Positions 1 through 64,000 of a stretch of 64,000 bases of DNA are shown piece by piece. The notes beneath the pieces are model-generated. The model was not told the origin of the DNA and searched no databases. It saw only the letters and a list, made by a program, of their open reading frames with translations. Numbering within the stretch: the first letter of the stretch is position 1; the number at the start of each line of letters is the position of its first letter. The DNA is taken from NCBI RefSeq assembly GCF_021739025.1, contig NZ_JAKKOT010000003.1, positions 372,001 through 436,000 on the forward strand, written 5' to 3'. Made by a program: the position numbers and the translations under genes. This DNA is from Gordonia liuliyuniae (lineage in GTDB: Bacteria > Actinomycetota > Actinomycetes > Mycobacteriales > Mycobacteriaceae).

Positions 1-2
1 AT

Positions 3-3000
3 GTGGAGGCGGTTGAACGCAACCTGCGCGAGCACCTCGCCGACTACATGGTTCCGTCGGCGATCATGGTCCTCGACGAGCTTCCCCGCACCGCGATGGG
101 CAAACTCGACCGGGACGCGCTGCCCGCGCCCGTCCTCACCGGACACACCGCATTCGTCGCGCCGGTCGGTGAACGCGAGACCCGCATCGCCGAGATCATC
201 GCGTCGCTCCTCGGCATCGACGAGGTGTCGGCCACCGACTCGTTCTTCGAGCTCGGCGGCGACTCCATCGTCTCGATCTCGTTGTCGGCCGCATTGCGCG
301 CCAACGGTTTCGACCTTCGGCCTCGGGATATTTTCGAGCACCGCACCGCGCGAGCCCTGGCCCTCGCGGCACGCGAGGCATCCTCGGACGTCCTACGCGA
401 ACTTCCCGGCGGTGGTGTCGGCGACACTCCGTTGACGCCGGTCATGCGGTGGCTCCTCGACCGTGCACCCGCGGTCGCCGACCTCGCCGACTATTCGCAG
501 GCGGCCGTCCTCGTCCTCGCTTCGGACGCCGACCCGGAGCAGGTTCGGGCGACGTTCGCGGCCGTCGCGGGCGCACACCCGATGCTGACCGCGCGCCTGC
601 ACCGTGAGCAGGACACGGACATCGTGCGGGCGGGCGACGCCGAGTTCGACGCCGACCAGCAGGTGGTCGTCGGAGCCGCCGATGTCGACGGCGCACACCG
701 GCACGCGGTGTCTCTACTCGATCCCGCGGCCGGGCGGATGTTCTCCGCGGTCACCGTGCCGTCGGCCGGACGCATCGTCGTCGCCGCGCACCATCTCGCC
801 GTCGACACCGTGTCGTGGTCGATCATCATCGGCGACCTCGCCACCGCGTGGGCGCAGGCGAGCACGGGCACACCGGTCGAGGTGGCGGGGGAGGCCACAT
901 CGGTCCGCCGCTGGAACACCGCCATCGCCGAACAGCCCGTCGCGCGACTCGACGAGGCCGCGCTGTGGGCCGACCGTCTCGGTGGCGTCGAGGCAGTCAC
1001 GCGGCGCCCGATCCTGCGCCGTCTGGTCGACCCGAGCGTCGACCGTGAGCGCGACCTGACATCGCATCTGTTGCAGATCGACGCAGATCTGGCGCAGACG
1101 ATCGTCGAGGACGCCCCCGCCGCGTTCGGCGGCACCGCGCAGGACGTGCTGATCGCGACCCTCGGTCGCGCACTCGCACAGTGGGCCGATCCGGTGAGCG
1201 GGGACGTCGACGGCGTGCCGATCCTCATCGAAGGCCACGGCCGGGCCGAACAGATCGCGCCGGGCGCCGACCTGGGTCGGACAGTCGGCTGGTTCACCGC
1301 GGTGTCGGCGGTCCGCGTGCCCACGGGAACGACGTCACGCATCGCCGCGGTCAAGACCGTCAAGGAAGAATTGGCGACTGCCGCGGACAACGGCGTCGGT
1401 TTCGGCGCGCTGCGGTGGGGCGAGATCCCCGACGGCGCCGTCACATCCGACCTCCGCGTGCTGCGGACCGCCGCACTGCCCGAGATAGCCTTCAACTATC
1501 TGGGCGTGACGCGGACCGCCGACAGCGATCTCACTGTCTCAGATCCGGCGTCCCTGCCGCCGTTCGCGCCTGCGCCCGAGACGCACCGGCTTCCCGGATC
1601 GATGGCGGGCGGGCTCGTTCCCGTCGCAGGCCTCGCAGTCAACGTGTCCGTCCGTGACCAGGAGACCGGTTACCTCGTCGACGCGAGCCTCAGCCACCTG
1701 CCCACGATCGTCGACGCCGCCGACGTCGACGACATCTGCCGGTTGTGGATGGAGGAGTTGCGTGGCGTCGCCGACGTGCTCGCCTCCGATCGGCCGATCG
1801 GTCGAACGCCGTCGGACATTCCCGGAGTCGAGCTGTCGCAAGACGAAGTGGACATTCTGGACGAGCAGTTCGCCGGGTGGGATGTGTGGCGACTGACCCC
1901 GCTGCAGGCCGGACTGCTGTTCGAATCCGACATCGCGCAGGCCGGTGCCTCGGCGACCGAGGGCCCAGACCCCGTTGACTTCTACGCCTCGCAGGTGCGC
2001 ATCGACTTGGACGGTCCGGTGGATGCGTCCCGGCTGCAGGCCGCAGCCTCCACCGTCCTGGCGCAGCGAGCGATACTGCGTGCCGCGTTCGTACGGACGC
2101 CCGACGGCACCGCGGTCGCAGTGATCTCGCCTGACGCCACCCCGGAGTGGGCCGAGTTCGACATGAGCGGACTCGCCGACCCCGCAGAGCGCGCCGCCGC
2201 GGTAGACGAGATCGCGGCACGCGCCGCCGCCGATCACTTCGATCTGAGCAGTCCGGGCGCGATCCGTTTCGCCCTGGTCCGGTTCGAGGACACCGCGACG
2301 CTGATCGTCACGAACCATCACATCGTTCTCGACGGCTGGTCCGGACCGATCCTGCTCGCCGAACTGTTCGGCGCCTACGCGGGCGTGGACACCGACCAGT
2401 TGGGCGGCGCCGACTTCGACACCTACCTGCGGTGGCTGGCCCGCCAGGACCGGGAGAAGGGGATCGCCGCGTGGACGCGGGCCCTCACCGGATTCCGCGG
2501 CGCATCCCTGATCTCCACCGGCGTCCGCCCGGAGGGGCAGCGCGTGTCCGTCGACCACCGCGCCATGCTGGGCCCAGCTGAGTTCGGCGCCCTGGAATCG
2601 TTGGCGCGAACCAGCGGCAGCACCGTGTCCACGATCCTGCAATTGGCGTGGGCCGTCGTCCTCGGCCGCTACACAGGGCAGCACACGGTCGTCTTCGGCG
2701 AGACCGTGTCCGGTCGTCCCCCGGAGGTCGACGGCATCGAGCGCATGGTCGGTCTGTTCATCAACACGCTGCCCGTCCAGGTGGAACTCGACGATGCGGA
2801 GTCGGTGGCCGACGCGTTGACCAGACTCGCTGACGCGAAGCTGGCCACCCTCGACTACCAGTACATCGGTCTGCCGGAGATCTCGGCGGCGCTCGGTGAG
2901 CCCGTCCTGTTCGACTCGCTCGTCGTGTACGAGTCGTATCCGGTGGATGCGGCCTCGCTCGCGGCCGCGGGTGACCTCGCGGGCCTGTCCGTCGCGTCGG

Positions 3001-6000
3001 TCCAGACGTCCGACGCGACGCACTACCCGGTCAGCGTGGCCGCGGCCAGCCACGGCAATGACCTGTCGTTGACCATCAAGCACCGTCCCGACTTGGTGCC
3101 GCCGGGGCTGGCGGAAGCGGTCGCCGACGGACTCCGCACCGTCCTGCACCAGTTCTCCACCGACCCCCGGATGCCGTTGGGCGCCGTGAGGCTCCTCAGC
3201 GACACCGACCGCGACCGGCTGCTCGCCGTCGACACGCCGCCGCTCGTACCGCAGGCGACACTGGCAGAACTCGTGACGGCTGCCGCCGCGCGCTGGCCCC
3301 AGCGGACCGCGGTCGTCGACGACACCGGCGAGTCGCTGACCTACGCCGAACTCGACCGCGCATCGAACGCTCTCGCCCGCTGGCTCATCGACCGCGGCGT
3401 CGGGGCCGACGACATCGTCGCGCTCGCGATCGGCCGTTCACTCGATCTGCACGTCTGCATGTGGGCGGTCGCCAAGGCCGGTGCAGGCTTCCTGCCGGTC
3501 GACACCGAGTACCCGGCGGACCGCATCGCGTTCATGCTCGCCGACTCCGGCGCGAACCTGGGACTGTCCGCGGGTGGGGCGCAGCCGCCGGCCGGCGCCG
3601 ACTTCACCTGGACGGACATCGACGACCTGTCGCGCAACGGCCTCGACGGGTACTGCACTGACGCGTTGACCGAGGGCGAGACCGCCGGTCGCCGCTTCCT
3701 CGACGCCGTCGCATACGTCATCTACACGTCCGGTTCGACCGGCGTCCCGAAGGGCGTCGAAGTCACCGGCCGAGGGATCGCGCCCTATGCGGCTGCACAC
3801 GCGGCGGCGCTCGACGTCGCCGACGGCGGCACCGTGCTGTCGTTCGCGTCGCCGAGCTTCGACGCGTCCGTCCTCGAGCTGCTTCTGGCCCTCGCCGTCG
3901 GCGGCACCCTCCACATCCGGCCGCCGTCGGCCGTCGGCGGCGTCGAACTCGAAGAATTCCTGACCAGCCGCGACATCAGACACGCGTTCCTGACCACCCG
4001 TGTGACCGAGACTCTCCGGCCCGAGCGGACCCCGCTGCAGATGGTGTGCACCGGCGGCGAGAACGTGCCGAGCGAACTGCGGAACCGGTGGGCTCCCCAC
4101 GCACGGTTCCACAACGTGTACGGGCCCAGCGAGACCACCATGGTGGTCTCAGCGAGCTCTGCGAAGACCCTCGACGCCCCGATGGACATCGGCGGCCCGC
4201 TCCCCGGCACCGGCATGGTCGTCCTCGACAACACGCTGTCCGGCGTCCCGGTCGGGGCCGTCGGCGAACTGTACATCCTCGGCCCGTCGCTCGCGCGCGG
4301 TTACCGGCACCGCGCGGGCCAGACCGCAGGCACGTTCGTCGCCTGCCCGTTCGGTGAGCCCGGCGCCCGCATGTACCGCACCGGCGACCTCGTGCGGTGG
4401 ATCGCCGGGGACGATAAGGGACACCTGGTCCTCGAACACATGGGGCGCAGTGACTTCCAGGTGAAACTCCGCGGCCAGCGACTCGAACTCGGCGACATCG
4501 AGCACGTGCTCGACGGACATCCGGAGGTTCGGATGGCCGCGGTGACCGCGGTGACCGAAGGCGCCCAGGTGACACGCCTGCACGCGTACGTCGTGCTCAC
4601 CGACGGTGCGTCGGCGACGCCTGCGCGACTGCGCGAACACCTCGCCGATCACCTGCCGGGTTACATGGTGCCCGCGGGCGTCATGATGCTCGACGAGATG
4701 CCGCTGACTCCGGTCGGCAAACTAGACCGCGCGGCGCTGCCCGAGATCGCCATCGACGCCTCCGAGGACTACGTGCCGCCCGCCGACGACGTCGAGACCC
4801 GGGTCGCGGACATCTTCGCCGACCTCCTGGACATCGACCGGGTCGGAGCCACCGACAGCTTCTTCGAGGTCGGCGGCGATTCGTTGTCGGCGACACGCCT
4901 GGCCGCGAGGGTCGGTGCGGCGCTCGACACCACCGTGACGGTCCGCGACGTATTCGAGGCCCCAACGGTGCGGGCGCTCGCTGCACGCGCGACGGCGGCC
5001 ACCGCACGCGGGGCGGCGCCGATCGTCGCGGACGCGGTCCGTCCCGCCGACGTCCCGCTGTCGTTCGCGCAGCAGCGTATGTGGTTCATCAACCGCTACG
5101 ACGCGCAGTCGCCGGCCTACAACGTGCCCCTCACGCTGCGTTTGCGCGGCGAGTTGGACGTCGACGCGCTGCACGGAGCGCTCATCGACGTCGTCACACG
5201 ACACGAGGTACTGCGCACGTGCTTCCCACACCGTGACGGCGTGCCCTACCAAGAGGTCGGCGACGCGGCCGAGGTCTCCTCGACCCTCGACTGGGCAACC
5301 GTGTCCGATCCGGACTCGCTCACCGCCGCCGCGACCACAGGCTTCGACGTCACCGTCGACTGGCCGGTGCGTGCACGCCTCCTCGCGAGCGGCCCCGACG
5401 ACCACGTACTGCTGGTGGTGCTGCACCACATCGCATTCGACGGTGAATCGATGAGGCCGTTCGTCACGGACCTCGTCTCCGCGTACACCGCACGCCGTGC
5501 GGGCGAGGCGTGGACAGTGCCCGAACTCGACCTGCAGTTCGCCGACTACGCGCTGTGGCAGCACCGCGAACTCGGCACCGTCGACGACCCGGAGTCGGAG
5601 ATCGGGCGTCAGTTGGCCTACTGGCAGGAACGTCTGGCAGGCGCCCCGGACGTCGTGGAGCTGCCGACCGACCGGCCGCGGCCCGCCGTCGCCTCCCAGC
5701 GTGGTGCCGCCCACCGATTCGAGATCCCCGCGTCGGTCGCCGCCCAGGTGACTGCTCTCGCCGCGGCCGCCGGAGCCACCGAGTTCATGGTCGTGCAGGC
5801 GGCCCTCGCAGTCCTGATCGCACGCGCGTCAGGCGAAGGCGATGTCACCGTGTCGACCCCCGTGGCAGGCCGCGGACAGCAGTCGCTCGACGATCTCGTC
5901 GGCATGTTCGTCAACACCCTCGTGCTCCGCAGCCGGGTCGATTCGACCGAGTCGTTCGCGGCTCTCGTCGGCCGAATCCGGGAGATCGACCTGGAGGCGT

Positions 6001-9000
6001 TCGCCCACGCCGACGTGCCGTTCGAAGTGGTCGTCGATCGGGTCGACCCGGTGCGCTCGGAGGCTTTCGCGCCGCTGTCGCAGATCGCCCTGACCTTCGA
6101 ACGAGCCTCGATGATCGAACTGGCGGGCGGGGCACTCGCCGCCGCGGACAGCCCGGTCGCCGACATCGCAGGCCTCCGTGTCGACGCTGTCGAACCGGAC
6201 CGCATCCCGGCGAAGGTCGATCTGACGTTCGCCGTGGCACCCGCCCCCGACCAGGCGTGGGAAGCGTCGATCATCTACGCGAGTGACCTGTTCGACCCGT
6301 CGACCGTGGCCCGGATCGTCCTCCGATTCGTGCGGGTCCTCGACGAGTTGACCGGGAACCCGGCAGCCGCTGTGGGCGACGCCGACCTGCTGCTCGAGAC
6401 CGAGCGCGGCCGACTGGCCGCGCTGGCGGGGACCGACAGCGCACGCGCTGCTCTGGCCGGCGTCGACGAGGACGCCATCGTGTCCGAGATGCTCACCGAC
6501 CACGCGGCACGCACCCCGGACGCACCCGCACTCACCCTCGGCGACCGCACCCTGACCTACCGAGAACTGCATGAGCGAGTGACCCTCGCGGCGCGCGACC
6601 TCATCGCCGCGGGCGTGGGGCCCGAAGTCGCGGTGGCCGTGTGCATGCCGCGCTCGATCGAGTTGGCGATCGCCTTCCACGCGGTCCTCGACGCGGGCGG
6701 GCGCTACGTGCCGATCGATCCGCAGGCTCCGTCCGAACGCATCGCATACCTGCTGCGGACGTCGGGCGCCGTCGTCGTCCTCACCGACCAGCCGACGGAT
6801 CTGCCCATCTTGTCGGACGTCGAGTTCGCGGCGCTGCACCTGATCAGGCTCGACGCCGACCGTCCGTTGCCGCCGACCGGCGTCCAGCCGTTGAGGCAAG
6901 CCGAACGACTCGGACCGATCCGTCCCGAGACATCGGTGTACACGGTCTTCACCTCCGGATCGACCGGCCTGCCGAAGGGCGTCACCATCTCGCACGGAGC
7001 GCTGCGAACCATGGTCGACGACGACTTCCGGCGGTTCGGCTTCGGGCCGGAGGACTCCGTCCTGTTCGCGTTGGCGATCACGTTCGACCCGTCAGTCATC
7101 GATTTCCTCCGGCCCGTCGCGGACGGTGGTCGTTCGGTGATGCTCCGTCCGGACGGGGAACGCGACCCGCGCTACATGCTTGAGGTGATCCGCCGCGAAC
7201 GCGTCACCTCCGTGGTCCTGGTTCCGTCGTTGCTGGCCGCCATGCTCGATCTCGCGACCGACGAGGAACTGGCCGGACTGGACGCGCTCCGTGCGCTCGG
7301 CGTCGGCGGCGAAGCACTGTCGCCGGGGCTGGCCGCCGCCGTCCACGAACGACTGCCGCACGTCTGGCTGTTCAACCTGTACGGGCCGACCGAAACCACG
7401 ATCTACTCGGTGGTACATCGCGTGGTCGGCGCGGAAGGGACGATCCCGCTGGGGGCGCCCGTCGCCGACACCTCCTCGTACGTTCTCGACGAACGCCTGA
7501 AACCCGTGCCCGTGGGCGTGGTCGGTGAGTTGTACCACGGCGGCGTGCGGGTGGCTCGCGGCTACGAGGCCAGGCCAGGACTGACGGTCGACCGATTCGT
7601 CGCCGACCCGTTCATCGAGTCCGGCATGCGCATGTATCGGACCGGCGACCTGGCGCGGTGGAACCGTCTCGGCGAACTCGAGTACATCGGACGAGCCGAC
7701 TTCCAGGTGAAGCTGCGTGGCCAGCGCATCGAACTGGGCGAGGTCGAGGGAGTCCTCGCCCGCCACCCCGGTGTCGCGAACGTCGCGGCCGCGGTCGTCG
7801 ACACGCCCGCCGGTCAGCAACTCGTCGCGTACGTGTCGGGCGCCGCGCTCGACCTGGCGACGCTCAAACAGCACGCAGTCGACACGTTGCCGACGTTCAT
7901 GCGGCCCGGCGGGTGGATGCTCCTCGACGAGCTGCCGTTGAACGCCGCGGGCAAGATCGACCGTCGAGCCCTGCCCGAGCCGCAGTTCGAAGCCGACGAA
8001 TACGTCGCGCCCGCCGATGACACCGAACGCATCGTCGCCGGCATCGTCGCGAACGTGCTGGGAGTCGACCGCGTGTCGGCGACCGCGTCGTTCTTCGACG
8101 TCGGCGGCAACTCGCTGAGCGCGGCGCGGGTCGCGGCGCGAGTCGGCGACGCGCTCGGCGTCGACATAGCGGTCCGCGACATGTTCGAGTCGCCGACCGT
8201 CCGCGAACTCGTGGCGCACGCGCGCTCGTCGGATGCGGCGGCCGTCGTCCCGCCGATCCGCGCCGTCACGCCGCGGCCGGACCGGCTCCCGCTGTCGTTC
8301 GCCCAGCAGCGGATGTGGTTCATCAACCAGTTCGACACCTCGGCGAGCGCGTACAACGTGCCGATCGTTCTGTCGCTGTCCGGGCCGGTCGACGCCGAGG
8401 CCGTCGCCGCAGCGGTCGCCGACGTCGTGGTCCGCCACGAGGTGCTGCGTACTGTCTTCCCGGCGGATCCCGACGGTGTCCCGCACCAGGTGATCGCCGA
8501 CGCCGCCGACGTCCGATCACGGCTCGACTGGACGACGACCAGCGATCCCGGGGTGCTCCGCAGCGCGGTCACCGACGGCTTCGACGTGGCCAGCGGGTGG
8601 CCGGTCCGTGCGGTCCTGCTCCGCGAGAACGCGACCGCGTACACATTGGCGATCGTCATCCACCACATCGCGGGCGACGGTGAGTCCCTACGCCCGCTGG
8701 TCGCTGCGCTGCTCGCCGGCTACGAGGCCCGCACCCGCGGCGTCGCACCCGAACTGGGCGACCTCACCGTCCAGATCGCCGACTACGCGCTGTGGCAGCG
8801 TCGTCATCTGGGCAGCGTGGACGACCCCCATTCGGTGGTCGGCAGCCAGCTCGCCTACTGGCGGAACCGCCTCGCCGGAGCGCCGGAGGCGCTCACGCTG
8901 CCGACCGACCGGCCCCGACCGGCGATCCGCGACGCGCGTGGCGCCGACTACGAGTTCGCGATCCCCGACGATCTCGCGTCCGGGATCGCCCGCATCGCGC

Positions 9001-12000
9001 GCGCACACCAGCTGACCGAGTTCATGGTGGTGCACGCCGCGTTGAGTGTGCTCGCCGCACGCCTGTCCGGCGAGACCGAGATCGCGGTCGGCGCCGCCGT
9101 CGCCGGACGAGGAGCGGCCGAACTCGATGAGCTGATCGGCATGTTCGTCAACACGGTGGTGCTCCGCACCGAGGTCGATCTCGGCGCCGACTCCGCAACC
9201 GTGCTGGCCGACATCCGCGACATCGACGTCGCAGCCCTCTCACGGACCGACCTGCCGTTCGAAGAGCTCGTCGACGCGGTCGCCGGAGCACGCGACCTGT
9301 CGGTGTCTCCGCTGTTCCAGATCGGCTTGACCTATCAGTCCACCGATCACACCGCAGGCCAGTCCACCGGGCAGGATCAGCCGATCCGCGTCGCCGACAT
9401 CGACGTCGCCTGGGTCGACACCGACGTGGCGACCGCGAAGGTCGACCTGTCCCTCGGGTGGTCGCGTCGACGCGCCGCGGACGGCTCGACGACGGTCACC
9501 GGCCTGTTCAACTATGCGGTCGCACTCTTCGACGAGGCGACGATCGCCCAGTTCGCCGACCGGCTGACCGCCATCCTGCAGGCCTTCGTCGACACCCCGG
9601 ACCTGCCGGTCGGCGACATCGACCTGACCGTCGCCGCCGACCCCGCACCGGTTCTCGGCGACGGCGCGTCAGCGCAGCCGATGACCCTCGTCGACCTGCT
9701 GGATCGACGCGTACTCGACGCCGACGCACCCGCGGTGCGGTGTGACGACCGGCGCCTGACGTACGGCGAGTTCGAAGCCCGGAGCAATGCGCTCGCACGA
9801 CAGCTGATCGACCGCGGCGTCGGCCCCGGCGACGTCGTCGCGCTCGGCATCGGTCGAGGCGTCGACTCGGTGCTCGCGGTGTGGGCTGTGGTCAAGTCCG
9901 GCGCCGCGTACGTGCCGGTGGATCCGCGCCTGGCAACCGATCGGGTCGCGCACATGTTGGCCGATGCGGACGTCCGCATCGGGTTGACCACCGAAGCCGA
10001 CCGGCCGTCGTTGTCGGTCGGAGCCTGGCTGTCCATCGACGGCGACGAGATGCGCCGTGCGCTCGACGACACCGCGACCGCGCCGCTGCAGAGCGGGGAA
10101 CGACGTCGTGAGCCCATGCTCGACGACCTCGCGTACCTCATCTACACGTCCGGGTCGACGGGCCTGCCGAAGGCCGTCGCGGTCGCGAACCGAGGCGTCG
10201 CGAACCTCGTCGCCGCGCAGACGTCGGAGCTGGGCACCGCCGCCGACAGTCGTGTTCTGCACGTCGCGTCGCCGAGCTTTGACGCGGCCTTCTTCGAGAT
10301 GATCTGGGCTTATGCGCGCGGAGCCGAACTCGTGGTGTCGCCCCCCGACGTGTATGGCGGACATGAGTTGGCGCAGGTCGTCGACGGCGGGGCCGTGACC
10401 GACCTCGTGATCACCCCGACCGTCCTCGCCACCCTCGATCCCGACGATGTGCCGACCGTGCGGACGGTGACTGTCGCGGGTGAGGCGTGCCCGCCGGACC
10501 TGGCGGCGCGCTGGTCGATCGGCAGGCGGATGGTCAACCTGTACGGCCCGTCCGAGACCACGGTGTGGGCCACCGCGGGCGAGGTCACCACCGACCGGCC
10601 CGTCACCATCGGTCTGCCAGTCCCCGGCGTGACCGCGATGGTGTTGGGGCCACGGCTGCGTCCGGTCCCCGCCGGAGTGACCGGCGAGCTGTATCTGACC
10701 GGTGACGCGCTCGCGCTCGGCTACCTGCGCCGCGCAGGACTCACCGCATCGCGATTCGTCGCGTGCGACTTCACCGCGCCCGGCGCCCGGATGTATGCGA
10801 CCGGCGACCTCGTCCGTTACACCCGGCACGGCGACCTCGAATACGTCGGCCGGTCCGACTTCCAAGTCAAGATCAACGGTCAGCGCGTCGAACTCGGTGA
10901 GATCGACGCGGTCCTCGCCGCACAGCCCGGCGTCGCACAAGCGGTGACGCTCGACCGGGTCGGCGCCGACGGCCGGACCCGGCTCATCAGCTATCTCGTG
11001 GCGCGGCCCGGACTCGCCGTCGACCAGACGGACGTCCGTGGCGCCCTCGCGGCGCGGCTGCCCGGCTACATGATGCCGTCGGCGATCGTCGAACTCGACG
11101 AGATGCCGACCACGGTCCTCGGCAAACTCGACCGAAACGCGCTGCCGGCCCCGCCCGAGACGCAGGGCGATGGCGTGGTGCCACCCGCCGACGAGGTCGA
11201 GGCGTCCATCGCGCAGGTGTTCGCGGGCGTGCTTGGGCGGACCGGCGTCAGTGTCACCGAGTCGTTCTTCGCGCTCGGCGGCGACTCCATCGCGTCGATT
11301 CAGTTGGCGTCGGCGTTACGCGCCGCCGGCCATCCGGTGAGCCCGCGGGACATCTTCGAGAACCCGACGGTGCGTGCCCTCGCCGCCGTCGTCGACGCCG
11401 CACCTCTCACGCTCCCCGAATTCGACGGCGGCGGCAGTGGCGACATTCTCCCGGTGCCGCCCATGGTGCGCTGGATGCTCGACCACGTCGTCGATCCCGG
11501 TGACGCCGACGACTTCTCGCAGGCCGTCGTCGTCAACCTGCCTTCCCGCGTCGAGCTCGATCACCTCGGCGCAGTGGTCGACGCGGTCGTTGCCGTCCAC
11601 CCGATGCTCCGCGCGGTGCTCTCGACGGTCGACGGTCGGCCCGCCCTCCGCTCGGGGGCGGCGGAGGCGACGCCGTTCGTCGCGATCGACACGCACCGTT
11701 CAGTCCGGGACTGGGATGACGCCGTTCTCGACGCACACCGGACTGCACTCGCCGCTCTCGATCCGTCCCACGGAACCGTGTTCGCGGCCGTCGGCGTACG
11801 GGACGACTCCGGAGCCGGACGCCTCGTCGTCGCCGCCCACCACCTCGCGGTCGACATCGTGTCGTGGCAGACGATCCTCGCCGACCTCGCCGCGGCTGAT
11901 GCACAGCTGACCGCGGGCGCCCACGTGGAACTGGCCGACGAAGGAACATCGGCCCGGCGCTGGGCCGGCGTCCTCGCCGAGCTGGCTGAGCGGGACTCGC

Positions 12001-15000
12001 CCGATCCGGACCGCGCCGACGCGCACTGGCTCGGACACCTTCCCGCCGCCGAGTCCGTCCGACTGCCCGGGGGAGGGCTCGATCGAGTCCGTGATCGACA
12101 GGCGACTGTCGAGGCGGCCGGATGGCAGATGCCTGCCGATCTCACCGAATCGGCATTGACCACGCTGCCCGCACTGTTCGGCGGAGCCCCGATCGACGTT
12201 CTCGTCGCCACCTTCGCCTCTGCGGTGCAGCGGGTGTTCGGCGACGATGAGCGACGCCGCGTCAACCTGCTGCTGGAGGGCCACGGACGCCAGGAACAGG
12301 TCGCGCCCGGCGCGGACCTGACGCGCACGGTCGGCTGGTTCACCGCGCTCGAACCGATCGCGATCGGCGTCGACGACGACCCGGTCCACGCGGTCAAGGC
12401 CGTCCGCGAATCGCGGGCCAGCCATCCCGACGGCGGCCTGTCGTTCGGCGCCCGCCGCTACCTGCGCCCGGATTCGCCGCTCGCCGACGCTCCGTTGCCG
12501 GAGATCGGTTTCAACTTCGCGGGCGCGGGCCGCAGCGGCGACGTCGAACCCGCATTCGACGGCGCCGACCTGCTCGTGCCGGTGCCCGGTCCCGTCCTAC
12601 CCGCGTCCGTGTCCGGCGCGATGACCGCGTTGAACGCTCTGTCGGTCGACGTCGCCGTCACCGGCGACGAAGCGGGCCGTCGCCTCGACGTGTCGATCGC
12701 GGCCCCGGCCGCGGTGCTCGACCGCGAGACGTCGACGCTACTGGCGCAGACCTGGCAGCGCGAACTCGCGCGTCTCGTCGCCAGGGTCGACGAACTGGGC
12801 GGGAAGGTCGGGCCCAGCCCGATGGACGTCCCCGGTGCGGGCCTGACCCAACCGGAGATCGACGACCTCGTCGACCGCAACCCGAACGCCGCCCTGTGGC
12901 CGCTCTCGCCACTGCAGCGCGGACTGTTCTTCCAGTCCGAGATCGTCGGCGACGGACTCGACGTGTACATCACGCAGGCGGTCCTACGCTTGCGCGGACA
13001 GGTCGACGTCGGTCGTCTGCGTCGCGCGCTGACCACAGTGATCGGCCGCAACGCCGCGCTGCGGTCGACGTTCGTACGCACCGCGTCCGGCACCCCGGTC
13101 ACCGTGGTCCCGGACGCCTCGACCGTCCGACTGGAGATCGCGGAGCCGGCTGCCGACGTGGCCGCCGTCGCAGCCGCCGAACGCCGCAACCCGTTCGACG
13201 TGGCCGAGGGGCCTCTCATCCGGTTCACGCTGGTGGCTGCATCACACGGTGAGTCGAGCTTGATCGTCACCAACCACCACCTGGTCCTCGACGGCTGGTC
13301 CGGTCCGCTCCTCCTCGCGGAGATCCTGTCGGCGTACGCCGGTCCGGCGGATGCCGCACCGCAGGTGACGGTCGACGGTTACCACCGTTTCCTGCGGTGG
13401 CTGGGCGACACGGACTCGGCGGCCGACAGCGCGGCGTGGCGCGACGTCCTCTCCGACGTGGCGGGACCGACCTTGGTCGGCAGCGGCGATCGGCATCGGG
13501 TCGACAGCGAACCCCTCGAGGTTCGCACCGAGCTCGACGGCGGGGTGGGCGCACGGATTCACGCCCGCGGGCGTGAACTCGGCGTCACCACGTCCACGCT
13601 GCTCCAACTCGGCTGGGCGGTGCTGCTGTCCCGACTCGTCGACTCGCCGACCGTCGTATTCGGCGAGACGGTCGCGGGACGCCCCGCGGAGGTCGACGGC
13701 GCCGACGCCACCATTGGGCTGTTCATCAACACGCTGCCCGCAGCCGTCACCGTCGGCGGTGGCGTGTCCGTCGCTGACGCTGCCGTCGCGGTGCAGGCCG
13801 CGAAGACGAGGGTCCTCGGCCACCAGCACATCGGGTTGGCGGAGATCAGCGAGGCGACCGGGCACCCGGTGCTGTTCGACACGCTGTTCGTCTACGAGTC
13901 GTATCCGCTCGACCCCGCGACGGCGGGCGCGGACGGCGACCAGCCGTCCGATGCCCTGCAACTGACGGGCGTGGACGCATCGGATGCGACGCACTATCCG
14001 TTGACCCTGTCGGCCGCACCGCACCCTGGCGACGATCAGTCGATCGCGTTGACGTTGAAATTCCTGCCTGACCAGGTCCCGGCCGAACGCGCTCGATCGC
14101 TCGTCGACACGCTCGGCCGTATTCTCACGGTGATTGGTGAGAGCGGGATTGGTGAGAGCGGGAACGGTGAGAGCGGGATCGGCGACCTGACCCTCGACGA
14201 TCTCGCGTTGATCGACGTGCCGAACGCGCAGGCCCAGGGCATCCTGCCCGCCACCGCGGGCGCAGGCACGCCGCCGGTGCTGCTGCCGGAGATGTTCACC
14301 GCTGCGGCCCGGCGCGCTCCGGAACGCTCCGCTGTGGTCGACGCGGACGGCGTCGAGCTCACCTACCGCGAACTCGACGAGCGGTCCAACCGGCTGGCCC
14401 GGATGCTCATCGAACGCGGTGTCGGAGCCGAACGGCCCGTCGCGCTGGCCATCCGCCGCTCGGCACTGTTGTTGACCGCGATCTGGGCCGTCGCCAAGAC
14501 CGGCGGTGCGTATGTGCCGATCGACCCCGACTATCCGGCCGATCGCGTCGCAGCGATGGTCGAGGACTCGGCGGCGGTGCTCGGTCTGGCGACGGCGGAC
14601 TGCGGGCCGCTCGACTCGGGACCGTCGTCGCCAGACGCGCTCGAATGGGTGCGTCTCGACGATCGTGACGTAGCCGCAGACGTCGCGAGTCGGTCGCCCG
14701 CGCCGATCGGCTCGGCCGAACGACTCGCTCCGATCACGCCGGAGAACCTGGCGTACATGATCTACACGTCGGGTTCGACGGGACGCCCCAAGGGGGTGGC
14801 GGTGACCCACTCGGGCCTGGCGAACTTCGCCGGCCAGGAGTCGGTGCGCCTGCACGCCGAGCAGGCTCCGGTCGTGCTCGGCTTCGCGTCGCCGAGCTTC
14901 GACGCCTCGGTGCTCGAATACCTACTGGCGACGGTCAACGCGGGCACCATCGCGTACCGTCCGTCCGACGCGGTCGGCGGCGTCGCACTCGAAGCCTTCA

Positions 15001-17531
15001 TCGCCCGGCACGGTGTGACCCACACGTTCCTGACGCCGTCGGTGCTCGCGACACTCGATCCGGCCCGGGTGCCGAGTCTGTCGTCGGTCGCCGCAGGCGG
15101 TGAAGCGGTGCCGCAGGCCGTGGTCGACCAGTGGTCGTCGGCCGTCGACCTGCATAACCTGTACGGTCCCACCGAGACGACCATCGGCATCACGATCAGC
15201 GCGAGGTTGCAGGTCGGCGAGCCGGTCCACCTCGGCGGCCCGATCGGCGGAGTCGATCTGATGGTGCTCGACGACCGGCTTCGGCCGGTCCCGGTCGGCA
15301 TACCGGGCGAACTGTACGTCGTCGGCAACGCGCTCTCGCGCGGGTACGCGGGCAAGCCCGGCCTGACCTCGGAACGGTTCGTCGCCGACCCGTACGGCAC
15401 GGCGGGCGCCCGCATGTACCGGACCGGCGACGTGGTGCGGTGGGCGACCGATCGTCACGGAGCGCTGACCCTCGAGTACACGGGCCGGTCCGACGAGCAG
15501 GTCAAGCTCCGTGGGCTCCGCATCGAACTCGGCGAGATCGAGGCGGTACTCGCCGGACATCCGGCGGTCGCGTCGGCTGTCGTCGTCGGTGTGGGCGGAT
15601 CCGTCGCCACGTCGCTCGCCGCCTACGTGGTGCTCGACGGCACCGTCGATCCGGGCGAGCTGCGCACGTTCGCGAGTCGAGCACTGCCCGCGCACATGGT
15701 TCCCGGATCGGTCACTGTGCTCGACGCATTGCCGTTGACGCCCGTCGGGAAACTCGACAAGCGGGCGCTGCCCGAGCCGGTCGTCGAGACCGGCGAGTTC
15801 GCGGCGCCGACCGGCCCGACCGAACTCGCCGTCGTCGAGGTTGCGGCCGCAGTCCTGGGCGTCGAGCCCGACACGGTGTCTGTCGACGCGAGCTTCTTCG
15901 AACTCGGCGGCGACTCGCTGTCGGCCGCACGATATGCGGCCCAGCTGTCCGACCGGACCGGCGCCGCGGTGTCGGTGCGCGACGTGTTCGGCGCGGACAC
16001 CGTGGCGGCACTCGCCTCGGTGATCGACGCCGCAGACGCCCGCCCGGCACTCGGGTCCGTGCGTGCGGTGTCGCCGCGCCCCGACGTCGTCCCGCTCTCG
16101 TTCGCCCAGCAGCGGATCTGGTTCATCGAGCAGTTCGCTCCCGGCACCGCTGCGTACAACATCCCGATCGGGGTGCGCCTGCACGGGGACCTCGACGCGG
16201 ACGCGATGCGCCGCGCGGTCTACGACGTGGTGGCACGCCACGAGATCCTCCGGACCACATTCGGGCAGTCGGCGGGCGAGCCGCACCAACTGGTCCACGA
16301 CGCTGGTACGCCGAAGGCCACCCCGGACTGGCAGGTCGTCGACACGATGGCCGCCGTCGAAGAGGCCGCAGCCACGGGTTTCGACGTGGCGGCGCAGGTG
16401 CCGTTCCGGGTCCGTCTGCTCCAGGTGGGTCCCGACGAGCACATTCTGTTCGCGGTGTTGCATCACCTGATCGGCGACGGCGAGTCGATGCGCCCGCTCA
16501 TCTCCGACATCGTCACCGCCTACCTCGCGCGGCAGGCCGGGCAGGCCCCGGCCTTCCCGCCGCTTCCGGTGCAGTTCGCCGACTACGCGATCTGGCAGCG
16601 CGAGACACTCGGCACGCCCGACGACCCGGATTCGGTGATCGGCGGCCAACTCGAGTATTGGGCCGAGCGTCTCGCGGCGTCGCCGGACGTGATCGATCTG
16701 CCTGCCGACCGGCCGCGGCCGCCGGTCGCGTCGCACCGCGGTGCGATGGTGCAGCTGCCGATCGACCGGACGACCGGTGCCCGGGTCGACGCGGTCGCCG
16801 CCGACTCCGGGGTCACACCCTTCATGGTCGTCCACGCGGCGCTCGCCGTGCTGGTGTCGCGGCTGGCCGCGACCGACGATGTCGCGGTCGCGACCCCGAT
16901 CGCCGGTCGCGGGCAGCGTGAGATCGAGCCGTTGGTCGGCATGTTCGTCAACACCCTGATCCTGCGGACGCCGATCCGGCCGCGGACACGGTTCGCGGAC
17001 CTGCTCGCCGACGTCCGTGACACCGACGTGGAGGCGTTCGACCACGCCGACGCACCGTTCGAGTCTGTCGTGGAGCGGGTGCAGCCCACCCGGTCCGAGG
17101 CGTTCGCGGCGCTCGCGCAGGTGATCGTGAGCCTCACCGATACCACCGCGTCGGGCGATGCGCCCGAGGTGGCAGGCCTGTCGGTGTCGGCCGTGCAACC
17201 GCCGGTCGTGCCCGCGAACTACGACCTGTCGGTGACGGTCGAGGCGAACCGGGGCGGCGACTGGGCGGTCCGGATCGTGTATGCGACCGACCTGTTCGAC
17301 GAAGCGACCGCGACAGTGTTCGGCGACCGCTTCATCACGATGCTCGACGAGTTCGCCACGAACCCGGACACGCCGATCTCGGCGGTGCCGTTGATGACAC
17401 GCGCCGAACGCGATCAGGTACTGCGGTGGTCGCGGGGACCGGAGCCGACCGGTTCGGCGCGCACATTGCCCGCCCTGAACACCCGAGTCCAGGAGAACAC
17501 CCGAGTACAGGAGGTGGATCAGCGTGACTGA
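3..17531 (+). CDS. Non-ribosomal peptide synthetase, multi-modular, 5' end cut by window
   Basis: A cytoplasmic assembly-line enzyme that activates amino acids as adenylates, loads them on carrier (T) domains and condenses them. Visible order by approximate base: A end with the A10 Lys (GKLDRDALP) to 160; T 165-370; E 420-1,750 ([10 protein letters not shown]); C 1,860-3,200; A 3,270-4,735; T to 4,990; C 5,030-6,400; A 6,480-7,980; T to 8,220; C 8,260-9,620; A 9,680-11,140; T to 11,400; E 11,420-12,800; C 12,880-14,200; A 14,290-15,770; T to 16,020; C 16,060-17,420. All C domains keep HHxxxDG. T domains before E read GGDSI. C domains after E ([18 protein letters not shown]) are of the type accepting D residues; the others (SFAQQRMWF) accept L. 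Hand-aligned specificity residues of the four complete A domains are DALFCGVMV, DPIVGGLIY, DAFVTALVW and DALFAGLIG; I assign no substrate. The protein ends in a C domain, so its last module is completed by the next protein. The product is unknown. Confidence 0.97.
14136..14180 (+). repeat. Three tandem 15-bp units inside the NRPS linker
   Basis: Three consecutive 15-bp units (14,136-14,150, 14,151-14,165 and 14,166-14,180) begin GGTGAGAGCGGGA and differ only in the last two bases. They lie in the linker between a C domain and the following A domain, and encode a [15 protein letters not shown] pentapeptide run. The repeat stays in frame, so it lengthens the linker without disturbing the domains. 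It probably arose by slippage. Confidence 0.9.
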
Positions 17532-20500
17532 TCGAGTACGCGAGGAGACGTCGCAGCCGGTTCCGGGCATGGTCGCGCCGATCGTGCCGACCGACCGCGC
17601 GGCGATCGTGTTCGGCGAGCGCACCGTGTCGTACGGCGAGTTCGCCGATCGGGTGTCGACGCTGGCCCGCGCACTCATCGATGCGGGCGTCGGACCCGAG
17701 GTGGCTGTCGGCGTCCAGATGGACCGCTCCGTGGAGCTCATCGTCGCACTGCACGCGGTGTCGGCGGCGGGTGGGCAGTTCGTGCCGATGACCACCGACC
17801 TGCCCGACGACCGCTGCCGGTACATGGTCGAGACCGCGGGCGTCGCGCTGGTGCTGACCTCCGGTGATCCGCAATCGGTGCGCGACCGCTATCGCGGTCT
17901 CGCACCGGTGGTGGTCGTGGACTGCTCATCGCCGGCGGAGGCCGCCGCGCCGGTCCGGGACGAGGAGCGGTCGGGGCCGATCCGTCCGGACACCGCCGCC
18001 TACACCCTGTTCACGTCGGGATCGACAGGCCGCCCCAAGGGCGTGACGGTCTCGCACGCGGCGATCACCAACCGGCTGGCGGCGGAAGCGTCGCTGGGCA
18101 AGTTGACGACCAGCGACGTGGTCCTCCACAAGGCGCCGATCACGTTCGACATATCGGTCGTCGAGATCTTCGGGACCATCGCGACCGGGGCGACGCTCGT
18201 GGTGGCAGCGCCGGGCGCGCACGGCGACCCGACGGCCCTCGAGCACGTGATCGGTCGGACGGGCGTCACTGTCGCCTTCTTCGTCCCGCCGATGCTCGCC
18301 GCGTTCTGTGACGTCCTCGGCGACCGCGTCAGCACCCTCACGTCACTGCGCCGGATCACGTCCGGCGGCGAGGCGCTCGCCGCGGAACTCGTGTCTCGGG
18401 TGCGTCGGTCGCTGCCCGCCGTGCGATTGGAGAATCAGTACGGGCCGACCGAGGCGGCAGTCGACGTCACCTCCCACCACATCGTCGACGATCGTCCGAC
18501 GGTGCCGATCGGGAGCGCGCTGCCCGGAGTGACGACCTACGTACTCGACGACGCGCTCGGAGTGGTGCCTGTCGGGGTGCCGGGCGAACTGTATCTCGGT
18601 GGCCCCCAGGTGGCCCGCGGTTACGCGTCCCGCCCCGACCTCACCGCCGAACGTTTCGTCGCGGACCCGTTCGACGTGGCAGGCGGGCGACTGTATCGGA
18701 CCGGCGACCGGGTCCGCTGGAACGCCCGCGGCGAGATCGAATACCTCGGCCGCGTCGACTTCCAGGTGAAATTGCGCGGCCAGCGCCTGGAGATCGGCGA
18801 GGTGGAGGCGGCGCTCGCGGCCGTGCCCGGCGTGGTCCACGCGGCGGCCGCCGTCGTAGAGGCTCCGGGCGGGCCGCAACTCGTCGGATACCTCGCCCCG
18901 GACACCGTCGACGAGGCCGACGTCGCCGCGACGCTCGCCGAGCGGCTGCCCGACTACATGCGACCGACCACGTGGGTCCGGCTCGCGACGATGCCGTTGG
19001 GCGCCTCCGGAAAGGTCGACCGTCGCGCACTGCCGCGGCCGGAGTTCGGGAGCACCGAATACGTGGCGCCCGTCGGCGACGCCGAGGCCCTGGTCGCATC
19101 GGTCTTCGGCGACCTCCTCGGCCAGGACCTGGTGAGCGTCGTCGAATCGTTCTTCGACCTCGGCGGCAACTCGCTCGCCGCCACCCGACTCGCCGCGAGG
19201 GCAGCCGAAGCCCTCGACACCGAGGTGAGTGTTCGCGACGTGTTCGACGCGCCGACCGTGCGGGAACTCGTCGCGGCGGTCGCCGGCCGTGCGCGTGCCG
19301 CCGCGCCGATCACCGCGGTGGTCCCGCGACCGGCGCACATCCCGCTGTCGTTCGCGCAACAGCGGATGTGGTTCATCAACCAGCTCGAACCCGACTCCGC
19401 CGCGTACAACATTCCGCTCGCGGTGTGGATCGACGGCGACCTCGACGACGACACCTTCCGGGCCGCGCTGACCGATGTCCTCACCCGCCACGAGGTGCTG
19501 CGCACGGTGTTCGCCACCGGCCCGACCGGGAACGGGCAGCAGGTGATCACGCCGATCAGTCGGCTGACCGACCTGCTCGACGTCGCGGTCGTCGACCGTC
19601 TCGACGATGTGCTCGCCGCGGTGCACGCCGGGTTCGACGTCCGAACCGACCTTCCGATCCGAGCGCGTCTCATGCATCAAGGCGACCGGACGGCGCTCCT
19701 GCTGGTACTGCACCACATCGCGGGCGACGGACAGTCGCTCGCGCCGCTGCTACGCGACGTGGTGACCGCCTACCTCGCGCGGGCCGCGGGCTCGCCGCCG
19801 GCGTGGGAGCCTCGCCCAATCGAGTTCGCCGACTTCGCCCTCTGGCAGCACCGCGAACTCGGTTCCGTCGACGACACGGATTCGGTGGTCGGACGACAGC
19901 TCGACTACTGGGGCCCGCAGTTGACCGGACTGCCGGACGTCCTCGACCTGCCGACCGACCGGCCGCGACCCGCGGTCGCGACGATGGCGGGCGCGAAAGC
20001 AGAGTTCACCGTTCCCGCAGACGTAGCGGCCCGAATCAAGACGTTCGCCGCGCGTGTCGATGCGACACCGTTCATGGTGGTGCACGCCGGTCTCGCCGCG
20101 GTGCTCGCTCGCCTGGCGGCCGTCGACGACGTCGCCGTCGGAACACATGTCGGCGGCCGTGGGCAGGCCGTCCTCGACGATATGATCGGCATGTTCGTGA
20201 ACACGCTCGTCTTGCGGACTCAGGTGCGGAGTTCGATGAGCTTCACCGAACTGGTGCGACAAGCACGAGGCGTGGGACTGGACGCGCTGGCAAACGCCGA
20301 CGTCCCGTTCGAATACCTGGTCGAGCGCCTGGACCCGGCTCGATCGCAGGCGTTCGCGCCGCTCATGCAGGTGCAGCTCTCGTTCGACCAGGACAGCGGG
20401 GCAGATGTCGAACGGACTCGCTCCCTCGACGTCGCCGGGCTGACGGTGACCCCGATCGACCCGGGCGCCCCCGTCGCACAGGTCGACCTGACCGTCGGTG

Positions 20501-23346
20501 TCTGGACCGCGGGCGACGGCGAGGACTGGGCCGGCTCGATCATCTACGCGACCGACCTGTTCGACGAGTCGACGGTCGTCGCGTTCGCCGACCGCCTGGT
20601 GCGAATGCTCGACGACCTGACGGCGACACCGGACCGAGCGGTCGGCGACGTCGACTTGCGGACCGACGATGAACGGCGCGAGACCGACCGACTGGCCGTC
20701 GGAGCCTCCCACGACGTGGCGCCGTCCGTCCTGCCGGACCTGCTGTACTCGCAGATCGAGGCGTCGCCCGCAGCGACCGCCATCGTGTACGAGGGGCGGA
20801 GCATCGACTATGCGGAGTTCGGTGCATGGGTGAGCGCGCTGGCCCGCGACCTGATCGACGCGGGAGTCGGCCCCGATCGGGCGGTCGCCGTCTGCATGCC
20901 GCGCACGGTGGAGATGGTGCTGGCGATCCATGCGATCGGCGCCGCAGGCGGCGCGTACGTACCGATCGACACCGACGCGCCGAGTGAGCGTGTCGACTAC
21001 ATGCTCGCCACGTCGGGTGCGGCCACCGTGCTGGTGTCGGCGCACGCCGACGTCAGTCCCGCTATCGCCGAACTCGGCTCCACTGTGCGGATCGTGTCGG
21101 TCGACGCGCACAGCGCAGTCGATCGCGGCGACCCGCGGACGCTCCCGGTCACCGATGGCGACCGGATCTCGCCGCTGCGGACCGACAACGCCGCGTACAC
21201 CCTTTTCACGTCCGGATCGACGGGCCGCCCCAAGGGCGTCACTCTGTCGCACCGGGCGGTCGTCAACCGGCTGTGGTGGGGACTCGACGAGATGCCTCTC
21301 GATCGCACCGACGCCGTGCTGCTCAAGACGCCGTACACGTTCGACTGCTCGGTCCCGGAGATCTACGCGCCGCTCATGGTCGGCGCCCGCATGGTGGTCG
21401 CGAAGGCCGACGGGCATCTCGACCCCATGTACCTGTGCGACGTCATCACCGAGACCGGCGTGACGATGGTGCACTTCGTTCCGTCCATGCTCGCCGTGTT
21501 CCTCGACATCGCAGGCACCGAACGCGTTCGCGCGCTCACGAGCATCAGGTACGTGTCGACGACGGGTGAGGCGTTGCCCCCGTCGGTCGCCGCGCAGACT
21601 CGGTCCGCGCTTGCTCACGCCGCGCTCTACAACCTGTACGGCCCGACCGAAGCCGCAGTGGAGATCACCTTCGCGAACGTGGTGTCGGCGCACGCCGACG
21701 ACAGCACCGTCCCGATCGGCGTCCCGGTGTGGAACTCCACCGCGTACGTGCTCGACGACCGGCTCCGACCCGTCCCGCTCGGCACACCCGGCGAGCTGTA
21801 CGTCGGCGGCGTCCAAGTGGCGCGGGGGTACGCGGACCGTTCCGAACTGACAGCTGAGCGTTTCGTCGCCGACCCGTTCGGGATGCCAGGCTCGCGCCTG
21901 TACCGGACCGGCGACCTCGTGCGACACGGTGCGGGTGGAGCCCTGGAGTACTTGGGTCGCACCGACTTCCAAGTGAAGCTCCGCGGCCAACGCATCGAAC
22001 TCGGTGAGATCGAAGCGGTGCTCAACGGCATCGACTCGGTGATGCACGCGGCCGCGACGGTGGCGACGGCACCCGGTGGCGGCGACCATCTCGTCGCCTA
22101 TCTCGCCGGTGTGCCGGGCCAGGACGTCGACCTCGACGACGTTCGCGCGCAGACCGCTCACTCGTTGCCGGAGTACATGCGCCCGACCGTCTGGACGGTG
22201 ATCGACGAGATCGTGTTGAACACGGCGGGCAAGATCGACCGCAAGGCGCTGCCGACACCCGACTTCGCCGCGTCGGACGAGGAGTACGTCGAACCCGACG
22301 GTGACGCGGAGACGATTCTCGCCGACATCTTCGCCGACGTGCTCGGCATCGAGAAGACGTCGGCCACGGCGAGCTTCTTCAGTTTGGGCGGCAACTCATT
22401 GTCTGCCACCAGGGTGCTTGCCGCCGTGCGTGAACGACTCGACCCAGACGCGCAGCTGGGCTGGCTGTTCGACGACCCGACCGTCCGCGGGCTCGCGGCG
22501 CGGATCGACGCGCAGCAGCGAGGTGTGGACGCCGGTGCGTCGGTGCTCCTCGGCCTGCGGACCGAAGGCCGCCGACCGCCGTTGTTCTGTGTCCATCCGG
22601 CAGGCGGCCTGGCGTGGTTCTACGGCGGGCTGGCGCCGCACCTCGCCGACCGCCCCATCTACGGGCTGCAGGATCCGGCGGTGGTCGCGGGCGAACCGGA
22701 ACTGGCCTCGATCACCGAGCTGGCGAAACGCTATGTCGACGAGATCCGGCGCGTGTCGCCGACCGGCCCCTACCACCTGCTGGGCTGGTCGCTCGGCGGC
22801 CTCGTCGCGCACGCGATGGCAGTCGAGCTCCAGGGCCGCGGCGAGACGGTCGACTTCCTCGCGGTGATGGATGCTGCGCCCGCGGGCGACGATGACCTGC
22901 CCGCCCATCACCACGCGGCCCCGGCGTCTGAGACGTCGGCGCAGGACGTCGTCGGCGACCTGCTGGGCGGTTGGCGCGAACTGTTCAACCTTCCGGAGGA
23001 GTCCTCGGCGGCGGGGGCAGACGATGTCGCGGACGTGGTGCGGACGTCGATCGTCCGCACCGGACTGTTGACGGAGGACCAGGTCCAGCGGGTGATGGAC
23101 AGTTTCGTGCGCTCAGATGCGATGACTCCGACGCACCGGGCCGACGTGTTCGACGGGCCGTTGCACCTGTTCACTGCGGTGCGTGACAAGCCGGAAGGGA
23201 CGGACCTGGCCGCGCGGTGGCGGCCGTTCGTCTCCGGACGAGTCCTCGGCACCGACGTGGACACACACCATCTCGGGATGGCCGACGAGGACTCGTTGGC
23301 GGTGATCGGACCGGTGATCGAGGCTGCGTTGCACCGGCTGAGATGA
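17524..23346 (+). CDS. Non-ribosomal peptide synthetase, terminal subunit A-T-C-A-T-TE
   Basis: The terminating subunit of the assembly line. The GTG start overlaps the end of the previous gene by 8 bases, so the two are translationally coupled. Domains by residue: A about 15-505, T about 510-580 (DLGGNSL), C about 595-1,055 (HHIAGDG), A about 1,070-1,575, T about 1,585-1,660 (SLGGNSL), thioesterase about 1,675-1,940. The thioesterase has the nucleophile motif GWSLGG (Ser1756) and a likely catalytic His1916 in HHLGM, and would release the peptide by hydrolysis or cyclisation. Both C domains are the L-accepting SFAQQRMWF type. Hand-aligned A-domain specificity residues are DIVFTGQVD and DCPHSTLVE; neither matches a code I can name. 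The protein starts with an A domain that must work with the C domain ending the upstream protein, an unusual split inside a module. Confidence 0.97.
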
Positions 23347-23423
23347 CGGCGCGTCCGCGTCGGCGAGGGAGCGCGACACCGCAAGTGCATGACGCGCCGC
23401 GGCGGTAACCTACTGGAGAATTG

Positions 23424-23439
23424 TGCACGAATGCGTGCA
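23424..23439 (+). promoter_or_regulatory. Inverted repeat upstream of the MbtH-like gene
   Basis: TGCACG-AATG-CGTGCA is a perfect 6-bp inverted repeat ending 16 bases before the MbtH-like start codon. It lies in the 109-base gap after the terminal NRPS gene. It could be an operator or a small hairpin near the ribosome binding site (GAGAAAGGA). No regulator can be named. Confidence 0.35.
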
Positions 23440-23455
23440 TGGAGAAAGGACAGAC

Positions 23456-23677
23456 ATGACCAACCCGTTCGATGACGAAGACGGCCGGTTCTACGTGCTT
23501 GTGAACGAGGAGAACCAGCATTCGCTGTGGCCGACGTTCGCCGATATCCCGGCAGGCTGGACCAAAGTGTTCGGCGAGGACTCGCGTGCTGCGTGCCTGG
23601 AATACGTGGAGAAGAACTGGACCGATCTGCGTCCGCAAAGTCTCATCGACGCGATGGAAGCCGACAAGTCAAAATAG
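23456..23677 (+). CDS. mbtH: MbtH-like protein
   Basis: A 73-residue MbtH-family protein. Members bind NRPS adenylation domains and aid their folding and activity. The family signature is clear: [20 protein letters not shown], then [13 protein letters not shown] and NWTDLRP, with the conserved Ser, Trp and Pro residues present. The ATG at 23,456 was chosen because GAGAAAGGA lies just upstream and the protein begins directly at the family's NPFD motif. It lies 109 bases after the terminal synthetase and very probably serves that assembly line. Confidence 0.96.
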
Positions 23678-23731
23678 CCTTGGTGGACGTAGCGAGCCGT
23701 TTTGGGGTAACGGTTTCATAACAGATTTGTA

Positions 23732-23754
23732 CGTTCGAACGACAAGGATCCTTG
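23732..23754. promoter_or_regulatory. Two adjacent perfect palindromes in the post-mbtH intergenic region
   Basis: The 267-base gap 23,678-23,944 is less GC-rich than its surroundings and holds CGTTCGAACG (23,732-23,741) next to CAAGGATCCTTG (23,743-23,754), both perfect palindromes. They lie between the MbtH-like gene and the next small gene. A regulator site is possible. I see no confident promoter hexamers and nothing else in the gap. Confidence 0.3.
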
Positions 23755-23944
23755 ATCGCCCCAGGTCATGGAATCTGGAACGATTGCGATTCAGTTGATC
23801 GAATGAACAAGTTTGCTGGTCGTGAGCTGTGAAGTCTAGCGGGTGAGTCATCCCTAAGTTACGCTGACGTAGGGCCCAAGGCGTACAGCCTTTCACCGGC
23901 AGGTGCGGCGCTTGGGGGACGCAGTGAGACGGAGGGATCGGGCG

Positions 23945-24298
23945 ATGGGCACGACCAATCAAGCCATTCGCGATCGGTGGATTGCCGACCTGTGCATCCA
24001 TGTGGCAGACCGGTCGGAGACCGGCAGCTGGATGGTCGCGGTCCGACATAGCGGCGACGCCGTGACCTTCGGCGCTCTGGAAGCAGCGATCAACGACTAC
24101 CGACGCATCGTCGGGACACACGGGATGTCCCTCGAAAGCGCTCTCACCGGTGCGCTGCTTCATACCGCGCCGAGCCTCGTCGACCTCGAACCCGCCGAGC
24201 GCGCCAGCGTCGTCGACCAGATGATTCGCTGGCTCGGCCGCGATGTCGCCGCCGCACCGGCTGTGACTGCGGCGCCGACCCTGCGATCGGTCGGCTGA
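23945..24298 (+). CDS. Hypothetical 117-residue protein
   Basis: I do not recognise the family. The protein is soluble, with no signal peptide or membrane segment, and its middle (about 40-95) is rich in Ala, Leu and Glu and probably helical. The C-terminus is an Ala/Pro-rich tail. The ATG at 23,945 is favoured because GGAGGGA lies 7 bases upstream; a GTG at 23,903 would add 14 residues. It is a single-gene unit, followed closely by a strong terminator hairpin. Base usage matches its neighbours. Confidence 0.7.
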   Translation: MGTTNQAIRDRWIADLCIHVADRSETGSWMVAVRHSGDAVTFGALEAAINDYRRIVGTHGMSLESALTGALLHTAPSLVDLEPAERASVVDQMIRWLGRDVAAAPAVTAAPTLRSVG

Positions 24299-24320
24299 CT
24301 CGCACACCCCGCACTGACTT

Positions 24321-24366
24321 CGAATCGGTCCGCCGGTCTGATTCAGACCGGCGGACCGATTCGTTT
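24321..24366 (+). terminator. Perfect 20-bp hairpin terminator
   Basis: CGAATCGGTCCGCCGGTCTG pairs perfectly with its complement across a 3-base ATT loop (24,321-24,363) and is followed by TTT. It starts 23 bases after the stop of the 117-residue protein and ends about 60 bases before the first kinase gene, isolating the two units. Confidence 0.85.
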
Positions 24367-24424
24367 CTGCGGCGCAGCCCCTCATGCGATTATGAGGTGC
24401 CGAATCGAGAGGAGCGCGCCGCGA

Positions 24425-25663
24425 GTGTTCACCGATCAGCCGAACATGCCTCTCGTACGTCGGCTCGCTACCGTCGTGAGCGGTGCCGAGACAGGCCGCT
24501 CGTCCCTGCAGACGCTCCAGGCGGTCGGATCGGCGATCGCCGGCGCCGCATACTTCGTCTACCTGATCGCGGCCACCAGTTCGTTCGCCAGGTTCGGCGG
24601 TCTCGCCGCATCGTGGTGGCTCCCGCTGAGCATGGTCGTCGTGGTGGCGAGCGGACTCGGCCTGTTCTGGGTGGGAGTCAGCGGCCGACTCGACCGTCTC
24701 CTGCCCGTCGCCGCCGCCGCCGCGATCGCGTACCTGGTCCTCATGACGTTGTGGTTCGTCGCGTGGAACGGGACGTCCACTCGGAGCGGCGACGCCGACC
24801 CGACGATCATCGTCTGGTTCACGATCATTCCCGCGCTGGCGTGTCTGGCGCTGGTCCTCGCCGAACGACCCGTCCTGGCGGTCACCAACCTGGTCGTCGC
24901 AGGCGCGCTGAGCGAAGCCGTCGCCTCGGCGGGCGACTACGGTCTGGACACGGTCCTTCGGTCGGTGTGGTCGATCGCGTGGTGCGCGGTCTTCCTGGCG
25001 ATGGGCGCCACCAGCGTCGCCTTCGCCCGCCGACTCGATCAGACCCGGTCGGCGACCGTGGCGGCCGCCCGCGACCTCGCACGCGAGGACATCCGCGACA
25101 TCGAGAGCCGGCGCGCCGACGCTCTCGTCCACGACCGGATCATCGCCTTCCTGCTCGCCCTCCCGCCGGGGCGCCCGACGTCTGCGACGAGGTCCGCGGC
25201 AGCGGCGGTACTCCATGAACTCGACCACTGGTGGGACGAGCCGATCGAGGCGGACGCCCCGGTCGACGCTCGAGAGTTCGTCCAACGACTTCGGACCACC
25301 GTGGCGCGGCTGGGCGCCGACGTCGCCGTCCGCGCGGACGTCGATGCGTCGGTCACGGCTCGCTATCACGGCGACACGACCCCGGCGCTCCTGGACTCGG
25401 CGGCCGAAGCCGTCCGCAACTTCCACCGGCACGCGGGTGCGGAGGCATCGTGCGTGGTGCTCGCCGTGGTGCATGACGACGAGATCACCGTGACCGTCGC
25501 CGACGACGGCATCGGCTACGACCCGGACGAGACTCCACCCGGCAGGCTCGGCGTCTCGTTCGGCATCACCGGCCGCATGGCTGCCGTCCCCGGCGGGTCG
25601 AGCAGCGTCCTCAGTGCGCCCGGCCACGGCACCCGCGTGCGTCTGCGGTGGGAGAGGCCGTGA
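24425..25663 (+). CDS. Membrane sensor histidine kinase-like protein (pair A kinase)
   Basis: 412 residues. About six hydrophobic segments fall in residues 33-200, followed by a DHp-like helix and a HATPase_c domain. The candidate phospho-acceptor is His236 in ALVHDRIIAFL, placed like the HD motif of NarL/DesK-type (HisKA_3) kinases. The ATP-binding site has an N-box (EAVRN, Asn332), a G1 box (VADDGIGYDP, 358-367) and a G2-like SAPGHGT (397-403). There is no separate extracellular sensor domain, so the stimulus is probably sensed in or at the membrane. GTG 24,425 was chosen because GAGAGGAG lies about 10 bases upstream; an ATG at 24,392 lacks such a site. Its stop overlaps the next GTG by four bases. 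The cognate response regulator is not adjacent; the nearest is at 31,528. Confidence 0.85.
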   Translation: MFTDQPNMPLVRRLATVVSGAETGRSSLQTLQAVGSAIAGAAYFVYLIAATSSFARFGGLAASWWLPLSMVVVVASGLGLFWVGVSGRLDRLLPVAAAAAIAYLVLMTLWFVAWNGTSTRSGDADPTIIVWFTIIPALACLALVLAERPVLAVTNLVVAGALSEAVASAGDYGLDTVLRSVWSIAWCAVFLAMGATSVAFARRLDQTRSATVAAARDLAREDIRDIESRRADALVHDRIIAFLLALPPGRPTSATRSAAAAVLHELDHWWDEPIEADAPVDAREFVQRLRTTVARLGADVAVRADVDASVTARYHGDTTPALLDSAAEAVRNFHRHAGAEASCVVLAVVHDDEITVTVADDGIGYDPDETPPGRLGVSFGITGRMAAVPGGSSSVLSAPGHGTRVRLRWERP

Positions 25664-26721
25664 ACCCGTCGATCGGTGAGCGGCTCGGGCGACCGCCCGC
25701 CGTGCGGATGCTCGTCCTGGGTGTCGTCGTGATCTACTTCGCCGCTCTTGGCGCGTACACCGTGCACAGTGGGATCGAGGTCGGGTTCGACACGGTGAGC
25801 TGGATCGGCATGAGTGCGGCGTTCGTGCTGTTCGTCGCTGCGGCGGTCCCGCTGAGCAGCACGATATTCGCGGAGCTCACCGACGCCCGGGCGCGGGCGA
25901 TCGCGCTCCTGACCGTCGGTGGCGTCGCCGCGACATGGGGATCGGCCGCGTACGCTCACGCACCCGGTCTCGCCGCCTACCAGCCGATGCTGGCCACGGC
26001 CACCGTGGTCGCGGTGATCCTCATGTTCGGAGGCCGCGTTGCCTTGGTGTGGGCGGCGATCTCCTCGAACATCACAATCGGGCTGATCCTCGGCCCGTTC
26101 ACCGAGTCGGCACGGTGGTTCAACGCGGTCCTGCCGCGTGCGAGCCTGACGATCCTGTTCGTCGGGACCTGCGGAGCCGTTCTACTCGGCCCGCAGATGG
26201 CGGAGATGCGGGCCCTCGGGCGCCGGCAGCGGGCCGACGACAAGGACGTGCAGGACCGCCGCCACGACGCCGCCGACCGCGAGGACCGGATTCGGCGGAT
26301 CGACGACCGCGTCCGACCGCTGTTGAGTCGTATCGCGGACGGGCACGAGGTGACCGACGACGACGTCATCGATGCGCGACTGATGGAAGCGAAGCTGCGC
26401 GACGGCATCCGCGGTCGTGCGTTGGACGTGCCACGGGTGCGTGCCTCGGTCTGGGATGCGCGACGTCGGGGTGTATCGGTGGCGGTCCTCGACGACGGTG
26501 GACTCGACGCCCTCGGCCCGGACCGTTCGGCCGCCGTGGTCGAGGCGGCGGCAGTGGTGCTCGAATCCGAGCTGGCGACGCTGACGAGCGGCGACGTCGT
26601 CGCCCGCATCGCGCCCGCGGGGCGGGATCCCGTCGCGACCGTCGTCGTCGTGTCCGGAGCGATCCGGCGACGGATCGAACTGGGGGCCGACGGCTTCGTC
26701 GTGCGGACGGTCGAAGCGTGA
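25660..26721 (+). CDS. Membrane partner protein of pair A kinase, unknown function
   Basis: 353 residues, with about five or six hydrophobic segments in 15-180, a charged linker (183-212), then a soluble C-terminal domain. It resembles the proteins at 27,917 and 33,977 in that domain. Shared features are DDRVRP (215-220), a Leu-x-Glu then LRD (241-248) followed by IRGR, Leu-Asp-Val-Pro, an Ala-Arg-x-Arg-Gly-Val element and LDD (277-279). There is no N-box or G1 box, so it is not an active ATPase kinase of the usual type. GTG 25,660 overlaps the kinase stop as GTGA, implying coupled synthesis and probably a complex. It may be a degenerate kinase or a sensor/adaptor subunit. Confidence 0.8.
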   Translation: MNPSIGERLGRPPAVRMLVLGVVVIYFAALGAYTVHSGIEVGFDTVSWIGMSAAFVLFVAAAVPLSSTIFAELTDARARAIALLTVGGVAATWGSAAYAHAPGLAAYQPMLATATVVAVILMFGGRVALVWAAISSNITIGLILGPFTESARWFNAVLPRASLTILFVGTCGAVLLGPQMAEMRALGRRQRADDKDVQDRRHDAADREDRIRRIDDRVRPLLSRIADGHEVTDDDVIDARLMEAKLRDGIRGRALDVPRVRASVWDARRRGVSVAVLDDGGLDALGPDRSAAVVEAAAVVLESELATLTSGDVVARIAPAGRDPVATVVVVSGAIRRRIELGADGFVVRTVEA

Positions 26722-27920
26722 ACGAGTCCCGGATGCGTCGTGCCGCGTCGCTCACGGTGGCCGTCTGCACGATCGTCGTCTCGTGCGTATCGGTGATCCC
26801 GATGCGCAAAGGCGCGCAACTGACGGCGTCCTGGTGGACACCGGTGTCGGTGGCTGCTGTGGTCGTCGCCGCAGTGCTCCTGTTCGCCGCAGTGCTCCTG
26901 TTCGCCGGAGCCCTCTGGGGCGGGACCTCCTCCGGTCGCGCCGAGCAGCGGATCGGCGTCGTGCGGGCCACGATCGTGCTCCTCGCCGCCGTCGACGTCG
27001 TCATGCTCATCCTCTGGTTCCCCGCGTGGTCGGGGGCCGTGTCGGACGTCGGGGGATCACCGCCGATCTGGATGGCGAACAACGTGGCGCTTCCGGCGTT
27101 GGCGTTGGCCACCGTCTTTCCCGTCTGGTGGTCGCTCGCCTACGCGCTCGGCGGCCTCGCGCTCCTCGCCGCGGTCCAACAGCGGATCGGTTTCGGGGGA
27201 CAGGGGTGGGACGCCTACCTCAATCAGGCGATGACGTTCGGCATGCTCGCAGTGTTCCTCACCATGCTCGGCACCGCGATGCACATGGCGCGCAACGTCG
27301 ATCGCAGCCGGGGCGCAGTGCTCGCCGAGACTGTCGAGACCGCGACCGCGGCGGCCCGCGGAGCCGAACGTCGGCGAATGGACGCCGTCGTCCGCGACCG
27401 CGTCATCGGAGTGCTGCGCGACATCACTCCCGGACGTCCCGACGGCCGCCGCCGAGCCGAGGCGAAGATCGCCATGGACGAGCTCGACGGGATCGTCGCG
27501 GACGCCCCGGCGCGGCATCGGACCAGCGTCGCGGACGCCGTCGTCCGACTCCGCGAATCAGCGATCGCATTCGGCGACGACGTGCTCGTGGCGGTCGACG
27601 CCGCCGACGATGCCGTCGACCTTCCCGACGACGTCGTGGACATCCTGGGCGACGCACTGAACGAAGCAGTCGGGAACGCCGTCGCCCACGCGGGTCCGAA
27701 CGCCTCGACGGCGGTCGTCGGACACATCGCCGCCGAGGGCATTCGGGTACGCATCGTCGACGACGGGTGCGGTTTCGACCTGGCCGCGATAGCCCCCGAC
27801 CGGTCCGGGATCGCCGTCGGGATCACCGGCAGACTGGCCGGACTATCCGGTGGCCGTTCGGACATCCGTACCTCGCCGAGCGACGGAACGATGGTCTCCC
27901 TCGAATGGGTGCGCTCATGA
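26718..27920 (+). CDS. Membrane sensor kinase-like protein lacking the phospho-acceptor His (pair B kinase)
   Basis: 400 residues, built like pair A: hydrophobic segments in about 10-190, a DHp-like helix, then HATPase_c. At the position where pairs A and C have VHD or IHD, this protein has VVRDRVIGVL, so Arg226 replaces the histidine. The ATPase domain keeps an N-box (EAVGNAVAHAG) and G1 (VDDGCGFDL), with a weaker G2 (SPSDGT). It may therefore bind ATP without autophosphorylating, or trans-phosphorylate a partner; both are inferences. GTG 26,718 overlaps the previous stop (GTGA) and its own stop overlaps the next ATG (ATGA). A tandem 18-bp duplication lies in the second hydrophobic segment. 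Confidence 0.82.
   Translation: MNESRMRRAASLTVAVCTIVVSCVSVIPMRKGAQLTASWWTPVSVAAVVVAAVLLFAAVLLFAGALWGGTSSGRAEQRIGVVRATIVLLAAVDVVMLILWFPAWSGAVSDVGGSPPIWMANNVALPALALATVFPVWWSLAYALGGLALLAAVQQRIGFGGQGWDAYLNQAMTFGMLAVFLTMLGTAMHMARNVDRSRGAVLAETVETATAAARGAERRRMDAVVRDRVIGVLRDITPGRPDGRRRAEAKIAMDELDGIVADAPARHRTSVADAVVRLRESAIAFGDDVLVAVDAADDAVDLPDDVVDILGDALNEAVGNAVAHAGPNASTAVVGHIAAEGIRVRIVDDGCGFDLAAIAPDRSGIAVGITGRLAGLSGGRSDIRTSPSDGTMVSLEWVRS
26868..26903 (+). repeat. Tandem 18-bp duplication in a membrane segment
   Basis: GCCGCAGTGCTCCTGTTC occurs twice head to tail (26,868-26,885 and 26,886-26,903), encoding a doubled AAVLLF within a predicted transmembrane helix of the pair B kinase. The copies are identical, so the duplication is probably recent. 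It stays in frame. Confidence 0.9.
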
Positions 27921-29068
27921 CTGCCCGCCGCGGGACAGCGAAGATCGGGACGGGACAGATCGGGACAGCGAAGATCGGGACGGGGCAGATCGGGAAGGGG
28001 CAGATCGGGTCTGGGCAGATGACGACGGATGTGGGCATGCCGGTGATGCTCGGCCTGCGGACCCGGCGGCTGCACGTGGCGGTGACCGGACTGCTCGTGG
28101 TCTATGTCGCGGTGCGCGCCACCGCGTTCGGCGACGCGAGGACACCGGCGCAGTGGGTGCTGGAGGCGGTCGCCGTGCTCGGACTGTCGGTGGCCGCGCA
28201 CCGCGTCCTCCTCGGCGACGAGGACCCGCTGCCGTCGCGCAGCACGCTCGCTGTCGCCGTCGTCGGAGTCGCGTCCGTCGCCGCGGCGTGGTGGGCCACC
28301 CCGCTCGCCGCGGGCGTCTGGGTGCAGGCGGGCGCTCCGCTCGTCGTGTTCGCCGTCGTCGCGGGACTGTTGACGTTGCGCGGGCGTGCCGCCGCCGCGT
28401 GGACGGTGTGCGGCGCGGCTCTGGCGATCGCCGTGATCTGGTCGATGCAGCGCGGTGGCACCGCGGTCGCAGGCGGCCAGCTCACCGTGCGCATGGTGAT
28501 GGCGTTGCTGCCCGCCACGCTGATGGCGTCGCTGGTGCGGCCGATGCTCCGGTTGACCGGTGCGTTGGAGGAGCGCCGAGTCCAGGCGGCTCGGTCGGCT
28601 GCCGTGACCGTTGCGACGGCGGCCGAACGCGCTCAACGACTCCGGCGTTTCGATGACGAAGTCCGCCCCTACCTGCAGCGAGTGGCCGACGGTGCGGAGT
28701 TCGACGAGGCGGCTGCGATGCGCGCGAGCCTGGTGGAGCACAACCTGCGGGACGCGGTGCGCGGCCGCGGGTGGTGGTCGGCGCAGACGAAGACGTCGTT
28801 GGCGGCGGCGCGCGGTGCGGGCGTCGCGGTGCGGGTCCTCGATGACAGTCGGACGGAGTTGTCCGCCGACGACGCCACGGTGCTGCACACCGAACTCGCC
28901 GCGACATTGGCCGCGGCGAGTTCGGGAGTGGTGACCGCTCGGATCCTGCCGAGCGGCCGCGAGGACGTCGCGGTGATCACCGTGGTGACCGCGGACGGAA
29001 TCATCCGTCGGGTCGCCGGGCGTCGCAGTGGCGTCCTCGTCTGGCGTTCTGGAGGGTCGGTCGACTGA
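27917..29068 (+). CDS. Membrane partner protein of pair B kinase, with N-terminal pentapeptide repeats
   Basis: 383 residues. Residues 6-35 are six pentapeptides of the type G-T-A-K-I / G-T-G-Q-I. Hydrophobic segments follow in about 52-210, then the partner-family C-terminal domain: FDDEVRP (245-251), Leu-x-Glu and LRD (272-279), VRGRG, Ala-Arg-Gly-Ala-Gly-Val and LDD (308-310). No kinase ATPase motifs are present. ATG 27,917 overlaps the kinase stop (ATGA), matching the coupling in the other pairs. An in-frame ATG at 28,019 sits after the repeats and would give a repeat-free protein, so the true start deserves care. Function is unknown; a complex with the preceding kinase is likely. Confidence 0.78.
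   Translation: MTARRGTAKIGTGQIGTAKIGTGQIGKGQIGSGQMTTDVGMPVMLGLRTRRLHVAVTGLLVVYVAVRATAFGDARTPAQWVLEAVAVLGLSVAAHRVLLGDEDPLPSRSTLAVAVVGVASVAAAWWATPLAAGVWVQAGAPLVVFAVVAGLLTLRGRAAAAWTVCGAALAIAVIWSMQRGGTAVAGGQLTVRMVMALLPATLMASLVRPMLRLTGALEERRVQAARSAAVTVATAAERAQRLRRFDDEVRPYLQRVADGAEFDEAAAMRASLVEHNLRDAVRGRGWWSAQTKTSLAAARGAGVAVRVLDDSRTELSADDATVLHTELAATLAAASSGVVTARILPSGREDVAVITVVTADGIIRRVAGRRSGVLVWRSGGSVD
27931..28020 (+). repeat. Six tandem 15-bp units at the start of the partner B gene
   Basis: Six consecutive 15-bp units fill exactly 90 bases. Units 1 and 3 are CGGGACAGCGAAGAT; units 2, 4, 5 and 6 resemble CGGGACGGGGCAGAT with small changes. They encode alternating basic and polar pentapeptides in the cytoplasmic N-terminus of the membrane protein. 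The unit size keeps the frame, so copy number can vary without breaking the gene. Confidence 0.95.
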
Positions 29069-29084
29069 CCGGCCAGCGCTTCTA

Positions 29085-29100
29085 AGTGCCGAGTGGCACT
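29085..29100. terminator. Small hairpin between converging genes
   Basis: AGTGCC-GAGT-GGCACT forms a 6-bp stem in the 30-base gap between the partner B gene and the converging lipoprotein gene. It overlaps the latter's stop codon by two bases. It could serve as a weak bidirectional terminator. Confidence 0.4.
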
Positions 29101-29608
29101 AGCGGCCGTGACCGGACATCTGTGAGGCGAGGTCCTGCACAGCAGTCGCCGACAGCTTCCATGTGCCGTCGACGTTCACGTACGCGAAGTCCATGTCGAC
29201 CGGGGCTGGCGCGTGCGGCGACTTCACCGCAACGGTGGCGGTGGCCTTGTCGCCGTCGACCTTCACCGACTTCACGGTGTAGATGTCCGGCGTGTAACCG
29301 GCCTTCGACGAACCCTTGGCGTAGCCGACGAGAGCGGCCTTCACGCCGGGGTTCGTGATCTCGACGATCGCGTCCAAGTCCGCTTCGGGGGTCGCCGGGT
29401 CGACAGCGGTGCGCAGAATGGTCTGGGCCTGCGCGTTGTCGAGTTCAGCGGACTGTCCGGCGGACTGCTCGGCCGACGTCGACGACATCGCGGTCGAGTC
29501 TGCTGCGGTGTCGTCGTCTGACGAGCAACCAGTCAATGCGATGGCGGCGCCTGCGGCGAGAGCGACGACGCCGACGAGCGGGCGACGCCAAGCGGGAGAG
29601 ACGGTCAT
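29099..29608 (-). CDS. MTB12-like secreted lipoprotein
   Basis: 169 residues. The N-terminus is a lipoprotein signal: basic MTVSPAWRRP, a hydrophobic stretch, then lipobox LTGC with the lipidated Cys at about residue 28. An Asp/Ser/Thr/Ala-rich linker leads to a domain (about 55-165) whose pattern matches the low-molecular-weight antigen MTB12/CFP-2 family. That pattern is a helix of AQTILRTAVD type, then a VKSVKVDGDKATATVAV strand pair, FAYVNVDGTWKLS, and a closing helix. It would be anchored on the outer face of the membrane. The ATG has GAGGAAAGGA just upstream. The family's function is not established, and the assignment is by pattern, not search. Confidence 0.75.
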   Translation of the reverse strand: MTVSPAWRRPLVGVVALAAGAAIALTGCSSDDDTAADSTAMSSTSAEQSAGQSAELDNAQAQTILRTAVDPATPEADLDAIVEITNPGVKAALVGYAKGSSKAGYTPDIYTVKSVKVDGDKATATVAVKSPHAPAPVDMDFAYVNVDGTWKLSATAVQDLASQMSGHGR

Positions 29609-29706
29609 GAGATTCCTTTCCTCGTGTGAGGTAAACCTAACATGACGGTCTTCTGGCGGAAGGTTCGCAGGTCGCTAACTATGCGAGTCCATTCGTCTTG
29701 AATACT

Positions 29707-29726
29707 TTCCCATATGGGAATATATT
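29707..29726 (+). promoter_or_regulatory. Promoter and palindromic operator of the ArsR-AHSA1 operon
   Basis: TTCCCATATGGGAA (29,707-29,720) is a perfect 14-bp palindrome directly followed by TATATT (29,721-29,726), a good -10 element. The ArsR ATG begins 6 bases after the -10 and lacks a Shine-Dalgarno sequence, so the mRNA is probably leaderless. Binding of the ArsR protein here would block polymerase; autoregulation is inferred from position. Confidence 0.65.
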
Positions 29727-29732
29727 GTTGGC

Positions 29733-30119
29733 ATGGCTCGAGCAGCGACGACGTCCGACGTCTTCAACGCGATCGCCGAAGTGCGGCGTCGGGACATTCT
29801 GATGCTGCTTCGGGGCGGGGAGCGTCCGGCGACCGCGGTCGCCGAGGAACTGGGGCTCACCCAACCCGGAGTGTCCAAGCATCTGCGGGTGCTCCGTGAA
29901 GTCGGCCTCGTTCGGGACCGTAGGGACGGCAAGCAGCGTCTCTACTCGCTCGATGCGCACGGGCTGCGATCAGTCCACGAGTGGGCCGGTGGATTCGAGC
30001 AGTTCTGGAACGAGAGCTTCGACCGGCTGGACGACTACGTGCAAGAACTCAAAGAGGAAGCACGAACTCGAGAAGGCAGCAACAACCCCAACAAGAAGGC
30101 AGGGCAAGTCGATGAGTGA
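29733..30119 (+). CDS. ArsR-family transcriptional regulator
   Basis: 128 residues with a winged helix-turn-helix across about 8-85. The recognition region reads AVAEELGLTQPGVSKHLRVL, followed by the wing GLVRDRRDGKQRLYSLD. No metal-binding Cys motif (ELCVCDL type) is present, so this is unlikely to be a metal sensor. It belongs to the ArsR subgroup that sits in an operon with an AHSA1/SRPBCC protein. The C-terminal 30 residues are charged and helical. Its last 8 bases overlap the next gene. A perfect palindrome over its own promoter suggests autorepression. Confidence 0.9.
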   Translation: MARAATTSDVFNAIAEVRRRDILMLLRGGERPATAVAEELGLTQPGVSKHLRVLREVGLVRDRRDGKQRLYSLDAHGLRSVHEWAGGFEQFWNESFDRLDDYVQELKEEARTREGSNNPNKKAGQVDE

Positions 30120-30612
30120 GACCGAAACCGGTGCGGCACTGTCCGCAGGCGGCCGCGAGATCGTGATCTCCCGGGTGATCGATGCACCGCGAGAGCTGGT
30201 GTTCGAAGCGTTCACGCAGGTGCGTCACCTGTCGCGATGGTGGGGGCCGCACGGGTTCACGACGACTACGCGGGCGTTCGAATTCCGGGCAGGCGGAGTG
30301 TGGGAGTTCGTGATGCACGGACCTGACGGGACCGACTACCCCGAATGGATCACGTGGACGGAGATCGACTCGCCGGAGCGGATCGCCATGCTGCACGGCG
30401 AATACAGCGACGACCCGAACACGTTCGAGTCGGTGTTGACCTTCGAACCGATCGGGCAGACGACTCGGGTCGAGATGCGGACGGTGTTCGCCACCGAGGA
30501 GCTTCGCGACGAGGCGGTGCGCAAGCACGGTGCGATCGAGGGCGGCCGCCAGACGCTCGCCGGCCTCGCCGCCTACGTGGCCGAACTCGCCCGCGACGCA
30601 CAGGCGCGCTGA
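30112..30612 (+). CDS. SRPBCC/AHSA1-family protein
   Basis: 166 residues with an activator-of-Hsp90-homologue-1 type START-like fold. The first strand is EIVISRVIDAPRELVFEAFT, followed by the family signature HLSRWWGPHGFT and FRAGGVWEFVMHGPDG, and a long C-terminal helix. Such proteins form a hydrophobic ligand pocket; the ligand is unknown. ATG 30,112 overlaps the end of the ArsR gene by 8 bases, so the two are co-translated and the ArsR protein is its probable regulator. Confidence 0.9.
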   Translation: MSETETGAALSAGGREIVISRVIDAPRELVFEAFTQVRHLSRWWGPHGFTTTTRAFEFRAGGVWEFVMHGPDGTDYPEWITWTEIDSPERIAMLHGEYSDDPNTFESVLTFEPIGQTTRVEMRTVFATEELRDEAVRKHGAIEGGRQTLAGLAAYVAELARDAQAR

Positions 30613-30640
30613 CGGCCAGGCGCGCCGTGGACTCCGGTGG

Positions 30641-31390
30641 TCAGCCGATGTCGACGGCGTCCTCGAACACCATCGACAGGTTCTCGACCGAACTCGTCAT
30701 CAGGGCGTGCCGGGACAACTGGAGTCGACGCAGTTCGTCAGCCATCGGATGGTCACCGAGACGCAGCGTCGCTCCGCCGATTCGAGTGCGAGTGCCCGTC
30801 GTCGACGTCAACCGCCAGGGGGTGCGCCGGGTCACCGCGTCCAACTGCGCATACGACTGAAGCACCGCTTCGGACGTACTGTCCGGGACGCCGATTCCGC
30901 GTCGGACCGCCAGATCGACGATGAGCTTGCCGTCCTGACTCACCCGACCGGTCTTCGTCGCCGAGTCGTGGTCGACGTCGAAGTCGGCGAGCACCTTGGG
31001 GAAACCCCAGATCCCGCGCCCGGCGGCCAGGGTGAACTCGCCGTCGACCGGGAGTTCGTGGATGAGTGCGTGTGCGTCGCCCTTCACCAACGACCCGAGC
31101 GCGCGCAGCGGCGACGGCGCGGCACGGTCGGGATCCTGCACGAGGAAGCAGACGCCGAACTCGTTGTACGGACCGAGATCGCCGTCGACGTAATCGACGA
31201 ACACGAGCATGCACATCGCGCGGCCGGGACGGACCCGCAACGGCGCCAGTTCGACGTCGCCCCGCGAGGCGATGGCGGACCGGACTGCGGACTCGGACGC
31301 GGTGAACCCGGCGACGAAGCAGCGGGCGGAACGGATATGGACGGGCATCGACACTCGCGTGCCGAGAACCTGGTGGCTCGAATCGGGCAT
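30641..31390 (-). CDS. Acetoacetate decarboxylase-family protein
   Basis: 249 residues of the ADC (PF06314-type) fold. The likely Schiff-base lysine is in GIWGFPKVLADFDVDHD (about 130-146), as in family members where a Lys follows a Gly/Trp-Phe-Pro turn. Substrate and product are not evident; many actinobacterial members are not true acetoacetate decarboxylases. It is transcribed away from the response regulator gene, with 137 bases between them, and converges on the AHSA1 gene. Confidence 0.8.
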   Translation of the reverse strand: MPDSSHQVLGTRVSMPVHIRSARCFVAGFTASESAVRSAIASRGDVELAPLRVRPGRAMCMLVFVDYVDGDLGPYNEFGVCFLVQDPDRAAPSPLRALGSLVKGDAHALIHELPVDGEFTLAAGRGIWGFPKVLADFDVDHDSATKTGRVSQDGKLIVDLAVRRGIGVPDSTSEAVLQSYAQLDAVTRRTPWRLTSTTGTRTRIGGATLRLGDHPMADELRRLQLSRHALMTSSVENLSMVFEDAVDIG

Positions 31391-31527
31391 GTCGTCGACG
31401 CTAGGCGAGCCCGGCGGGCTTCGTGGCCGATTCGATGAGGCGAGAATTGTCCGAGGTATCTACTACGTTGGGTAGAGGATTCCGATGAAGTGGTCGGAGC
31501 AGGGGCGAACAGCAGAAGGACGTCGTG

Positions 31528-32193
31528 ATGACGGAATCGCAAACGGCAGTACGGGTGGGGATGGTCGACGACCATCCGTCACCGGTGTGGGGGATCGACC
31601 GGATTCTGGAACCTCAAGCCGACCTTGATTTCGTCTGTGCGGCAGCCACCGTGACCGAACTCCTCACGACCGCCGCCGATCTCGATGTCGTCATCCTCGA
31701 TCTCCGACTCAACGACGGAACCACTCCGCGCGAGAACGTGGAGCGGCTCACCGAGCGGGGGATAGGCACCGTCGTCTACACCTCCGGCGAGCATCCGGAC
31801 CTGTTGCGGTCCGCGGCGCGCGCGGGCACTCTCGGCGTCGTGCTGAAATCCGCCTCGGAGGACGAGATCCTGGACGCGGTCCGTGCCGCGGCGGCGGGCG
31901 AAGGCGTCATCACGACCGAGTGGGCCGCGGCCGTGGACGGCGACCCCAATCTCGACGCTGTCGACCTGAGTCCGCAACTGCAACGGGTGCTCACTCTCTA
32001 TGCGTCCGGGGGCACGTCGACGAGCGTGGGTCGGGAGCTCGGCGTCGCTCCCGACACCGTGAACGAATACCTCAAACGCATCCGGCAGAAGTACGCCGAC
32101 GCCGGGCGGCCGACCCACACCAAACTCGACCTGTTCAAGCGCGCAGTCGAGGACGGGTGGTTGCCGATGCCGCACCGCGCGCGAGGCGAGTGA
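31528..32193 (+). CDS. NarL/LuxR-type response regulator
   Basis: 221 residues: receiver domain about 8-125, LuxR-type helix-turn-helix about 148-215. The receiver has the acidic pair Asp14-Asp15, phospho-acceptor Asp58 (VILDLRL), Thr85 (VVYTSG) and Lys107 (GVVLKSAS), so it looks fully functional. The output domain reads SPQLQRVLTLYASGGTSTSV, then GRELGVAPDTVNEYLKRIRQ, and an extra helix with TKLDLFKRAVEDGW. ATG 31,528 was chosen because AGAAGGA lies 7 bases upstream; a GTG sits one codon earlier. It is the only receiver-bearing regulator in the window and the probable target of one or more of the three kinases. Confidence 0.92.
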   Translation: MTESQTAVRVGMVDDHPSPVWGIDRILEPQADLDFVCAAATVTELLTTAADLDVVILDLRLNDGTTPRENVERLTERGIGTVVYTSGEHPDLLRSAARAGTLGVVLKSASEDEILDAVRAAAAGEGVITTEWAAAVDGDPNLDAVDLSPQLQRVLTLYASGGTSTSVGRELGVAPDTVNEYLKRIRQKYADAGRPTHTKLDLFKRAVEDGWLPMPHRARGE

Positions 32194-32344
32194 CCCCAGT
32201 CCCGGTGTTCAGATAACCGGTGTCACCAGCTCTGGGTCTACCGCGGGATGTCGTGTGTTCGTACGGTTGTATTTGAGCCTGACGTGATGAATGCCGCACG
32301 TAGGTGTTTCACCCCGTTGGTCGGTTTCTCACAGGAGGACTCCC

Positions 32345-32728
32345 ATGACCGCTGCTCCCATGACCGCTGCCCCCAAGCCCCTTACTCAGGTCGAGCCGAT
32401 GAGCGCACCGAGTCAGACGCCGGTCGTCTCCCTCAGCAGCCCCGCCCAGCACAGACCCGCGGGCGTGCCACCGTTCTTCGCCACGGGCGACCCCACGCTG
32501 GTTCGGCCCGCGTTGTCCTCGCGCGAAGTCGAGGTGCTGCTCGCGTGGCTGGCCTCCGAGTCGAAAGAGGATGCGGCGGCGCGTCTGTTCATCTCGGCGT
32601 CGACGGTCAGTACGCACATCTCGCGGATCCGCGCGAAGTACGGCGCCGTCAGACGGTCCGCGCCGACCAAAGCGCACCTGCTGGCACGTGCCCTGCAAGA
32701 CGGATACACCACGCTCGACGTCTGGTGA
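32345..32728 (+). CDS. LuxR-type regulator without a receiver domain
   Basis: 127 residues. A Pro/Ala/Thr-rich, probably flexible N-terminus (1-58) precedes a LuxR-type helix-turn-helix (about 60-125): ALSSREVEVLLAWLASESKE, DAAARLFISASTVSTHISRI, then RAKYG and TKAHLLARALQDGY. The last helix matches that of the response regulator at 31,528 (Lys-Tyr, Arg, Thr-Lys, Arg-Ala, Asp-Gly spacing), so both are of the same output family. There is no phosphorylatable receiver. ATG 32,345 has AGGAGG 6 bases upstream. The third kinase gene starts 31 bases later, so they are likely co-transcribed. Confidence 0.85.
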   Translation: MTAAPMTAAPKPLTQVEPMSAPSQTPVVSLSSPAQHRPAGVPPFFATGDPTLVRPALSSREVEVLLAWLASESKEDAAARLFISASTVSTHISRIRAKYGAVRRSAPTKAHLLARALQDGYTTLDVW

Positions 32729-32759
32729 CCGGTCCGGCGACCACCAGCTGAGGCGCCGC

Positions 32760-33980
32760 GTGGCGACTGTCTCTGCACTCAGACGATTGGCCTCGAGGCC
32801 GTCCCCGGACGGTGTCGAGGCCAGTCGCCGTCGTGGGCGCCGGCCATCGGTCGAACACGACCGCATCGTCATCGTCATGGCGACGATCATCGCCGTCGGA
32901 TACGTCGTCTACCTGATCGTGACGCTGCCCGCGATGCTCGTCGAGGCCAACGGAGTGGTCGCGGGCTGGTATCCGATCGTCGGCACGATCCTCGCGTTCG
33001 GTCCCGGCCTGGCACTGCTCGCGGTCCGGTGGGCGCGGGCCCCGCAACGTCGCGCGCTCGTCACCGCGATCGCTTGTCCGGTCGGCGCCGTGGCCGCCGC
33101 CGGGGTGTGGGGGCTGGCCGGTGTCGGCGAGTCGGCCGAGCCCGCCGTGTGGATGCTCGACTTCGTCGGGCTGGCCGCGGTCGCGGTGGCCATCGTCCGA
33201 CCAGTACGCGAAGCGCTCCTCGTGCTCGTCGTGTGCAAGAGCGCCGCGGCGTACACCGCGCTCGCCCACAGCCCCGGCGTCGATGTCGGGGCGATGGCCC
33301 GCGAAGCGGTCTTCGGGATGCTGTTCACCTCGGCGTTCGTCTACGTGACGTCGATGGTGGTGCGTGCTGGCGCATCGTTGGACGCGTCCCGGTCCGAAGC
33401 CGCCGACCTGGTGGCGGCGAGCGTGCGTAACGACGAGCTCACCCGGTTCGACGGGTTGATCCACGACCACGTCATCTCCACCCTCGTCGCCGTCGGCGCC
33501 GATCGGCGAGACCCGAGAGTCGTCGACCTCGCGTCGTCTGCGCTGGCGCGACTGGACGCACTCGCCGGCCACGACGGCGACGACGAACAGGTGTCCGGCA
33601 CCGAGCTCGTCGCCCGGATCCGCACCGCGATCGACTCGACCGTCGAGACCGTGGTCCACGTCGACACGTCGACGGCATCGTCGTTCGATTCGTCGACGGT
33701 CCGCGCACTGTCGGAGGCGGTCGGCGAGGCGGTCCGGAACTCCCGAACACATGCGGGCGCCGACGCCGACGTCATGGTCGCCATCGACGTCGCAGACGGT
33801 CGAGTGTCGGTGGTGGTCGCCGACGACGGGATCGGATTCGATCCCACCGAGGTCGCCAACGACCGACTCGGCCTGCGATCGAGTGTGCGGTACCGGATGG
33901 ACTCGGTGGGCGGCTGGTCTCGGGTGCGCAGCGCACCCGGGCGGGGGACGACCGTCGAGGTCGGCTGGGCGCGACCGTGA
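32760..33980 (+). CDS. Membrane sensor histidine kinase-like protein (pair C kinase)
   Basis: 406 residues: an Arg-rich N-terminus, about six hydrophobic segments in 36-200, a DHp-like helix with His235 (DGLIHDHVISTL), and HATPase_c with an N-box (EAVRN), G1 (VADDGIGFDP) and G2 (SAPGRGT). The layout is the same as the kinase at 24,425. GTG 32,760 is the only start keeping a reasonable length and lies 31 bases after the receiver-less LuxR gene; the ribosome site is weak. Its stop overlaps the partner's GTG as GTGA. The context points to a regulator-kinase-partner signalling unit. Confidence 0.86.
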   Translation: MATVSALRRLASRPSPDGVEASRRRGRRPSVEHDRIVIVMATIIAVGYVVYLIVTLPAMLVEANGVVAGWYPIVGTILAFGPGLALLAVRWARAPQRRALVTAIACPVGAVAAAGVWGLAGVGESAEPAVWMLDFVGLAAVAVAIVRPVREALLVLVVCKSAAAYTALAHSPGVDVGAMAREAVFGMLFTSAFVYVTSMVVRAGASLDASRSEAADLVAASVRNDELTRFDGLIHDHVISTLVAVGADRRDPRVVDLASSALARLDALAGHDGDDEQVSGTELVARIRTAIDSTVETVVHVDTSTASSFDSSTVRALSEAVGEAVRNSRTHAGADADVMVAIDVADGRVSVVVADDGIGFDPTEVANDRLGLRSSVRYRMDSVGGWSRVRSAPGRGTTVEVGWARP

Positions 33981-35035
33981 CCGGGCCGGACATTCAGGTG
34001 CCAGACATCTGGTGGCGGGGACGTCCGCGCGACGACGCGTCGGCGATCGTCGGGTTGCAGACGCCGCAGGTGATGATCGGGGCGGTCATCGTCTGGGCAG
34101 GGTTCGTCGTCCTCGGTCTCAGCGGAGGAGGGCTCCAGTGGCCGGCCCTGTACGCGGTGTCGTTCATCGGCACGGGGGCGGCGTGGGCAATCGCGCTGCG
34201 CGCTCCCGGCACTCCGATGGCTCGGTCGTCGGCGGCCGCTGTCGTGGTCCTCGAGACCGCAGCCGTCGTCGGGGTGATTGCGGCCGTCGAACCTCTGGTG
34301 CGCGGACCGCTCATGCCGTGCGCGGGCGCCACCGCGATCGTCGGCGCCCTGCTGTGTCTGCGGGGGAGGGTCGACGTCGCGTGGATATCGTTCGTGGTCT
34401 CGACCTCGGCCATCGGGGTGGCGGGGATGGTCCGCGCCGACTCCGGTGAATATCTGGTGATCATGACCCCGGGCAACCTCGGGGTCCTCGTCCTGATGAC
34501 GGTGTTCGCGACGGTGATCGGCCCGCGCGCCGAGCAGATCTTCGCGCTGCGTCGACAGGCTCGCCGGGAGAGTGCGGCGTTCGCCGTCCGCGCCGTCCGC
34601 GACCAGCAGTTGGCGCGTCTGGACGAGCGAGTGCGGCCGCTGCTGCAGTCGATCGCGGCGGGGGAAATCCTCGACGACGAGCAACTGGCGCACTGCCGGC
34701 TCGTCGAAGCCCAGCTACGGGACCGGATCCGCGCACCAGGACTCGATGTTCCCGCGCTGGCAGACGCCGCATGGGCGGCGCGCAAGCGCGGGGTCCGCGT
34801 CCTCCTCCTCGACGACCACACCGACCCCACCGTCGCGGACGAGCCCACGCTCGCCGTCGTGGGCGACGATCGTGCCCGACTCGTCGAGAGGGTGTGGGCC
34901 GCGGGGACGGCCGCGCTCGATCAGGCGGAGCCAGGCGCAGATGTCACCGTCCGGCTGCTGCCCGCCGGACGTGCGGTCGCGGCGACGATCTCCGTCGCCG
35001 CCGACGGCACGGTCAGCTTGCAGGAGTTCGCGTGA
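33977..35035 (+). CDS. Membrane partner protein of pair C kinase, unknown function
   Basis: 352 residues: hydrophobic segments in about 30-183, then the partner-family C-terminal domain with LDERVRP (215-221), Leu-x-Glu-x-x-LRD (242-249), IRAPGLDVP, AARKRGV (267-273) and LDD (278-280). It is the clearest member beside the protein at 25,660. No ATPase motifs are present. GTG 33,977 overlaps the kinase stop by four bases. The same kinase-then-partner order occurs three times in this window, implying an obligate functional pair. The gene ends about 55 bases before the ribosomal operon promoter. Confidence 0.8.
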   Translation: MTGPDIQVPDIWWRGRPRDDASAIVGLQTPQVMIGAVIVWAGFVVLGLSGGGLQWPALYAVSFIGTGAAWAIALRAPGTPMARSSAAAVVVLETAAVVGVIAAVEPLVRGPLMPCAGATAIVGALLCLRGRVDVAWISFVVSTSAIGVAGMVRADSGEYLVIMTPGNLGVLVLMTVFATVIGPRAEQIFALRRQARRESAAFAVRAVRDQQLARLDERVRPLLQSIAAGEILDDEQLAHCRLVEAQLRDRIRAPGLDVPALADAAWAARKRGVRVLLLDDHTDPTVADEPTLAVVGDDRARLVERVWAAGTAALDQAEPGADVTVRLLPAGRAVAATISVAADGTVSLQEFA

Positions 35036-35091
35036 ACCCTCATCGGACTCGACTCGCTCGGGGCGGCTCGTGATTGACGGTGGCTAGGAAT

Positions 35092-35121
35092 TTGTCCCTG
35101 ACCGGCCGTTTCGCCTACACT
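35092..35121 (+). promoter_or_regulatory. Promoter of the rplN half of the spc operon
   Basis: TTGTCC (35,092-35,097) and TACACT (35,116-35,121), spaced 18 bases apart, form a good vegetative promoter. The block TACACTAGAGCGGTTGCCTG (35,116-35,135) recurs almost unchanged before rpsH at 54,168. A leader of about 160 bases precedes rplN and holds no convincing gene. Confidence 0.8.
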
Positions 35122-35289
35122 AGAGCGGTTGCCTGCGGTGCGTGCACCGCGAGCCGGCATGCGAACCCACTGGCATGGAGCCGTTCACGCGGCGAAATAC
35201 CAGGCAGGCGCATGTTTCGGTGGCGGCAGACCATGTGCGTCGGGTCGGAAATCCGGCGGACATAGAAATCCAGGTCAAGGAGACAAGCA

Positions 35290-35658
35290 GTGATTCAGCA
35301 GGAATCCCGCGTGCGCGTCGCCGACAACACCGGTGCCAAGGAAGTCCTTTGCATCCGTGTCCTCGGTGGTTCGGCGCGTCGTTATGCAGGCGTTGGCGAC
35401 GTCATTGTCGCCACCGTCAAGGACGCCATCCCCGGCGGAAACGTGAAGAAGGGTGAGGTCGTCAAGGCCGTCATCGTTCGCACCACCAAGGAGCGTCGCC
35501 GCCCCGACGGTTCGTACATCAAGTTCGACGAGAACGCCGCAGTGCTTCTCAAGAACGAGAGCGACCCGCGCGGCACCCGCATCTTCGGCCCGGTCGGCCG
35601 TGAACTTCGCGACAAGCGCTTCATGAAGATCGTGTCGCTCGCACCGGAGGTGATCTGA
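35290..35658 (+). CDS. rplN: 50S ribosomal protein L14
   Basis: 122 residues, the normal length. L14 sits on the large-subunit face that contacts 16S rRNA and binds 23S rRNA helix 95. The whole protein matches the family: [20 protein letters not shown] at the N-terminus, then [20 protein letters not shown] and SLAPEV at the end. GTG 35,290 has AAGGAG seven bases upstream. It opens the rplN-rplX-rplE-rpsN unit. Confidence 0.99.
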
Positions 35659-35661
35659 TTC

Positions 35662-35979
35662 ATGAAGATCCACAAGGGTGACACTGTCATCGTCATCGCA
35701 GGCAAGGACAAGGGCGCCAAGGGCAAGGTCATCGAGTCCTACCCGAAGCGCGAGCGCGTTCTCGTCGAAGGCGTCAACCGCATCAAGAAGCACGTCGCAG
35801 ACTCCGCCAACGAGCGCGGCGCGAGCTCCGGCGGCATCGTGACCCAGGAAGCTCCGATCCACGTCTCGAACGTGATGATCGTCGACTCCGAGGGCAACCC
35901 GACCCGCGTCGGCTACCGCGTCGATGACGAGACCGGCAAGAACGTCCGTATCTCGCGCAAGACCGGGAAGGACATCTGA
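35662..35979 (+). CDS. rplX: 50S ribosomal protein L24
   Basis: 105 residues. L24 is an assembly initiator that binds near the 5' end of 23S rRNA. The N-terminal KOW motif is clear ([20 protein letters not shown]), followed by [12 protein letters not shown]. It starts 3 bases after the rplN stop and ends 2 bases before rplE. Confidence 0.99.
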
Positions 35980-35981
35980 AC

Positions 35982-36560
35982 ATGACCGCAACCGAAAAGG
36001 TTCAGCCGCGGCTGAAGCAGCGTTACCGCGAGGAAATCAGGGAAACGCTCAACAACGAGTTCAACTACGCCAACGTGATGCAGATCCCGGGCGTCGTCAA
36101 GGTCGTCGTGAACATGGGTGTCGGTGACGCCGCCCGTGACGCGAAGCTGATCAACGGCGCCGTCGCCGATCTCGCTCTGATCACCGGCCAGCAGCCGGAG
36201 ATCCGTCGCGCTCGCAAGTCGATCGCCCAGTTCAAGCTTCGTGAGGGCATGCCGATCGGCGCCCGCACCACGCTGCGCGGCGACCGCATGTGGGAGTTCC
36301 TCGATCGCCTCGTGTCGATCGCCCTCCCGCGTATCCGCGACTTCCGCGGCCTGAGCGACCGTCAGTTCGACGGCAACGGCAACTACACGTTCGGCCTGAC
36401 CGAGCAGTCGATGTTCCACGAGATCAACATCGACAACATCGACCGGCCGCGCGGCATGGACATCACCGTCGTCACCTCGGCCACCACGGACGACGAAGGC
36501 CGTGCGCTGCTCCGCGCGCTGGGCTTCCCGTTCAAGGACAACAACGCTAAGGACAACTGA
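35982..36560 (+). CDS. rplE: 50S ribosomal protein L5
   Basis: 192 residues. L5 binds 5S rRNA and contacts the P-site tRNA. The typical motifs are present: [40 protein letters not shown] and a C-terminal [11 protein letters not shown]. The start codon lies 2 bases after rplX; rpsN follows 1 base after its stop. Confidence 0.99.
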
Positions 36561-36561
36561 C

Positions 36562-36747
36562 ATGGCAAAGAAGGCGCTGGTCAACAAGGCCAACAAGAAG
36601 CCGAAGTTCGCCGTGCGTGCCTACACGCGCTGCAACAAGTGCGGTCGCCCGCACTCGGTCTACCGCAAGTTCGGTCTGTGCCGCGTGTGCCTGCGCGACA
36701 TGGCTCACGCCGGCGAACTGCCGGGCGTGCAGAAGTCGAGCTGGTGA
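36562..36747 (+). CDS. rpsN: 30S ribosomal protein S14, zinc-binding type
   Basis: 61 residues, the short zinc-type S14 (often named rpsZ or rpsN1). The four Cys ligands are in CNKC and CRVC, spaced as usual. S14 is in the 30S head. In the usual spc operon rpsH follows directly; here a double terminator and about 17.6 kb of other genes come first. Start ATG 36,562 is 1 base after the rplE stop. Confidence 0.99.
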
Positions 36748-36767
36748 CACTGCACCGGTGACAACCC

Positions 36768-36796
36768 CTCGGATCCTCTCTCTGCGCTGATCCGAG
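36768..36796 (+). terminator. Hairpin after rpsN
   Basis: CTCGGATC pairs with GATCCGAG (36,789-36,796) across a 13-base loop. It lies 20 bases after the rpsN stop and just before a stronger terminator, so the end of the first spc segment has two hairpins in series. Confidence 0.6.
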
Positions 36797-36808
36797 AACA
36801 CCGCAATA

Positions 36809-36858
36809 ACGCTGTCGGCCCCGTCTCCCTTGTCAGGAGGCGGGGCCGACGGCGTTTT
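36809..36858 (+). terminator. Rho-independent terminator closing the rplN-rpsN unit
   Basis: A long stem, with GCTGTCGGCCCCG opposite CGGGGCCGACGGC, is capped by CTCC/GGAG pairing and followed by GTTTTC. It is a classical intrinsic terminator, which means that rpsH, far downstream, cannot be expressed by simple read-through from the rplN promoter. Confidence 0.88.
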
Positions 36859-36902
36859 CGTGCAACGCGGATGCGGCGTCCAGGGCCTAAGCGCGACAAT
36901 TT

Positions 36903-36916
36903 GATTGCGCACAATC
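36903..36916. promoter_or_regulatory. Inverted repeat at the ohrR start, candidate OhrR operator
   Basis: GATTG-CGCA-CAATC lies 6 bases before the ohrR ATG, inside an AT-rich patch (ACAATTTGATTGCGCACAAT) resembling the AT-rich dyads bound by OhrR proteins. CACAAT (36,910-36,915) could be the -10 of a leaderless transcript. Autoregulation is inferred. Confidence 0.45.
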
Positions 36917-36921
36917 GAGTT

Positions 36922-37389
36922 ATGTGCAACTATGAATGGGTGGATGCAGATCGGAAGCTGGAATCGCAGTTGTGCTTCGCCCTCTACTCGGCGTCGAAGG
37001 TGGCTTCGGGTGCTTACCGCGGAGAACTCGCGGCACTCGGACTCACCTACACCCAGTACGTGACGCTGCTCGCCCTGTGGGACGAGGATGCGGTCACTGT
37101 CCGTGATCTCGGCGACCGACTCCACCTCGACAGCGGCACGCTGTCGCCGCTGATCCGGCGTCTCGAAAAGAGCGGGTACGTCGAGCGACGCCGTGATCAG
37201 TCCGACGAACGCCTGGTCACCGTGCACGTGACCGAGGCGGGACACGCACTGCAGCCCGTGGTCGACGCCGCTCGCGAGCGGGTCTACGAGGGATTCAAGC
37301 TCTCCGTCGACGATGCAGTTTTGCTCCGCGACCTCGCGGTCCGCTTCTGTGAGGCCCACAGTGCACCCAACCCCTCCCAATCGAGTTAG
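36922..37389 (+). CDS. ohrR: OhrR, MarR-family organic-peroxide sensor
   Basis: 155 residues, winged-helix MarR fold. The redox-sensing cysteine of OhrR is present in the signature LESQLCFALYSAS (Cys18), and LTYTQYVTLLALWDED and the recognition region LHLDSGTLSPLIRRLEKSGY follow. In this family, oxidation of that Cys by organic hydroperoxides releases DNA. ATG 36,922 is preferred; an in-frame GTG at 36,940 is possible but would shorten the N-terminal helix. The ohr gene follows 9 bases later in the same direction and is its expected target. Confidence 0.94.
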   Translation: MCNYEWVDADRKLESQLCFALYSASKVASGAYRGELAALGLTYTQYVTLLALWDEDAVTVRDLGDRLHLDSGTLSPLIRRLEKSGYVERRRDQSDERLVTVHVTEAGHALQPVVDAARERVYEGFKLSVDDAVLLRDLAVRFCEAHSAPNPSQSS

Positions 37390-37398
37390 GAACTAACG

Positions 37399-37821
37399 AT
37401 GAATGCCGTCTATATCGCTGAAGCCATCGCGACCGGAGCAGGCCGCGACGGGCGCACCCGCACCGCCGACGCCCGCGTCGATCTGCAACTTGCCGTCCCG
37501 AAGGAGATGGGCGGCTCGGGCGAGGGTGCCAACCCGGAGCAGTTGTTCGCTGCTGGCTATGCGGCCTGTTTCCATTCGGCGCTGCAGATGGTCGCCCGGT
37601 CGCAGAAGGTGGATCTCGGTGACTCGAGCGTCGGAGCCCGGGTCGGCATCGGCCCCAACGGATCCGGTGGATTCGAGCTCACCGTCGCCCTCGAGGTGAT
37701 CATTCCCGATCTCGACCACGACGCTGCGCAGGCCCTCGCGGACGCCGCGCATCAAGTGTGCCCGTACTCGAACGCGGTGCGAGGCAACGTCGACGTAGCC
37801 GTCTCCGTCTCTGACGACTGA
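37399..37821 (+). CDS. ohr: Organic hydroperoxide resistance protein Ohr
   Basis: 140 residues, OsmC/Ohr superfamily. It is a thiol peroxidase reducing organic hydroperoxides. Both catalytic cysteines are visible, in YAACFHSAL (about Cys60) and QVCPYSNAVRGNVDV (about Cys125). GEGANPEQLFAAGYAACF is the Ohr signature. It is cytoplasmic and co-transcribed with ohrR 9 bases upstream. Confidence 0.97.
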   Translation: MNAVYIAEAIATGAGRDGRTRTADARVDLQLAVPKEMGGSGEGANPEQLFAAGYAACFHSALQMVARSQKVDLGDSSVGARVGIGPNGSGGFELTVALEVIIPDLDHDAAQALADAAHQVCPYSNAVRGNVDVAVSVSDD

Positions 37822-37888
37822 ACCGCAGACGCCACCGAATACGCTCGGCCACCGCTCACCGCTCGACCACTGACCTCAAGGAGAACTC

Positions 37889-38884
37889 ATGCGCGCACTC
37901 GTACACGACGAATTCGGCGATCCCGCTACCGTCCTGTCCGTCCGCGACGTCCCGCTTCCCGAACCCCGCCCGGGCCAGGTGCGTGTCCGCACGCTGCTCG
38001 CGCCGATCCACAACCACGACCTCTGGACGGTCAAGGGCGACTACGGCTACAAGCCCAGCCTGCCGGCCGGATCCGGCTCGGAGGCGGTCGGCGTGATCGA
38101 TGCCCTCGGCGACGGTGTCAGCGGTCTTGAAGTCGGGCAGCGCGTGGCCACCGGGTCCGCCTTCGGAACCTGGGCGGAGTACTTCGTCGCGAGTGCGAGC
38201 GGCCTGCTTCCGGTGTCCGACCTCGTTTCCGACGAAGCGGCCGCACAGCTGTTCGCGATGCCCTTCAGTGCGGTGACGCTGCTCGACTACCTCGACGTCG
38301 AGCCGGGCCAATGGGTTATCCAGAACACCGCGAACGGGATGGTCGGACGGCTGGTGGCACAGCTCGCGAAGGCTCGTGGAGTCAATGTCGTCGGCATCGT
38401 CCGTCGATCGGCGGCCGTCGACGAACTCGCCGCGGCCGGCGTCATCGATGTCGTGTCCACCGATACGGACGGCTGGCGAGAGAAGGCAGCGGCGTTCGCC
38501 GGCGAGGCGGGCTTCGCCGCGGCGATCGATTCGATCGGCGGTCCTGCGAGCACCGACCTCGCCGAATTGCTCGGCTTGCGCGGCACACTCGTCTCGTTCG
38601 GTGCGATGAGCGCACCCGGCGCGGGCCAGAAGGCGCTCCTGGAGATCCCGGTCAACGCGGCGATCTTCAAGGAACTCACGGTGAAGGGCTTCTGGGGCCG
38701 CACGGTCAGTCAAGAGATGTCGCTGACCAAGCGCGCGGCGCTGATGCGAGAGGTCATCGACTCCGTCACCACCGGACGCATCACGCTGCCGGTCGACGGC
38801 GTGTTCCCGCTCGCCGAGATCGCCTCTGCGGTCGACGCCAGCGGGACTCCGGGACGGTCGGGCAAGGTCCTGCTTCGGCCGTGA
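37889..38884 (+). CDS. Zinc-independent NADPH:quinone / enoyl reductase-like oxidoreductase
   Basis: 331 residues, medium-chain dehydrogenase/reductase family without zinc ligands. A GroES-like N-terminal domain (about 1-120: GSEAVGVIDALGDGVSGLEV) is followed by a Rossmann domain starting at QNTANGMVGRLVAQLAKARG (about 150-170). The NTANGMVG motif resembles ETR/MECR-type 2-enoyl thioester reductases as much as quinone reductases, so the substrate is open. It starts 67 bases after ohr and is preceded by AAGGAG; it may belong to the same oxidative-stress unit. Confidence 0.87.
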   Translation: MRALVHDEFGDPATVLSVRDVPLPEPRPGQVRVRTLLAPIHNHDLWTVKGDYGYKPSLPAGSGSEAVGVIDALGDGVSGLEVGQRVATGSAFGTWAEYFVASASGLLPVSDLVSDEAAAQLFAMPFSAVTLLDYLDVEPGQWVIQNTANGMVGRLVAQLAKARGVNVVGIVRRSAAVDELAAAGVIDVVSTDTDGWREKAAAFAGEAGFAAAIDSIGGPASTDLAELLGLRGTLVSFGAMSAPGAGQKALLEIPVNAAIFKELTVKGFWGRTVSQEMSLTKRAALMREVIDSVTTGRITLPVDGVFPLAEIASAVDASGTPGRSGKVLLRP

Positions 38885-38909
38885 TCGCATCCGCCGCAAC
38901 GGTGACGGT

Positions 38910-40139
38910 TCACCGTCTGCGGCGTGCGAGGTAGTCGCCGATCGACGCGACCGCCCGCGTCAGGACTTGTTCGTCGGGGAGACAGACGATCCGGAAATGG
39001 TCGGGCTCGGGCCAGTTGAAGCCCGTTCCGTGTGTCACCAGGATGTGCTCGGTGTGCAGCAGGTCGAGCACGAAAGCCTCGTCGTCGGCCACACCGAACA
39101 TCTCACGATCGATCCGAGGGAAGCAGTACAGTGCACCGCGCGGCGGGACGCAGGTGACGCCGGGGATCGCGTTGAGCGCATCGGCGGTCAGTGCGAGTCG
39201 ACGCTCCAGGCTCCCGTCGGGATCGACGATGTCGGCGGGCAGCGGAGAACCGGGTGCGCCCGCGCCGAGTGCGACGGGAATCGCGTACTGGCCGGACACA
39301 TTCGGGCAGACACGCATGTTGGACAGGAGGGTGACGCCTTCGAGCAGATCGGCCGCGCGATGCAGCGGTCCGGTCGCGACCACCCATCCCGCCCGGTAGC
39401 CGCACACCCGGTAGGCCTTCGACAAGCCGCCGAACGTCAGACACAGGACGTCGTCGCCCGCCGTGCGGGCGGCATGGTGGTGGCGGGCGTCGCCGAACAC
39501 GAGCTCTTCGTAGATCTCGTCGCTGAGCAGGATCAGGTCGTGGCGGCGCGCGATGTCGGCGATCCCGCGGACCGTCTCCTCGCTGTAGACGGCGCCCGTC
39601 GGGTTGTTCGGGTTGATCATCACGAGAGCGCGAGTTCGCGGGGTCACCTTCGACTCGATGTCCTCGATGGACGGATTCCATCCGTTGGCCTCGTCGGCCA
39701 GATAATGCACCGGTACCCCGCCGGTGAGGTTCACCGCGCCGGTCCACGTCGGATAGTCGGGGGCGGGCACGAGGATCTCGTCGCCCGGGTTCACCAGCGC
39801 CTGGAGTGTGAGCGTGATGAGCTCGCTGACCCCGTTGCCGAGGAACACGTCGTCGGCAGACACGTCGTCGATGCCGCAGCGCCGATAGTGCTCGGCGACC
39901 GCCTCTCTCGCCTCGGGGATTCCGCGGGAGTCCGAGTACGCCTGCGCGGGAGCGAGGCCGGCGGCGACGGCGTCGACGATCTCGGGGCGGGCCTCGAGTC
40001 CGAACGGGTGCATGTTGCCCAAGTTGAGGCGCAGCACGTCGTGGCCCTCGGCCTCGAGGCGCATGGCCTCGGTGAGGATGGGGCCGCGGACGTCGTAGCG
40101 GACATTACGGAGGCGGTCGGACTGTCGGAACGATGTCAT
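38910..40139 (-). CDS. aspC: PLP-dependent aminotransferase, AspC/AlaA type
   Basis: 409 residues, class I aminotransferase fold. The PLP lysine is in FGGLSKAYRVCGYRAGW; the substrate and cofactor motifs INPNNPTGAVY, SDEIYEELVF and the C-terminal Arg region (FRIVCLP) are present. By recollection it closely resembles M. tuberculosis AspC (Rv0337c), which groups with alanine/aspartate aminotransferases such as E. coli AlaA. The reaction transfers an amino group between an amino acid and 2-oxoglutarate or pyruvate. It is divergent from a MocR-type regulator whose probable operator lies over both promoters. Confidence 0.93.
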   Translation of the reverse strand: MTSFRQSDRLRNVRYDVRGPILTEAMRLEAEGHDVLRLNLGNMHPFGLEARPEIVDAVAAGLAPAQAYSDSRGIPEAREAVAEHYRRCGIDDVSADDVFLGNGVSELITLTLQALVNPGDEILVPAPDYPTWTGAVNLTGGVPVHYLADEANGWNPSIEDIESKVTPRTRALVMINPNNPTGAVYSEETVRGIADIARRHDLILLSDEIYEELVFGDARHHHAARTAGDDVLCLTFGGLSKAYRVCGYRAGWVVATGPLHRAADLLEGVTLLSNMRVCPNVSGQYAIPVALGAGAPGSPLPADIVDPDGSLERRLALTADALNAIPGVTCVPPRGALYCFPRIDREMFGVADDEAFVLDLLHTEHILVTHGTGFNWPEPDHFRIVCLPDEQVLTRAVASIGDYLARRRR

Positions 40140-40156
40140 ACGGCTATTCCACCCGC

Positions 40157-40206
40157 GAAGTGGCCATCATGGTAGATCCACTTCTGTCATTATCGCAGGA
40201 CCACTA
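40157..40206. promoter_or_regulatory. Candidate MocR operator between divergent aminotransferase and regulator genes
   Basis: GAAGTGG (40,157-40,163) and CCACTTC (40,178-40,184) form an inverted repeat. A further CCACTA begins at 40,201, 23 bases after the second copy, giving a direct repeat. MocR/PdxR regulators usually bind combined direct and inverted repeats of this kind. The 78-base gap also contains both promoters. Confidence 0.5.
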
Positions 40207-40217
40207 TTCTGGGTTCC

Positions 40218-41624
40218 ATGCCACGCAACCCCGGTCCCGGTTCTCTAGTCCTCGGCGATGTGGCGGGTGCCGCCGACCTGGTGAACGCAATCGTCGACCG
40301 GATCGCCGACGGCGCGCTCACGGACGGCGACGCCGTGCCGTCCACTCGCGTGCTGGCTCGGCAGACCGGACTCTCCCGAGGAACCGTGGTGCGGGCGTTC
40401 GACGAACTCGCCGCCGCGGGCTTCATCTCCTCGACGCACGGGTCGGGCACGCGTGTCAGCGGCGGGGCGACACAGGCGGCACGGGCCGGGGCGAGGACAC
40501 GCGGGCGCGACGAGGCAGTTCCGGGGCCCACCGTCGAACCGAGACGCGGTCGGTCGCACCGCGACCTGCGGCCCGGAATCCCCGACGCCACGCTGGTCGA
40601 CGCGCGGGCCTGGCGCAGCGCGGTCCGAACTGCTGCGGTCGGAGGACTGGCCGGATTGAATCCGTGGGAGGAACCGAGCCCGACACTCCGCGCGGCTCTG
40701 GCCGGGCATCTTCGGCGTCACCGAGGCATCGCCGATGCAGACCCGATGCTGTTCGACAGCTCGCGATCGGCCGTCGCGGCTCTGTGTGCGGCGTTCGCGG
40801 CGGACGGGCAGGCCCCGTTTCACATCGAGGACCCCGGCTATCGCGGAGCAATGCTCATGGCGCGCGAGCAAGGACTGTCCGTGCGAGTGCATCCCGCAGA
40901 CCCCGACGGCCTCGACGCGGCCCTGCTCGGCGACGAGCCCTCGATCGTCTTCGTGACACCGGCGCACCACTATCCGCTCGGGTATCGGATGAGCGTGGAC
41001 CGTCGTGTGGCGTTGGTCGAGTGGGCGCGCACGACCGGCTCACTCGTGATCGAGGACGACTACGACGGGGAGTTCCGCTACGGCGTCGCCCCGTTGCCCG
41101 CGCTCGCGACACTGCCCGGTGGGGCGGAGAGCGTGGCGTACGTCGGGACGTCGTCCAAATCCGTCGCGCCCGACCTCCGGGTCGCGTGGTGTCTGCCACC
41201 TGCGACGTTGCGCCGCGGTGTGCAGCGATGGCTGGCCGTGCACCGTCGCGGCCCGTCGTCGGTGCCCGCCGATGTGCTCGCGGAGTTCATCGGATCGGGA
41301 GCGATGGATCGCCATCTCGCGAGGGCGGCCCGCGTGTACAGTGACCGACGCTCACGGCTGGTGTCCGCGCTCTGCCGAGAGTGTCCCGACTTGGCGGTGA
41401 CCGGTGTCGAAGCGGGGCTGCACCTGTGCGTGTTGCTGCCAGGGCGGGACGACGACGAGATCGTCCGCGCTCTGGAGGCAGCGGGGTGGCGGACCCGATC
41501 GTTGAGCAGTCAGGCGCACCGGTATGCGGTCTCAGGTCTCGTACTGAACTATGCGCGTCTGCGCGGACCGGACGCCGCAGAATTCGCGTCTGCTCTGCGC
41601 GAGGTACTCGCGCGAGCCGGGTAG
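40218..41624 (+). CDS. MocR/PdxR-like GntR-family regulator with aminotransferase domain
   Basis: 468 residues. An N-terminal GntR winged helix (about 18-80: VPSTRVLARQTGLSRGTVVR) is joined by a basic linker (about 85-120) to a fold-type I PLP aminotransferase-like domain. The PLP lysine is likely in YVGTSSKSVAPDLRVAW. Such proteins sense PLP or an amino-acid adduct and control nearby genes. The divergent aminotransferase is an obvious candidate target; pyridoxine or GABA genes are not in sight. Confidence 0.92.
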   Translation: MPRNPGPGSLVLGDVAGAADLVNAIVDRIADGALTDGDAVPSTRVLARQTGLSRGTVVRAFDELAAAGFISSTHGSGTRVSGGATQAARAGARTRGRDEAVPGPTVEPRRGRSHRDLRPGIPDATLVDARAWRSAVRTAAVGGLAGLNPWEEPSPTLRAALAGHLRRHRGIADADPMLFDSSRSAVAALCAAFAADGQAPFHIEDPGYRGAMLMAREQGLSVRVHPADPDGLDAALLGDEPSIVFVTPAHHYPLGYRMSVDRRVALVEWARTTGSLVIEDDYDGEFRYGVAPLPALATLPGGAESVAYVGTSSKSVAPDLRVAWCLPPATLRRGVQRWLAVHRRGPSSVPADVLAEFIGSGAMDRHLARAARVYSDRRSRLVSALCRECPDLAVTGVEAGLHLCVLLPGRDDDEIVRALEAAGWRTRSLSSQAHRYAVSGLVLNYARLRGPDAAEFASALREVLARAG

Positions 41625-41634
41625 CCCGATCGCC

Positions 41635-43014
41635 TCAGCGGCCGAGGAATCCTCCGAGCATGCCGCCGACACCTGCATCGTTTCCTCCGCCGGTTCCGCC
41701 GATGAACCCGCCGGGCGGCTGCTCGGACGGTTGGACGACGACGAAACCCTGTCCGCCGAAGGCCAGGGTAAACCGTTCCCCGGTGCTGCGACCCAACAGT
41801 GTGTTGAGACCGAAACTGTCATTGGTCTTCACCGTGGTCCGCAGGCTCGACGACCAGGCGACGGCGGCTTGCGGATCGGCGAAAGTGTCGCCGGCGACGT
41901 TCAGTACGACGGGCGAACCGTTCGTCGTGATCGCGATGCGTCCACGGCCGGTGAACACGCAGTTGAACATGCCCGCATTGCTCATCGCGCCTGCGCCGTG
42001 CATGCGTTCGACGTTGTACTGCAGCGTCGGTTCGAAGGCCAGCACGTTGGCGCCGTTGATGGTGAGCCCGTCCGACCCGTCCAGGTCGATGAGATGGACG
42101 TCGGACGCGTTGTCGGCCAGGAACAGATCGCCTCGACCGGACACCTTCATCAGCGGCACCCCCTCACCGGTCATCGCTTGACGCACCATCCGGCCCATGC
42201 CGCCCGCGCCGAGTGCTTCGAAACGGAGGTCGCCCTGGTAGGCGACCATCGAACCCTGGCGGGCCATGACCTCGCCACTGAGCCCGACCCGGCACATCTT
42301 GCTGCCCTGCTTGCCGATGCCCTGCGACTGCACTTCGGCGTGTGCGGGGGCGAACAGTTCGCTCTGCATGGACCCTCCTGGGGTGCGGCCCGCGACGCTG
42401 GCGGTCGCGGCGGGGTTGGGCACCGGCGTCGGTGACGGCGGCTGCTGGATCGAAGTCGGCGTGGGCGGCCACTGCTGTGGGTCGGCCATCGGTGGCCCGC
42501 TCGGCTGCGCGGGCTCGTCGTCGACGGAGATGCCGAACGCGGACGCGAGGCCGGCGAGCCCGGTGTCGTAGCCCTGTCCGACGGCACGGACCTTCCACGC
42601 GTCGCCGCGGCGATACACCTCGAGGCAGACGACGGCGGTCTCGCTCGTCAGGCCGGGAACAGTGAAGTCGGCGGTCGCGGTCCCGGCTGCGTCGAAGACC
42701 GTCGCCTGCAGGACGCCCGCGGTCGCGAACGATGCGGGGCCGGTGCCGTCGAGGCTCGCGGTGATCGCGATGGTCACCACATCCTGGTCGACGGAGCCGG
42801 TGTCGATGGCGATCGTGTCGACCGCACCCTCGTCGCGGTACTGCACCCCGCGCGCCGACGGCTGGTTGTAGAAGACGAAGTCGGCGTCGGACCGGACGCG
42901 TCCGCTGTCGGTCAACAGGATCGCCGATGTGTTCGCCTGCGACGCGCAGCGGACCTGCACACCGATCGTCGACGACGGCAGTGGCTGGTTCTCGCCGGGC
43001 GACAGCTGCTTCAC
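41635..43014 (-). CDS. TerD-AIM24 fusion protein
   Basis: 459 residues. Residues 1 to about 165 are a TerD-type domain (LSPGENQPLP, DADFVFYNQPSARGVQYRDEG, EVYRRGDAWKVRAVGQGYDTGLAGLA). A Pro/Thr/Gln-rich linker (about 170-215) leads to an AIM24/DUF124 beta-rich domain (about 218-435: AEVQSQGIGKQGSKMCRVGL, GRGDLFLADNA, HGAGAMSNAGMFNCVFTGRG). A Gly-rich tail ends the protein. TerD domains bind calcium and belong to stress-response (tellurite) systems; AIM24 proteins have unknown bacterial function. It converges on the MocR gene with a 10-base gap and diverges from the TRIC gene. Confidence 0.87.
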   Translation of the reverse strand: MKQLSPGENQPLPSSTIGVQVRCASQANTSAILLTDSGRVRSDADFVFYNQPSARGVQYRDEGAVDTIAIDTGSVDQDVVTIAITASLDGTGPASFATAGVLQATVFDAAGTATADFTVPGLTSETAVVCLEVYRRGDAWKVRAVGQGYDTGLAGLASAFGISVDDEPAQPSGPPMADPQQWPPTPTSIQQPPSPTPVPNPAATASVAGRTPGGSMQSELFAPAHAEVQSQGIGKQGSKMCRVGLSGEVMARQGSMVAYQGDLRFEALGAGGMGRMVRQAMTGEGVPLMKVSGRGDLFLADNASDVHLIDLDGSDGLTINGANVLAFEPTLQYNVERMHGAGAMSNAGMFNCVFTGRGRIAITTNGSPVVLNVAGDTFADPQAAVAWSSSLRTTVKTNDSFGLNTLLGRSTGERFTLAFGGQGFVVVQPSEQPPGGFIGGTGGGNDAGVGGMLGGFLGR

Positions 43015-43147
43015 GGATCACAGTGTACTGAGATCCAGGCTCGAAGGCCCCCGGCTCGAAGCGGATGTACGAACGATGTTCCCTGTCTCGGATGCGGCCG
43101 CGCTACCGGCGGTGGCTACGCTCAATCCGAAGAGTCGGAGCGAACCG

Positions 43148-43843
43148 ATGCGAGCGGAGGCGGATGTGAGTGTTGCGCAGTCGGTCGTGCTGGCGGCCGA
43201 CATCGACGATGCGGCGTCACTCGTCCACGAGATCGGCGAGATGATCGGCACCATCGCGTTCGCCGCGTCCGGAGCACTGTTGGCCGTCCGCCGGAACCTC
43301 GACATCGTCGGCATCGTGTTCCTGGCTGTCAGCACCGCGCTCGGCGGTGGCATCATCCGCGACGTTCTGGTCGGCAACACGCCGCCGACCGCATTCACCG
43401 ATCTTCAGTACCTTGCCGCGGCGGCGGTCACCGGGTTGATCATCTTCTTCTGGCATCCGCCCACGCGGTTGACGCGCTGGCCGCTCGACGTGACCGACGC
43501 GATAGGTCTCGGAATGTTCGTCCTCACCGGCACCGCGGTCGGTTACGCGTGGGGAGTGTCGCCGCCTGCCGCCGCGCTCCTCGGGCTCACCACCGGCGTC
43601 GGCGGCGGCATCATCCGCGACGTGCTGTCCGGCCAGGTGCCCGCGATCCTGCGCACGGACGAACCCCTGTATGCGATCCCCGCGTTCGTCGGCGCGGTGG
43701 TGACGTCCGCCCTGATGTACTTCGACTGGTATCGGCCGTGGATCGGACTGATCTGCGCGGCGCTGGTGATCTTCGCGCGACTCCTCTCCCTCAGGTACGG
43801 ATGGCGGGGCCCGCGACCGTACTACGTGTCGCGCGGCGAATGA
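43148..43843 (+). CDS. TRIC-type cation channel family membrane protein
   Basis: 231 residues from ATG 43,148; GTG 43,166 with GGAGG five bases upstream is an equally good start. Two UPF0126/TRIC repeats are visible, each with a Gly-rich signature: GTIAFAASGALLAVRRNLDI with TALGGGIIRDVLVG, and LGMFVLTGTAVGYAWGV with TTGVGGGIIRDVLSG. About seven transmembrane helices place it in the cytoplasmic membrane. Bacterial homologues form trimeric monovalent-cation channels; the ion is not evident from sequence. Confidence 0.9.
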   Translation: MRAEADVSVAQSVVLAADIDDAASLVHEIGEMIGTIAFAASGALLAVRRNLDIVGIVFLAVSTALGGGIIRDVLVGNTPPTAFTDLQYLAAAAVTGLIIFFWHPPTRLTRWPLDVTDAIGLGMFVLTGTAVGYAWGVSPPAAALLGLTTGVGGGIIRDVLSGQVPAILRTDEPLYAIPAFVGAVVTSALMYFDWYRPWIGLICAALVIFARLLSLRYGWRGPRPYYVSRGE

Positions 43844-43848
43844 GGGTC

Positions 43849-44000
43849 AGGCCGAGCGGCCGTACGCGGCGATCGCGGCGACCTCGGGGCTCCTCGGACT
43901 CACCTTGATCAGCCGCCACAGGTCGGCGGCAATCAGGAACGGTCGGACGAATCCGCGCGAACTCGACGTCGGTGATCTTGCCGCGTCTGATGAGTCGGTA
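43849..44000 (-). pseudogene. Possible C-terminal remnant of a degraded gene
   Basis: Reading the minus strand toward a TGA at 43,849, a protein-like stretch appears in two frames. GKITDVEFAR lies in one and FVRPFLIAADLWRLIKVSPR in the next, ending EVAAIAAYGRSA. This looks like the tail of a lost gene with one frameshift. I cannot name the family, and the evidence is only codon-like composition. Confidence 0.3.
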
Positions 44001-44010
44001 TCAGGGGCGC

Positions 44011-44070
44011 CCTACACCGCTCAGGCCTTGCAACGGTCTATAGACAAGTGTTCGCGCTACGCGGTGTAGG
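44011..44070. repeat. 60-bp inverted-repeat-bounded element, copy 1
   Basis: It begins CCTACACCGC and ends GCGGTGTAGG, a perfect 10-bp terminal inverted repeat. Inside, CTTG and CAAG can pair around GGTCTATAGA. It is 48/60 identical to the element at 44,568-44,627, in the same orientation. Similarity continues a little past the right end (GTT..CCCGTCC). It could be a miniature mobile element or a structured RNA. Confidence 0.75.
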
Positions 44071-44171
44071 TTCAGTCCCGTCCTGGGGGCGACACGGCGC
44101 AGTTGGCTACTTTCGGCGTTTCCAGAACTGTGAGGGATCGACCCGCGATCAATCGAGCGCGGGTCACCTAG

Positions 44172-44520
44172 CCGAGTGGACTCGCGTCGCTGGCCGCGGT
44201 GTTCGACCGGAAGACCGCCCAGCTGCGGGACTGGGTCGAGGCGAGCGCGGCGGCCGGGCGACGGGTGTACGGCTATGCGGCGGCCTCCCGGGCGGTGTCG
44301 TTGTTCTATGCGGCCGGTCTGACGGCCGACGTGCTGCTCGGGGTCGCCGACGTGGCGGATGCGAAACAGGGCAGGCGGATGACGGGCACGGACAGCCCGA
44401 TCATCTCTCCGGAAGAGCTCATGGCGGCCGCCCCCGACCATGTGCTGCTGACGGTGCCCGACATGCTCGACGAACTGTGTCGCGGATACCCGCCGTGCCG
44501 CGCCACCCCGAACCGCCGGC
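44172..44520 (+). pseudogene. C-terminal fragment of a sugar C-methyltransferase-like gene
   Basis: From 44,172 the frame reads like the C-terminal domain (Methyltransf_14 type) of SAM-dependent C-methyltransferases acting on nucleotide sugars. Matching features are GRRVYGYAAASRAVSLFYAA, DAKQGRRMTGTDSPIISPEE and DHVLLTVPDMLDE. The N-terminal Cys-cluster and SAM-binding domains are absent upstream, where an in-frame stop sits at 44,169-44,171, and the normal C-terminal end is lost after DELCRGYP. There is no valid start with a ribosome site. It is a gene relic lying between the two 60-bp elements. Confidence 0.65.
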
Positions 44521-44567
44521 GTGAACTCGAGGGCTTGCGGGGCCTGGCGTCGAGGAGTGTGCGGCGA

Positions 44568-44627
44568 CCTACACCGCTCAGGGCTTGCGTTGGTCTATCG
44601 GCGAGTGTGTGCGCTGTCCGGTGTAGG
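44568..44627. repeat. 60-bp inverted-repeat-bounded element, copy 2
   Basis: Same length and orientation as copy 1: it begins CCTACACCG and ends CGGTGTAGG, a perfect 9-bp terminal inverted repeat, with inner CTTGC/GCGAG pairing in the same place. It overlaps the 3' end of the cupin gene, supplying that protein's last 11 residues and stop. The start of copy 2 is 557 bases from the start of copy 1. Confidence 0.75.
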
Positions 44628-44978
44628 TTTACGCCCGTCCCTCGTGGTGCCGCGCAGCGCGACGGTCAGCATCACGGCCGAGTCTTCGTCTGCTATCAGC
44701 CCGTGCCGCACGTTCGGGATGTCGACGAGATCGCCCGCCGTGCCGTGCCATTCGCCGTCGGCGGTGGTGAGTCGGACGGTGCCGCGCAGCACCTGGAGAG
44801 TGGCCTCGCCCGGACTCTCGTGATCCGACAGTCCGTTGCCTGCGGCCAATGCGATGACCGTGTGCCGGAGCGTGTGCTCGGCGTGGCCGCGGACGGTGCG
44901 CGCCGACCGGCCCGAACTCGCCTCGCGCGCCTCGGACATCAGCTCGTCGACAACGGCGGGCAGCGATACCGAACTCAT
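44595..44978 (-). CDS. Small cupin-domain protein, last gene of the nar operon
   Basis: 127 residues, a single cupin barrel. Metal-site-like residues lie in the order His-Glu (SDHESPGEATLQVLRGTVRL) and then His (IPNVRHGLIADED). No catalytic function can be assigned. Its ATG overlaps the narK stop by four bases (ATGA), so it is the sixth and last coupled gene of the nitrate reductase operon. The C-terminal tail (about residues 117-127, ending TPDSAHTRR) is encoded by the inserted 60-bp element, so the native end was probably different. Confidence 0.8.
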   Translation of the reverse strand: MSSVSLPAVVDELMSEAREASSGRSARTVRGHAEHTLRHTVIALAAGNGLSDHESPGEATLQVLRGTVRLTTADGEWHGTAGDLVDIPNVRHGLIADEDSAVMLTVALRGTTRDGRKPTPDSAHTRR

Positions 44979-46234
44979 GACTTCTCCACTCTCGGTTCCT
45001 TGACTCTCGATTCCGTCGCAGACTCGGAGGCACTGCGCCCGATGCCGAACACGGTGAACAGGCAGGCGGCCGCGGCGAACGCGACCAGGAGTGCGAGGCC
45101 GATCGTGTACGAGTGGCCTGCCTCGTCGTAGGTCGCCCCCATGACCAGCGGCGGGAAGAATCCGCCGAGGCCGCCCGCGGCGCCGACGAGACCGGTGACG
45201 GCGCCGACCCGCGCAGCGGGCGACGCGGTCGCGACCCAGGCGAACACCGAACCGGATCCGAGTCCCATCATGATGGCCATGCCGATGAAGTCGACGGCGG
45301 CCAGACCCGATCCGGTCGACGGCTTGGTGATCATCCAGACCGCGAGCAGGGCGGCGCCGCCGCAGGAGATCGCGGTGATCAGCCGTGCGCCGAACTTGTC
45401 CGACAGCGCGCCGCCGATGGGGCGGGCGATGACCGCGGCGATCGCGAACCCGGCCGTCCTGGTGCCTGCCGACGTCGGATCGGTGATCTCGTAGACGTCG
45501 TTCAGATAGGTCGGCAGGTAGGTGGAGAAGGCGACGAAGCCGCCGAACGCCGCGGCGTACAGGAACGACATCTGCCAGGTGATCGGCAGCTTCAACGCGC
45601 TGATCAGCTTCGGGAAGCCGGGCTCGGTGCTCGGCACGAACGACGGCGCGTCACGCATCCACGCCCAGCAGATGCCTGCCACCACGACGAGCGCCACCGC
45701 GATGATGATGTGCGTCGCGGTGTACCCGAACCAGTTCACGAACCGAGGGGTGAAGAATGCGGACAGGGCGGTGCCGCCCATACCCGCACCGAACACGCCC
45801 GTCGCGAGACCTCGCCGAGACGGCTCGAACCAGTTGTTGACGAACGGGATACCCGCCGCGAACGTCGTGCCGCCGATGCCGAGGAAGAAGCCGATCACGA
45901 TCATCATCGGATACGAGCCGAGGTTGCTGGCGACGGCGATGAGGACGACGAATGGTGCGGTCAGCACCAGCAGCGCGGGGAACATGACCCGCCCGCCGTA
46001 CTTCGGGGTGAGGACGCCGACCACGATCCGCCCGAGGGAACCGACGAGGATGGGGACGGCGACGAGGACCGATTTCTGGCTCGCCGACAGGTCTAACGTC
46101 TCGGTGTAGTACTTGCTGAGCGGTCCGACGAGGTTCCACGCCCAGAAGCTGATCGCGAACGCGGCCGTCGCCAGAGCGAGGTTACGGGTCTGCCCGGTGA
46201 CCGAGGCAGGGGCGGAAACGCCGGGTGCGGTCAT
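44975..46234 (-). CDS. narK: Nitrate/nitrite transporter NarK (MFS)
   Basis: 419 residues, twelve-helix major facilitator of the nitrate/nitrite porter family. Visible family features are FAISFWAWNLVGPLSKYYTE at the N-terminus, the Gly-rich nitrate signature GFFLGIGGTTFAAGIPFVNN and a second signature GLVGAAGGLGGFFPPLVMG. In the cytoplasmic membrane it imports nitrate or exchanges nitrate and nitrite. Its ATG overlaps the narI stop by one base (TGATG), so it is translated with the reductase whose substrate it supplies. Confidence 0.96.
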   Translation of the reverse strand: MTAPGVSAPASVTGQTRNLALATAAFAISFWAWNLVGPLSKYYTETLDLSASQKSVLVAVPILVGSLGRIVVGVLTPKYGGRVMFPALLVLTAPFVVLIAVASNLGSYPMMIVIGFFLGIGGTTFAAGIPFVNNWFEPSRRGLATGVFGAGMGGTALSAFFTPRFVNWFGYTATHIIIAVALVVVAGICWAWMRDAPSFVPSTEPGFPKLISALKLPITWQMSFLYAAAFGGFVAFSTYLPTYLNDVYEITDPTSAGTRTAGFAIAAVIARPIGGALSDKFGARLITAISCGGAALLAVWMITKPSTGSGLAAVDFIGMAIMMGLGSGSVFAWVATASPAARVGAVTGLVGAAGGLGGFFPPLVMGATYDEAGHSYTIGLALLVAFAAAACLFTVFGIGRSASESATESRVKEPRVEKS

Positions 46235-46980
46235 CAGTCTCGATCCTTCACTCCGATGGGCGACCAGCCGCGGCGCGGCGGCGCGTTGCCCGGAGCGGGC
46301 CGGTCGTCGCGACTGCGGTAGACGATGTAGGGGCGGAACAGGTAGTGCAGCGGTGCGGTGAAGATGTGCACCAGTCGGGTGAACGGCACCAGGATGAACA
46401 TGCACATGCCGATGACGACGTGAATGTGGAATCGCAGGGGCGCGGCCTCCATCGCGGAGATGTCCGGCTGCAGGGCGAAGATCGACCGGAACCACGGGGA
46501 GACGGTCTCGCGGTAGTTCACCCCGTGCCCGTGCGGGTCGATCATTCCGACCAGCGTGATGTAGCTGCCCGCGAGGAGGGCGGCCAGCAGGACCGCGTAC
46601 ATGAGTTTGTCGTTGCGGGTGGTCGCCATGAACACCGGGCCGACGGTCCGACGCCGGTAGACCAGAAGGGAGACGCCGACGAGGGTGGCGACTGCGGCGA
46701 TGATTCCGCCGACGGCGGCCACCCAGTGATAGAAGGTCTCGCTGATGCCGATGGCAGCCGTCCACGATTCGGGGATCACCAGTCCGATCACATGCCCGGC
46801 GATCACCATCAGGATCCCGTAGTGGAACAGCGGCGATCCGAATCGCAGGAGACGAGATTCGTAGAGCTCCGACGAACGGGTCGTCCACCCGAACTTGTCG
46901 TAGCGGTACCGCCAGATGGTTCCGCCGATCACTGCGATCAACGCCAGGTAGGGGAGGACACCCCACAGGAAGATGCTCAT
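46234..46980 (-). CDS. narI: Respiratory nitrate reductase gamma subunit
   Basis: 248 residues, five transmembrane helices. It is the cytochrome b subunit that anchors NarGH and takes electrons from menaquinol. Candidate haem histidines are in LFHYGILMVIAGHVIGL and RFHIHVVIGMCMFILVPFTR. The length and C-terminal HYLFRPYIVYRSR match the family. The ATG overlaps the narJ stop (ATGA). Confidence 0.97.
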   Translation of the reverse strand: MSIFLWGVLPYLALIAVIGGTIWRYRYDKFGWTTRSSELYESRLLRFGSPLFHYGILMVIAGHVIGLVIPESWTAAIGISETFYHWVAAVGGIIAAVATLVGVSLLVYRRRTVGPVFMATTRNDKLMYAVLLAALLAGSYITLVGMIDPHGHGVNYRETVSPWFRSIFALQPDISAMEAAPLRFHIHVVIGMCMFILVPFTRLVHIFTAPLHYLFRPYIVYRSRDDRPAPGNAPPRRGWSPIGVKDRD

Positions 46981-47654
46981 CGTAGGGCTCCCGCCTCGGC
47001 TCCGGTGTGCAGGGGAAGTAGTCGTGGGTCGAACGGTTCGAGTCCGACGGACTCCACTTCGGGTCGGTGCCCGCGCATCGCGATCGCCGACGCACGGTCC
47101 GGCGGCGACTCGCCCGGCAGCGTCGCGCAGACCGCGGCGAGCACATGCGCGTACGGGGACGCCTTGTCGAGCAGTGAGAAGCGGATCAACTCGAGGGCGC
47201 CGCGGTGCTCGGCAAGGAGCGTGCCGCCGCGCTCCGGGTCGACGCGCGCCGCGAACTCCAGGATCACCGGAAGATAGTCGGGCAGCTCGCCGCGCAGGTC
47301 GACGGCGAAGCCGGAGTCTCGATACACGCGTTTGATGGCGGCGAGGGTCTCGCCGCGGCGTCGGGTGTCGCCGTCGGTCCAATAGGTCAGGAACAACGTC
47401 TGCCTGCCGGACAGGTCGAACACGTCGACATAGTCGTGCGCCAGGCGTGCCGGGTCGGTCTCCGACAGGTGGTCGAGGAACGTCGTGAGCAGGGTGCTCG
47501 CCTCGGTCTGCGGCGCCTCGGCCAGGCCTGCGCGCAACATGCCGATCTTGCTGAGGAGATCGTCGTCCGGGTAGGCGAGGCACCAGGATGCGACGAGACG
47601 CACGACGCGGTGGTCGGCGGCGATCGATCGTTCGGACCGTAGACGCAGCCTCAT
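46977..47654 (-). CDS. narJ: Nitrate reductase assembly chaperone
   Basis: 225 residues, NarJ/TorD-like helical chaperone that supports cofactor insertion into NarG before membrane attachment. Typical segments are VVRLVASWCLAYPDD, YVDVFDLSGRQTLFLTYWTD, GDTRRRGETL and LPDYLPVILEFAA. The start is ATG 47,654, overlapping the narH stop by four bases; longer upstream frames lack family similarity. Cytoplasmic, not part of the final enzyme. Confidence 0.96.
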   Translation of the reverse strand: MRLRLRSERSIAADHRVVRLVASWCLAYPDDDLLSKIGMLRAGLAEAPQTEASTLLTTFLDHLSETDPARLAHDYVDVFDLSGRQTLFLTYWTDGDTRRRGETLAAIKRVYRDSGFAVDLRGELPDYLPVILEFAARVDPERGGTLLAEHRGALELIRFSLLDKASPYAHVLAAVCATLPGESPPDRASAIAMRGHRPEVESVGLEPFDPRLLPLHTGAEAGALR

Positions 47655-49324
47655 TGCGACGCCTTCCTCTCCGGGTAGAGCCCGTCGGGGACACCGTTGC
47701 CGTCCCAGTTCAACAGGTTGGTGCGTCCGCGCAGTGCCGCGTCTCCCGCTGCACCCTCGCTGGTCTGACGTTCCTGCAAGGCGTGGAACGTCTCGACCGA
47801 CACCGGGGTCGGCCGGCCGCTGGCCTCGCCGAACGCGCCGGAGCCGTACATTCCGGGACCGCCGTCGTAGTCGAGCGAACACGCGAGCTCCTCGAGTTCA
47901 CTGGCGCGCTCGTGTTGTTCGGTGTGCGCGGTCGGGATGACGTATCGGTCGTGATATTTGGCGATCGCCAGGAGACGGTACATCTCGTACATCGTCTCCT
48001 CGGACATGCCGACCGACGCCGGGATCGACGCGTCCGGTTCGCGGCCCAGGTTGATGTCGCGCATGTACGAGCGCATCGCCGCCAACGTCCGCAGCACGTG
48101 CGCGACCTTGTCGGTGTCGCCTGCCGTGAACAGTTCGGCGAGGTATTCGAGCGGGATCCGCAGCGCGTCGATCGCACCGAACAGCGTGCCTGCCGCCTCG
48201 CCGTCGTGCCCCTGCTCGGTGAGGAGGTCGACGATCGGCGAGAGTGGCGGCACGTACCAGACCATCGGCATCGTCCGATACTCCGGGTGCAGCGGCAGCG
48301 CGATCCGATACTTCTTGGCCAGCGCGTACACCGGTGAGCGTCGAGCCGCGTCGAGCCATTCGTCGGTGATGCCCGCGGCGCGCGCCTGGCGAATCACCTC
48401 CGGGTCCTGCGGATCGAGCATCAGATCGAGTTGTGCCTCGTACAGGTCGGTGTCGTTCTCGACGGACGCGGCCTCGGTGACGCGGTCGGCGTCGTAGAGG
48501 ACCAGACCGATGTAGCGCAGACGTCCCACGCAGGTCTCCGCGCAGACCGTCGGCTGCCCGACCTCGATGCGCGGATAGCAGAACGTGCACTTCTCGGCTT
48601 TGCCGGACCGGTGGTTGAAGTAGATCTTCTTGTACGGGCAGCCGGTGACGCACTGCCGCCAGCCGCGGCATCGGTCCTGGTCGACGAGGACGATCCCGTC
48701 CTCGGACCGCTTGTAGATGGCGCCAGACGGACAGGAGGCCATGCACGACGGGTTGAGGCAGTGCTCGCAGATCCGCGGGAGGTAGAACATGAACGTCTGC
48801 TCGTAGGAGAACTTGATCTGCGCCTCCGACTCGGCGCGCAGCTTCGCGATGATCGGGTCGAGTTCGGCGGCCTCCGGTCCGCCTCCGAGGTTGTCGTCCC
48901 AGTTCGCCGACCACGTGACCTTCGTGTCCTTGCCGGTGATCAGCGACTTCGGTCGGGCGACGGGGAAGTCGTCGCCCAGCGGAGCATTGATGAGTTTCTC
49001 GTAGTCGTAGGTCCACGGCTCGTAGTAGTCGTGCAACGTCGGCTGGACGGGACTGTGGAAGATGGTGAGCAGCTTCTGCAGCCGTCCGCCCGCGCGCAAT
49101 CGCAGCCGGCCTCGCCCATCGAGCTTCCACCCGCCGCGCCACCGTTCCTGGTCCTCGTACTGCCGCGGATACCCCTGCCCGGGGCGGGTCTCCACATTGT
49201 TGAACCAGACGTATTCGGTGCCCGCCCGGTTGGTCCACGCCTGCTTGCACGTGACCGAACAGGTGTGGCAGCCGATGCACTTGTCGAGATTCATCACCAT
49301 CGCGACCTGCGCCATGACTCGCAT
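47651..49324 (-). CDS. narH: Respiratory nitrate reductase beta subunit, iron-sulfur
   Basis: 557 residues, electron-transfer subunit with four Fe-S clusters. All four Cys groups are visible: CIGCHTCSVTC near the N-terminus, CEHCLNPSCMASCPSG, CRGWRQCVTGCPYKK (the Trp in place of a Cys marks the [3Fe-4S] cluster as in E. coli NarH) and CTFCYPRIEVGQPTVCAETC. ATG 49,324 shares one base with the narG stop (TGATG); an internal ATG at 49,315 is less likely because family members begin a few residues earlier. Confidence 0.98.
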   Translation of the reverse strand: MRVMAQVAMVMNLDKCIGCHTCSVTCKQAWTNRAGTEYVWFNNVETRPGQGYPRQYEDQERWRGGWKLDGRGRLRLRAGGRLQKLLTIFHSPVQPTLHDYYEPWTYDYEKLINAPLGDDFPVARPKSLITGKDTKVTWSANWDDNLGGGPEAAELDPIIAKLRAESEAQIKFSYEQTFMFYLPRICEHCLNPSCMASCPSGAIYKRSEDGIVLVDQDRCRGWRQCVTGCPYKKIYFNHRSGKAEKCTFCYPRIEVGQPTVCAETCVGRLRYIGLVLYDADRVTEAASVENDTDLYEAQLDLMLDPQDPEVIRQARAAGITDEWLDAARRSPVYALAKKYRIALPLHPEYRTMPMVWYVPPLSPIVDLLTEQGHDGEAAGTLFGAIDALRIPLEYLAELFTAGDTDKVAHVLRTLAAMRSYMRDINLGREPDASIPASVGMSEETMYEMYRLLAIAKYHDRYVIPTAHTEQHERASELEELACSLDYDGGPGMYGSGAFGEASGRPTPVSVETFHALQERQTSEGAAGDAALRGRTNLLNWDGNGVPDGLYPERKASQ

Positions 49325-52300
49325 CAGTACGTGACCTCCTGGCTGCGTTTACGGATTGTCGAGACCATGTCCCGCTGATTTCCCGTCGGACCGAGATAGT
49401 TGAACGCGTACGACAGTTGCGCGTACCCGCCGATCAGGTGCGACGGCTTGACCAGCAGTCGCGTCGCCGAGTTGTGAATGCCGCCGCGTCGGCCCGTGGC
49501 CTCCGACTTGGGGACGTCGATGGTGCGTTCCTGCGCGTGGTGCACGTAGCAGACGCCTTCGGGCATCCGGTGGCTGACGACGGCGCGCGCGACGAACACG
49601 CCGTTGGCGTTGACGCATTCGATCCAGTCGTTGTCCTTCACGTCGATCGACTCCGCGTCCTCCGCCGACATCCAGCACGTCGGGCCGCCGCGGGAGAGCG
49701 ACAGCATCAACAGGTTGTCCTGGTATTCGGAGTGGATCGACCACTTGTTGTGCGGGGTCAGGTAGCGGACGGTGATCTCCTTCTCACCGTTGGCTCCGAG
49801 CTTCGGTTCGCCGAACAGACGGTGCATGTCGAGGGGCGGCCGGTAGATCGGCAGGGATTCGCCGATGTCGATCATCCAGTCGTGGTCGAGGTAGAAGTGC
49901 ATGCGTCCGGTGAGCGTGTGGAACGGCTTGTCGCGTTCGATGTTGACGGTGAACGGGGCGTACCGTCGCCCGCCGGTCTCCGACCCCGACCATTCCGGCG
50001 AGGTGATCACCGGGACCGGTCCGGCCTGTGTGTCGGGGAACGTGATCCGCTTCTCCTCCGAACCGGAGGCGAGGTCGACGAGCGTCTTACCGACACGTCT
50101 CTCCAATTTCTCGAAGCCGTCGACGGCGAGCGCGCCGTTCGTCGTCCCGGAGAACGTCAGGATCGCTTCGGCGAGTTTCTCGTCGGTTTCGATCGCGGGC
50201 CTGCCTGCGCCTGCACCGGACTGCATCACACCGTTCTTGGCGGCCAAGCGCGGGATCTGCGAGGCGATGTCGTAGTTGACGTTCTTGACGGTGAAACCGA
50301 GTGTGTCCGCCAACGGTCCGACCGTCGCCAACTTGTCGGCGATCGCCGTGTAGTCGCGTTCGACCACCGCGAACGTCGGCATGTTGACGCCCGGCTTTCC
50401 GGGGTTGCCTTCCTCGCGCCAGTCGACGACGCGGCCGTGCGGTTGCGCAGTCTCACCGGGGGTGTCGTGCTGGACGGGCGTGCTGACCAGGTCGTGGCGG
50501 GTCCCCAGGTGGGTCTTCGCCAGGTGGGAGAGCTTCTCGGCGAGCAGGTGGAACAGTTCGAAGTCGCTCTTGGCCTCCCACGGCGGGTCGATCGCCGGGG
50601 TGAAGGCGTGTACGAACGGATGCATGTCGGTGGAACTGAGATCGTGCTTCTCGTACCAGGTGGCCGCGGGCAGCACGATGTCCGAGAGCAGGGTCGTGCT
50701 CGTCATGCGGAAGTCCGCCGACAGCATCAGGTCGAGCTTGCCCTCGGGTGCGGTGTCGTGCCAGGCGACGCTCGACGGCCGCGGCGTCTGCGGGTCTTCG
50801 GAACCGAGCACGTTGTGGTGGGTGCCGAGGAGATGTCGCAGGAAGTACTCGTTGCCCTTCGCCGACGACCCGAGCAGATTCGACCGCCACAGCACCAGGG
50901 TGCGCGGCCAGTTCTCGGGAGCGTCGACGTCGCTGATCGCGGGGGTGAGTCCGCCGTCGCGCAACTTCTCCGCCACATACGACGCTGCGTCCGGCGCGTC
51001 GCCCGCGGCGACGGCGGCCTGCGCGTCGTCGGCGACATCGAGCGGGTTCGCGGTGAACTGCGGATAGAACGGCATCCATCCGAGCGCCGCCGACTGGGCG
51101 ATCGCGTCGGCGGTGTGCTCGTGGTCGAGCGTGCCCTGCGAGAGCGGGGACGCCAGCGCCGACGTCGAGTAGCCGTCGCCCCGCCACTGGTCGGTGTGCA
51201 TGTACCAGTACGAGGTGCCGGGCTGGGTGCGCGGTGGACGCGACCAGTCGAGGCCGTTGGCGAGGGAGATCCAGCCGGTCATCGGACGGCACTTCTCCTG
51301 GCCGACGTAGTGCGCCCAACCGCCGCCGTTCCGGCCCATGCTGCCGGTCAACAACAGCATCGCGAGGATCGCACGGTAGGTCGCGTCGCCGTGGAACCAC
51401 TGGCAGATGCCCGCGCCCATGATGATCATCGAGCGTCCGCCCGACTCGCGGGCGTTGGTCGCGAACTCGCGGGCCACCCGGATCGCGGTGTCGGCGGGCA
51501 CCGACGTGATCGCCTCCTGCCAGGCGGGGGTGTATTGCACGGACGCGTCGTCGTAGCCGGTGGGCCAGACGCCGGGTAGTCCGTCTCGTTGCACGCCGTA
51601 CTGGGCGAGCATCAGGTCGAACACCGTGGTGACGAGGTGTCCGTGGATGCGGCGGGTCGGCACACCGCGGACGATGACGCTTCCGCTGCCGTCGGGGGCG
51701 TCGAATGCTGGGAAGCTCACTTCGCGCGGCTCGTGGCCGCCGTCGTAGAGGCTGAGCGCGGGGACGACGTCGCCGAGGTCGAGGTTCCATTTGCCTTCGC
51801 CGGATTCGGCGTACCGGAACCCCAGCGACCCGTTCGGGGCGACGGGGGTGTCGGTGATCGAGTCGAGGACGACCGGTTTCCACTGCTCCTCGGCGCCAGG
51901 TGCGTCGTCTGGGCCGTCGGTCGGCGCGCCGTCGAGTTCGTCGGCTGTCACGAACTTGCCTGCGACGAGGGTGCCGTCGCGCTCGTCGAGGCGGATCAGG
52001 AACGGCAGGTCGGTGTACTTGCGCGAGTAGTCGGCGAAGAACGGGGTCTGCCCGTCGACGTAGAACTCGCGCATGATCACGTGCCCCATCGCCATGGCGA
52101 GGGCGGCGTCGGTGCCCGCCTGGGCGGGGAGCCATTCGTCGGCGAACTTCGTGTTGTCGGCGTAGTCGGGGGAGACGGTGACGACCTTGGTGCCCCGGTA
52201 CCGTGCCTCGGCCATCCAGTGCGCATCGGGAGTGCGGGTCACCGGGACGTTGGAGCCCCACATCATCAGGTACGACGCGTCCCACCAGTCGCCGGACTCG

Positions 52301-53049
52301 GGCACGTCGGTCTGGTCGCCGAACACTTGCGGGCTCGCGACGGGAAGGTCGGCGTACCAGTCGTAGAACGACGTCATGACGCCGCCGATCAACTGGACGA
52401 ACCGGGTGCCGACGCAATGGCTCACGATCGACATCGCGGGGATCGGGGAGAAGCCGGAGCAACGGTCGGGCCCGTACGTCTTGATGGTGTGCACGTGGGC
52501 CGCGGCGGCGATCTCGATCGCCTCGTCCCAGGTGACCCGGACCAGTCCGCCCTTGCCGCGCGCCTGCTGATAGGAGCGACGCCGCATCGGATCGTTCACG
52601 ACGTCGGCCCACGCGAGGACCGGGTCGCCGCCGACCTTCTTCTTGGCCTCCCGGAACATCTCGACGAGGACGCCCCGTGCGTACGGGTGCCGCACTCGGG
52701 TCGGGGAGTACGTGTACCAGGAGAACGCGGCGCCGCGCGGGCAGCCGCGTGGCTCGTACTCGGGGCGGTCGGGACCGACCGACGGATAGTCGGTCTCCTG
52801 CGTCTCCCACGTGATGATGCCGTCTTTGACGTACACCTTCCACGAACACGATCCGGTGCAGTTGACGCCGTGCGTCGACCGGACGATCTTGTCGTGGCTC
52901 CACCGATCCCGGTAGAAGACGTCGCCCTTGCGGCCACCGTCGCGGAACACGGCGCGACCGTCGTCGCTCTCATCCCATTTGGTGAAGAAGTTGCCGATAT
53001 CGAGTAGGGCTTGCGCCGCCGGGCCTTGCACGCTGTGAGACTCCCGCAT
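49324..53049 (-). CDS. narG: Respiratory nitrate reductase alpha subunit, molybdopterin
   Basis: 1,241 residues from ATG 53,049. It is the catalytic subunit reducing nitrate to nitrite at a bis-MGD molybdenum site, facing the cytoplasm. The N-terminal FS0 cluster ligands are in STHGVNCTGSCSWKVYVKDG (a His and two Cys) and RGCPRGAAFS; the molybdenum Asp lies in FYDWYADLPVASPQVFGDQT. A longer start at 53,100 would add 17 basic residues, but a TAGAGT -10 element 7-12 bases before ATG 53,049 supports that start and a nearly leaderless message. First gene of narGHJIK-cupin. Confidence 0.98.
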   Translation of the reverse strand: MRESHSVQGPAAQALLDIGNFFTKWDESDDGRAVFRDGGRKGDVFYRDRWSHDKIVRSTHGVNCTGSCSWKVYVKDGIITWETQETDYPSVGPDRPEYEPRGCPRGAAFSWYTYSPTRVRHPYARGVLVEMFREAKKKVGGDPVLAWADVVNDPMRRRSYQQARGKGGLVRVTWDEAIEIAAAAHVHTIKTYGPDRCSGFSPIPAMSIVSHCVGTRFVQLIGGVMTSFYDWYADLPVASPQVFGDQTDVPESGDWWDASYLMMWGSNVPVTRTPDAHWMAEARYRGTKVVTVSPDYADNTKFADEWLPAQAGTDAALAMAMGHVIMREFYVDGQTPFFADYSRKYTDLPFLIRLDERDGTLVAGKFVTADELDGAPTDGPDDAPGAEEQWKPVVLDSITDTPVAPNGSLGFRYAESGEGKWNLDLGDVVPALSLYDGGHEPREVSFPAFDAPDGSGSVIVRGVPTRRIHGHLVTTVFDLMLAQYGVQRDGLPGVWPTGYDDASVQYTPAWQEAITSVPADTAIRVAREFATNARESGGRSMIIMGAGICQWFHGDATYRAILAMLLLTGSMGRNGGGWAHYVGQEKCRPMTGWISLANGLDWSRPPRTQPGTSYWYMHTDQWRGDGYSTSALASPLSQGTLDHEHTADAIAQSAALGWMPFYPQFTANPLDVADDAQAAVAAGDAPDAASYVAEKLRDGGLTPAISDVDAPENWPRTLVLWRSNLLGSSAKGNEYFLRHLLGTHHNVLGSEDPQTPRPSSVAWHDTAPEGKLDLMLSADFRMTSTTLLSDIVLPAATWYEKHDLSSTDMHPFVHAFTPAIDPPWEAKSDFELFHLLAEKLSHLAKTHLGTRHDLVSTPVQHDTPGETAQPHGRVVDWREEGNPGKPGVNMPTFAVVERDYTAIADKLATVGPLADTLGFTVKNVNYDIASQIPRLAAKNGVMQSGAGAGRPAIETDEKLAEAILTFSGTTNGALAVDGFEKLERRVGKTLVDLASGSEEKRITFPDTQAGPVPVITSPEWSGSETGGRRYAPFTVNIERDKPFHTLTGRMHFYLDHDWMIDIGESLPIYRPPLDMHRLFGEPKLGANGEKEITVRYLTPHNKWSIHSEYQDNLLMLSLSRGGPTCWMSAEDAESIDVKDNDWIECVNANGVFVARAVVSHRMPEGVCYVHHAQERTIDVPKSEATGRRGGIHNSATRLLVKPSHLIGGYAQLSYAFNYLGPTGNQRDMVSTIRKRSQEVTY

Positions 53050-53056
53050 GGGTCGG

Positions 53057-53062
53057 ACTCTA
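53057..53062 (-). promoter_or_regulatory. Candidate -10 element of the nar operon
   Basis: On the minus strand TAGAGT ends 7 bases before the narG ATG, so transcription would start at or next to the ATG. No clear FNR- or NnaR-type site was recognised by eye in the 175 bases to the next gene start, and the -35 region is not distinct. Confidence 0.4.
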
Positions 53063-53225
53063 TGCCTGAAATGCCGCCAGAATCGGCGTTCTCGCGACAT
53101 TCGGGACCTTCGGGCAGCAGCGTCCCAGGCCGTCGTCCCCGGAGTGAGGGAGGCCTTACCGAGTTATCCACAGGTCGGCCGATGGCGGCCTTCCGTGATC
53201 GTCGGTCATGCGTCACGATTCGGGT

Positions 53226-54076
53226 ATGGGGGATCAGGTGGCGTGCGCTCGCCTCGCGCGATTGATTAGAGACCAGGACGGCGTCGTCGCCCGGCGGCAG
53301 GTACTGGCATGCGGTCTGGGGTCGGCCTTCGTCCGCAGTCGGCTCCGCAGCGGCGCGTGGGTGAGCGTCGATCCGGGCGTGTACGTCACGCACACCGGGC
53401 CACTGTCATGGCGACAACGAGCGTGGTGTGCGGTCCTTGGCGCCTGGCCTGCGGCGTTGAGTCACGGGTCGTCGGTGCGTGCGGCGATGGGTCCGGACGA
53501 GGGCCGACGTGCGGAGGCGATCCATATCGCCGTCGCCGAGGGTCGACGTGTCACGCGCAGACGCGGTGTCGTCGTTCATCATCGGGCGTCGTTCGACGCC
53601 GTTGTGCAGGCCCATCTGTCACCTCCCCGCATCCGCCTCGAGGAAGCGGTGCTCGACAACTCATCCTCGCGGTCCTCGCCGACATTCGCGACGGAACGTG
53701 CTCCGCACTCGAGCACGCATATCTGACCGAGGTCGAACGTCCGCACGGTCTCCCGACTCCCATTCGGCAATCCCCGACTCGCGGACGGCGCCGCGGATTC
53801 CGCGACATGGAGTATCCGGACTTCGGCCTCGTCGTCGAACTCGACGGACGGGCCTTCCACGACAGCGTCGCCGACCGCGACCGCGACATGGAACGCGACT
53901 TGGATGCGGCGATCGAGTCGGGCCTCGAAACCAAGCGTCTCGGCTGGGGGCAGTCCTTCGTACGGCCGTGCGTCACCGCGGTCAAGATGGGCAAGATCTT
54001 CGCCAGACACGGCTGGGCGGGCGCGCCGACGCCCTGTTCCTCGCCCGACTGCGCTGTCCGACGATCAATCGTGTAG
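53226..54076 (+). pseudogene. Broken AbiEi-antitoxin/DUF559-endonuclease-like gene
   Basis: The first part (53,226 to about 53,655) encodes an N-terminal winged-helix region of the AbiEi antitoxin type (DQVACARLARLIRDQDGVVA, WVSVDPGVYVTHTGPLSWRQ). Just after IRLEEAVLD the frame is lost. The rest (about 53,655-54,076, another frame) encodes ILAVLADIRDGTCSALEHAY and a DUF559/Vsr-like end with DFGLVVELDGRAFHD. Full-length relatives have some 50-60 more residues between these parts, so a deletion with a frameshift has joined the halves. The gene is probably inactive. It lies upstream of and divergent from narG. Confidence 0.75.
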
Positions 54077-54111
54077 ATCGTTACCCGAATCGGGTAACGA
54101 TCTACACGATT
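54067..54111. terminator. Perfect 21-bp hairpin before the rpsH promoter
   Basis: A 21-bp perfect stem (54,067-54,087 with 54,091-54,111) has a 3-base AAT loop; its inner arm reads GTTACCCG. There is no T-run. It overlaps the last codons of the broken AbiEi-like gene and ends 33 bases before the -35 of the second ribosomal promoter, which it would insulate. Confidence 0.7.
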
Positions 54112-54144
54112 AACTGTCGATGGCTCCTCGCCCGACTGCCCGAT

Positions 54145-54173
54145 TTGGTCCTCGCCAGCGAGTTCCCTACACT
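54145..54173 (+). promoter_or_regulatory. Promoter of the rpsH half of the spc operon
   Basis: TTGGTC (54,145-54,150), a 17-base spacer, then TACACT (54,168-54,173). The block TACACTAGACCAGTTGCCTG (54,168-54,187) matches the rplN promoter block at 35,116 in 18 of 20 positions. Transcription would begin near 54,180, giving a leader of about 190 bases. Confidence 0.8.
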
Positions 54174-54268
54174 AGACCAGTTGCCTGGGTGAAGTGTGCC
54201 CCCGGGACTTACAACTTCATAGCTCGCGGGTGCCGGTGAAAAGCCAATGGCATCAGCGGGGGAGAACA

Positions 54269-54385
54269 ATGCACAACTATCCACTTCGTGGAAGGCCCAC
54301 CGGCGCATCATGCGAGAAATCGCAGGTCACCGCTGTATGGGAACCGCTACGAGAAAGGTTGACGGTCAACCATGACCATGACTGA
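54269..54385 (+). CDS. Possible 38-residue leader peptide overlapping rpsH
   Basis: ATG 54,269 follows GGGGGAG and opens a 38-residue frame ([20 protein letters not shown] to the end) whose stop lies 14 bases inside rpsH in another frame. The overlap would couple its translation to rpsH. Nothing resembles a known protein. It could be a genuine leader peptide or a chance frame in the long leader; the spacing of the ribosome site (4 bases) is short. Confidence 0.3.
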
Positions 54386-54770
54386 CCCGATCGCAGACTT
54401 TCTGACACGTCTGCGCAACGCCAACTCGGCGTTTCACGACGAGGTGAGCCTCCCGTCGTCGAAGATCAAGGTGAACATCGCCGAGATCCTCAAGCGCGAG
54501 GGCTACATCACCGACTTCAGCGTCGAAGACGCAGAGGTCGGCAAGAAGCTCGTCGTCACCCTGAAGTACGGCCCGAGCCGGGAGCGCAGCATCGCTGGTC
54601 TCCGTCGCGTCTCGAAGCCGGGCCTCCGGGTGTACGCGAAGTCCACCAACTTGCCCAAGGTTCTGGGCGGCCTCGGCGTGGCCATCATCTCCACGTCGTC
54701 CGGTCTGCTCACTGATCGCCAGGCAGCCAACCAGGGCGTGGGCGGCGAAGTCCTCGCCTTCGTCTGGTAG
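54372..54770 (+). CDS. rpsH: 30S ribosomal protein S8
   Basis: 132 residues, full length. S8 binds helix 21 of 16S rRNA and in enterobacteria represses the spc operon. The family ends are clear: [20 protein letters not shown] at the start and [27 protein letters not shown] at the end. It begins the second spc segment here instead of following rpsN directly. Preceded by AGAAAGG. Confidence 0.99.
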
Positions 54771-54784
54771 GGGAGCGTAGAAAA

Positions 54785-55321
54785 ATGTCGCGTATTGGTA
54801 AGAATCCCATCGCAATCCCGGCCGGCGTCGACGTCAACATCGACGGCCAGGACGTGAAGGTCAAGGGCCCGAAGGGCGAACTGAGCCTCACTGTCTCCGA
54901 GCCGATCGAGGTGACGAAGGAAGAGAGCTCCATCGTCGTCACCCGCCCGAACGACGAGCGTCGCAGCCGTGCCCTGCACGGACTGAGCCGTACCCTCGTC
55001 AACAACCTGGTGGTCGGCGTGACCCAGGGCTACACCACGAAGATGGAAATCTACGGTGTCGGCTACCGCGTCCAGGCCAAGGGCAAGGACCTCGAGTTCG
55101 CCCTCGGCTACAGCCATCCCGTGCCGATCGAGGCACCGGAAGGCATCACCTTCGCCGTCGAATCGCCCACCAAGTTCTCGATCTCGGGCATCGACAAGCA
55201 GCAAGTCGGCCAGATCTCGGCGAACATCCGCCGTCTGCGTCGCCCCGACCCGTACAAGGGCAAGGGCGTGCGTTACGAGGGTGAGCAGATCCGCCGCAAG
55301 GTCGGAAAGACGGGTAAGTAG
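54785..55321 (+). CDS. rplF: 50S ribosomal protein L6
   Basis: 178 residues. L6 lies near the factor-binding site and binds 23S rRNA helix 97. Typical features are [40 protein letters not shown] and the C-terminal [20 protein letters not shown]. It starts 14 bases after rpsH. Confidence 0.99.
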
Positions 55322-55323
55322 AC

Positions 55324-55734
55324 ATGTCTGAAACAACTCAAACGACCACCAAAGCACGCAAGCCCCTCGGCAAGGACGTGTCGACGCGCCGCCGCACCGC
55401 GACGAACCGCCGTCACTTCCGTCTGCGCAAGCACATCGCCGGAACGGCAGAGCGTCCGCGCCTGGCCGTCAAGCGCAGCAGCCGTCACATCCACGTGCAG
55501 GTCATCGACGATCTGACCGGTCGCACGCTGGCAGCGGCCAGCACCATCGAAGCTGACGTTCGCGCAGCCGGTGGCGACAAGTCGGCACAGGCCAGCAAGG
55601 TCGGCGAGCTCGTCGCCGCCCGCGCCAAGGCCGCAGGCATCGACGCTGTGGTCTTCGACCGCGGCGGCAAGGCGTACCACGGCCGCATCGCGGCACTGGC
55701 CGACGCCGCCCGCGAGGGAGGCCTGAAGTTCTGA
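55324..55734 (+). CDS. rplR: 50S ribosomal protein L18
   Basis: 136 residues, with a Thr/Lys-rich N-terminal extension common in actinobacteria. L18 binds 5S rRNA. The core motifs [40 protein letters not shown] and [20 protein letters not shown] are intact. It starts 2 bases after rplF. Confidence 0.99.
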
Positions 55735-55771
55735 TGATGATCAACAAGACCAACACTGGAGGGGACATCTG

Positions 55772-56422
55772 ATGCCCGGACGTCAGCGTGATGGCGGCAA
55801 CGGACCCGCCGGAAACAGCAGCAACACCAACAGCAACGAGCGCGGCCGTGGCCGCGGAGACCGTCGCGACAACCGCGGAGGGCGTGACCGCGAAGAGCGG
55901 AACCAGCTCGAGCGCGTCGTCACGATCAACCGCGTGTCCAAGGTCGTCAAGGGCGGTCGACGCTTCAGCTTCACCGCTCTCGTCGTCGTCGGCGACGGCC
56001 AGGGCATGGTCGGCGTCGGCTACGGCAAGGCCAAGGAAGTTCCCGCAGCGATCCAGAAGGGCGTCGAAGAGGCTCGCAAGAACTTCTTCCGCGTCCCGCT
56101 GATCGCGGGCACCGTCACCCACCCCGTTCAGGGTGAGGCGGCTGCCGGTGTCGTCATGCTGCGCCCGGCCAGCTCGGGTACCGGTGTGATCGCCGGTGGC
56201 GCCGTCCGCGCCGTCCTCGAGTGCGCAGGCGTCAGCGACGTCCTGGCGAAGAGCCTCGGCTCGGACAACGCGATCAACGTCGTTCACGCGACGGTCGCCG
56301 CCCTGAAGATGCTGCAGCAGCCCGAAGAGGTCGCTGCTCGTCGCGGACTGACCGTCGAAGAGGTCACCCCCGCCGGCATGCTGCGCGCACGCGCTGCCGC
56401 CGCAGCGAACAAGGGAGCATAA
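55772..56422 (+). CDS. rpsE: 30S ribosomal protein S5
   Basis: 216 residues. S5 helps keep decoding accuracy and contains the double-stranded-RNA-binding fold. An N-terminal tail rich in Gly, Arg and Asn (1-50) is normal in this phylum. The core reads [40 protein letters not shown] and a C-terminal [28 protein letters not shown] precedes the ATG. Confidence 0.99.
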
Positions 56423-56425
56423 GCC

Positions 56426-56605
56426 ATGGCTGAACTGAAGATCACCCAGATCAAGGGCACCATCGGTACCAAGAAGAACCAGCGTGACAGCCTGCGCACC
56501 CTTGGACTCAAGGGCATCCGCAAGACCGTCACCCGCGAGGACACGCCGATCAACCGCGGTCTCATCAACGTGGTGCGGCACCTCGTGACAGTCGAAGAGG
56601 TTTAA
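56426..56605 (+). CDS. rpmD: 50S ribosomal protein L30
   Basis: 59 residues, the bacterial short L30. [20 protein letters not shown] is followed by [10 protein letters not shown] and a C-terminal [10 protein letters not shown], all typical. It is too short to appear in most frame listings. It starts 3 bases after rpsE and ends 3 bases before rplO. Confidence 0.98.
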
Positions 56606-56608
56606 GTC

Positions 56609-57049
56609 ATGACCATCAAGCTGCACCACCTTCGCCCCGCACCGGGCGCGAAGACCGAAAAGACCCGCGTGGGTCGCGGTGAGGGCTCGAAGGGTAAGAC
56701 CGCGGGTCGCGGCACCAAGGGCACCAAGGCTCGTAAGAATGTGCCTGCCGGCTTCGAAGGCGGCCAGATGCCCATTCACATGCGTCTGCCGAAGCTCAAG
56801 GGCTTCACCAACCGCAACCGCGTGGAGTACCAGGTCGTCAACGTCGGCGACATCGCCAAGCTGTTCCCGGAGGGTGGCGCCATCGGCGTCACCGAGCTCG
56901 TGGCAGCAGGCGCAGTCCGCAAGAACCGTCTCGTCAAGGTTCTCGGCAACGGCGAACTGAACGTCAAGGTCGACGTGACCGCTGACAAGTTCACCGGCTC
57001 CGCCAAAGAGAAGATCGCCGCCGCAGGCGGCACCGCCACCGAGCAGTAA
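56609..57049 (+). CDS. rplO: 50S ribosomal protein L15
   Basis: 146 residues, late-assembly large-subunit protein. The N-terminal Gly/Lys-rich extension ([31 protein letters not shown]) and the core [18 protein letters not shown] are characteristic. It closes the ribosomal part of the operon; a 206-base gap with a hairpin separates it from secY. Confidence 0.99.
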
Positions 57050-57071
57050 GACTTGGTGCACATCTGATCAC

Positions 57072-57128
57072 CCGGTCAGGCGAGCGTAAAACGGACACAT
57101 CGTGTTCGCGACCCGCTCGCCTGACCGG
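57072..57128 (+). terminator. 15-bp hairpin between rplO and secY
   Basis: CCGGTCAGGCGAGCG (57,072-57,086) pairs perfectly with CGCTCGCCTGACCGG (57,114-57,128) around a 27-base loop. There is no T-run. It may end or attenuate transcription from the ribosomal genes. A TAGAGT at 57,147-57,152 could be the -10 of a separate secY promoter, though the -35 is weak. Confidence 0.6.
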
Positions 57129-57255
57129 CTGTGGTTGGACGACTGTTAGAGTTCGTAGGGGCATCCTGACGACGGGGTGCCCGGAATCTTTCGAGCGTGA
57201 TCGCCGAGAATGCTGGCCAGCGGTCCGCATACTCAGGTGCTTATAGGAGGACTTG

Positions 57256-58587
57256 GTGCTTTCCCCCCTCGTGGCGACCTTCCGGACGCCCGACCTGAGG
57301 AAGAAGATCTTCTACGTCCTCGGAATCCTCGTCCTGTACCGCCTGGGCGCGACGATGCCGTCGCCGGGCGTGAACTTCAAAGAGATCGATCGATGCGTCG
57401 AAGCCGCCAGCCAAGGCGACTCCGGTCAGATCTACTCGCTGATCAACATGTTCTCCGGCGGCGCACTGCTGCAGCTGTCGGTGTTCGCGATCGGCATCAT
57501 GCCGTACATCACGGCCAGCATCATCGTTCAGCTGCTCACCGTTGTCATTCCGCGGTTCGAGCAGCTGCGTAAGGAAGGCCAGTCCGGCCAGACCAAGATG
57601 ACGCAGTACACGCGTTACCTGACCTTGGCGCTCGCCCTCCTGCAGTCCACCGGCATCGTCGCGCTCGCCGCCAGCGGCAACCTGCTGCCGACGACCGGAG
57701 CAGACTGCAACTCCCAGGAGATCATCTCCGACCGGTCGATCTTCGGCCTCATCATCATCGTGCTCGTCATGACCGCTGGCGCCATGCTCGTCATGTGGTT
57801 CGGCGAGATCATCACCGAACGCGGCATCGGCAACGGCATGTCGATCCTGATCTTCGCGGGCATCGCAGCACGCCTCCCGTCCGAAGGCCGGACCATCCTG
57901 CAGTCGCGCGGCGGACTCGCATTCGGCCTCGTGATCGTCGCCGTCCTGATCATCCTCGTCGCCGTCGTGTTCATCGAGCAGGGCATGAGACGGATCCCCG
58001 TCCAATACGCCAAGCGCATGGTCGGCCGCAAGATGTACGGCGGATCGTCGACCTACATGCCGATCAAGGTGAACACCGCAGGCGTCATCCCGGTGATCTT
58101 CGCGTCGTCGCTGCTGTACATCCCGCAGCTGATCCTGCAGATCACCAACCAGAACAACACCGATGTCGCCGGCTGGCAGGTGTGGATGCAGGACAACCTG
58201 ATCAACCCGTCCAGCTGGTTCCACATCGTGGTCTACTTCCTGCTGATCATGTTCTTCACGTTCTTCTACGTGGCCGTCACGTTCAACCCCGAAGAGCGCG
58301 CAGACGACATGAAGCGCTACGGCGGCTTCATCCCCGGCATCCGACCGGGACGTCCGACCGCCGAATACCTGGGCTATGTGCTCAACCGGATCACCTTGCC
58401 GGGATCGCTGTACCTCGGCATCATCTCGATCCTCCCGAACCTGTTCATGGACCTTGGTGGCAGCAGTGCGCAGAACATTCCGTTCGGCGGCACGGCGTTG
58501 CTGATCATCGTGGCCGTCGGCCTCGACACCATCAAGCAGGTGAACAGCCAGTTGATGCAACGCAAGTACGAAGGATTCCTGAAATGA
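57256..58587 (+). CDS. secY: Protein translocase subunit SecY
   Basis: 443 residues, ten transmembrane helices; the channel of the Sec translocase in the cytoplasmic membrane. Landmarks are [18 protein letters not shown] and the cytoplasmic loop [21 protein letters not shown], with the signature segment [20 protein letters not shown] near residue 75. GTG 57,256 was chosen because AGGAGG ends 5 bases upstream; a TTG one codon earlier sits too close. The stop overlaps adk as ATGA. Confidence 0.98.
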
Positions 58588-59132
58588 GACTCGTCATCCT
58601 CGGTCCTCCCGGAGCAGGCAAGGGCACGCAGGCAGAGCTGCTGTCGGAAGCGGTAGGCATTCCGCACATCTCGACCGGAGACCTGTTCCGGGCGAACATC
58701 TCGCAGGGCACCCCGATCGGTGTCGAGGCAAAGAAGTTCCTCGACGCAGGAAACCTCGTGCCGCCGGAGATCACCATCAACATGGTGCGTGAACGCCTCG
58801 CCGAGCCGGATGCCGTGAAAGGCTTCATTCTGGACGGCTTCCCCCGCTCCACCGAGCAGGCGATCGCGCTCGAAGGAATCCTCGACGACCTCGGCACCAA
58901 GCTCGACGGTGTCCTGTCGTTCGAGGTGGACGCTGATGTCGTCGTCGAACGCATGCTGGCCCGTGGCCGCGCCGATGACACTGAAGACGTCATCCGCAAC
59001 CGCATGTCGGTGTACGACGCCGAGACCGCTCCGCTGCTCGACCACTATGCGGGCACCGTCAAGAGCATCGACGCCGTCGGCGAGTTGGCCGAGGTCCATC
59101 AGCGCGTAATGTCGGCGCTCGGCAAGGCCTGA
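58584..59132 (+). CDS. adk: Adenylate kinase
   Basis: 182 residues, the short actinobacterial form. It converts ATP plus AMP to two ADP. The P-loop [10 protein letters not shown] lies at residues 7-16; the AMP site includes STGDLFR, and [10 protein letters not shown] follows. The LID domain is replaced by a short loop (about 128-138), so there is no zinc-binding Cys set. Translationally coupled to secY by a four-base overlap. Confidence 0.98.
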
Positions 59133-59140
59133 CCCGGCCC

Positions 59141-59935
59141 GTGGGATTCCGTAAACCCAAAGCTGTGCCGTTCCGTTCGGCCGGCGAACTCGACGCGATG
59201 GCGGCCGCAGGCGAGATCGTCGGCGCCGCCCTCGTCGCGGTCCGTGCGGCCGCACGCGTCGGCGTCAGCACCCTCGATCTCGACGAGGTCGCCGAAACCG
59301 TGATCCGCGAGGCCGGAGCGGTCCCGTCGTTCAAGGGCTATCACGGTTTCCCCGGTTCGATCTGCACGTCGGTGAACGAGGTCGTCGTACACGGAATCCC
59401 ATCCGGAGATGTGGTGCTCGCCGACCACGACCTCGTCTCCATCGACTGCGGAGCCGTCTACGACGGGTGGCACGGCGACTCGGCGTGGACGTTCGGCATC
59501 GGTGACCTGTCGACTGCCGACCACGAACTCAACGAAGCCACCCGACTGTCGATGGAAGCCGGGATCGCGGCCATGGTCCCCGGCGGACGCCTCACCGACG
59601 TGTCTGCCGCCATCGAAGCCGGGACGCATGCCGCCGCAACGAAGTTCGGCAGGCGCTTCGGCATCGTCGCAGGCTACGGCGGACACGGCATCGGGCGCGA
59701 GATGCACATGGAACCGTTCCTGCCCAACGAGGGCAAAGCCAATCGCGGTCCGCGCCTCGTCGTGGGGTCGACGCTCGCCATCGAACCGATGCTGACCCTC
59801 GGCACCGAGGACACCACCGAACTCGACGACGGGTGGACCGTCGTCACCGACGACGGAACCCGTGCCTCGCACTGGGAGCACACCGTCGCCGTCACCGAGA
59901 ACGGTCCGCGGATCCTCACCGTCCGACCCAGCTGA
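59141..59935 (+). CDS. map: Methionine aminopeptidase, type I
   Basis: 264 residues. It removes the initiator methionine from new proteins. The five metal ligands are visible: two Asp in [17 protein letters not shown], His in [11 protein letters not shown], Glu in AIEPM and Glu in SHWEHT. The substrate-site His is in [11 protein letters not shown] 59,141 begins 8 bases after adk. It ends the operon; a terminator follows. Confidence 0.98.
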
Positions 59936-59964
59936 CCCGAGCCCGGCCGATACACCCGGATGAG

Positions 59965-59996
59965 CGCGTCGCCGCACGAGAATGTGCGGCGACGCG
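59965..59996 (+). terminator. Hairpin terminator after map
   Basis: CGCGTCGCCGCAC (59,965-59,977) pairs perfectly with GTGCGGCGACGCG (59,984-59,996) around a GAGAAT loop, followed by TTCGTC. It lies 30 bases after the map stop and closes the secY-adk-map segment. Confidence 0.8.
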
Positions 59997-60033
59997 TTCG
60001 TCGTCTACCGGGCGGAGTACGCTTTCTCACACC

Positions 60034-60525
60034 ATGACGACGCAACCGAGTGAGCCCGGCACCGCACGATCCGCAGAGGGGCGGCCTGCAGAGGATCGGC
60101 CTGCAGTGGATCGTCACCGTCGGCTGGCCGCCATCGGGATCGTCGTGGTCTGCGTGGTCGCGGTGATCGTCGGCGGCGTGTTCGCCTACCGTGCGGTGAG
60201 TTCCGCAGACCCGAAGACCGACACCGAGCTCGTCGACGAACAGGCCAGAGGTTACCTCGACGACATCTCGCACGCCGATCTGCGCGGGGCGTCGACACGC
60301 ATGTGCCAGGCGCTCGGATCGGTGGTCAGCGGAACCGGCGACGTTCCAGACCTCCCGTCGAGCGACAGTTCCGTACGCGACGGCGAGACCGTCGTCGACG
60401 ACATCTCGATCACCGGCGACACCGCTACCGTCGACGCATCGCTGCGCTACGGCTCGACGTCGGTGCCGACCCCGATGACTCTGCGGCGCGAGAGCGACGG
60501 CTGGTGCATCACGGACGTCGGCTGA
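60034..60525 (+). CDS. Small membrane-anchored protein of unknown function
   Basis: 163 residues. A charged, Pro-rich cytoplasmic N-terminus (1-30) is followed by one transmembrane helix (about 32-55: LAAIGIVVVCVVAVIVGGVF) and an extracytoplasmic domain. The domain has a helix with ARGYLDDISHADLRGASTRM and C-terminal strands (SITGDTATVDASLRYG ... DGWCITDVG). Its layout resembles small NTF2-like secreted domains (DUF4878 type) of actinobacteria. Two Cys (MCQALG, WCITD) might form a disulfide. Its 3' end overlaps the converging GT87 gene by 17 bases. Confidence 0.75.
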   Translation: MTTQPSEPGTARSAEGRPAEDRPAVDRHRRLAAIGIVVVCVVAVIVGGVFAYRAVSSADPKTDTELVDEQARGYLDDISHADLRGASTRMCQALGSVVSGTGDVPDLPSSDSSVRDGETVVDDISITGDTATVDASLRYGSTSVPTPMTLRRESDGWCITDVG

Positions 60526-61726
60526 GGACGTCCCACGTCCGGGGACTGCGCCACGCGCCGACGGCCAGCACGGCGGCTGTGAAGATCACATAGGACGCAC
60601 CGATGATCTGCTGCCACCAGGACCATTGCAACTCGACGTCGTCGCTGCCGGGCAACAACCAGTGCGGCCCGATGAAGAACATGATGAACGCCGTTCCGGT
60701 CGCCGCGACGAACCAGCGGTCGCGACGGCCCTCGACGATCGCGTTCCCGGCGATGACGAGTGCCGGAACGAACCACACCCAGTGATGCGACCAGCTGATC
60801 GGCGAGATGAGGAGGATCGCCGCTGAGTTGACGACCAACGCGGTCGCCAGGCGGCGTTCGACGAGCAGCCGGTGCATCCACACGGCGGCGAGGATCACGA
60901 CCACCGCCGACAGCGTCAGCCACAACAGGGTCGCCGCGGTCTCACTCAACCCGAGGCGGTAGACCAGACCTTTCCACGACTGGTTGCCCGCGAAGTACGG
61001 GGCACCGATCCGGCCGGTCTCGCTCAACGTGTGGAACCAGTATTCGCGGGAGTCATCTGGCATCACGAGCCAGGCGACACCGACCGAGACGATCGTCGAC
61101 ACGATGGTCGTCGCGAACGCCCGCCAGTCGCGTCGAATCAGGAACAGCAGCAGGAACCCGGCCGGCGTCAGCTTGATCGCCACCGTGATCCCGATGAGGA
61201 TGCCGCGCGGCCACCTCTCGCAGCGGTTCAACACGTCGAAGGCGACCGCAGCCATCAGTAGAGCGTTGACCTGGCCGTACCCGAGCGTCCCGCGCACCGG
61301 CTCGGTGTATTCGGCGACGGCGACGACGGCGAGAACGATCGCCAGTCTGGTGCCGCGGTCCATCGACGGCCTGATCCGGTCGAGGACGAGCCACACGGTG
61401 AGGCCGATCGCGGCGAGCGAGAGCGCGAACATGAGCAAGACCGCCACGTTCTCGGGGAGAGCGGCCAACGGCGTGAAGACGACCGCGGCGAGCGGCGGAT
61501 ACGTGAACGGGAGGTGGACCTCGCCGTTCTGCAACGCGGGAAGCGGCCCGTACACCCCGTCGCCGTCGAGCAGGGCTTGGGCGCCGAGCCGATACACCAG
61601 GAGGTCCACGTGACCGTGCCATGCGTGGAACGCGACGCCGAGCGCGGTCGTGACTGTCAGTAACGCGGCGGCGGCTCCGACTAGTACGGCGGGCGAGCGG
61701 TCACGGAGGGTCAACGACGATGTCAC
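60509..61726 (-). CDS. GT87-family polyprenyl-phosphate mannosyltransferase
   Basis: 405 residues, about ten transmembrane helices; a GT-C fold of the DUF2029/GT87 family (PimE, Rv2181 relatives), which add alpha-1,2-mannose to PIM, LM or LAM from polyprenyl-phosphomannose on the outer membrane face. The conserved catalytic Asp is expected in the first outer loop, WHGHVDLLVYRLGAQALL. LGYGQVNALLMAAVAF and WSHHWVWFVPALV are other family segments. The exact acceptor is not readable from sequence. Confidence 0.88.
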   Translation of the reverse strand: MTSSLTLRDRSPAVLVGAAAALLTVTTALGVAFHAWHGHVDLLVYRLGAQALLDGDGVYGPLPALQNGEVHLPFTYPPLAAVVFTPLAALPENVAVLLMFALSLAAIGLTVWLVLDRIRPSMDRGTRLAIVLAVVAVAEYTEPVRGTLGYGQVNALLMAAVAFDVLNRCERWPRGILIGITVAIKLTPAGFLLLFLIRRDWRAFATTIVSTIVSVGVAWLVMPDDSREYWFHTLSETGRIGAPYFAGNQSWKGLVYRLGLSETAATLLWLTLSAVVVILAAVWMHRLLVERRLATALVVNSAAILLISPISWSHHWVWFVPALVIAGNAIVEGRRDRWFVAATGTAFIMFFIGPHWLLPGSDDVELQWSWWQQIIGASYVIFTAAVLAVGAWRSPRTWDVLSRRP

Positions 61727-61781
61727 CGCGCAAGAATACCAGTGCTGCCAGCGGAAACGCCGACCTGGCAGGGGATTTCGG

Positions 61782-62234
61782 TCACACGTCGAGGACGATC
61801 GTCACCGGCCCGTCGTTGACGATGTCGACGTGCATGTGGGCCCCGAACCGGCCGGTCTCGACGGTGGCGCCGGCATCCCGCAGAGCGGCGACGACGGCGT
61901 CGACCAGCGGCTCGGCGACCGGGCCGGGCGCAGCCGCGTTCCACGACGGTCGACGTCCCTTCGCTGTGTCGGCGTACAGGGTGAACTGGCTGACGACCAG
62001 GATCGGCGCGCCCAGGTCGGCGGCCGACGCCTGTGGCCGGTCCTCGTCGCCGTCAAGGATGCGCAGCCCCCAGATCTTGTCGGCCAGCGCGCGGGCATTC
62101 GACTCGTCGTCGTCGTGGGTGACGCCGACGAGCGCGACGAGTCCCTGTGCGCCCGACGACAGTTGGAGGGCGCCGACCGCTTTGCCGTCGACCGTGACCG
62201 ATGCTGCACTGACACGTTGAAGGACTGCTCGCAT
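61782..62234 (-). CDS. dtd: D-aminoacyl-tRNA deacylase
   Basis: 150 residues, DTD family. It hydrolyses D-aminoacyl-tRNA and so recycles mischarged tRNA. The two hallmark motifs are VSQFTLYAD (catalytic Thr region) and NDGPVTI (the cross-subunit Gly-Pro). The N-terminus [20 protein letters not shown] fixes the start at ATG 62,234. Longer upstream frames lack similarity. It is transcribed from the same strand as the erm remnant, 28 bases downstream of it. Confidence 0.96.
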
Positions 62235-62262
62235 GACTGGCAGGTTAGTGCCCGTCACGCCA

Positions 62263-62732
62263 TTAGTGTCGGCCGCCCTGCTTCCGAGCGGTAGCCGGAG
62301 CCCGTCGCCCGGTGACCGCGAACAGCTCGGACCACTGTTGGGGTGAAAGGTCGCGCGGCAGCGGTGTGCCCCGAAATCGTTGGTCAGCGAACCACTTCTC
62401 AACCGCGACTTCGCCGGACCGGCCAGTCACAGGTTCCCCACGACGGTGTGCGGTGCTTGGGGCAGCCGGTATTGCAGAAAGTCTGTGTGCACGACTGTCG
62501 TACTCGGATCGACGCGATGTCGAAGCTCGTGCGCATGTCGCGGATCGATCTCGATAACTGTGATCGGTCGGCTCAACGCTTGCAGGGGCAGTGTCAACGC
62601 GCCACCGCCGGAGCCGATCTCGATGAGGGGGCCAGCTGTTCGAGAAACGAGGTCGACGATCGTGTCGATTGTTGTGCGGTCGGTGAGGAAGTTCTGGCCG
62701 AGCTCGTGGCGGCCGGCACGGTAAGTAGGCAT
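62263..62732 (-). pseudogene. Internally deleted erm (23S rRNA adenine-N6 methyltransferase) gene
   Basis: The first part (62,732 down to 62,427) reads MPTYRAGRHELGQNFLTDRT, the SAM site LIEIGSGGGALTLPLQ, and VVHTDFLQY. By recollection it closely resembles Erm(X)-type macrolide-lincosamide-streptogramin resistance methyltransferases. It stops at VVGNL, exactly where the catalytic GN-x-PF motif should continue. In another frame the end of an Erm follows (about 62,415-62,263): [20 protein letters not shown] and [15 protein letters not shown]. About 110-130 central residues are missing, so no active enzyme can be made. ATG 62,732 is used rather than a TTG at 62,753. Signs of past transfer: a resistance gene wedged between housekeeping genes. 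Confidence 0.85.
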
Positions 62733-62808
62733 TGGGGAATTCACTCCGGGCAATAGTCGGATGGCCCGGGCAGCACGAATACGCCGCCCAGCGAAGAAGA
62801 TGCTGAGA

Positions 62809-62854
62809 GCGGCGGAGCGTTAAACGTTAGCTCTCCGCCGCTAGAAGCGGCGGA
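62809..62854 (-). promoter_or_regulatory. Mutually exclusive hairpins upstream of the erm remnant
   Basis: Three 8-base blocks alternate: GCGGCGGA (62,809-62,816), TCCGCCGC (62,834-62,841) and GCGGCGGA (62,847-62,854). The middle block can pair with either neighbour, giving two competing hairpins about 80-120 bases before the erm start on the minus strand. This is the layout of attenuators controlling many erm genes. A leader peptide was not identified. The rest of 62,733-62,934 holds nothing I recognise. Confidence 0.5.
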
Positions 62855-62934
62855 ACCTGGTCACTGCGATGCTCGTAATTCCCACGGGCCGGATGCTACA
62901 GCACGGGTATCGCGGCGTATGCAACGTCATGGCA

Positions 62935-64000
62935 CTAGACGGTAATCGGCCTGCCGCTGTCGGCGCGGGCGGCACCCGGTTCGATCCGGACGACGACCTG
63001 TTTGGACGCAGGAGTGTTGCACTCGTCGGCGACGGCGCCGCGCGGAATCAACGCGTTACCCTCGGGGAAGTACAGTGCGGCGCACCCCTTCTTGGTCGGG
63101 TAGGCGACGACGCGGTAGCCGCGCAGGACACGGTCGTCCTCGCCCGGCCATTCGCTGAACACGTCGACCGTCTGGCCGTCGGACAGGCCGAGTTCGGTGA
63201 GGTCGTCCGGGTTGACGAACACCACGAACCGGCCGGCTGCGATGCCGCGGTACCGGTCGCCGAGCCCGTACATGGTGGTGTTGTGCTGGTCGTGGGCGCG
63301 CATCGTCTGCAAGATCAGACGGCCCGCAGGCGCTGCGACGTGTTCGGCGGTGCGAACGGTGAACTGGGCACGACCCGACGCGGTCGGGAACGTGCGCGAA
63401 TCGCGGGGGCCGTGCGGCAGCAGGAACCCGTGGTCGCGGTGGAGCCGTTCGTTGAAGTCGTCGAAACCCGGTATCACCTTCTCGATGGCGTCCCGGATCC
63501 GGTCGTAGTCGGCTTCGAAACCGGCCCAGTCGATATCGCCGACGTCGGGGACCAGACGCTGCGCGAGCCGGCAGAGGACGGACACATCGGACAGGAGATC
63601 CGGTGACACGGGCGGGAGTTCGCCGCCGCTCTGATTGACGAAGCAGACGGTGTCTTCGACAGTGGTCACCTGGCGGCCGGTGGCCTGTTCGTCGTACTCG
63701 GTGCGGCCGATGACCGGCAGCAGCAGCGACTCGGCACCGGTGATCACATGTGACCGGTTGAGTTTCGTCGTCACCGAGACCGTGAGGTCCGCCGACCGGA
63801 TCGCCGCCTCGGCGCGTCCGGAGTCGGAGATCGCGGCGACGAGGTTGCCGGCCATCGAGAAGAACACTCGGATGTCCCCGCGGTCCATCGCATTCATCGC
63901 GTTCACACTGTCCAGACCGTGCTCGCGCGGCGGCTCGAATGCGAACGCCTTACCCAACTCGTCCAAGAACGCGGCGGACATCTGCTCCCAGACGCCCATC
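62935..64000 (-). CDS. YdeP/FdhF-like molybdopterin oxidoreductase, C-terminal part
   Basis: 354 residues at the C-terminal end of a roughly 750-residue protein; the N-terminus lies beyond the window. It matches the TIGR01701-type alpha subunits (E. coli YdeP, formate-dehydrogenase-H-like). Segments are DIRVFFSMAGNLVAAISDSG, LLLPVIGRTEYDEQATGRQV, FPTASGRAQF and the molydopterin-binding C-terminal domain with MRAHDQHNTTMYGLGDRYRG and CAALYFPEGNALIPRGAVAD. The natural substrate of this group is not firmly known; some members act in acid resistance. Its 5' part carries the Fe-S and Mo-ligand region and cannot be judged here. Confidence 0.88.
   Translation of the reverse strand, partial: MGVWEQMSAAFLDELGKAFAFEPPREHGLDSVNAMNAMDRGDIRVFFSMAGNLVAAISDSGRAEAAIRSADLTVSVTTKLNRSHVITGAESLLLPVIGRTEYDEQATGRQVTTVEDTVCFVNQSGGELPPVSPDLLSDVSVLCRLAQRLVPDVGDIDWAGFEADYDRIRDAIEKVIPGFDDFNERLHRDHGFLLPHGPRDSRTFPTASGRAQFTVRTAEHVAAPAGRLILQTMRAHDQHNTTMYGLGDRYRGIAAGRFVVFVNPDDLTELGLSDGQTVDVFSEWPGEDDRVLRGYRVVAYPTKKGCAALYFPEGNALIPRGAVADECNTPASKQVVVRIEPGAARADSGRPITV

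Follow-up and report, generated by a model that had tools for sequence, protein, structure and literature searches.

Sensor kinases are commonly regarded as homodimers, that is, as symmetric pairs. Sensor-kinase heterodimers are described as rarely reported in PMC12675982, which presents the FasB/FasC-FasA system of Streptococcus pyogenes, where two adjacent kinase-like membrane proteins form a heterodimer that signals to a single regulator, one of the two being a proposed pseudokinase. In Caulobacter, the catalytically dead histidine kinase DivL controls the active kinase CckA (PMC4211667, PMC12189002). In Corynebacterium glutamicum, a ChrS pseudokinase whose CA domain is broken forms heterodimers with the paralogous kinase HrrS and stimulates output (PMC9491836). 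In Pseudomonas, the sensor kinases GacS and RetS heterodimerise, and one of them modulates its partner (PMC12189002). No description of the gene pairs analysed below was found in the open-access literature.

The window (the whole stretch of 64,000 nucleotides that was analysed) contains three pairs of genes on the + strand, each composed of a six-TM kinase (K) and a partner (P) joined by the 4-base GTGA or ATGA overlap that the preliminary description had given, and all were found where it had placed them. They are K1 (24425..25663) and P1 (25660..26721; GTGA), K2 (26718..27920) and P2 (27917..29068; ATGA), and K3 (32760..33980) and P3 (33977..35035; GTGA). K1-P1-K2-P2 (24,425-29,068) and K3-P3 (32,760-35,035) are translationally coupled; the start of K2 also overlaps the stop of P1 (GTGA at 26,718), so that the first two pairs form a single four-gene coupled run. 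Just upstream of the third pair, on the same strand, lie RR1 (31525..32193), a NarL-type response regulator with a GerE HTH and an intact receiver (acid pair DD, phospho-Asp D59, T86 at the Thr/Ser position, K108), and HTH2 (32291..32728), a LuxR/GerE helix-turn-helix protein without receiver. The P1/K2 overlap and these two genes were absent from the preliminary description. The start of HTH2 is more likely at 32,345, after AGGAGG, and a 15-nt repeat is present at the N-terminus of P2. More generally, the pairs adjoin a response regulator whose receiver is intact (phospho-Asp in 67/67, Lys in 68/68), 58 of 67 regulators sitting directly before a kinase, and a second LuxR-type HTH protein is often found as well.

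Each K protein is predicted to have six TM helices and a long signalling helix, together with an H-box and a Bergerat ATP site that is complete and of the same type as in DesK, VraS and DosS. As had been proposed, the family search gave HATPase in the kinases only and no family for any partner: K1 (30.0 bits) and K3 (40.3 bits) exceed the HATPase_c cut-off of 26.4, and K2 passes by HATPase_c_2 (27.8 bits for a cut-off of 27.4). MacS (NCBIfam NF047322) and the DesK/VraS/DosS kinases are the closest named relatives of K in sequence and fold, but the three kinases reach only 42-53 bits (53.4, 42.5 and 53.2) with the MacS profile, whose cut-off is 300 bits. The phospho-acceptor His is present at the H-box of K1 (LVHDRI, N and G boxes intact) and K3 (LIHDHV, ATP site intact), and in total in 65 of the 73 kinases compared. 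It is missing from K2, whose H-box reads VVRDRV instead of VxHDxV, a feature that had not been noted before. Arg occupies this position throughout the clade of K2 (8/73 kinases), which is monophyletic in the kinase tree and retains the ATP-site residues. With its ATP site, the K2-P2 pair may act in trans to phosphorylate K1 or K3, or it may serve as their regulator; this conserved His-less clade offers a ready test for trans-phosphorylation among paralogous sensors.

The C-terminal signature proposed for the partners proved real and general, with the consensus LDxx(A/V)RP-LLxRIAxG ... LLEAxLRDxIRAP ... AARxRGVxVxLLDD ... PPGR over 71 aligned partners. The P proteins matched no Pfam or NCBIfam family and gave no meaningful PDB sequence match, in agreement with the earlier remark that no named family came to mind. 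This lack of matches is what favours the idea, put forward at that time, of an unrelated new family of membrane proteins acting as sensor or scaffold, an idea that the following comparisons make very improbable. When the cytoplasmic parts of P and K were compared by hhalign with the TM part omitted, homology was detected with all partners (96.8%, E 2.4e-10) and with the fused outgroup proteins (98.1%, E 1.1e-13), the final strand of the P half aligning with the final strand of HATPase. The P halves of the fused outgroup proteins retain the full HATPase-like length, including this last strand. The C-terminal domain of P alone gave no significant hhalign match to K until the outgroup P halves were added. 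In the predicted P3 structure (pLDDT 90.4), residues 253-352 or 232-352 resemble kinase CA domains, the best match being AgrC (Z 7.1, 3.4 A, 108 residues), followed by PhoR (Z 6.5), EL346 (6.0), DosS (5.5) and DivL (5.5; 4q20); these fold matches are middling (Z 5.5-7.1), and a Foldseek search with the P3 model alone returned nothing below E 0.001.

The layout of P is like that of K: six TM helices, a signalling helix, a DHp-like hairpin without phospho-His and a truncated ATPase-like fold. Judged from the alignments, the DxxVRP motif of the preliminary description is the former H-box, with His replaced by Asp in 87 of 111 partners (then N 10, E 7, A 3, G 2, R 1, H 1; a non-His residue in 110/111); RIDDRVRP stands at this place in P1. 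A first hhalign of full-length P against K (95% probability) had placed VRP on VHD (H to R); this register was dropped because in the fused-outgroup intermediates and the TM-free comparison the His aligns with the D of DxxVRP, as in the outgroup fusion L141, where IRDDVLPTL aligns against VLHDTVLNIL. Both registers leave P without the His. A mixed alignment of K, P and fusions (A5) was likewise discarded, as P rows had been placed on the K half, and its replacement (A6) was verified row by row. Neither an N-box nor an ATP lid was found in P, which has no conserved Asn and no HATPase match, and the chain terminates in a beta hairpin at the point where the ATP lid would come. P has the DHp-CA architecture of a pseudo-histidine-kinase, with the catalytic residues lost. 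By profile comparison without the TM part and by predicted fold, P is a degenerate histidine kinase, and not the undescribed non-kinase partner first suggested; on these two grounds the system is to be counted among the few known heteromers of a kinase and a pseudokinase.

P3 also resembles Spo0B from residue 192/194 onwards (1ixm/1f51, Z 5.8-5.9), the match covering the hairpin and the degenerate CA domain, which would suit a phosphotransferase-like relay that still carries phosphate. Such a relay is hardly to be expected, since the His column holds Asp, Asn or Glu in 104/111 partners and HD in none, and in the neighbouring regulators an ordinary receiver is linked to an HTH domain.

Strict pairing, as proposed, was observed far above chance. 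Within the genus, 82 intact partners were counted, of which 79 lie directly after a kinase gene (in 69 cases overlapping it by exactly 4 nt) and 3 are fused to it. In 40 loci from wider relatives, 39 further split pairs (31 with exactly 4 nt) and 6 more K-P fusions were identified, and in the decayed locus L084 one deletion runs from K into P, which also speaks for the pairing. All of the about 120 intact partners examined stand directly behind a kinase of one family or are fused to such a kinase, and no lone intact partner was seen among them. The two outcomes that the preliminary description had named as counting against it, a known unrelated family for the partner or its usual occurrence alone, did not occur: the searches placed it in no known unrelated family, and it was never alone. 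Of 251 sampled genomes, 130 contain the pairs, as do 21 of the 31 genera of the family; the fusions recur within this family and also in other families of actinobacteria. A scan of genome contigs found a single locus, in Gordonia zhenghanii. Frameshifts (L035, L043, L069, L078) or decay (L084, L131) affect some of the partner copies, as would be seen if the pairs were functionless decaying duplicates, coupled merely by operon inheritance. That reading has next to no probability, given this distribution, the lack of any intact lone partner and the six residues that stay invariant among 71 partners whose identity to P3 is 22-62%. The K and P trees agree closely (rho 0.85, shuffled maximum 0.14), although adjacency alone could produce this; nor is the joint inheritance of overlapping genes in itself proof of a complex.

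Each pair is probably an asymmetric sensor kinase, that is, an obligate heterodimer of a catalytic K and a pseudokinase P. The obligate two-protein membrane sensor proposed earlier is supported by the pairing, and the idea of a heteromer is strengthened by the natural K-P fusions and the joint fold prediction. In the AlphaFold2 model of one such fusion (L126; pLDDT 87, pTM 0.77), the two six-TM bundles take up the positions of the halves in membrane adenylyl cyclases and continue into signalling helices, as in the class III adenylyl cyclase membrane anchor. The top nine VIA matches were membrane adenylyl cyclases, spanning both halves (Z 15.2-17.2, 342-412 residues, rmsd 4.4-6.6 A; 7pd4: Z 16.5, 342 residues, 4.4 A), a likeness of fold only, in one fused homologue. 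Foldseek ranked histidine kinases first, including DivL, and cyclases lead only in the VIA second look. A single sequence match to AC5 (E 5.7e-4, domain i-Evalue 0.014) was set aside as evidence, being weak and compositionally biased.

It is also conceivable, if rather unlikely, that P is a degenerate kinase serving as a phosphatase-type or inhibitory accessory of a normal K homodimer. K retains everything that a normal homodimer needs, and membrane modulators of sensor kinases, LiaF and RocA, are known (both named in PMC12675982); P, however, shares the layout of K down to the signalling helix and DHp-like hairpin, and the repeated 1:1 K-P fusion and the two-half structural match favour a stoichiometric dimer.

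For the asymmetric K-P heterodimer, we infer heterodimerisation, ligand and function as follows, and homodimers of K or of P may form. P would have arisen from duplication of the same kinase as K, and the two, arranged like the halves of a membrane adenylyl cyclase, would associate at their TM bundles, at their signalling helices and at their DHp-like hairpins. A signal, possibly lipophilic, at the twelve-TM membrane part would shift the P/K helix register, through which P, as gate and co-sensor and not as second enzyme, would gate autophosphorylation of the single His of K; K would then hand the phosphate to RR1, which would act on promoters, perhaps with HTH2. More tentatively, the pairs might represent a widespread actinobacterial class of receptors, in which a ligand dissolved in the membrane gates a 12-TM, cyclase-like kinase/pseudokinase pseudo-heterodimer; in this class the K2-P2 clade, devoid of any phospho-His and with its ATP site kept, would have to phosphorylate the His of a neighbouring pair in trans or act by occupancy alone. 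An unnamed pseudokinase family always accompanies one kinase family here, and the natural single-chain fusions make asymmetric signalling testable within one polypeptide.

Membrane adenylyl cyclases and CqsS-type 6TM anchors (PMC9433096, PMC12414865, PMC4821796) likewise have two six-TM bundles whose sixth helices run into signalling helices, and the CqsS kinase anchor can substitute for the cyclase anchor (same sources). Cyclases are, like the fused K-P proteins, pseudo-heterodimers within one chain, but the output of K/P is a histidine kinase, and the sequence searches showed no significant relation. That the membrane part resembles theirs bears on whether such six-TM anchors are receptors.

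Among kinase/pseudokinase systems, GacS and RetS are hybrid kinases also able to homodimerise, unlike a coupled kinase/pseudokinase pair (PMC12189002), and the ChrS pseudokinase is a laboratory-evolved mutant, whereas P is a standing gene family (PMC9491836). DivL is encoded separately, has PAS sensors and binds DivK~P (PMC4211667, PMC12189002), while P, with its six TM helices, is coupled to the adjacent K and has no ATP lid at all. K/P shares with FasB/FasC the arrangement of two adjacent sensor-kinase-like membrane proteins, one a proposed pseudokinase. FasC, however, keeps the phospho-His (H246) and FasB supplies the ATPase (PMC12675982), whereas K1 and K3 carry both His and ATPase and P neither; the TM and DHp family is different, and no fused form is reported in the available part of that paper. 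K/P is best read as working like FasB/FasC or CckA/DivL.

Re-translation of the window returned six open frames on the plus strand, with the positions and overlaps reported in the preliminary description: three six-helix sensor histidine kinases, K1 (24,425-25,663), K2 (26,718-27,920) and K3 (32,760-33,980), each coupled to a membrane partner, P1 (25,660-26,721), P2 (27,917-29,068) and P3 (33,977-35,035). P1 and K2 also overlap, by GTGA at 26,718, so that K1-P1-K2-P2 form a single run of four coupled genes. Using Pfam and NCBIfam, HATPase was detected in the three kinases and no family match was obtained for P1, P2 or P3, in line with the earlier remark that no named family suggested itself for the partner. 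P2 and P3 are 31-32% identical to P1, and the C-terminal signature described for the partners is indeed common to all. Immediately 5' of pair 3 lie RR1, a response regulator with receiver and GerE HTH domains (31,525-32,193), and HTH2, an HTH-only LuxR-type protein (32,291-32,728).

Further features were observed around these genes. A two-module nonribosomal peptide synthetase with a thioesterase (17524-23346) is located directly upstream of the sensor cluster, and a 131-aa ORF without Pfam match (23903-24298) just 5' of K1. In the interval between pairs 2 and 3 (29733-31390), the genes for an ArsR-type regulator and an AHSA1/SRPBCC protein are coupled, and an acetoacetate-decarboxylase-like gene is convergent. 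Just past the K2 overlap, the P2 N-terminus contains a 15/30-nt tandem repeat (27931-28020) encoding a GTAKIGTGQIG-type repeat, and the HTH2 start region is copied by a 15-nt duplication (32340-32375; ATG at 32,345 and 32,360).

Partners were searched by profile in 61 related genomes, and the upstream gene of each was read from the loci, the kinase not being used for finding partners. The source genome contains exactly three, P1, P2 and P3, and most same-genus genomes carry copies (Gordonia zhenghanii among them). The strict pairing proposed earlier held: a kinase of the K family was directly 5' of 79 of the 82 intact same-genus partners (exact 4-nt overlap in 69 of these pairs), the other 3 were in one open frame with the kinase, and none of the 82 stood alone. 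Seemingly lone pieces were frameshifted second halves, copies at a contig edge or decayed copies. In some relatives (L035, L043, L069 and L078), the partner gene is frameshifted and the kinase frame still open; decayed locus L084 (minus strand, about 4716-5037) has a K fragment directly followed by a P fragment, and decayed L131 (4098-4536) a large internal deletion in P. The 40 loci from wider relatives gave 39 further split pairs (gaps of -4 in 31, -8 in 4, -1 in 3 and -14 in 1) and six fusions (L106, L107, L109, L110, L118, L126). At family level, the partner was present in 130 of 251 sampled genomes, belonging to 21 of 31 genera. A different family of the class likewise has K-P fusions, which are its prevailing form; K and P are split and overlapping in yet another actinobacterial family (L149, 1447-3712), and further families of the class also score.

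The P3 model (AlphaFold2, 71 sequences, pLDDT 90.4) consists of six TM helices, the sixth reaching residue 227, a second helix (234-252) and an alpha-beta-alpha-beta-beta-beta arrangement. Foldseek alone retrieved no structure below E 0.001; a second look with VIA-align matched residues 253-352 (or 232-352, 192-352) to CA domains of histidine kinases and to Spo0B, with Z of 5.5-7.1. Taken alone, Z scores in this range are only moderate, and homology was therefore tested by sequence. Restricted to cytoplasmic parts, the partner profile matched the kinase halves of the fusions (96.8%, E 2.4e-10), and the P half of outgroup fusions matched their K half over 179 columns, to the last HATPase strand (98.1%, E 1.1e-13). 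These outgroup P halves keep their full length, and Pfam finds HATPase in the first half only of fusions. In the alignment, the D of the DxxVRP motif that opens the signature falls on the phospho-His column, occupied in 111 partners by D (87), N (10), E (7), A (3), G (2), R (1) and H (1), with HD in 0 of 111. Given this homology to K and the non-His residue at that column in 110 of 111, the partner is a pseudo-histidine-kinase, whose N-box and ATP lid were lost in this lineage. Six residues are invariant across 71 partners, and the conservation argues that the domain is under selection for a role other than catalysis.

The kinases are of the DesK/VraS/DosS type; assignment to MacS was rejected, scores being below the MacS curated cut-off. 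N-box and G1 residues are retained in 73 of 73, and the H-box His in 65. The other 8 (K2, 26718-27920, and those of L034, L035, L039, L040, L044, L058 and L060) have Arg with an otherwise complete ATP site; no further His-less kinase was found in the set of 73. In a tree of 111 pairs holding seven of the eight, these kinases are monophyletic, as are their partners. A second K-P pair is present at the locus in 8/8, and K2 may act in trans. The receiver of RR1-type regulators is intact (phospho-Asp 67/67, Lys 68/68), and the regulator is directly 5' of the kinase in 58/67. The usual order beyond the window is RR1-K-P, then often HTH2, which may have a role in the same system.

Both subunits were modelled together through the natural fusion L126 (797 aa; pLDDT 87.3, pTM 0.77). 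The input alignment combined 24 fused proteins with 34 partner rows, and the rows were checked as falling on the right half. This pTM, an overall score and not an interface PAE, would be hard to reach unless the model fixed the position of one half against the other. The top nine VIA matches were mammalian membrane adenylyl cyclases (Z 15.2-17.2), with alignments running from residue about 20 to 631-663 and spanning both halves (342 residues at 4.4 A for 7pd4). In membrane cyclases, the last helices of the two six-TM bundles, TM6 and TM12, are prolonged into a coiled coil (PMC9433096), and the six-TM anchor of the kinase CqsS can drive a cyclase upon a lipophilic signal (PMC4821796, PMC12414865); a ligand of that type may be envisaged here. 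K and P would form a pseudo-dimer of the membrane-cyclase kind, in which P may serve as co-sensor and gate, phosphorylation would take place on the single His of K, and the phosphate would be passed to RR1.

No description of the K-P pair was found in open-access literature; an earlier account in subscription papers is possible. The preliminary observation is right and its interpretation as a candidate undescribed obligate sensor partly so: the strict pairing stands, but the partner is a pseudo-histidine-kinase and kinds of kinase/pseudokinase pair are already known. The closest working parallel is FasB/FasC-FasA, for which a kinase/pseudokinase heterodimer was proposed by authors who term such dimers rare (PMC12675982), followed by DivL-CckA and GacS-RetS (PMC12189002; PMC4211667) and by ChrS, an evolved pseudokinase, with HrrS (PMC9491836). 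K-P differs from all four in the layout of P, which has six TM helices and neither His nor ATP site, and is further set apart by its strict coupling and natural fusions.
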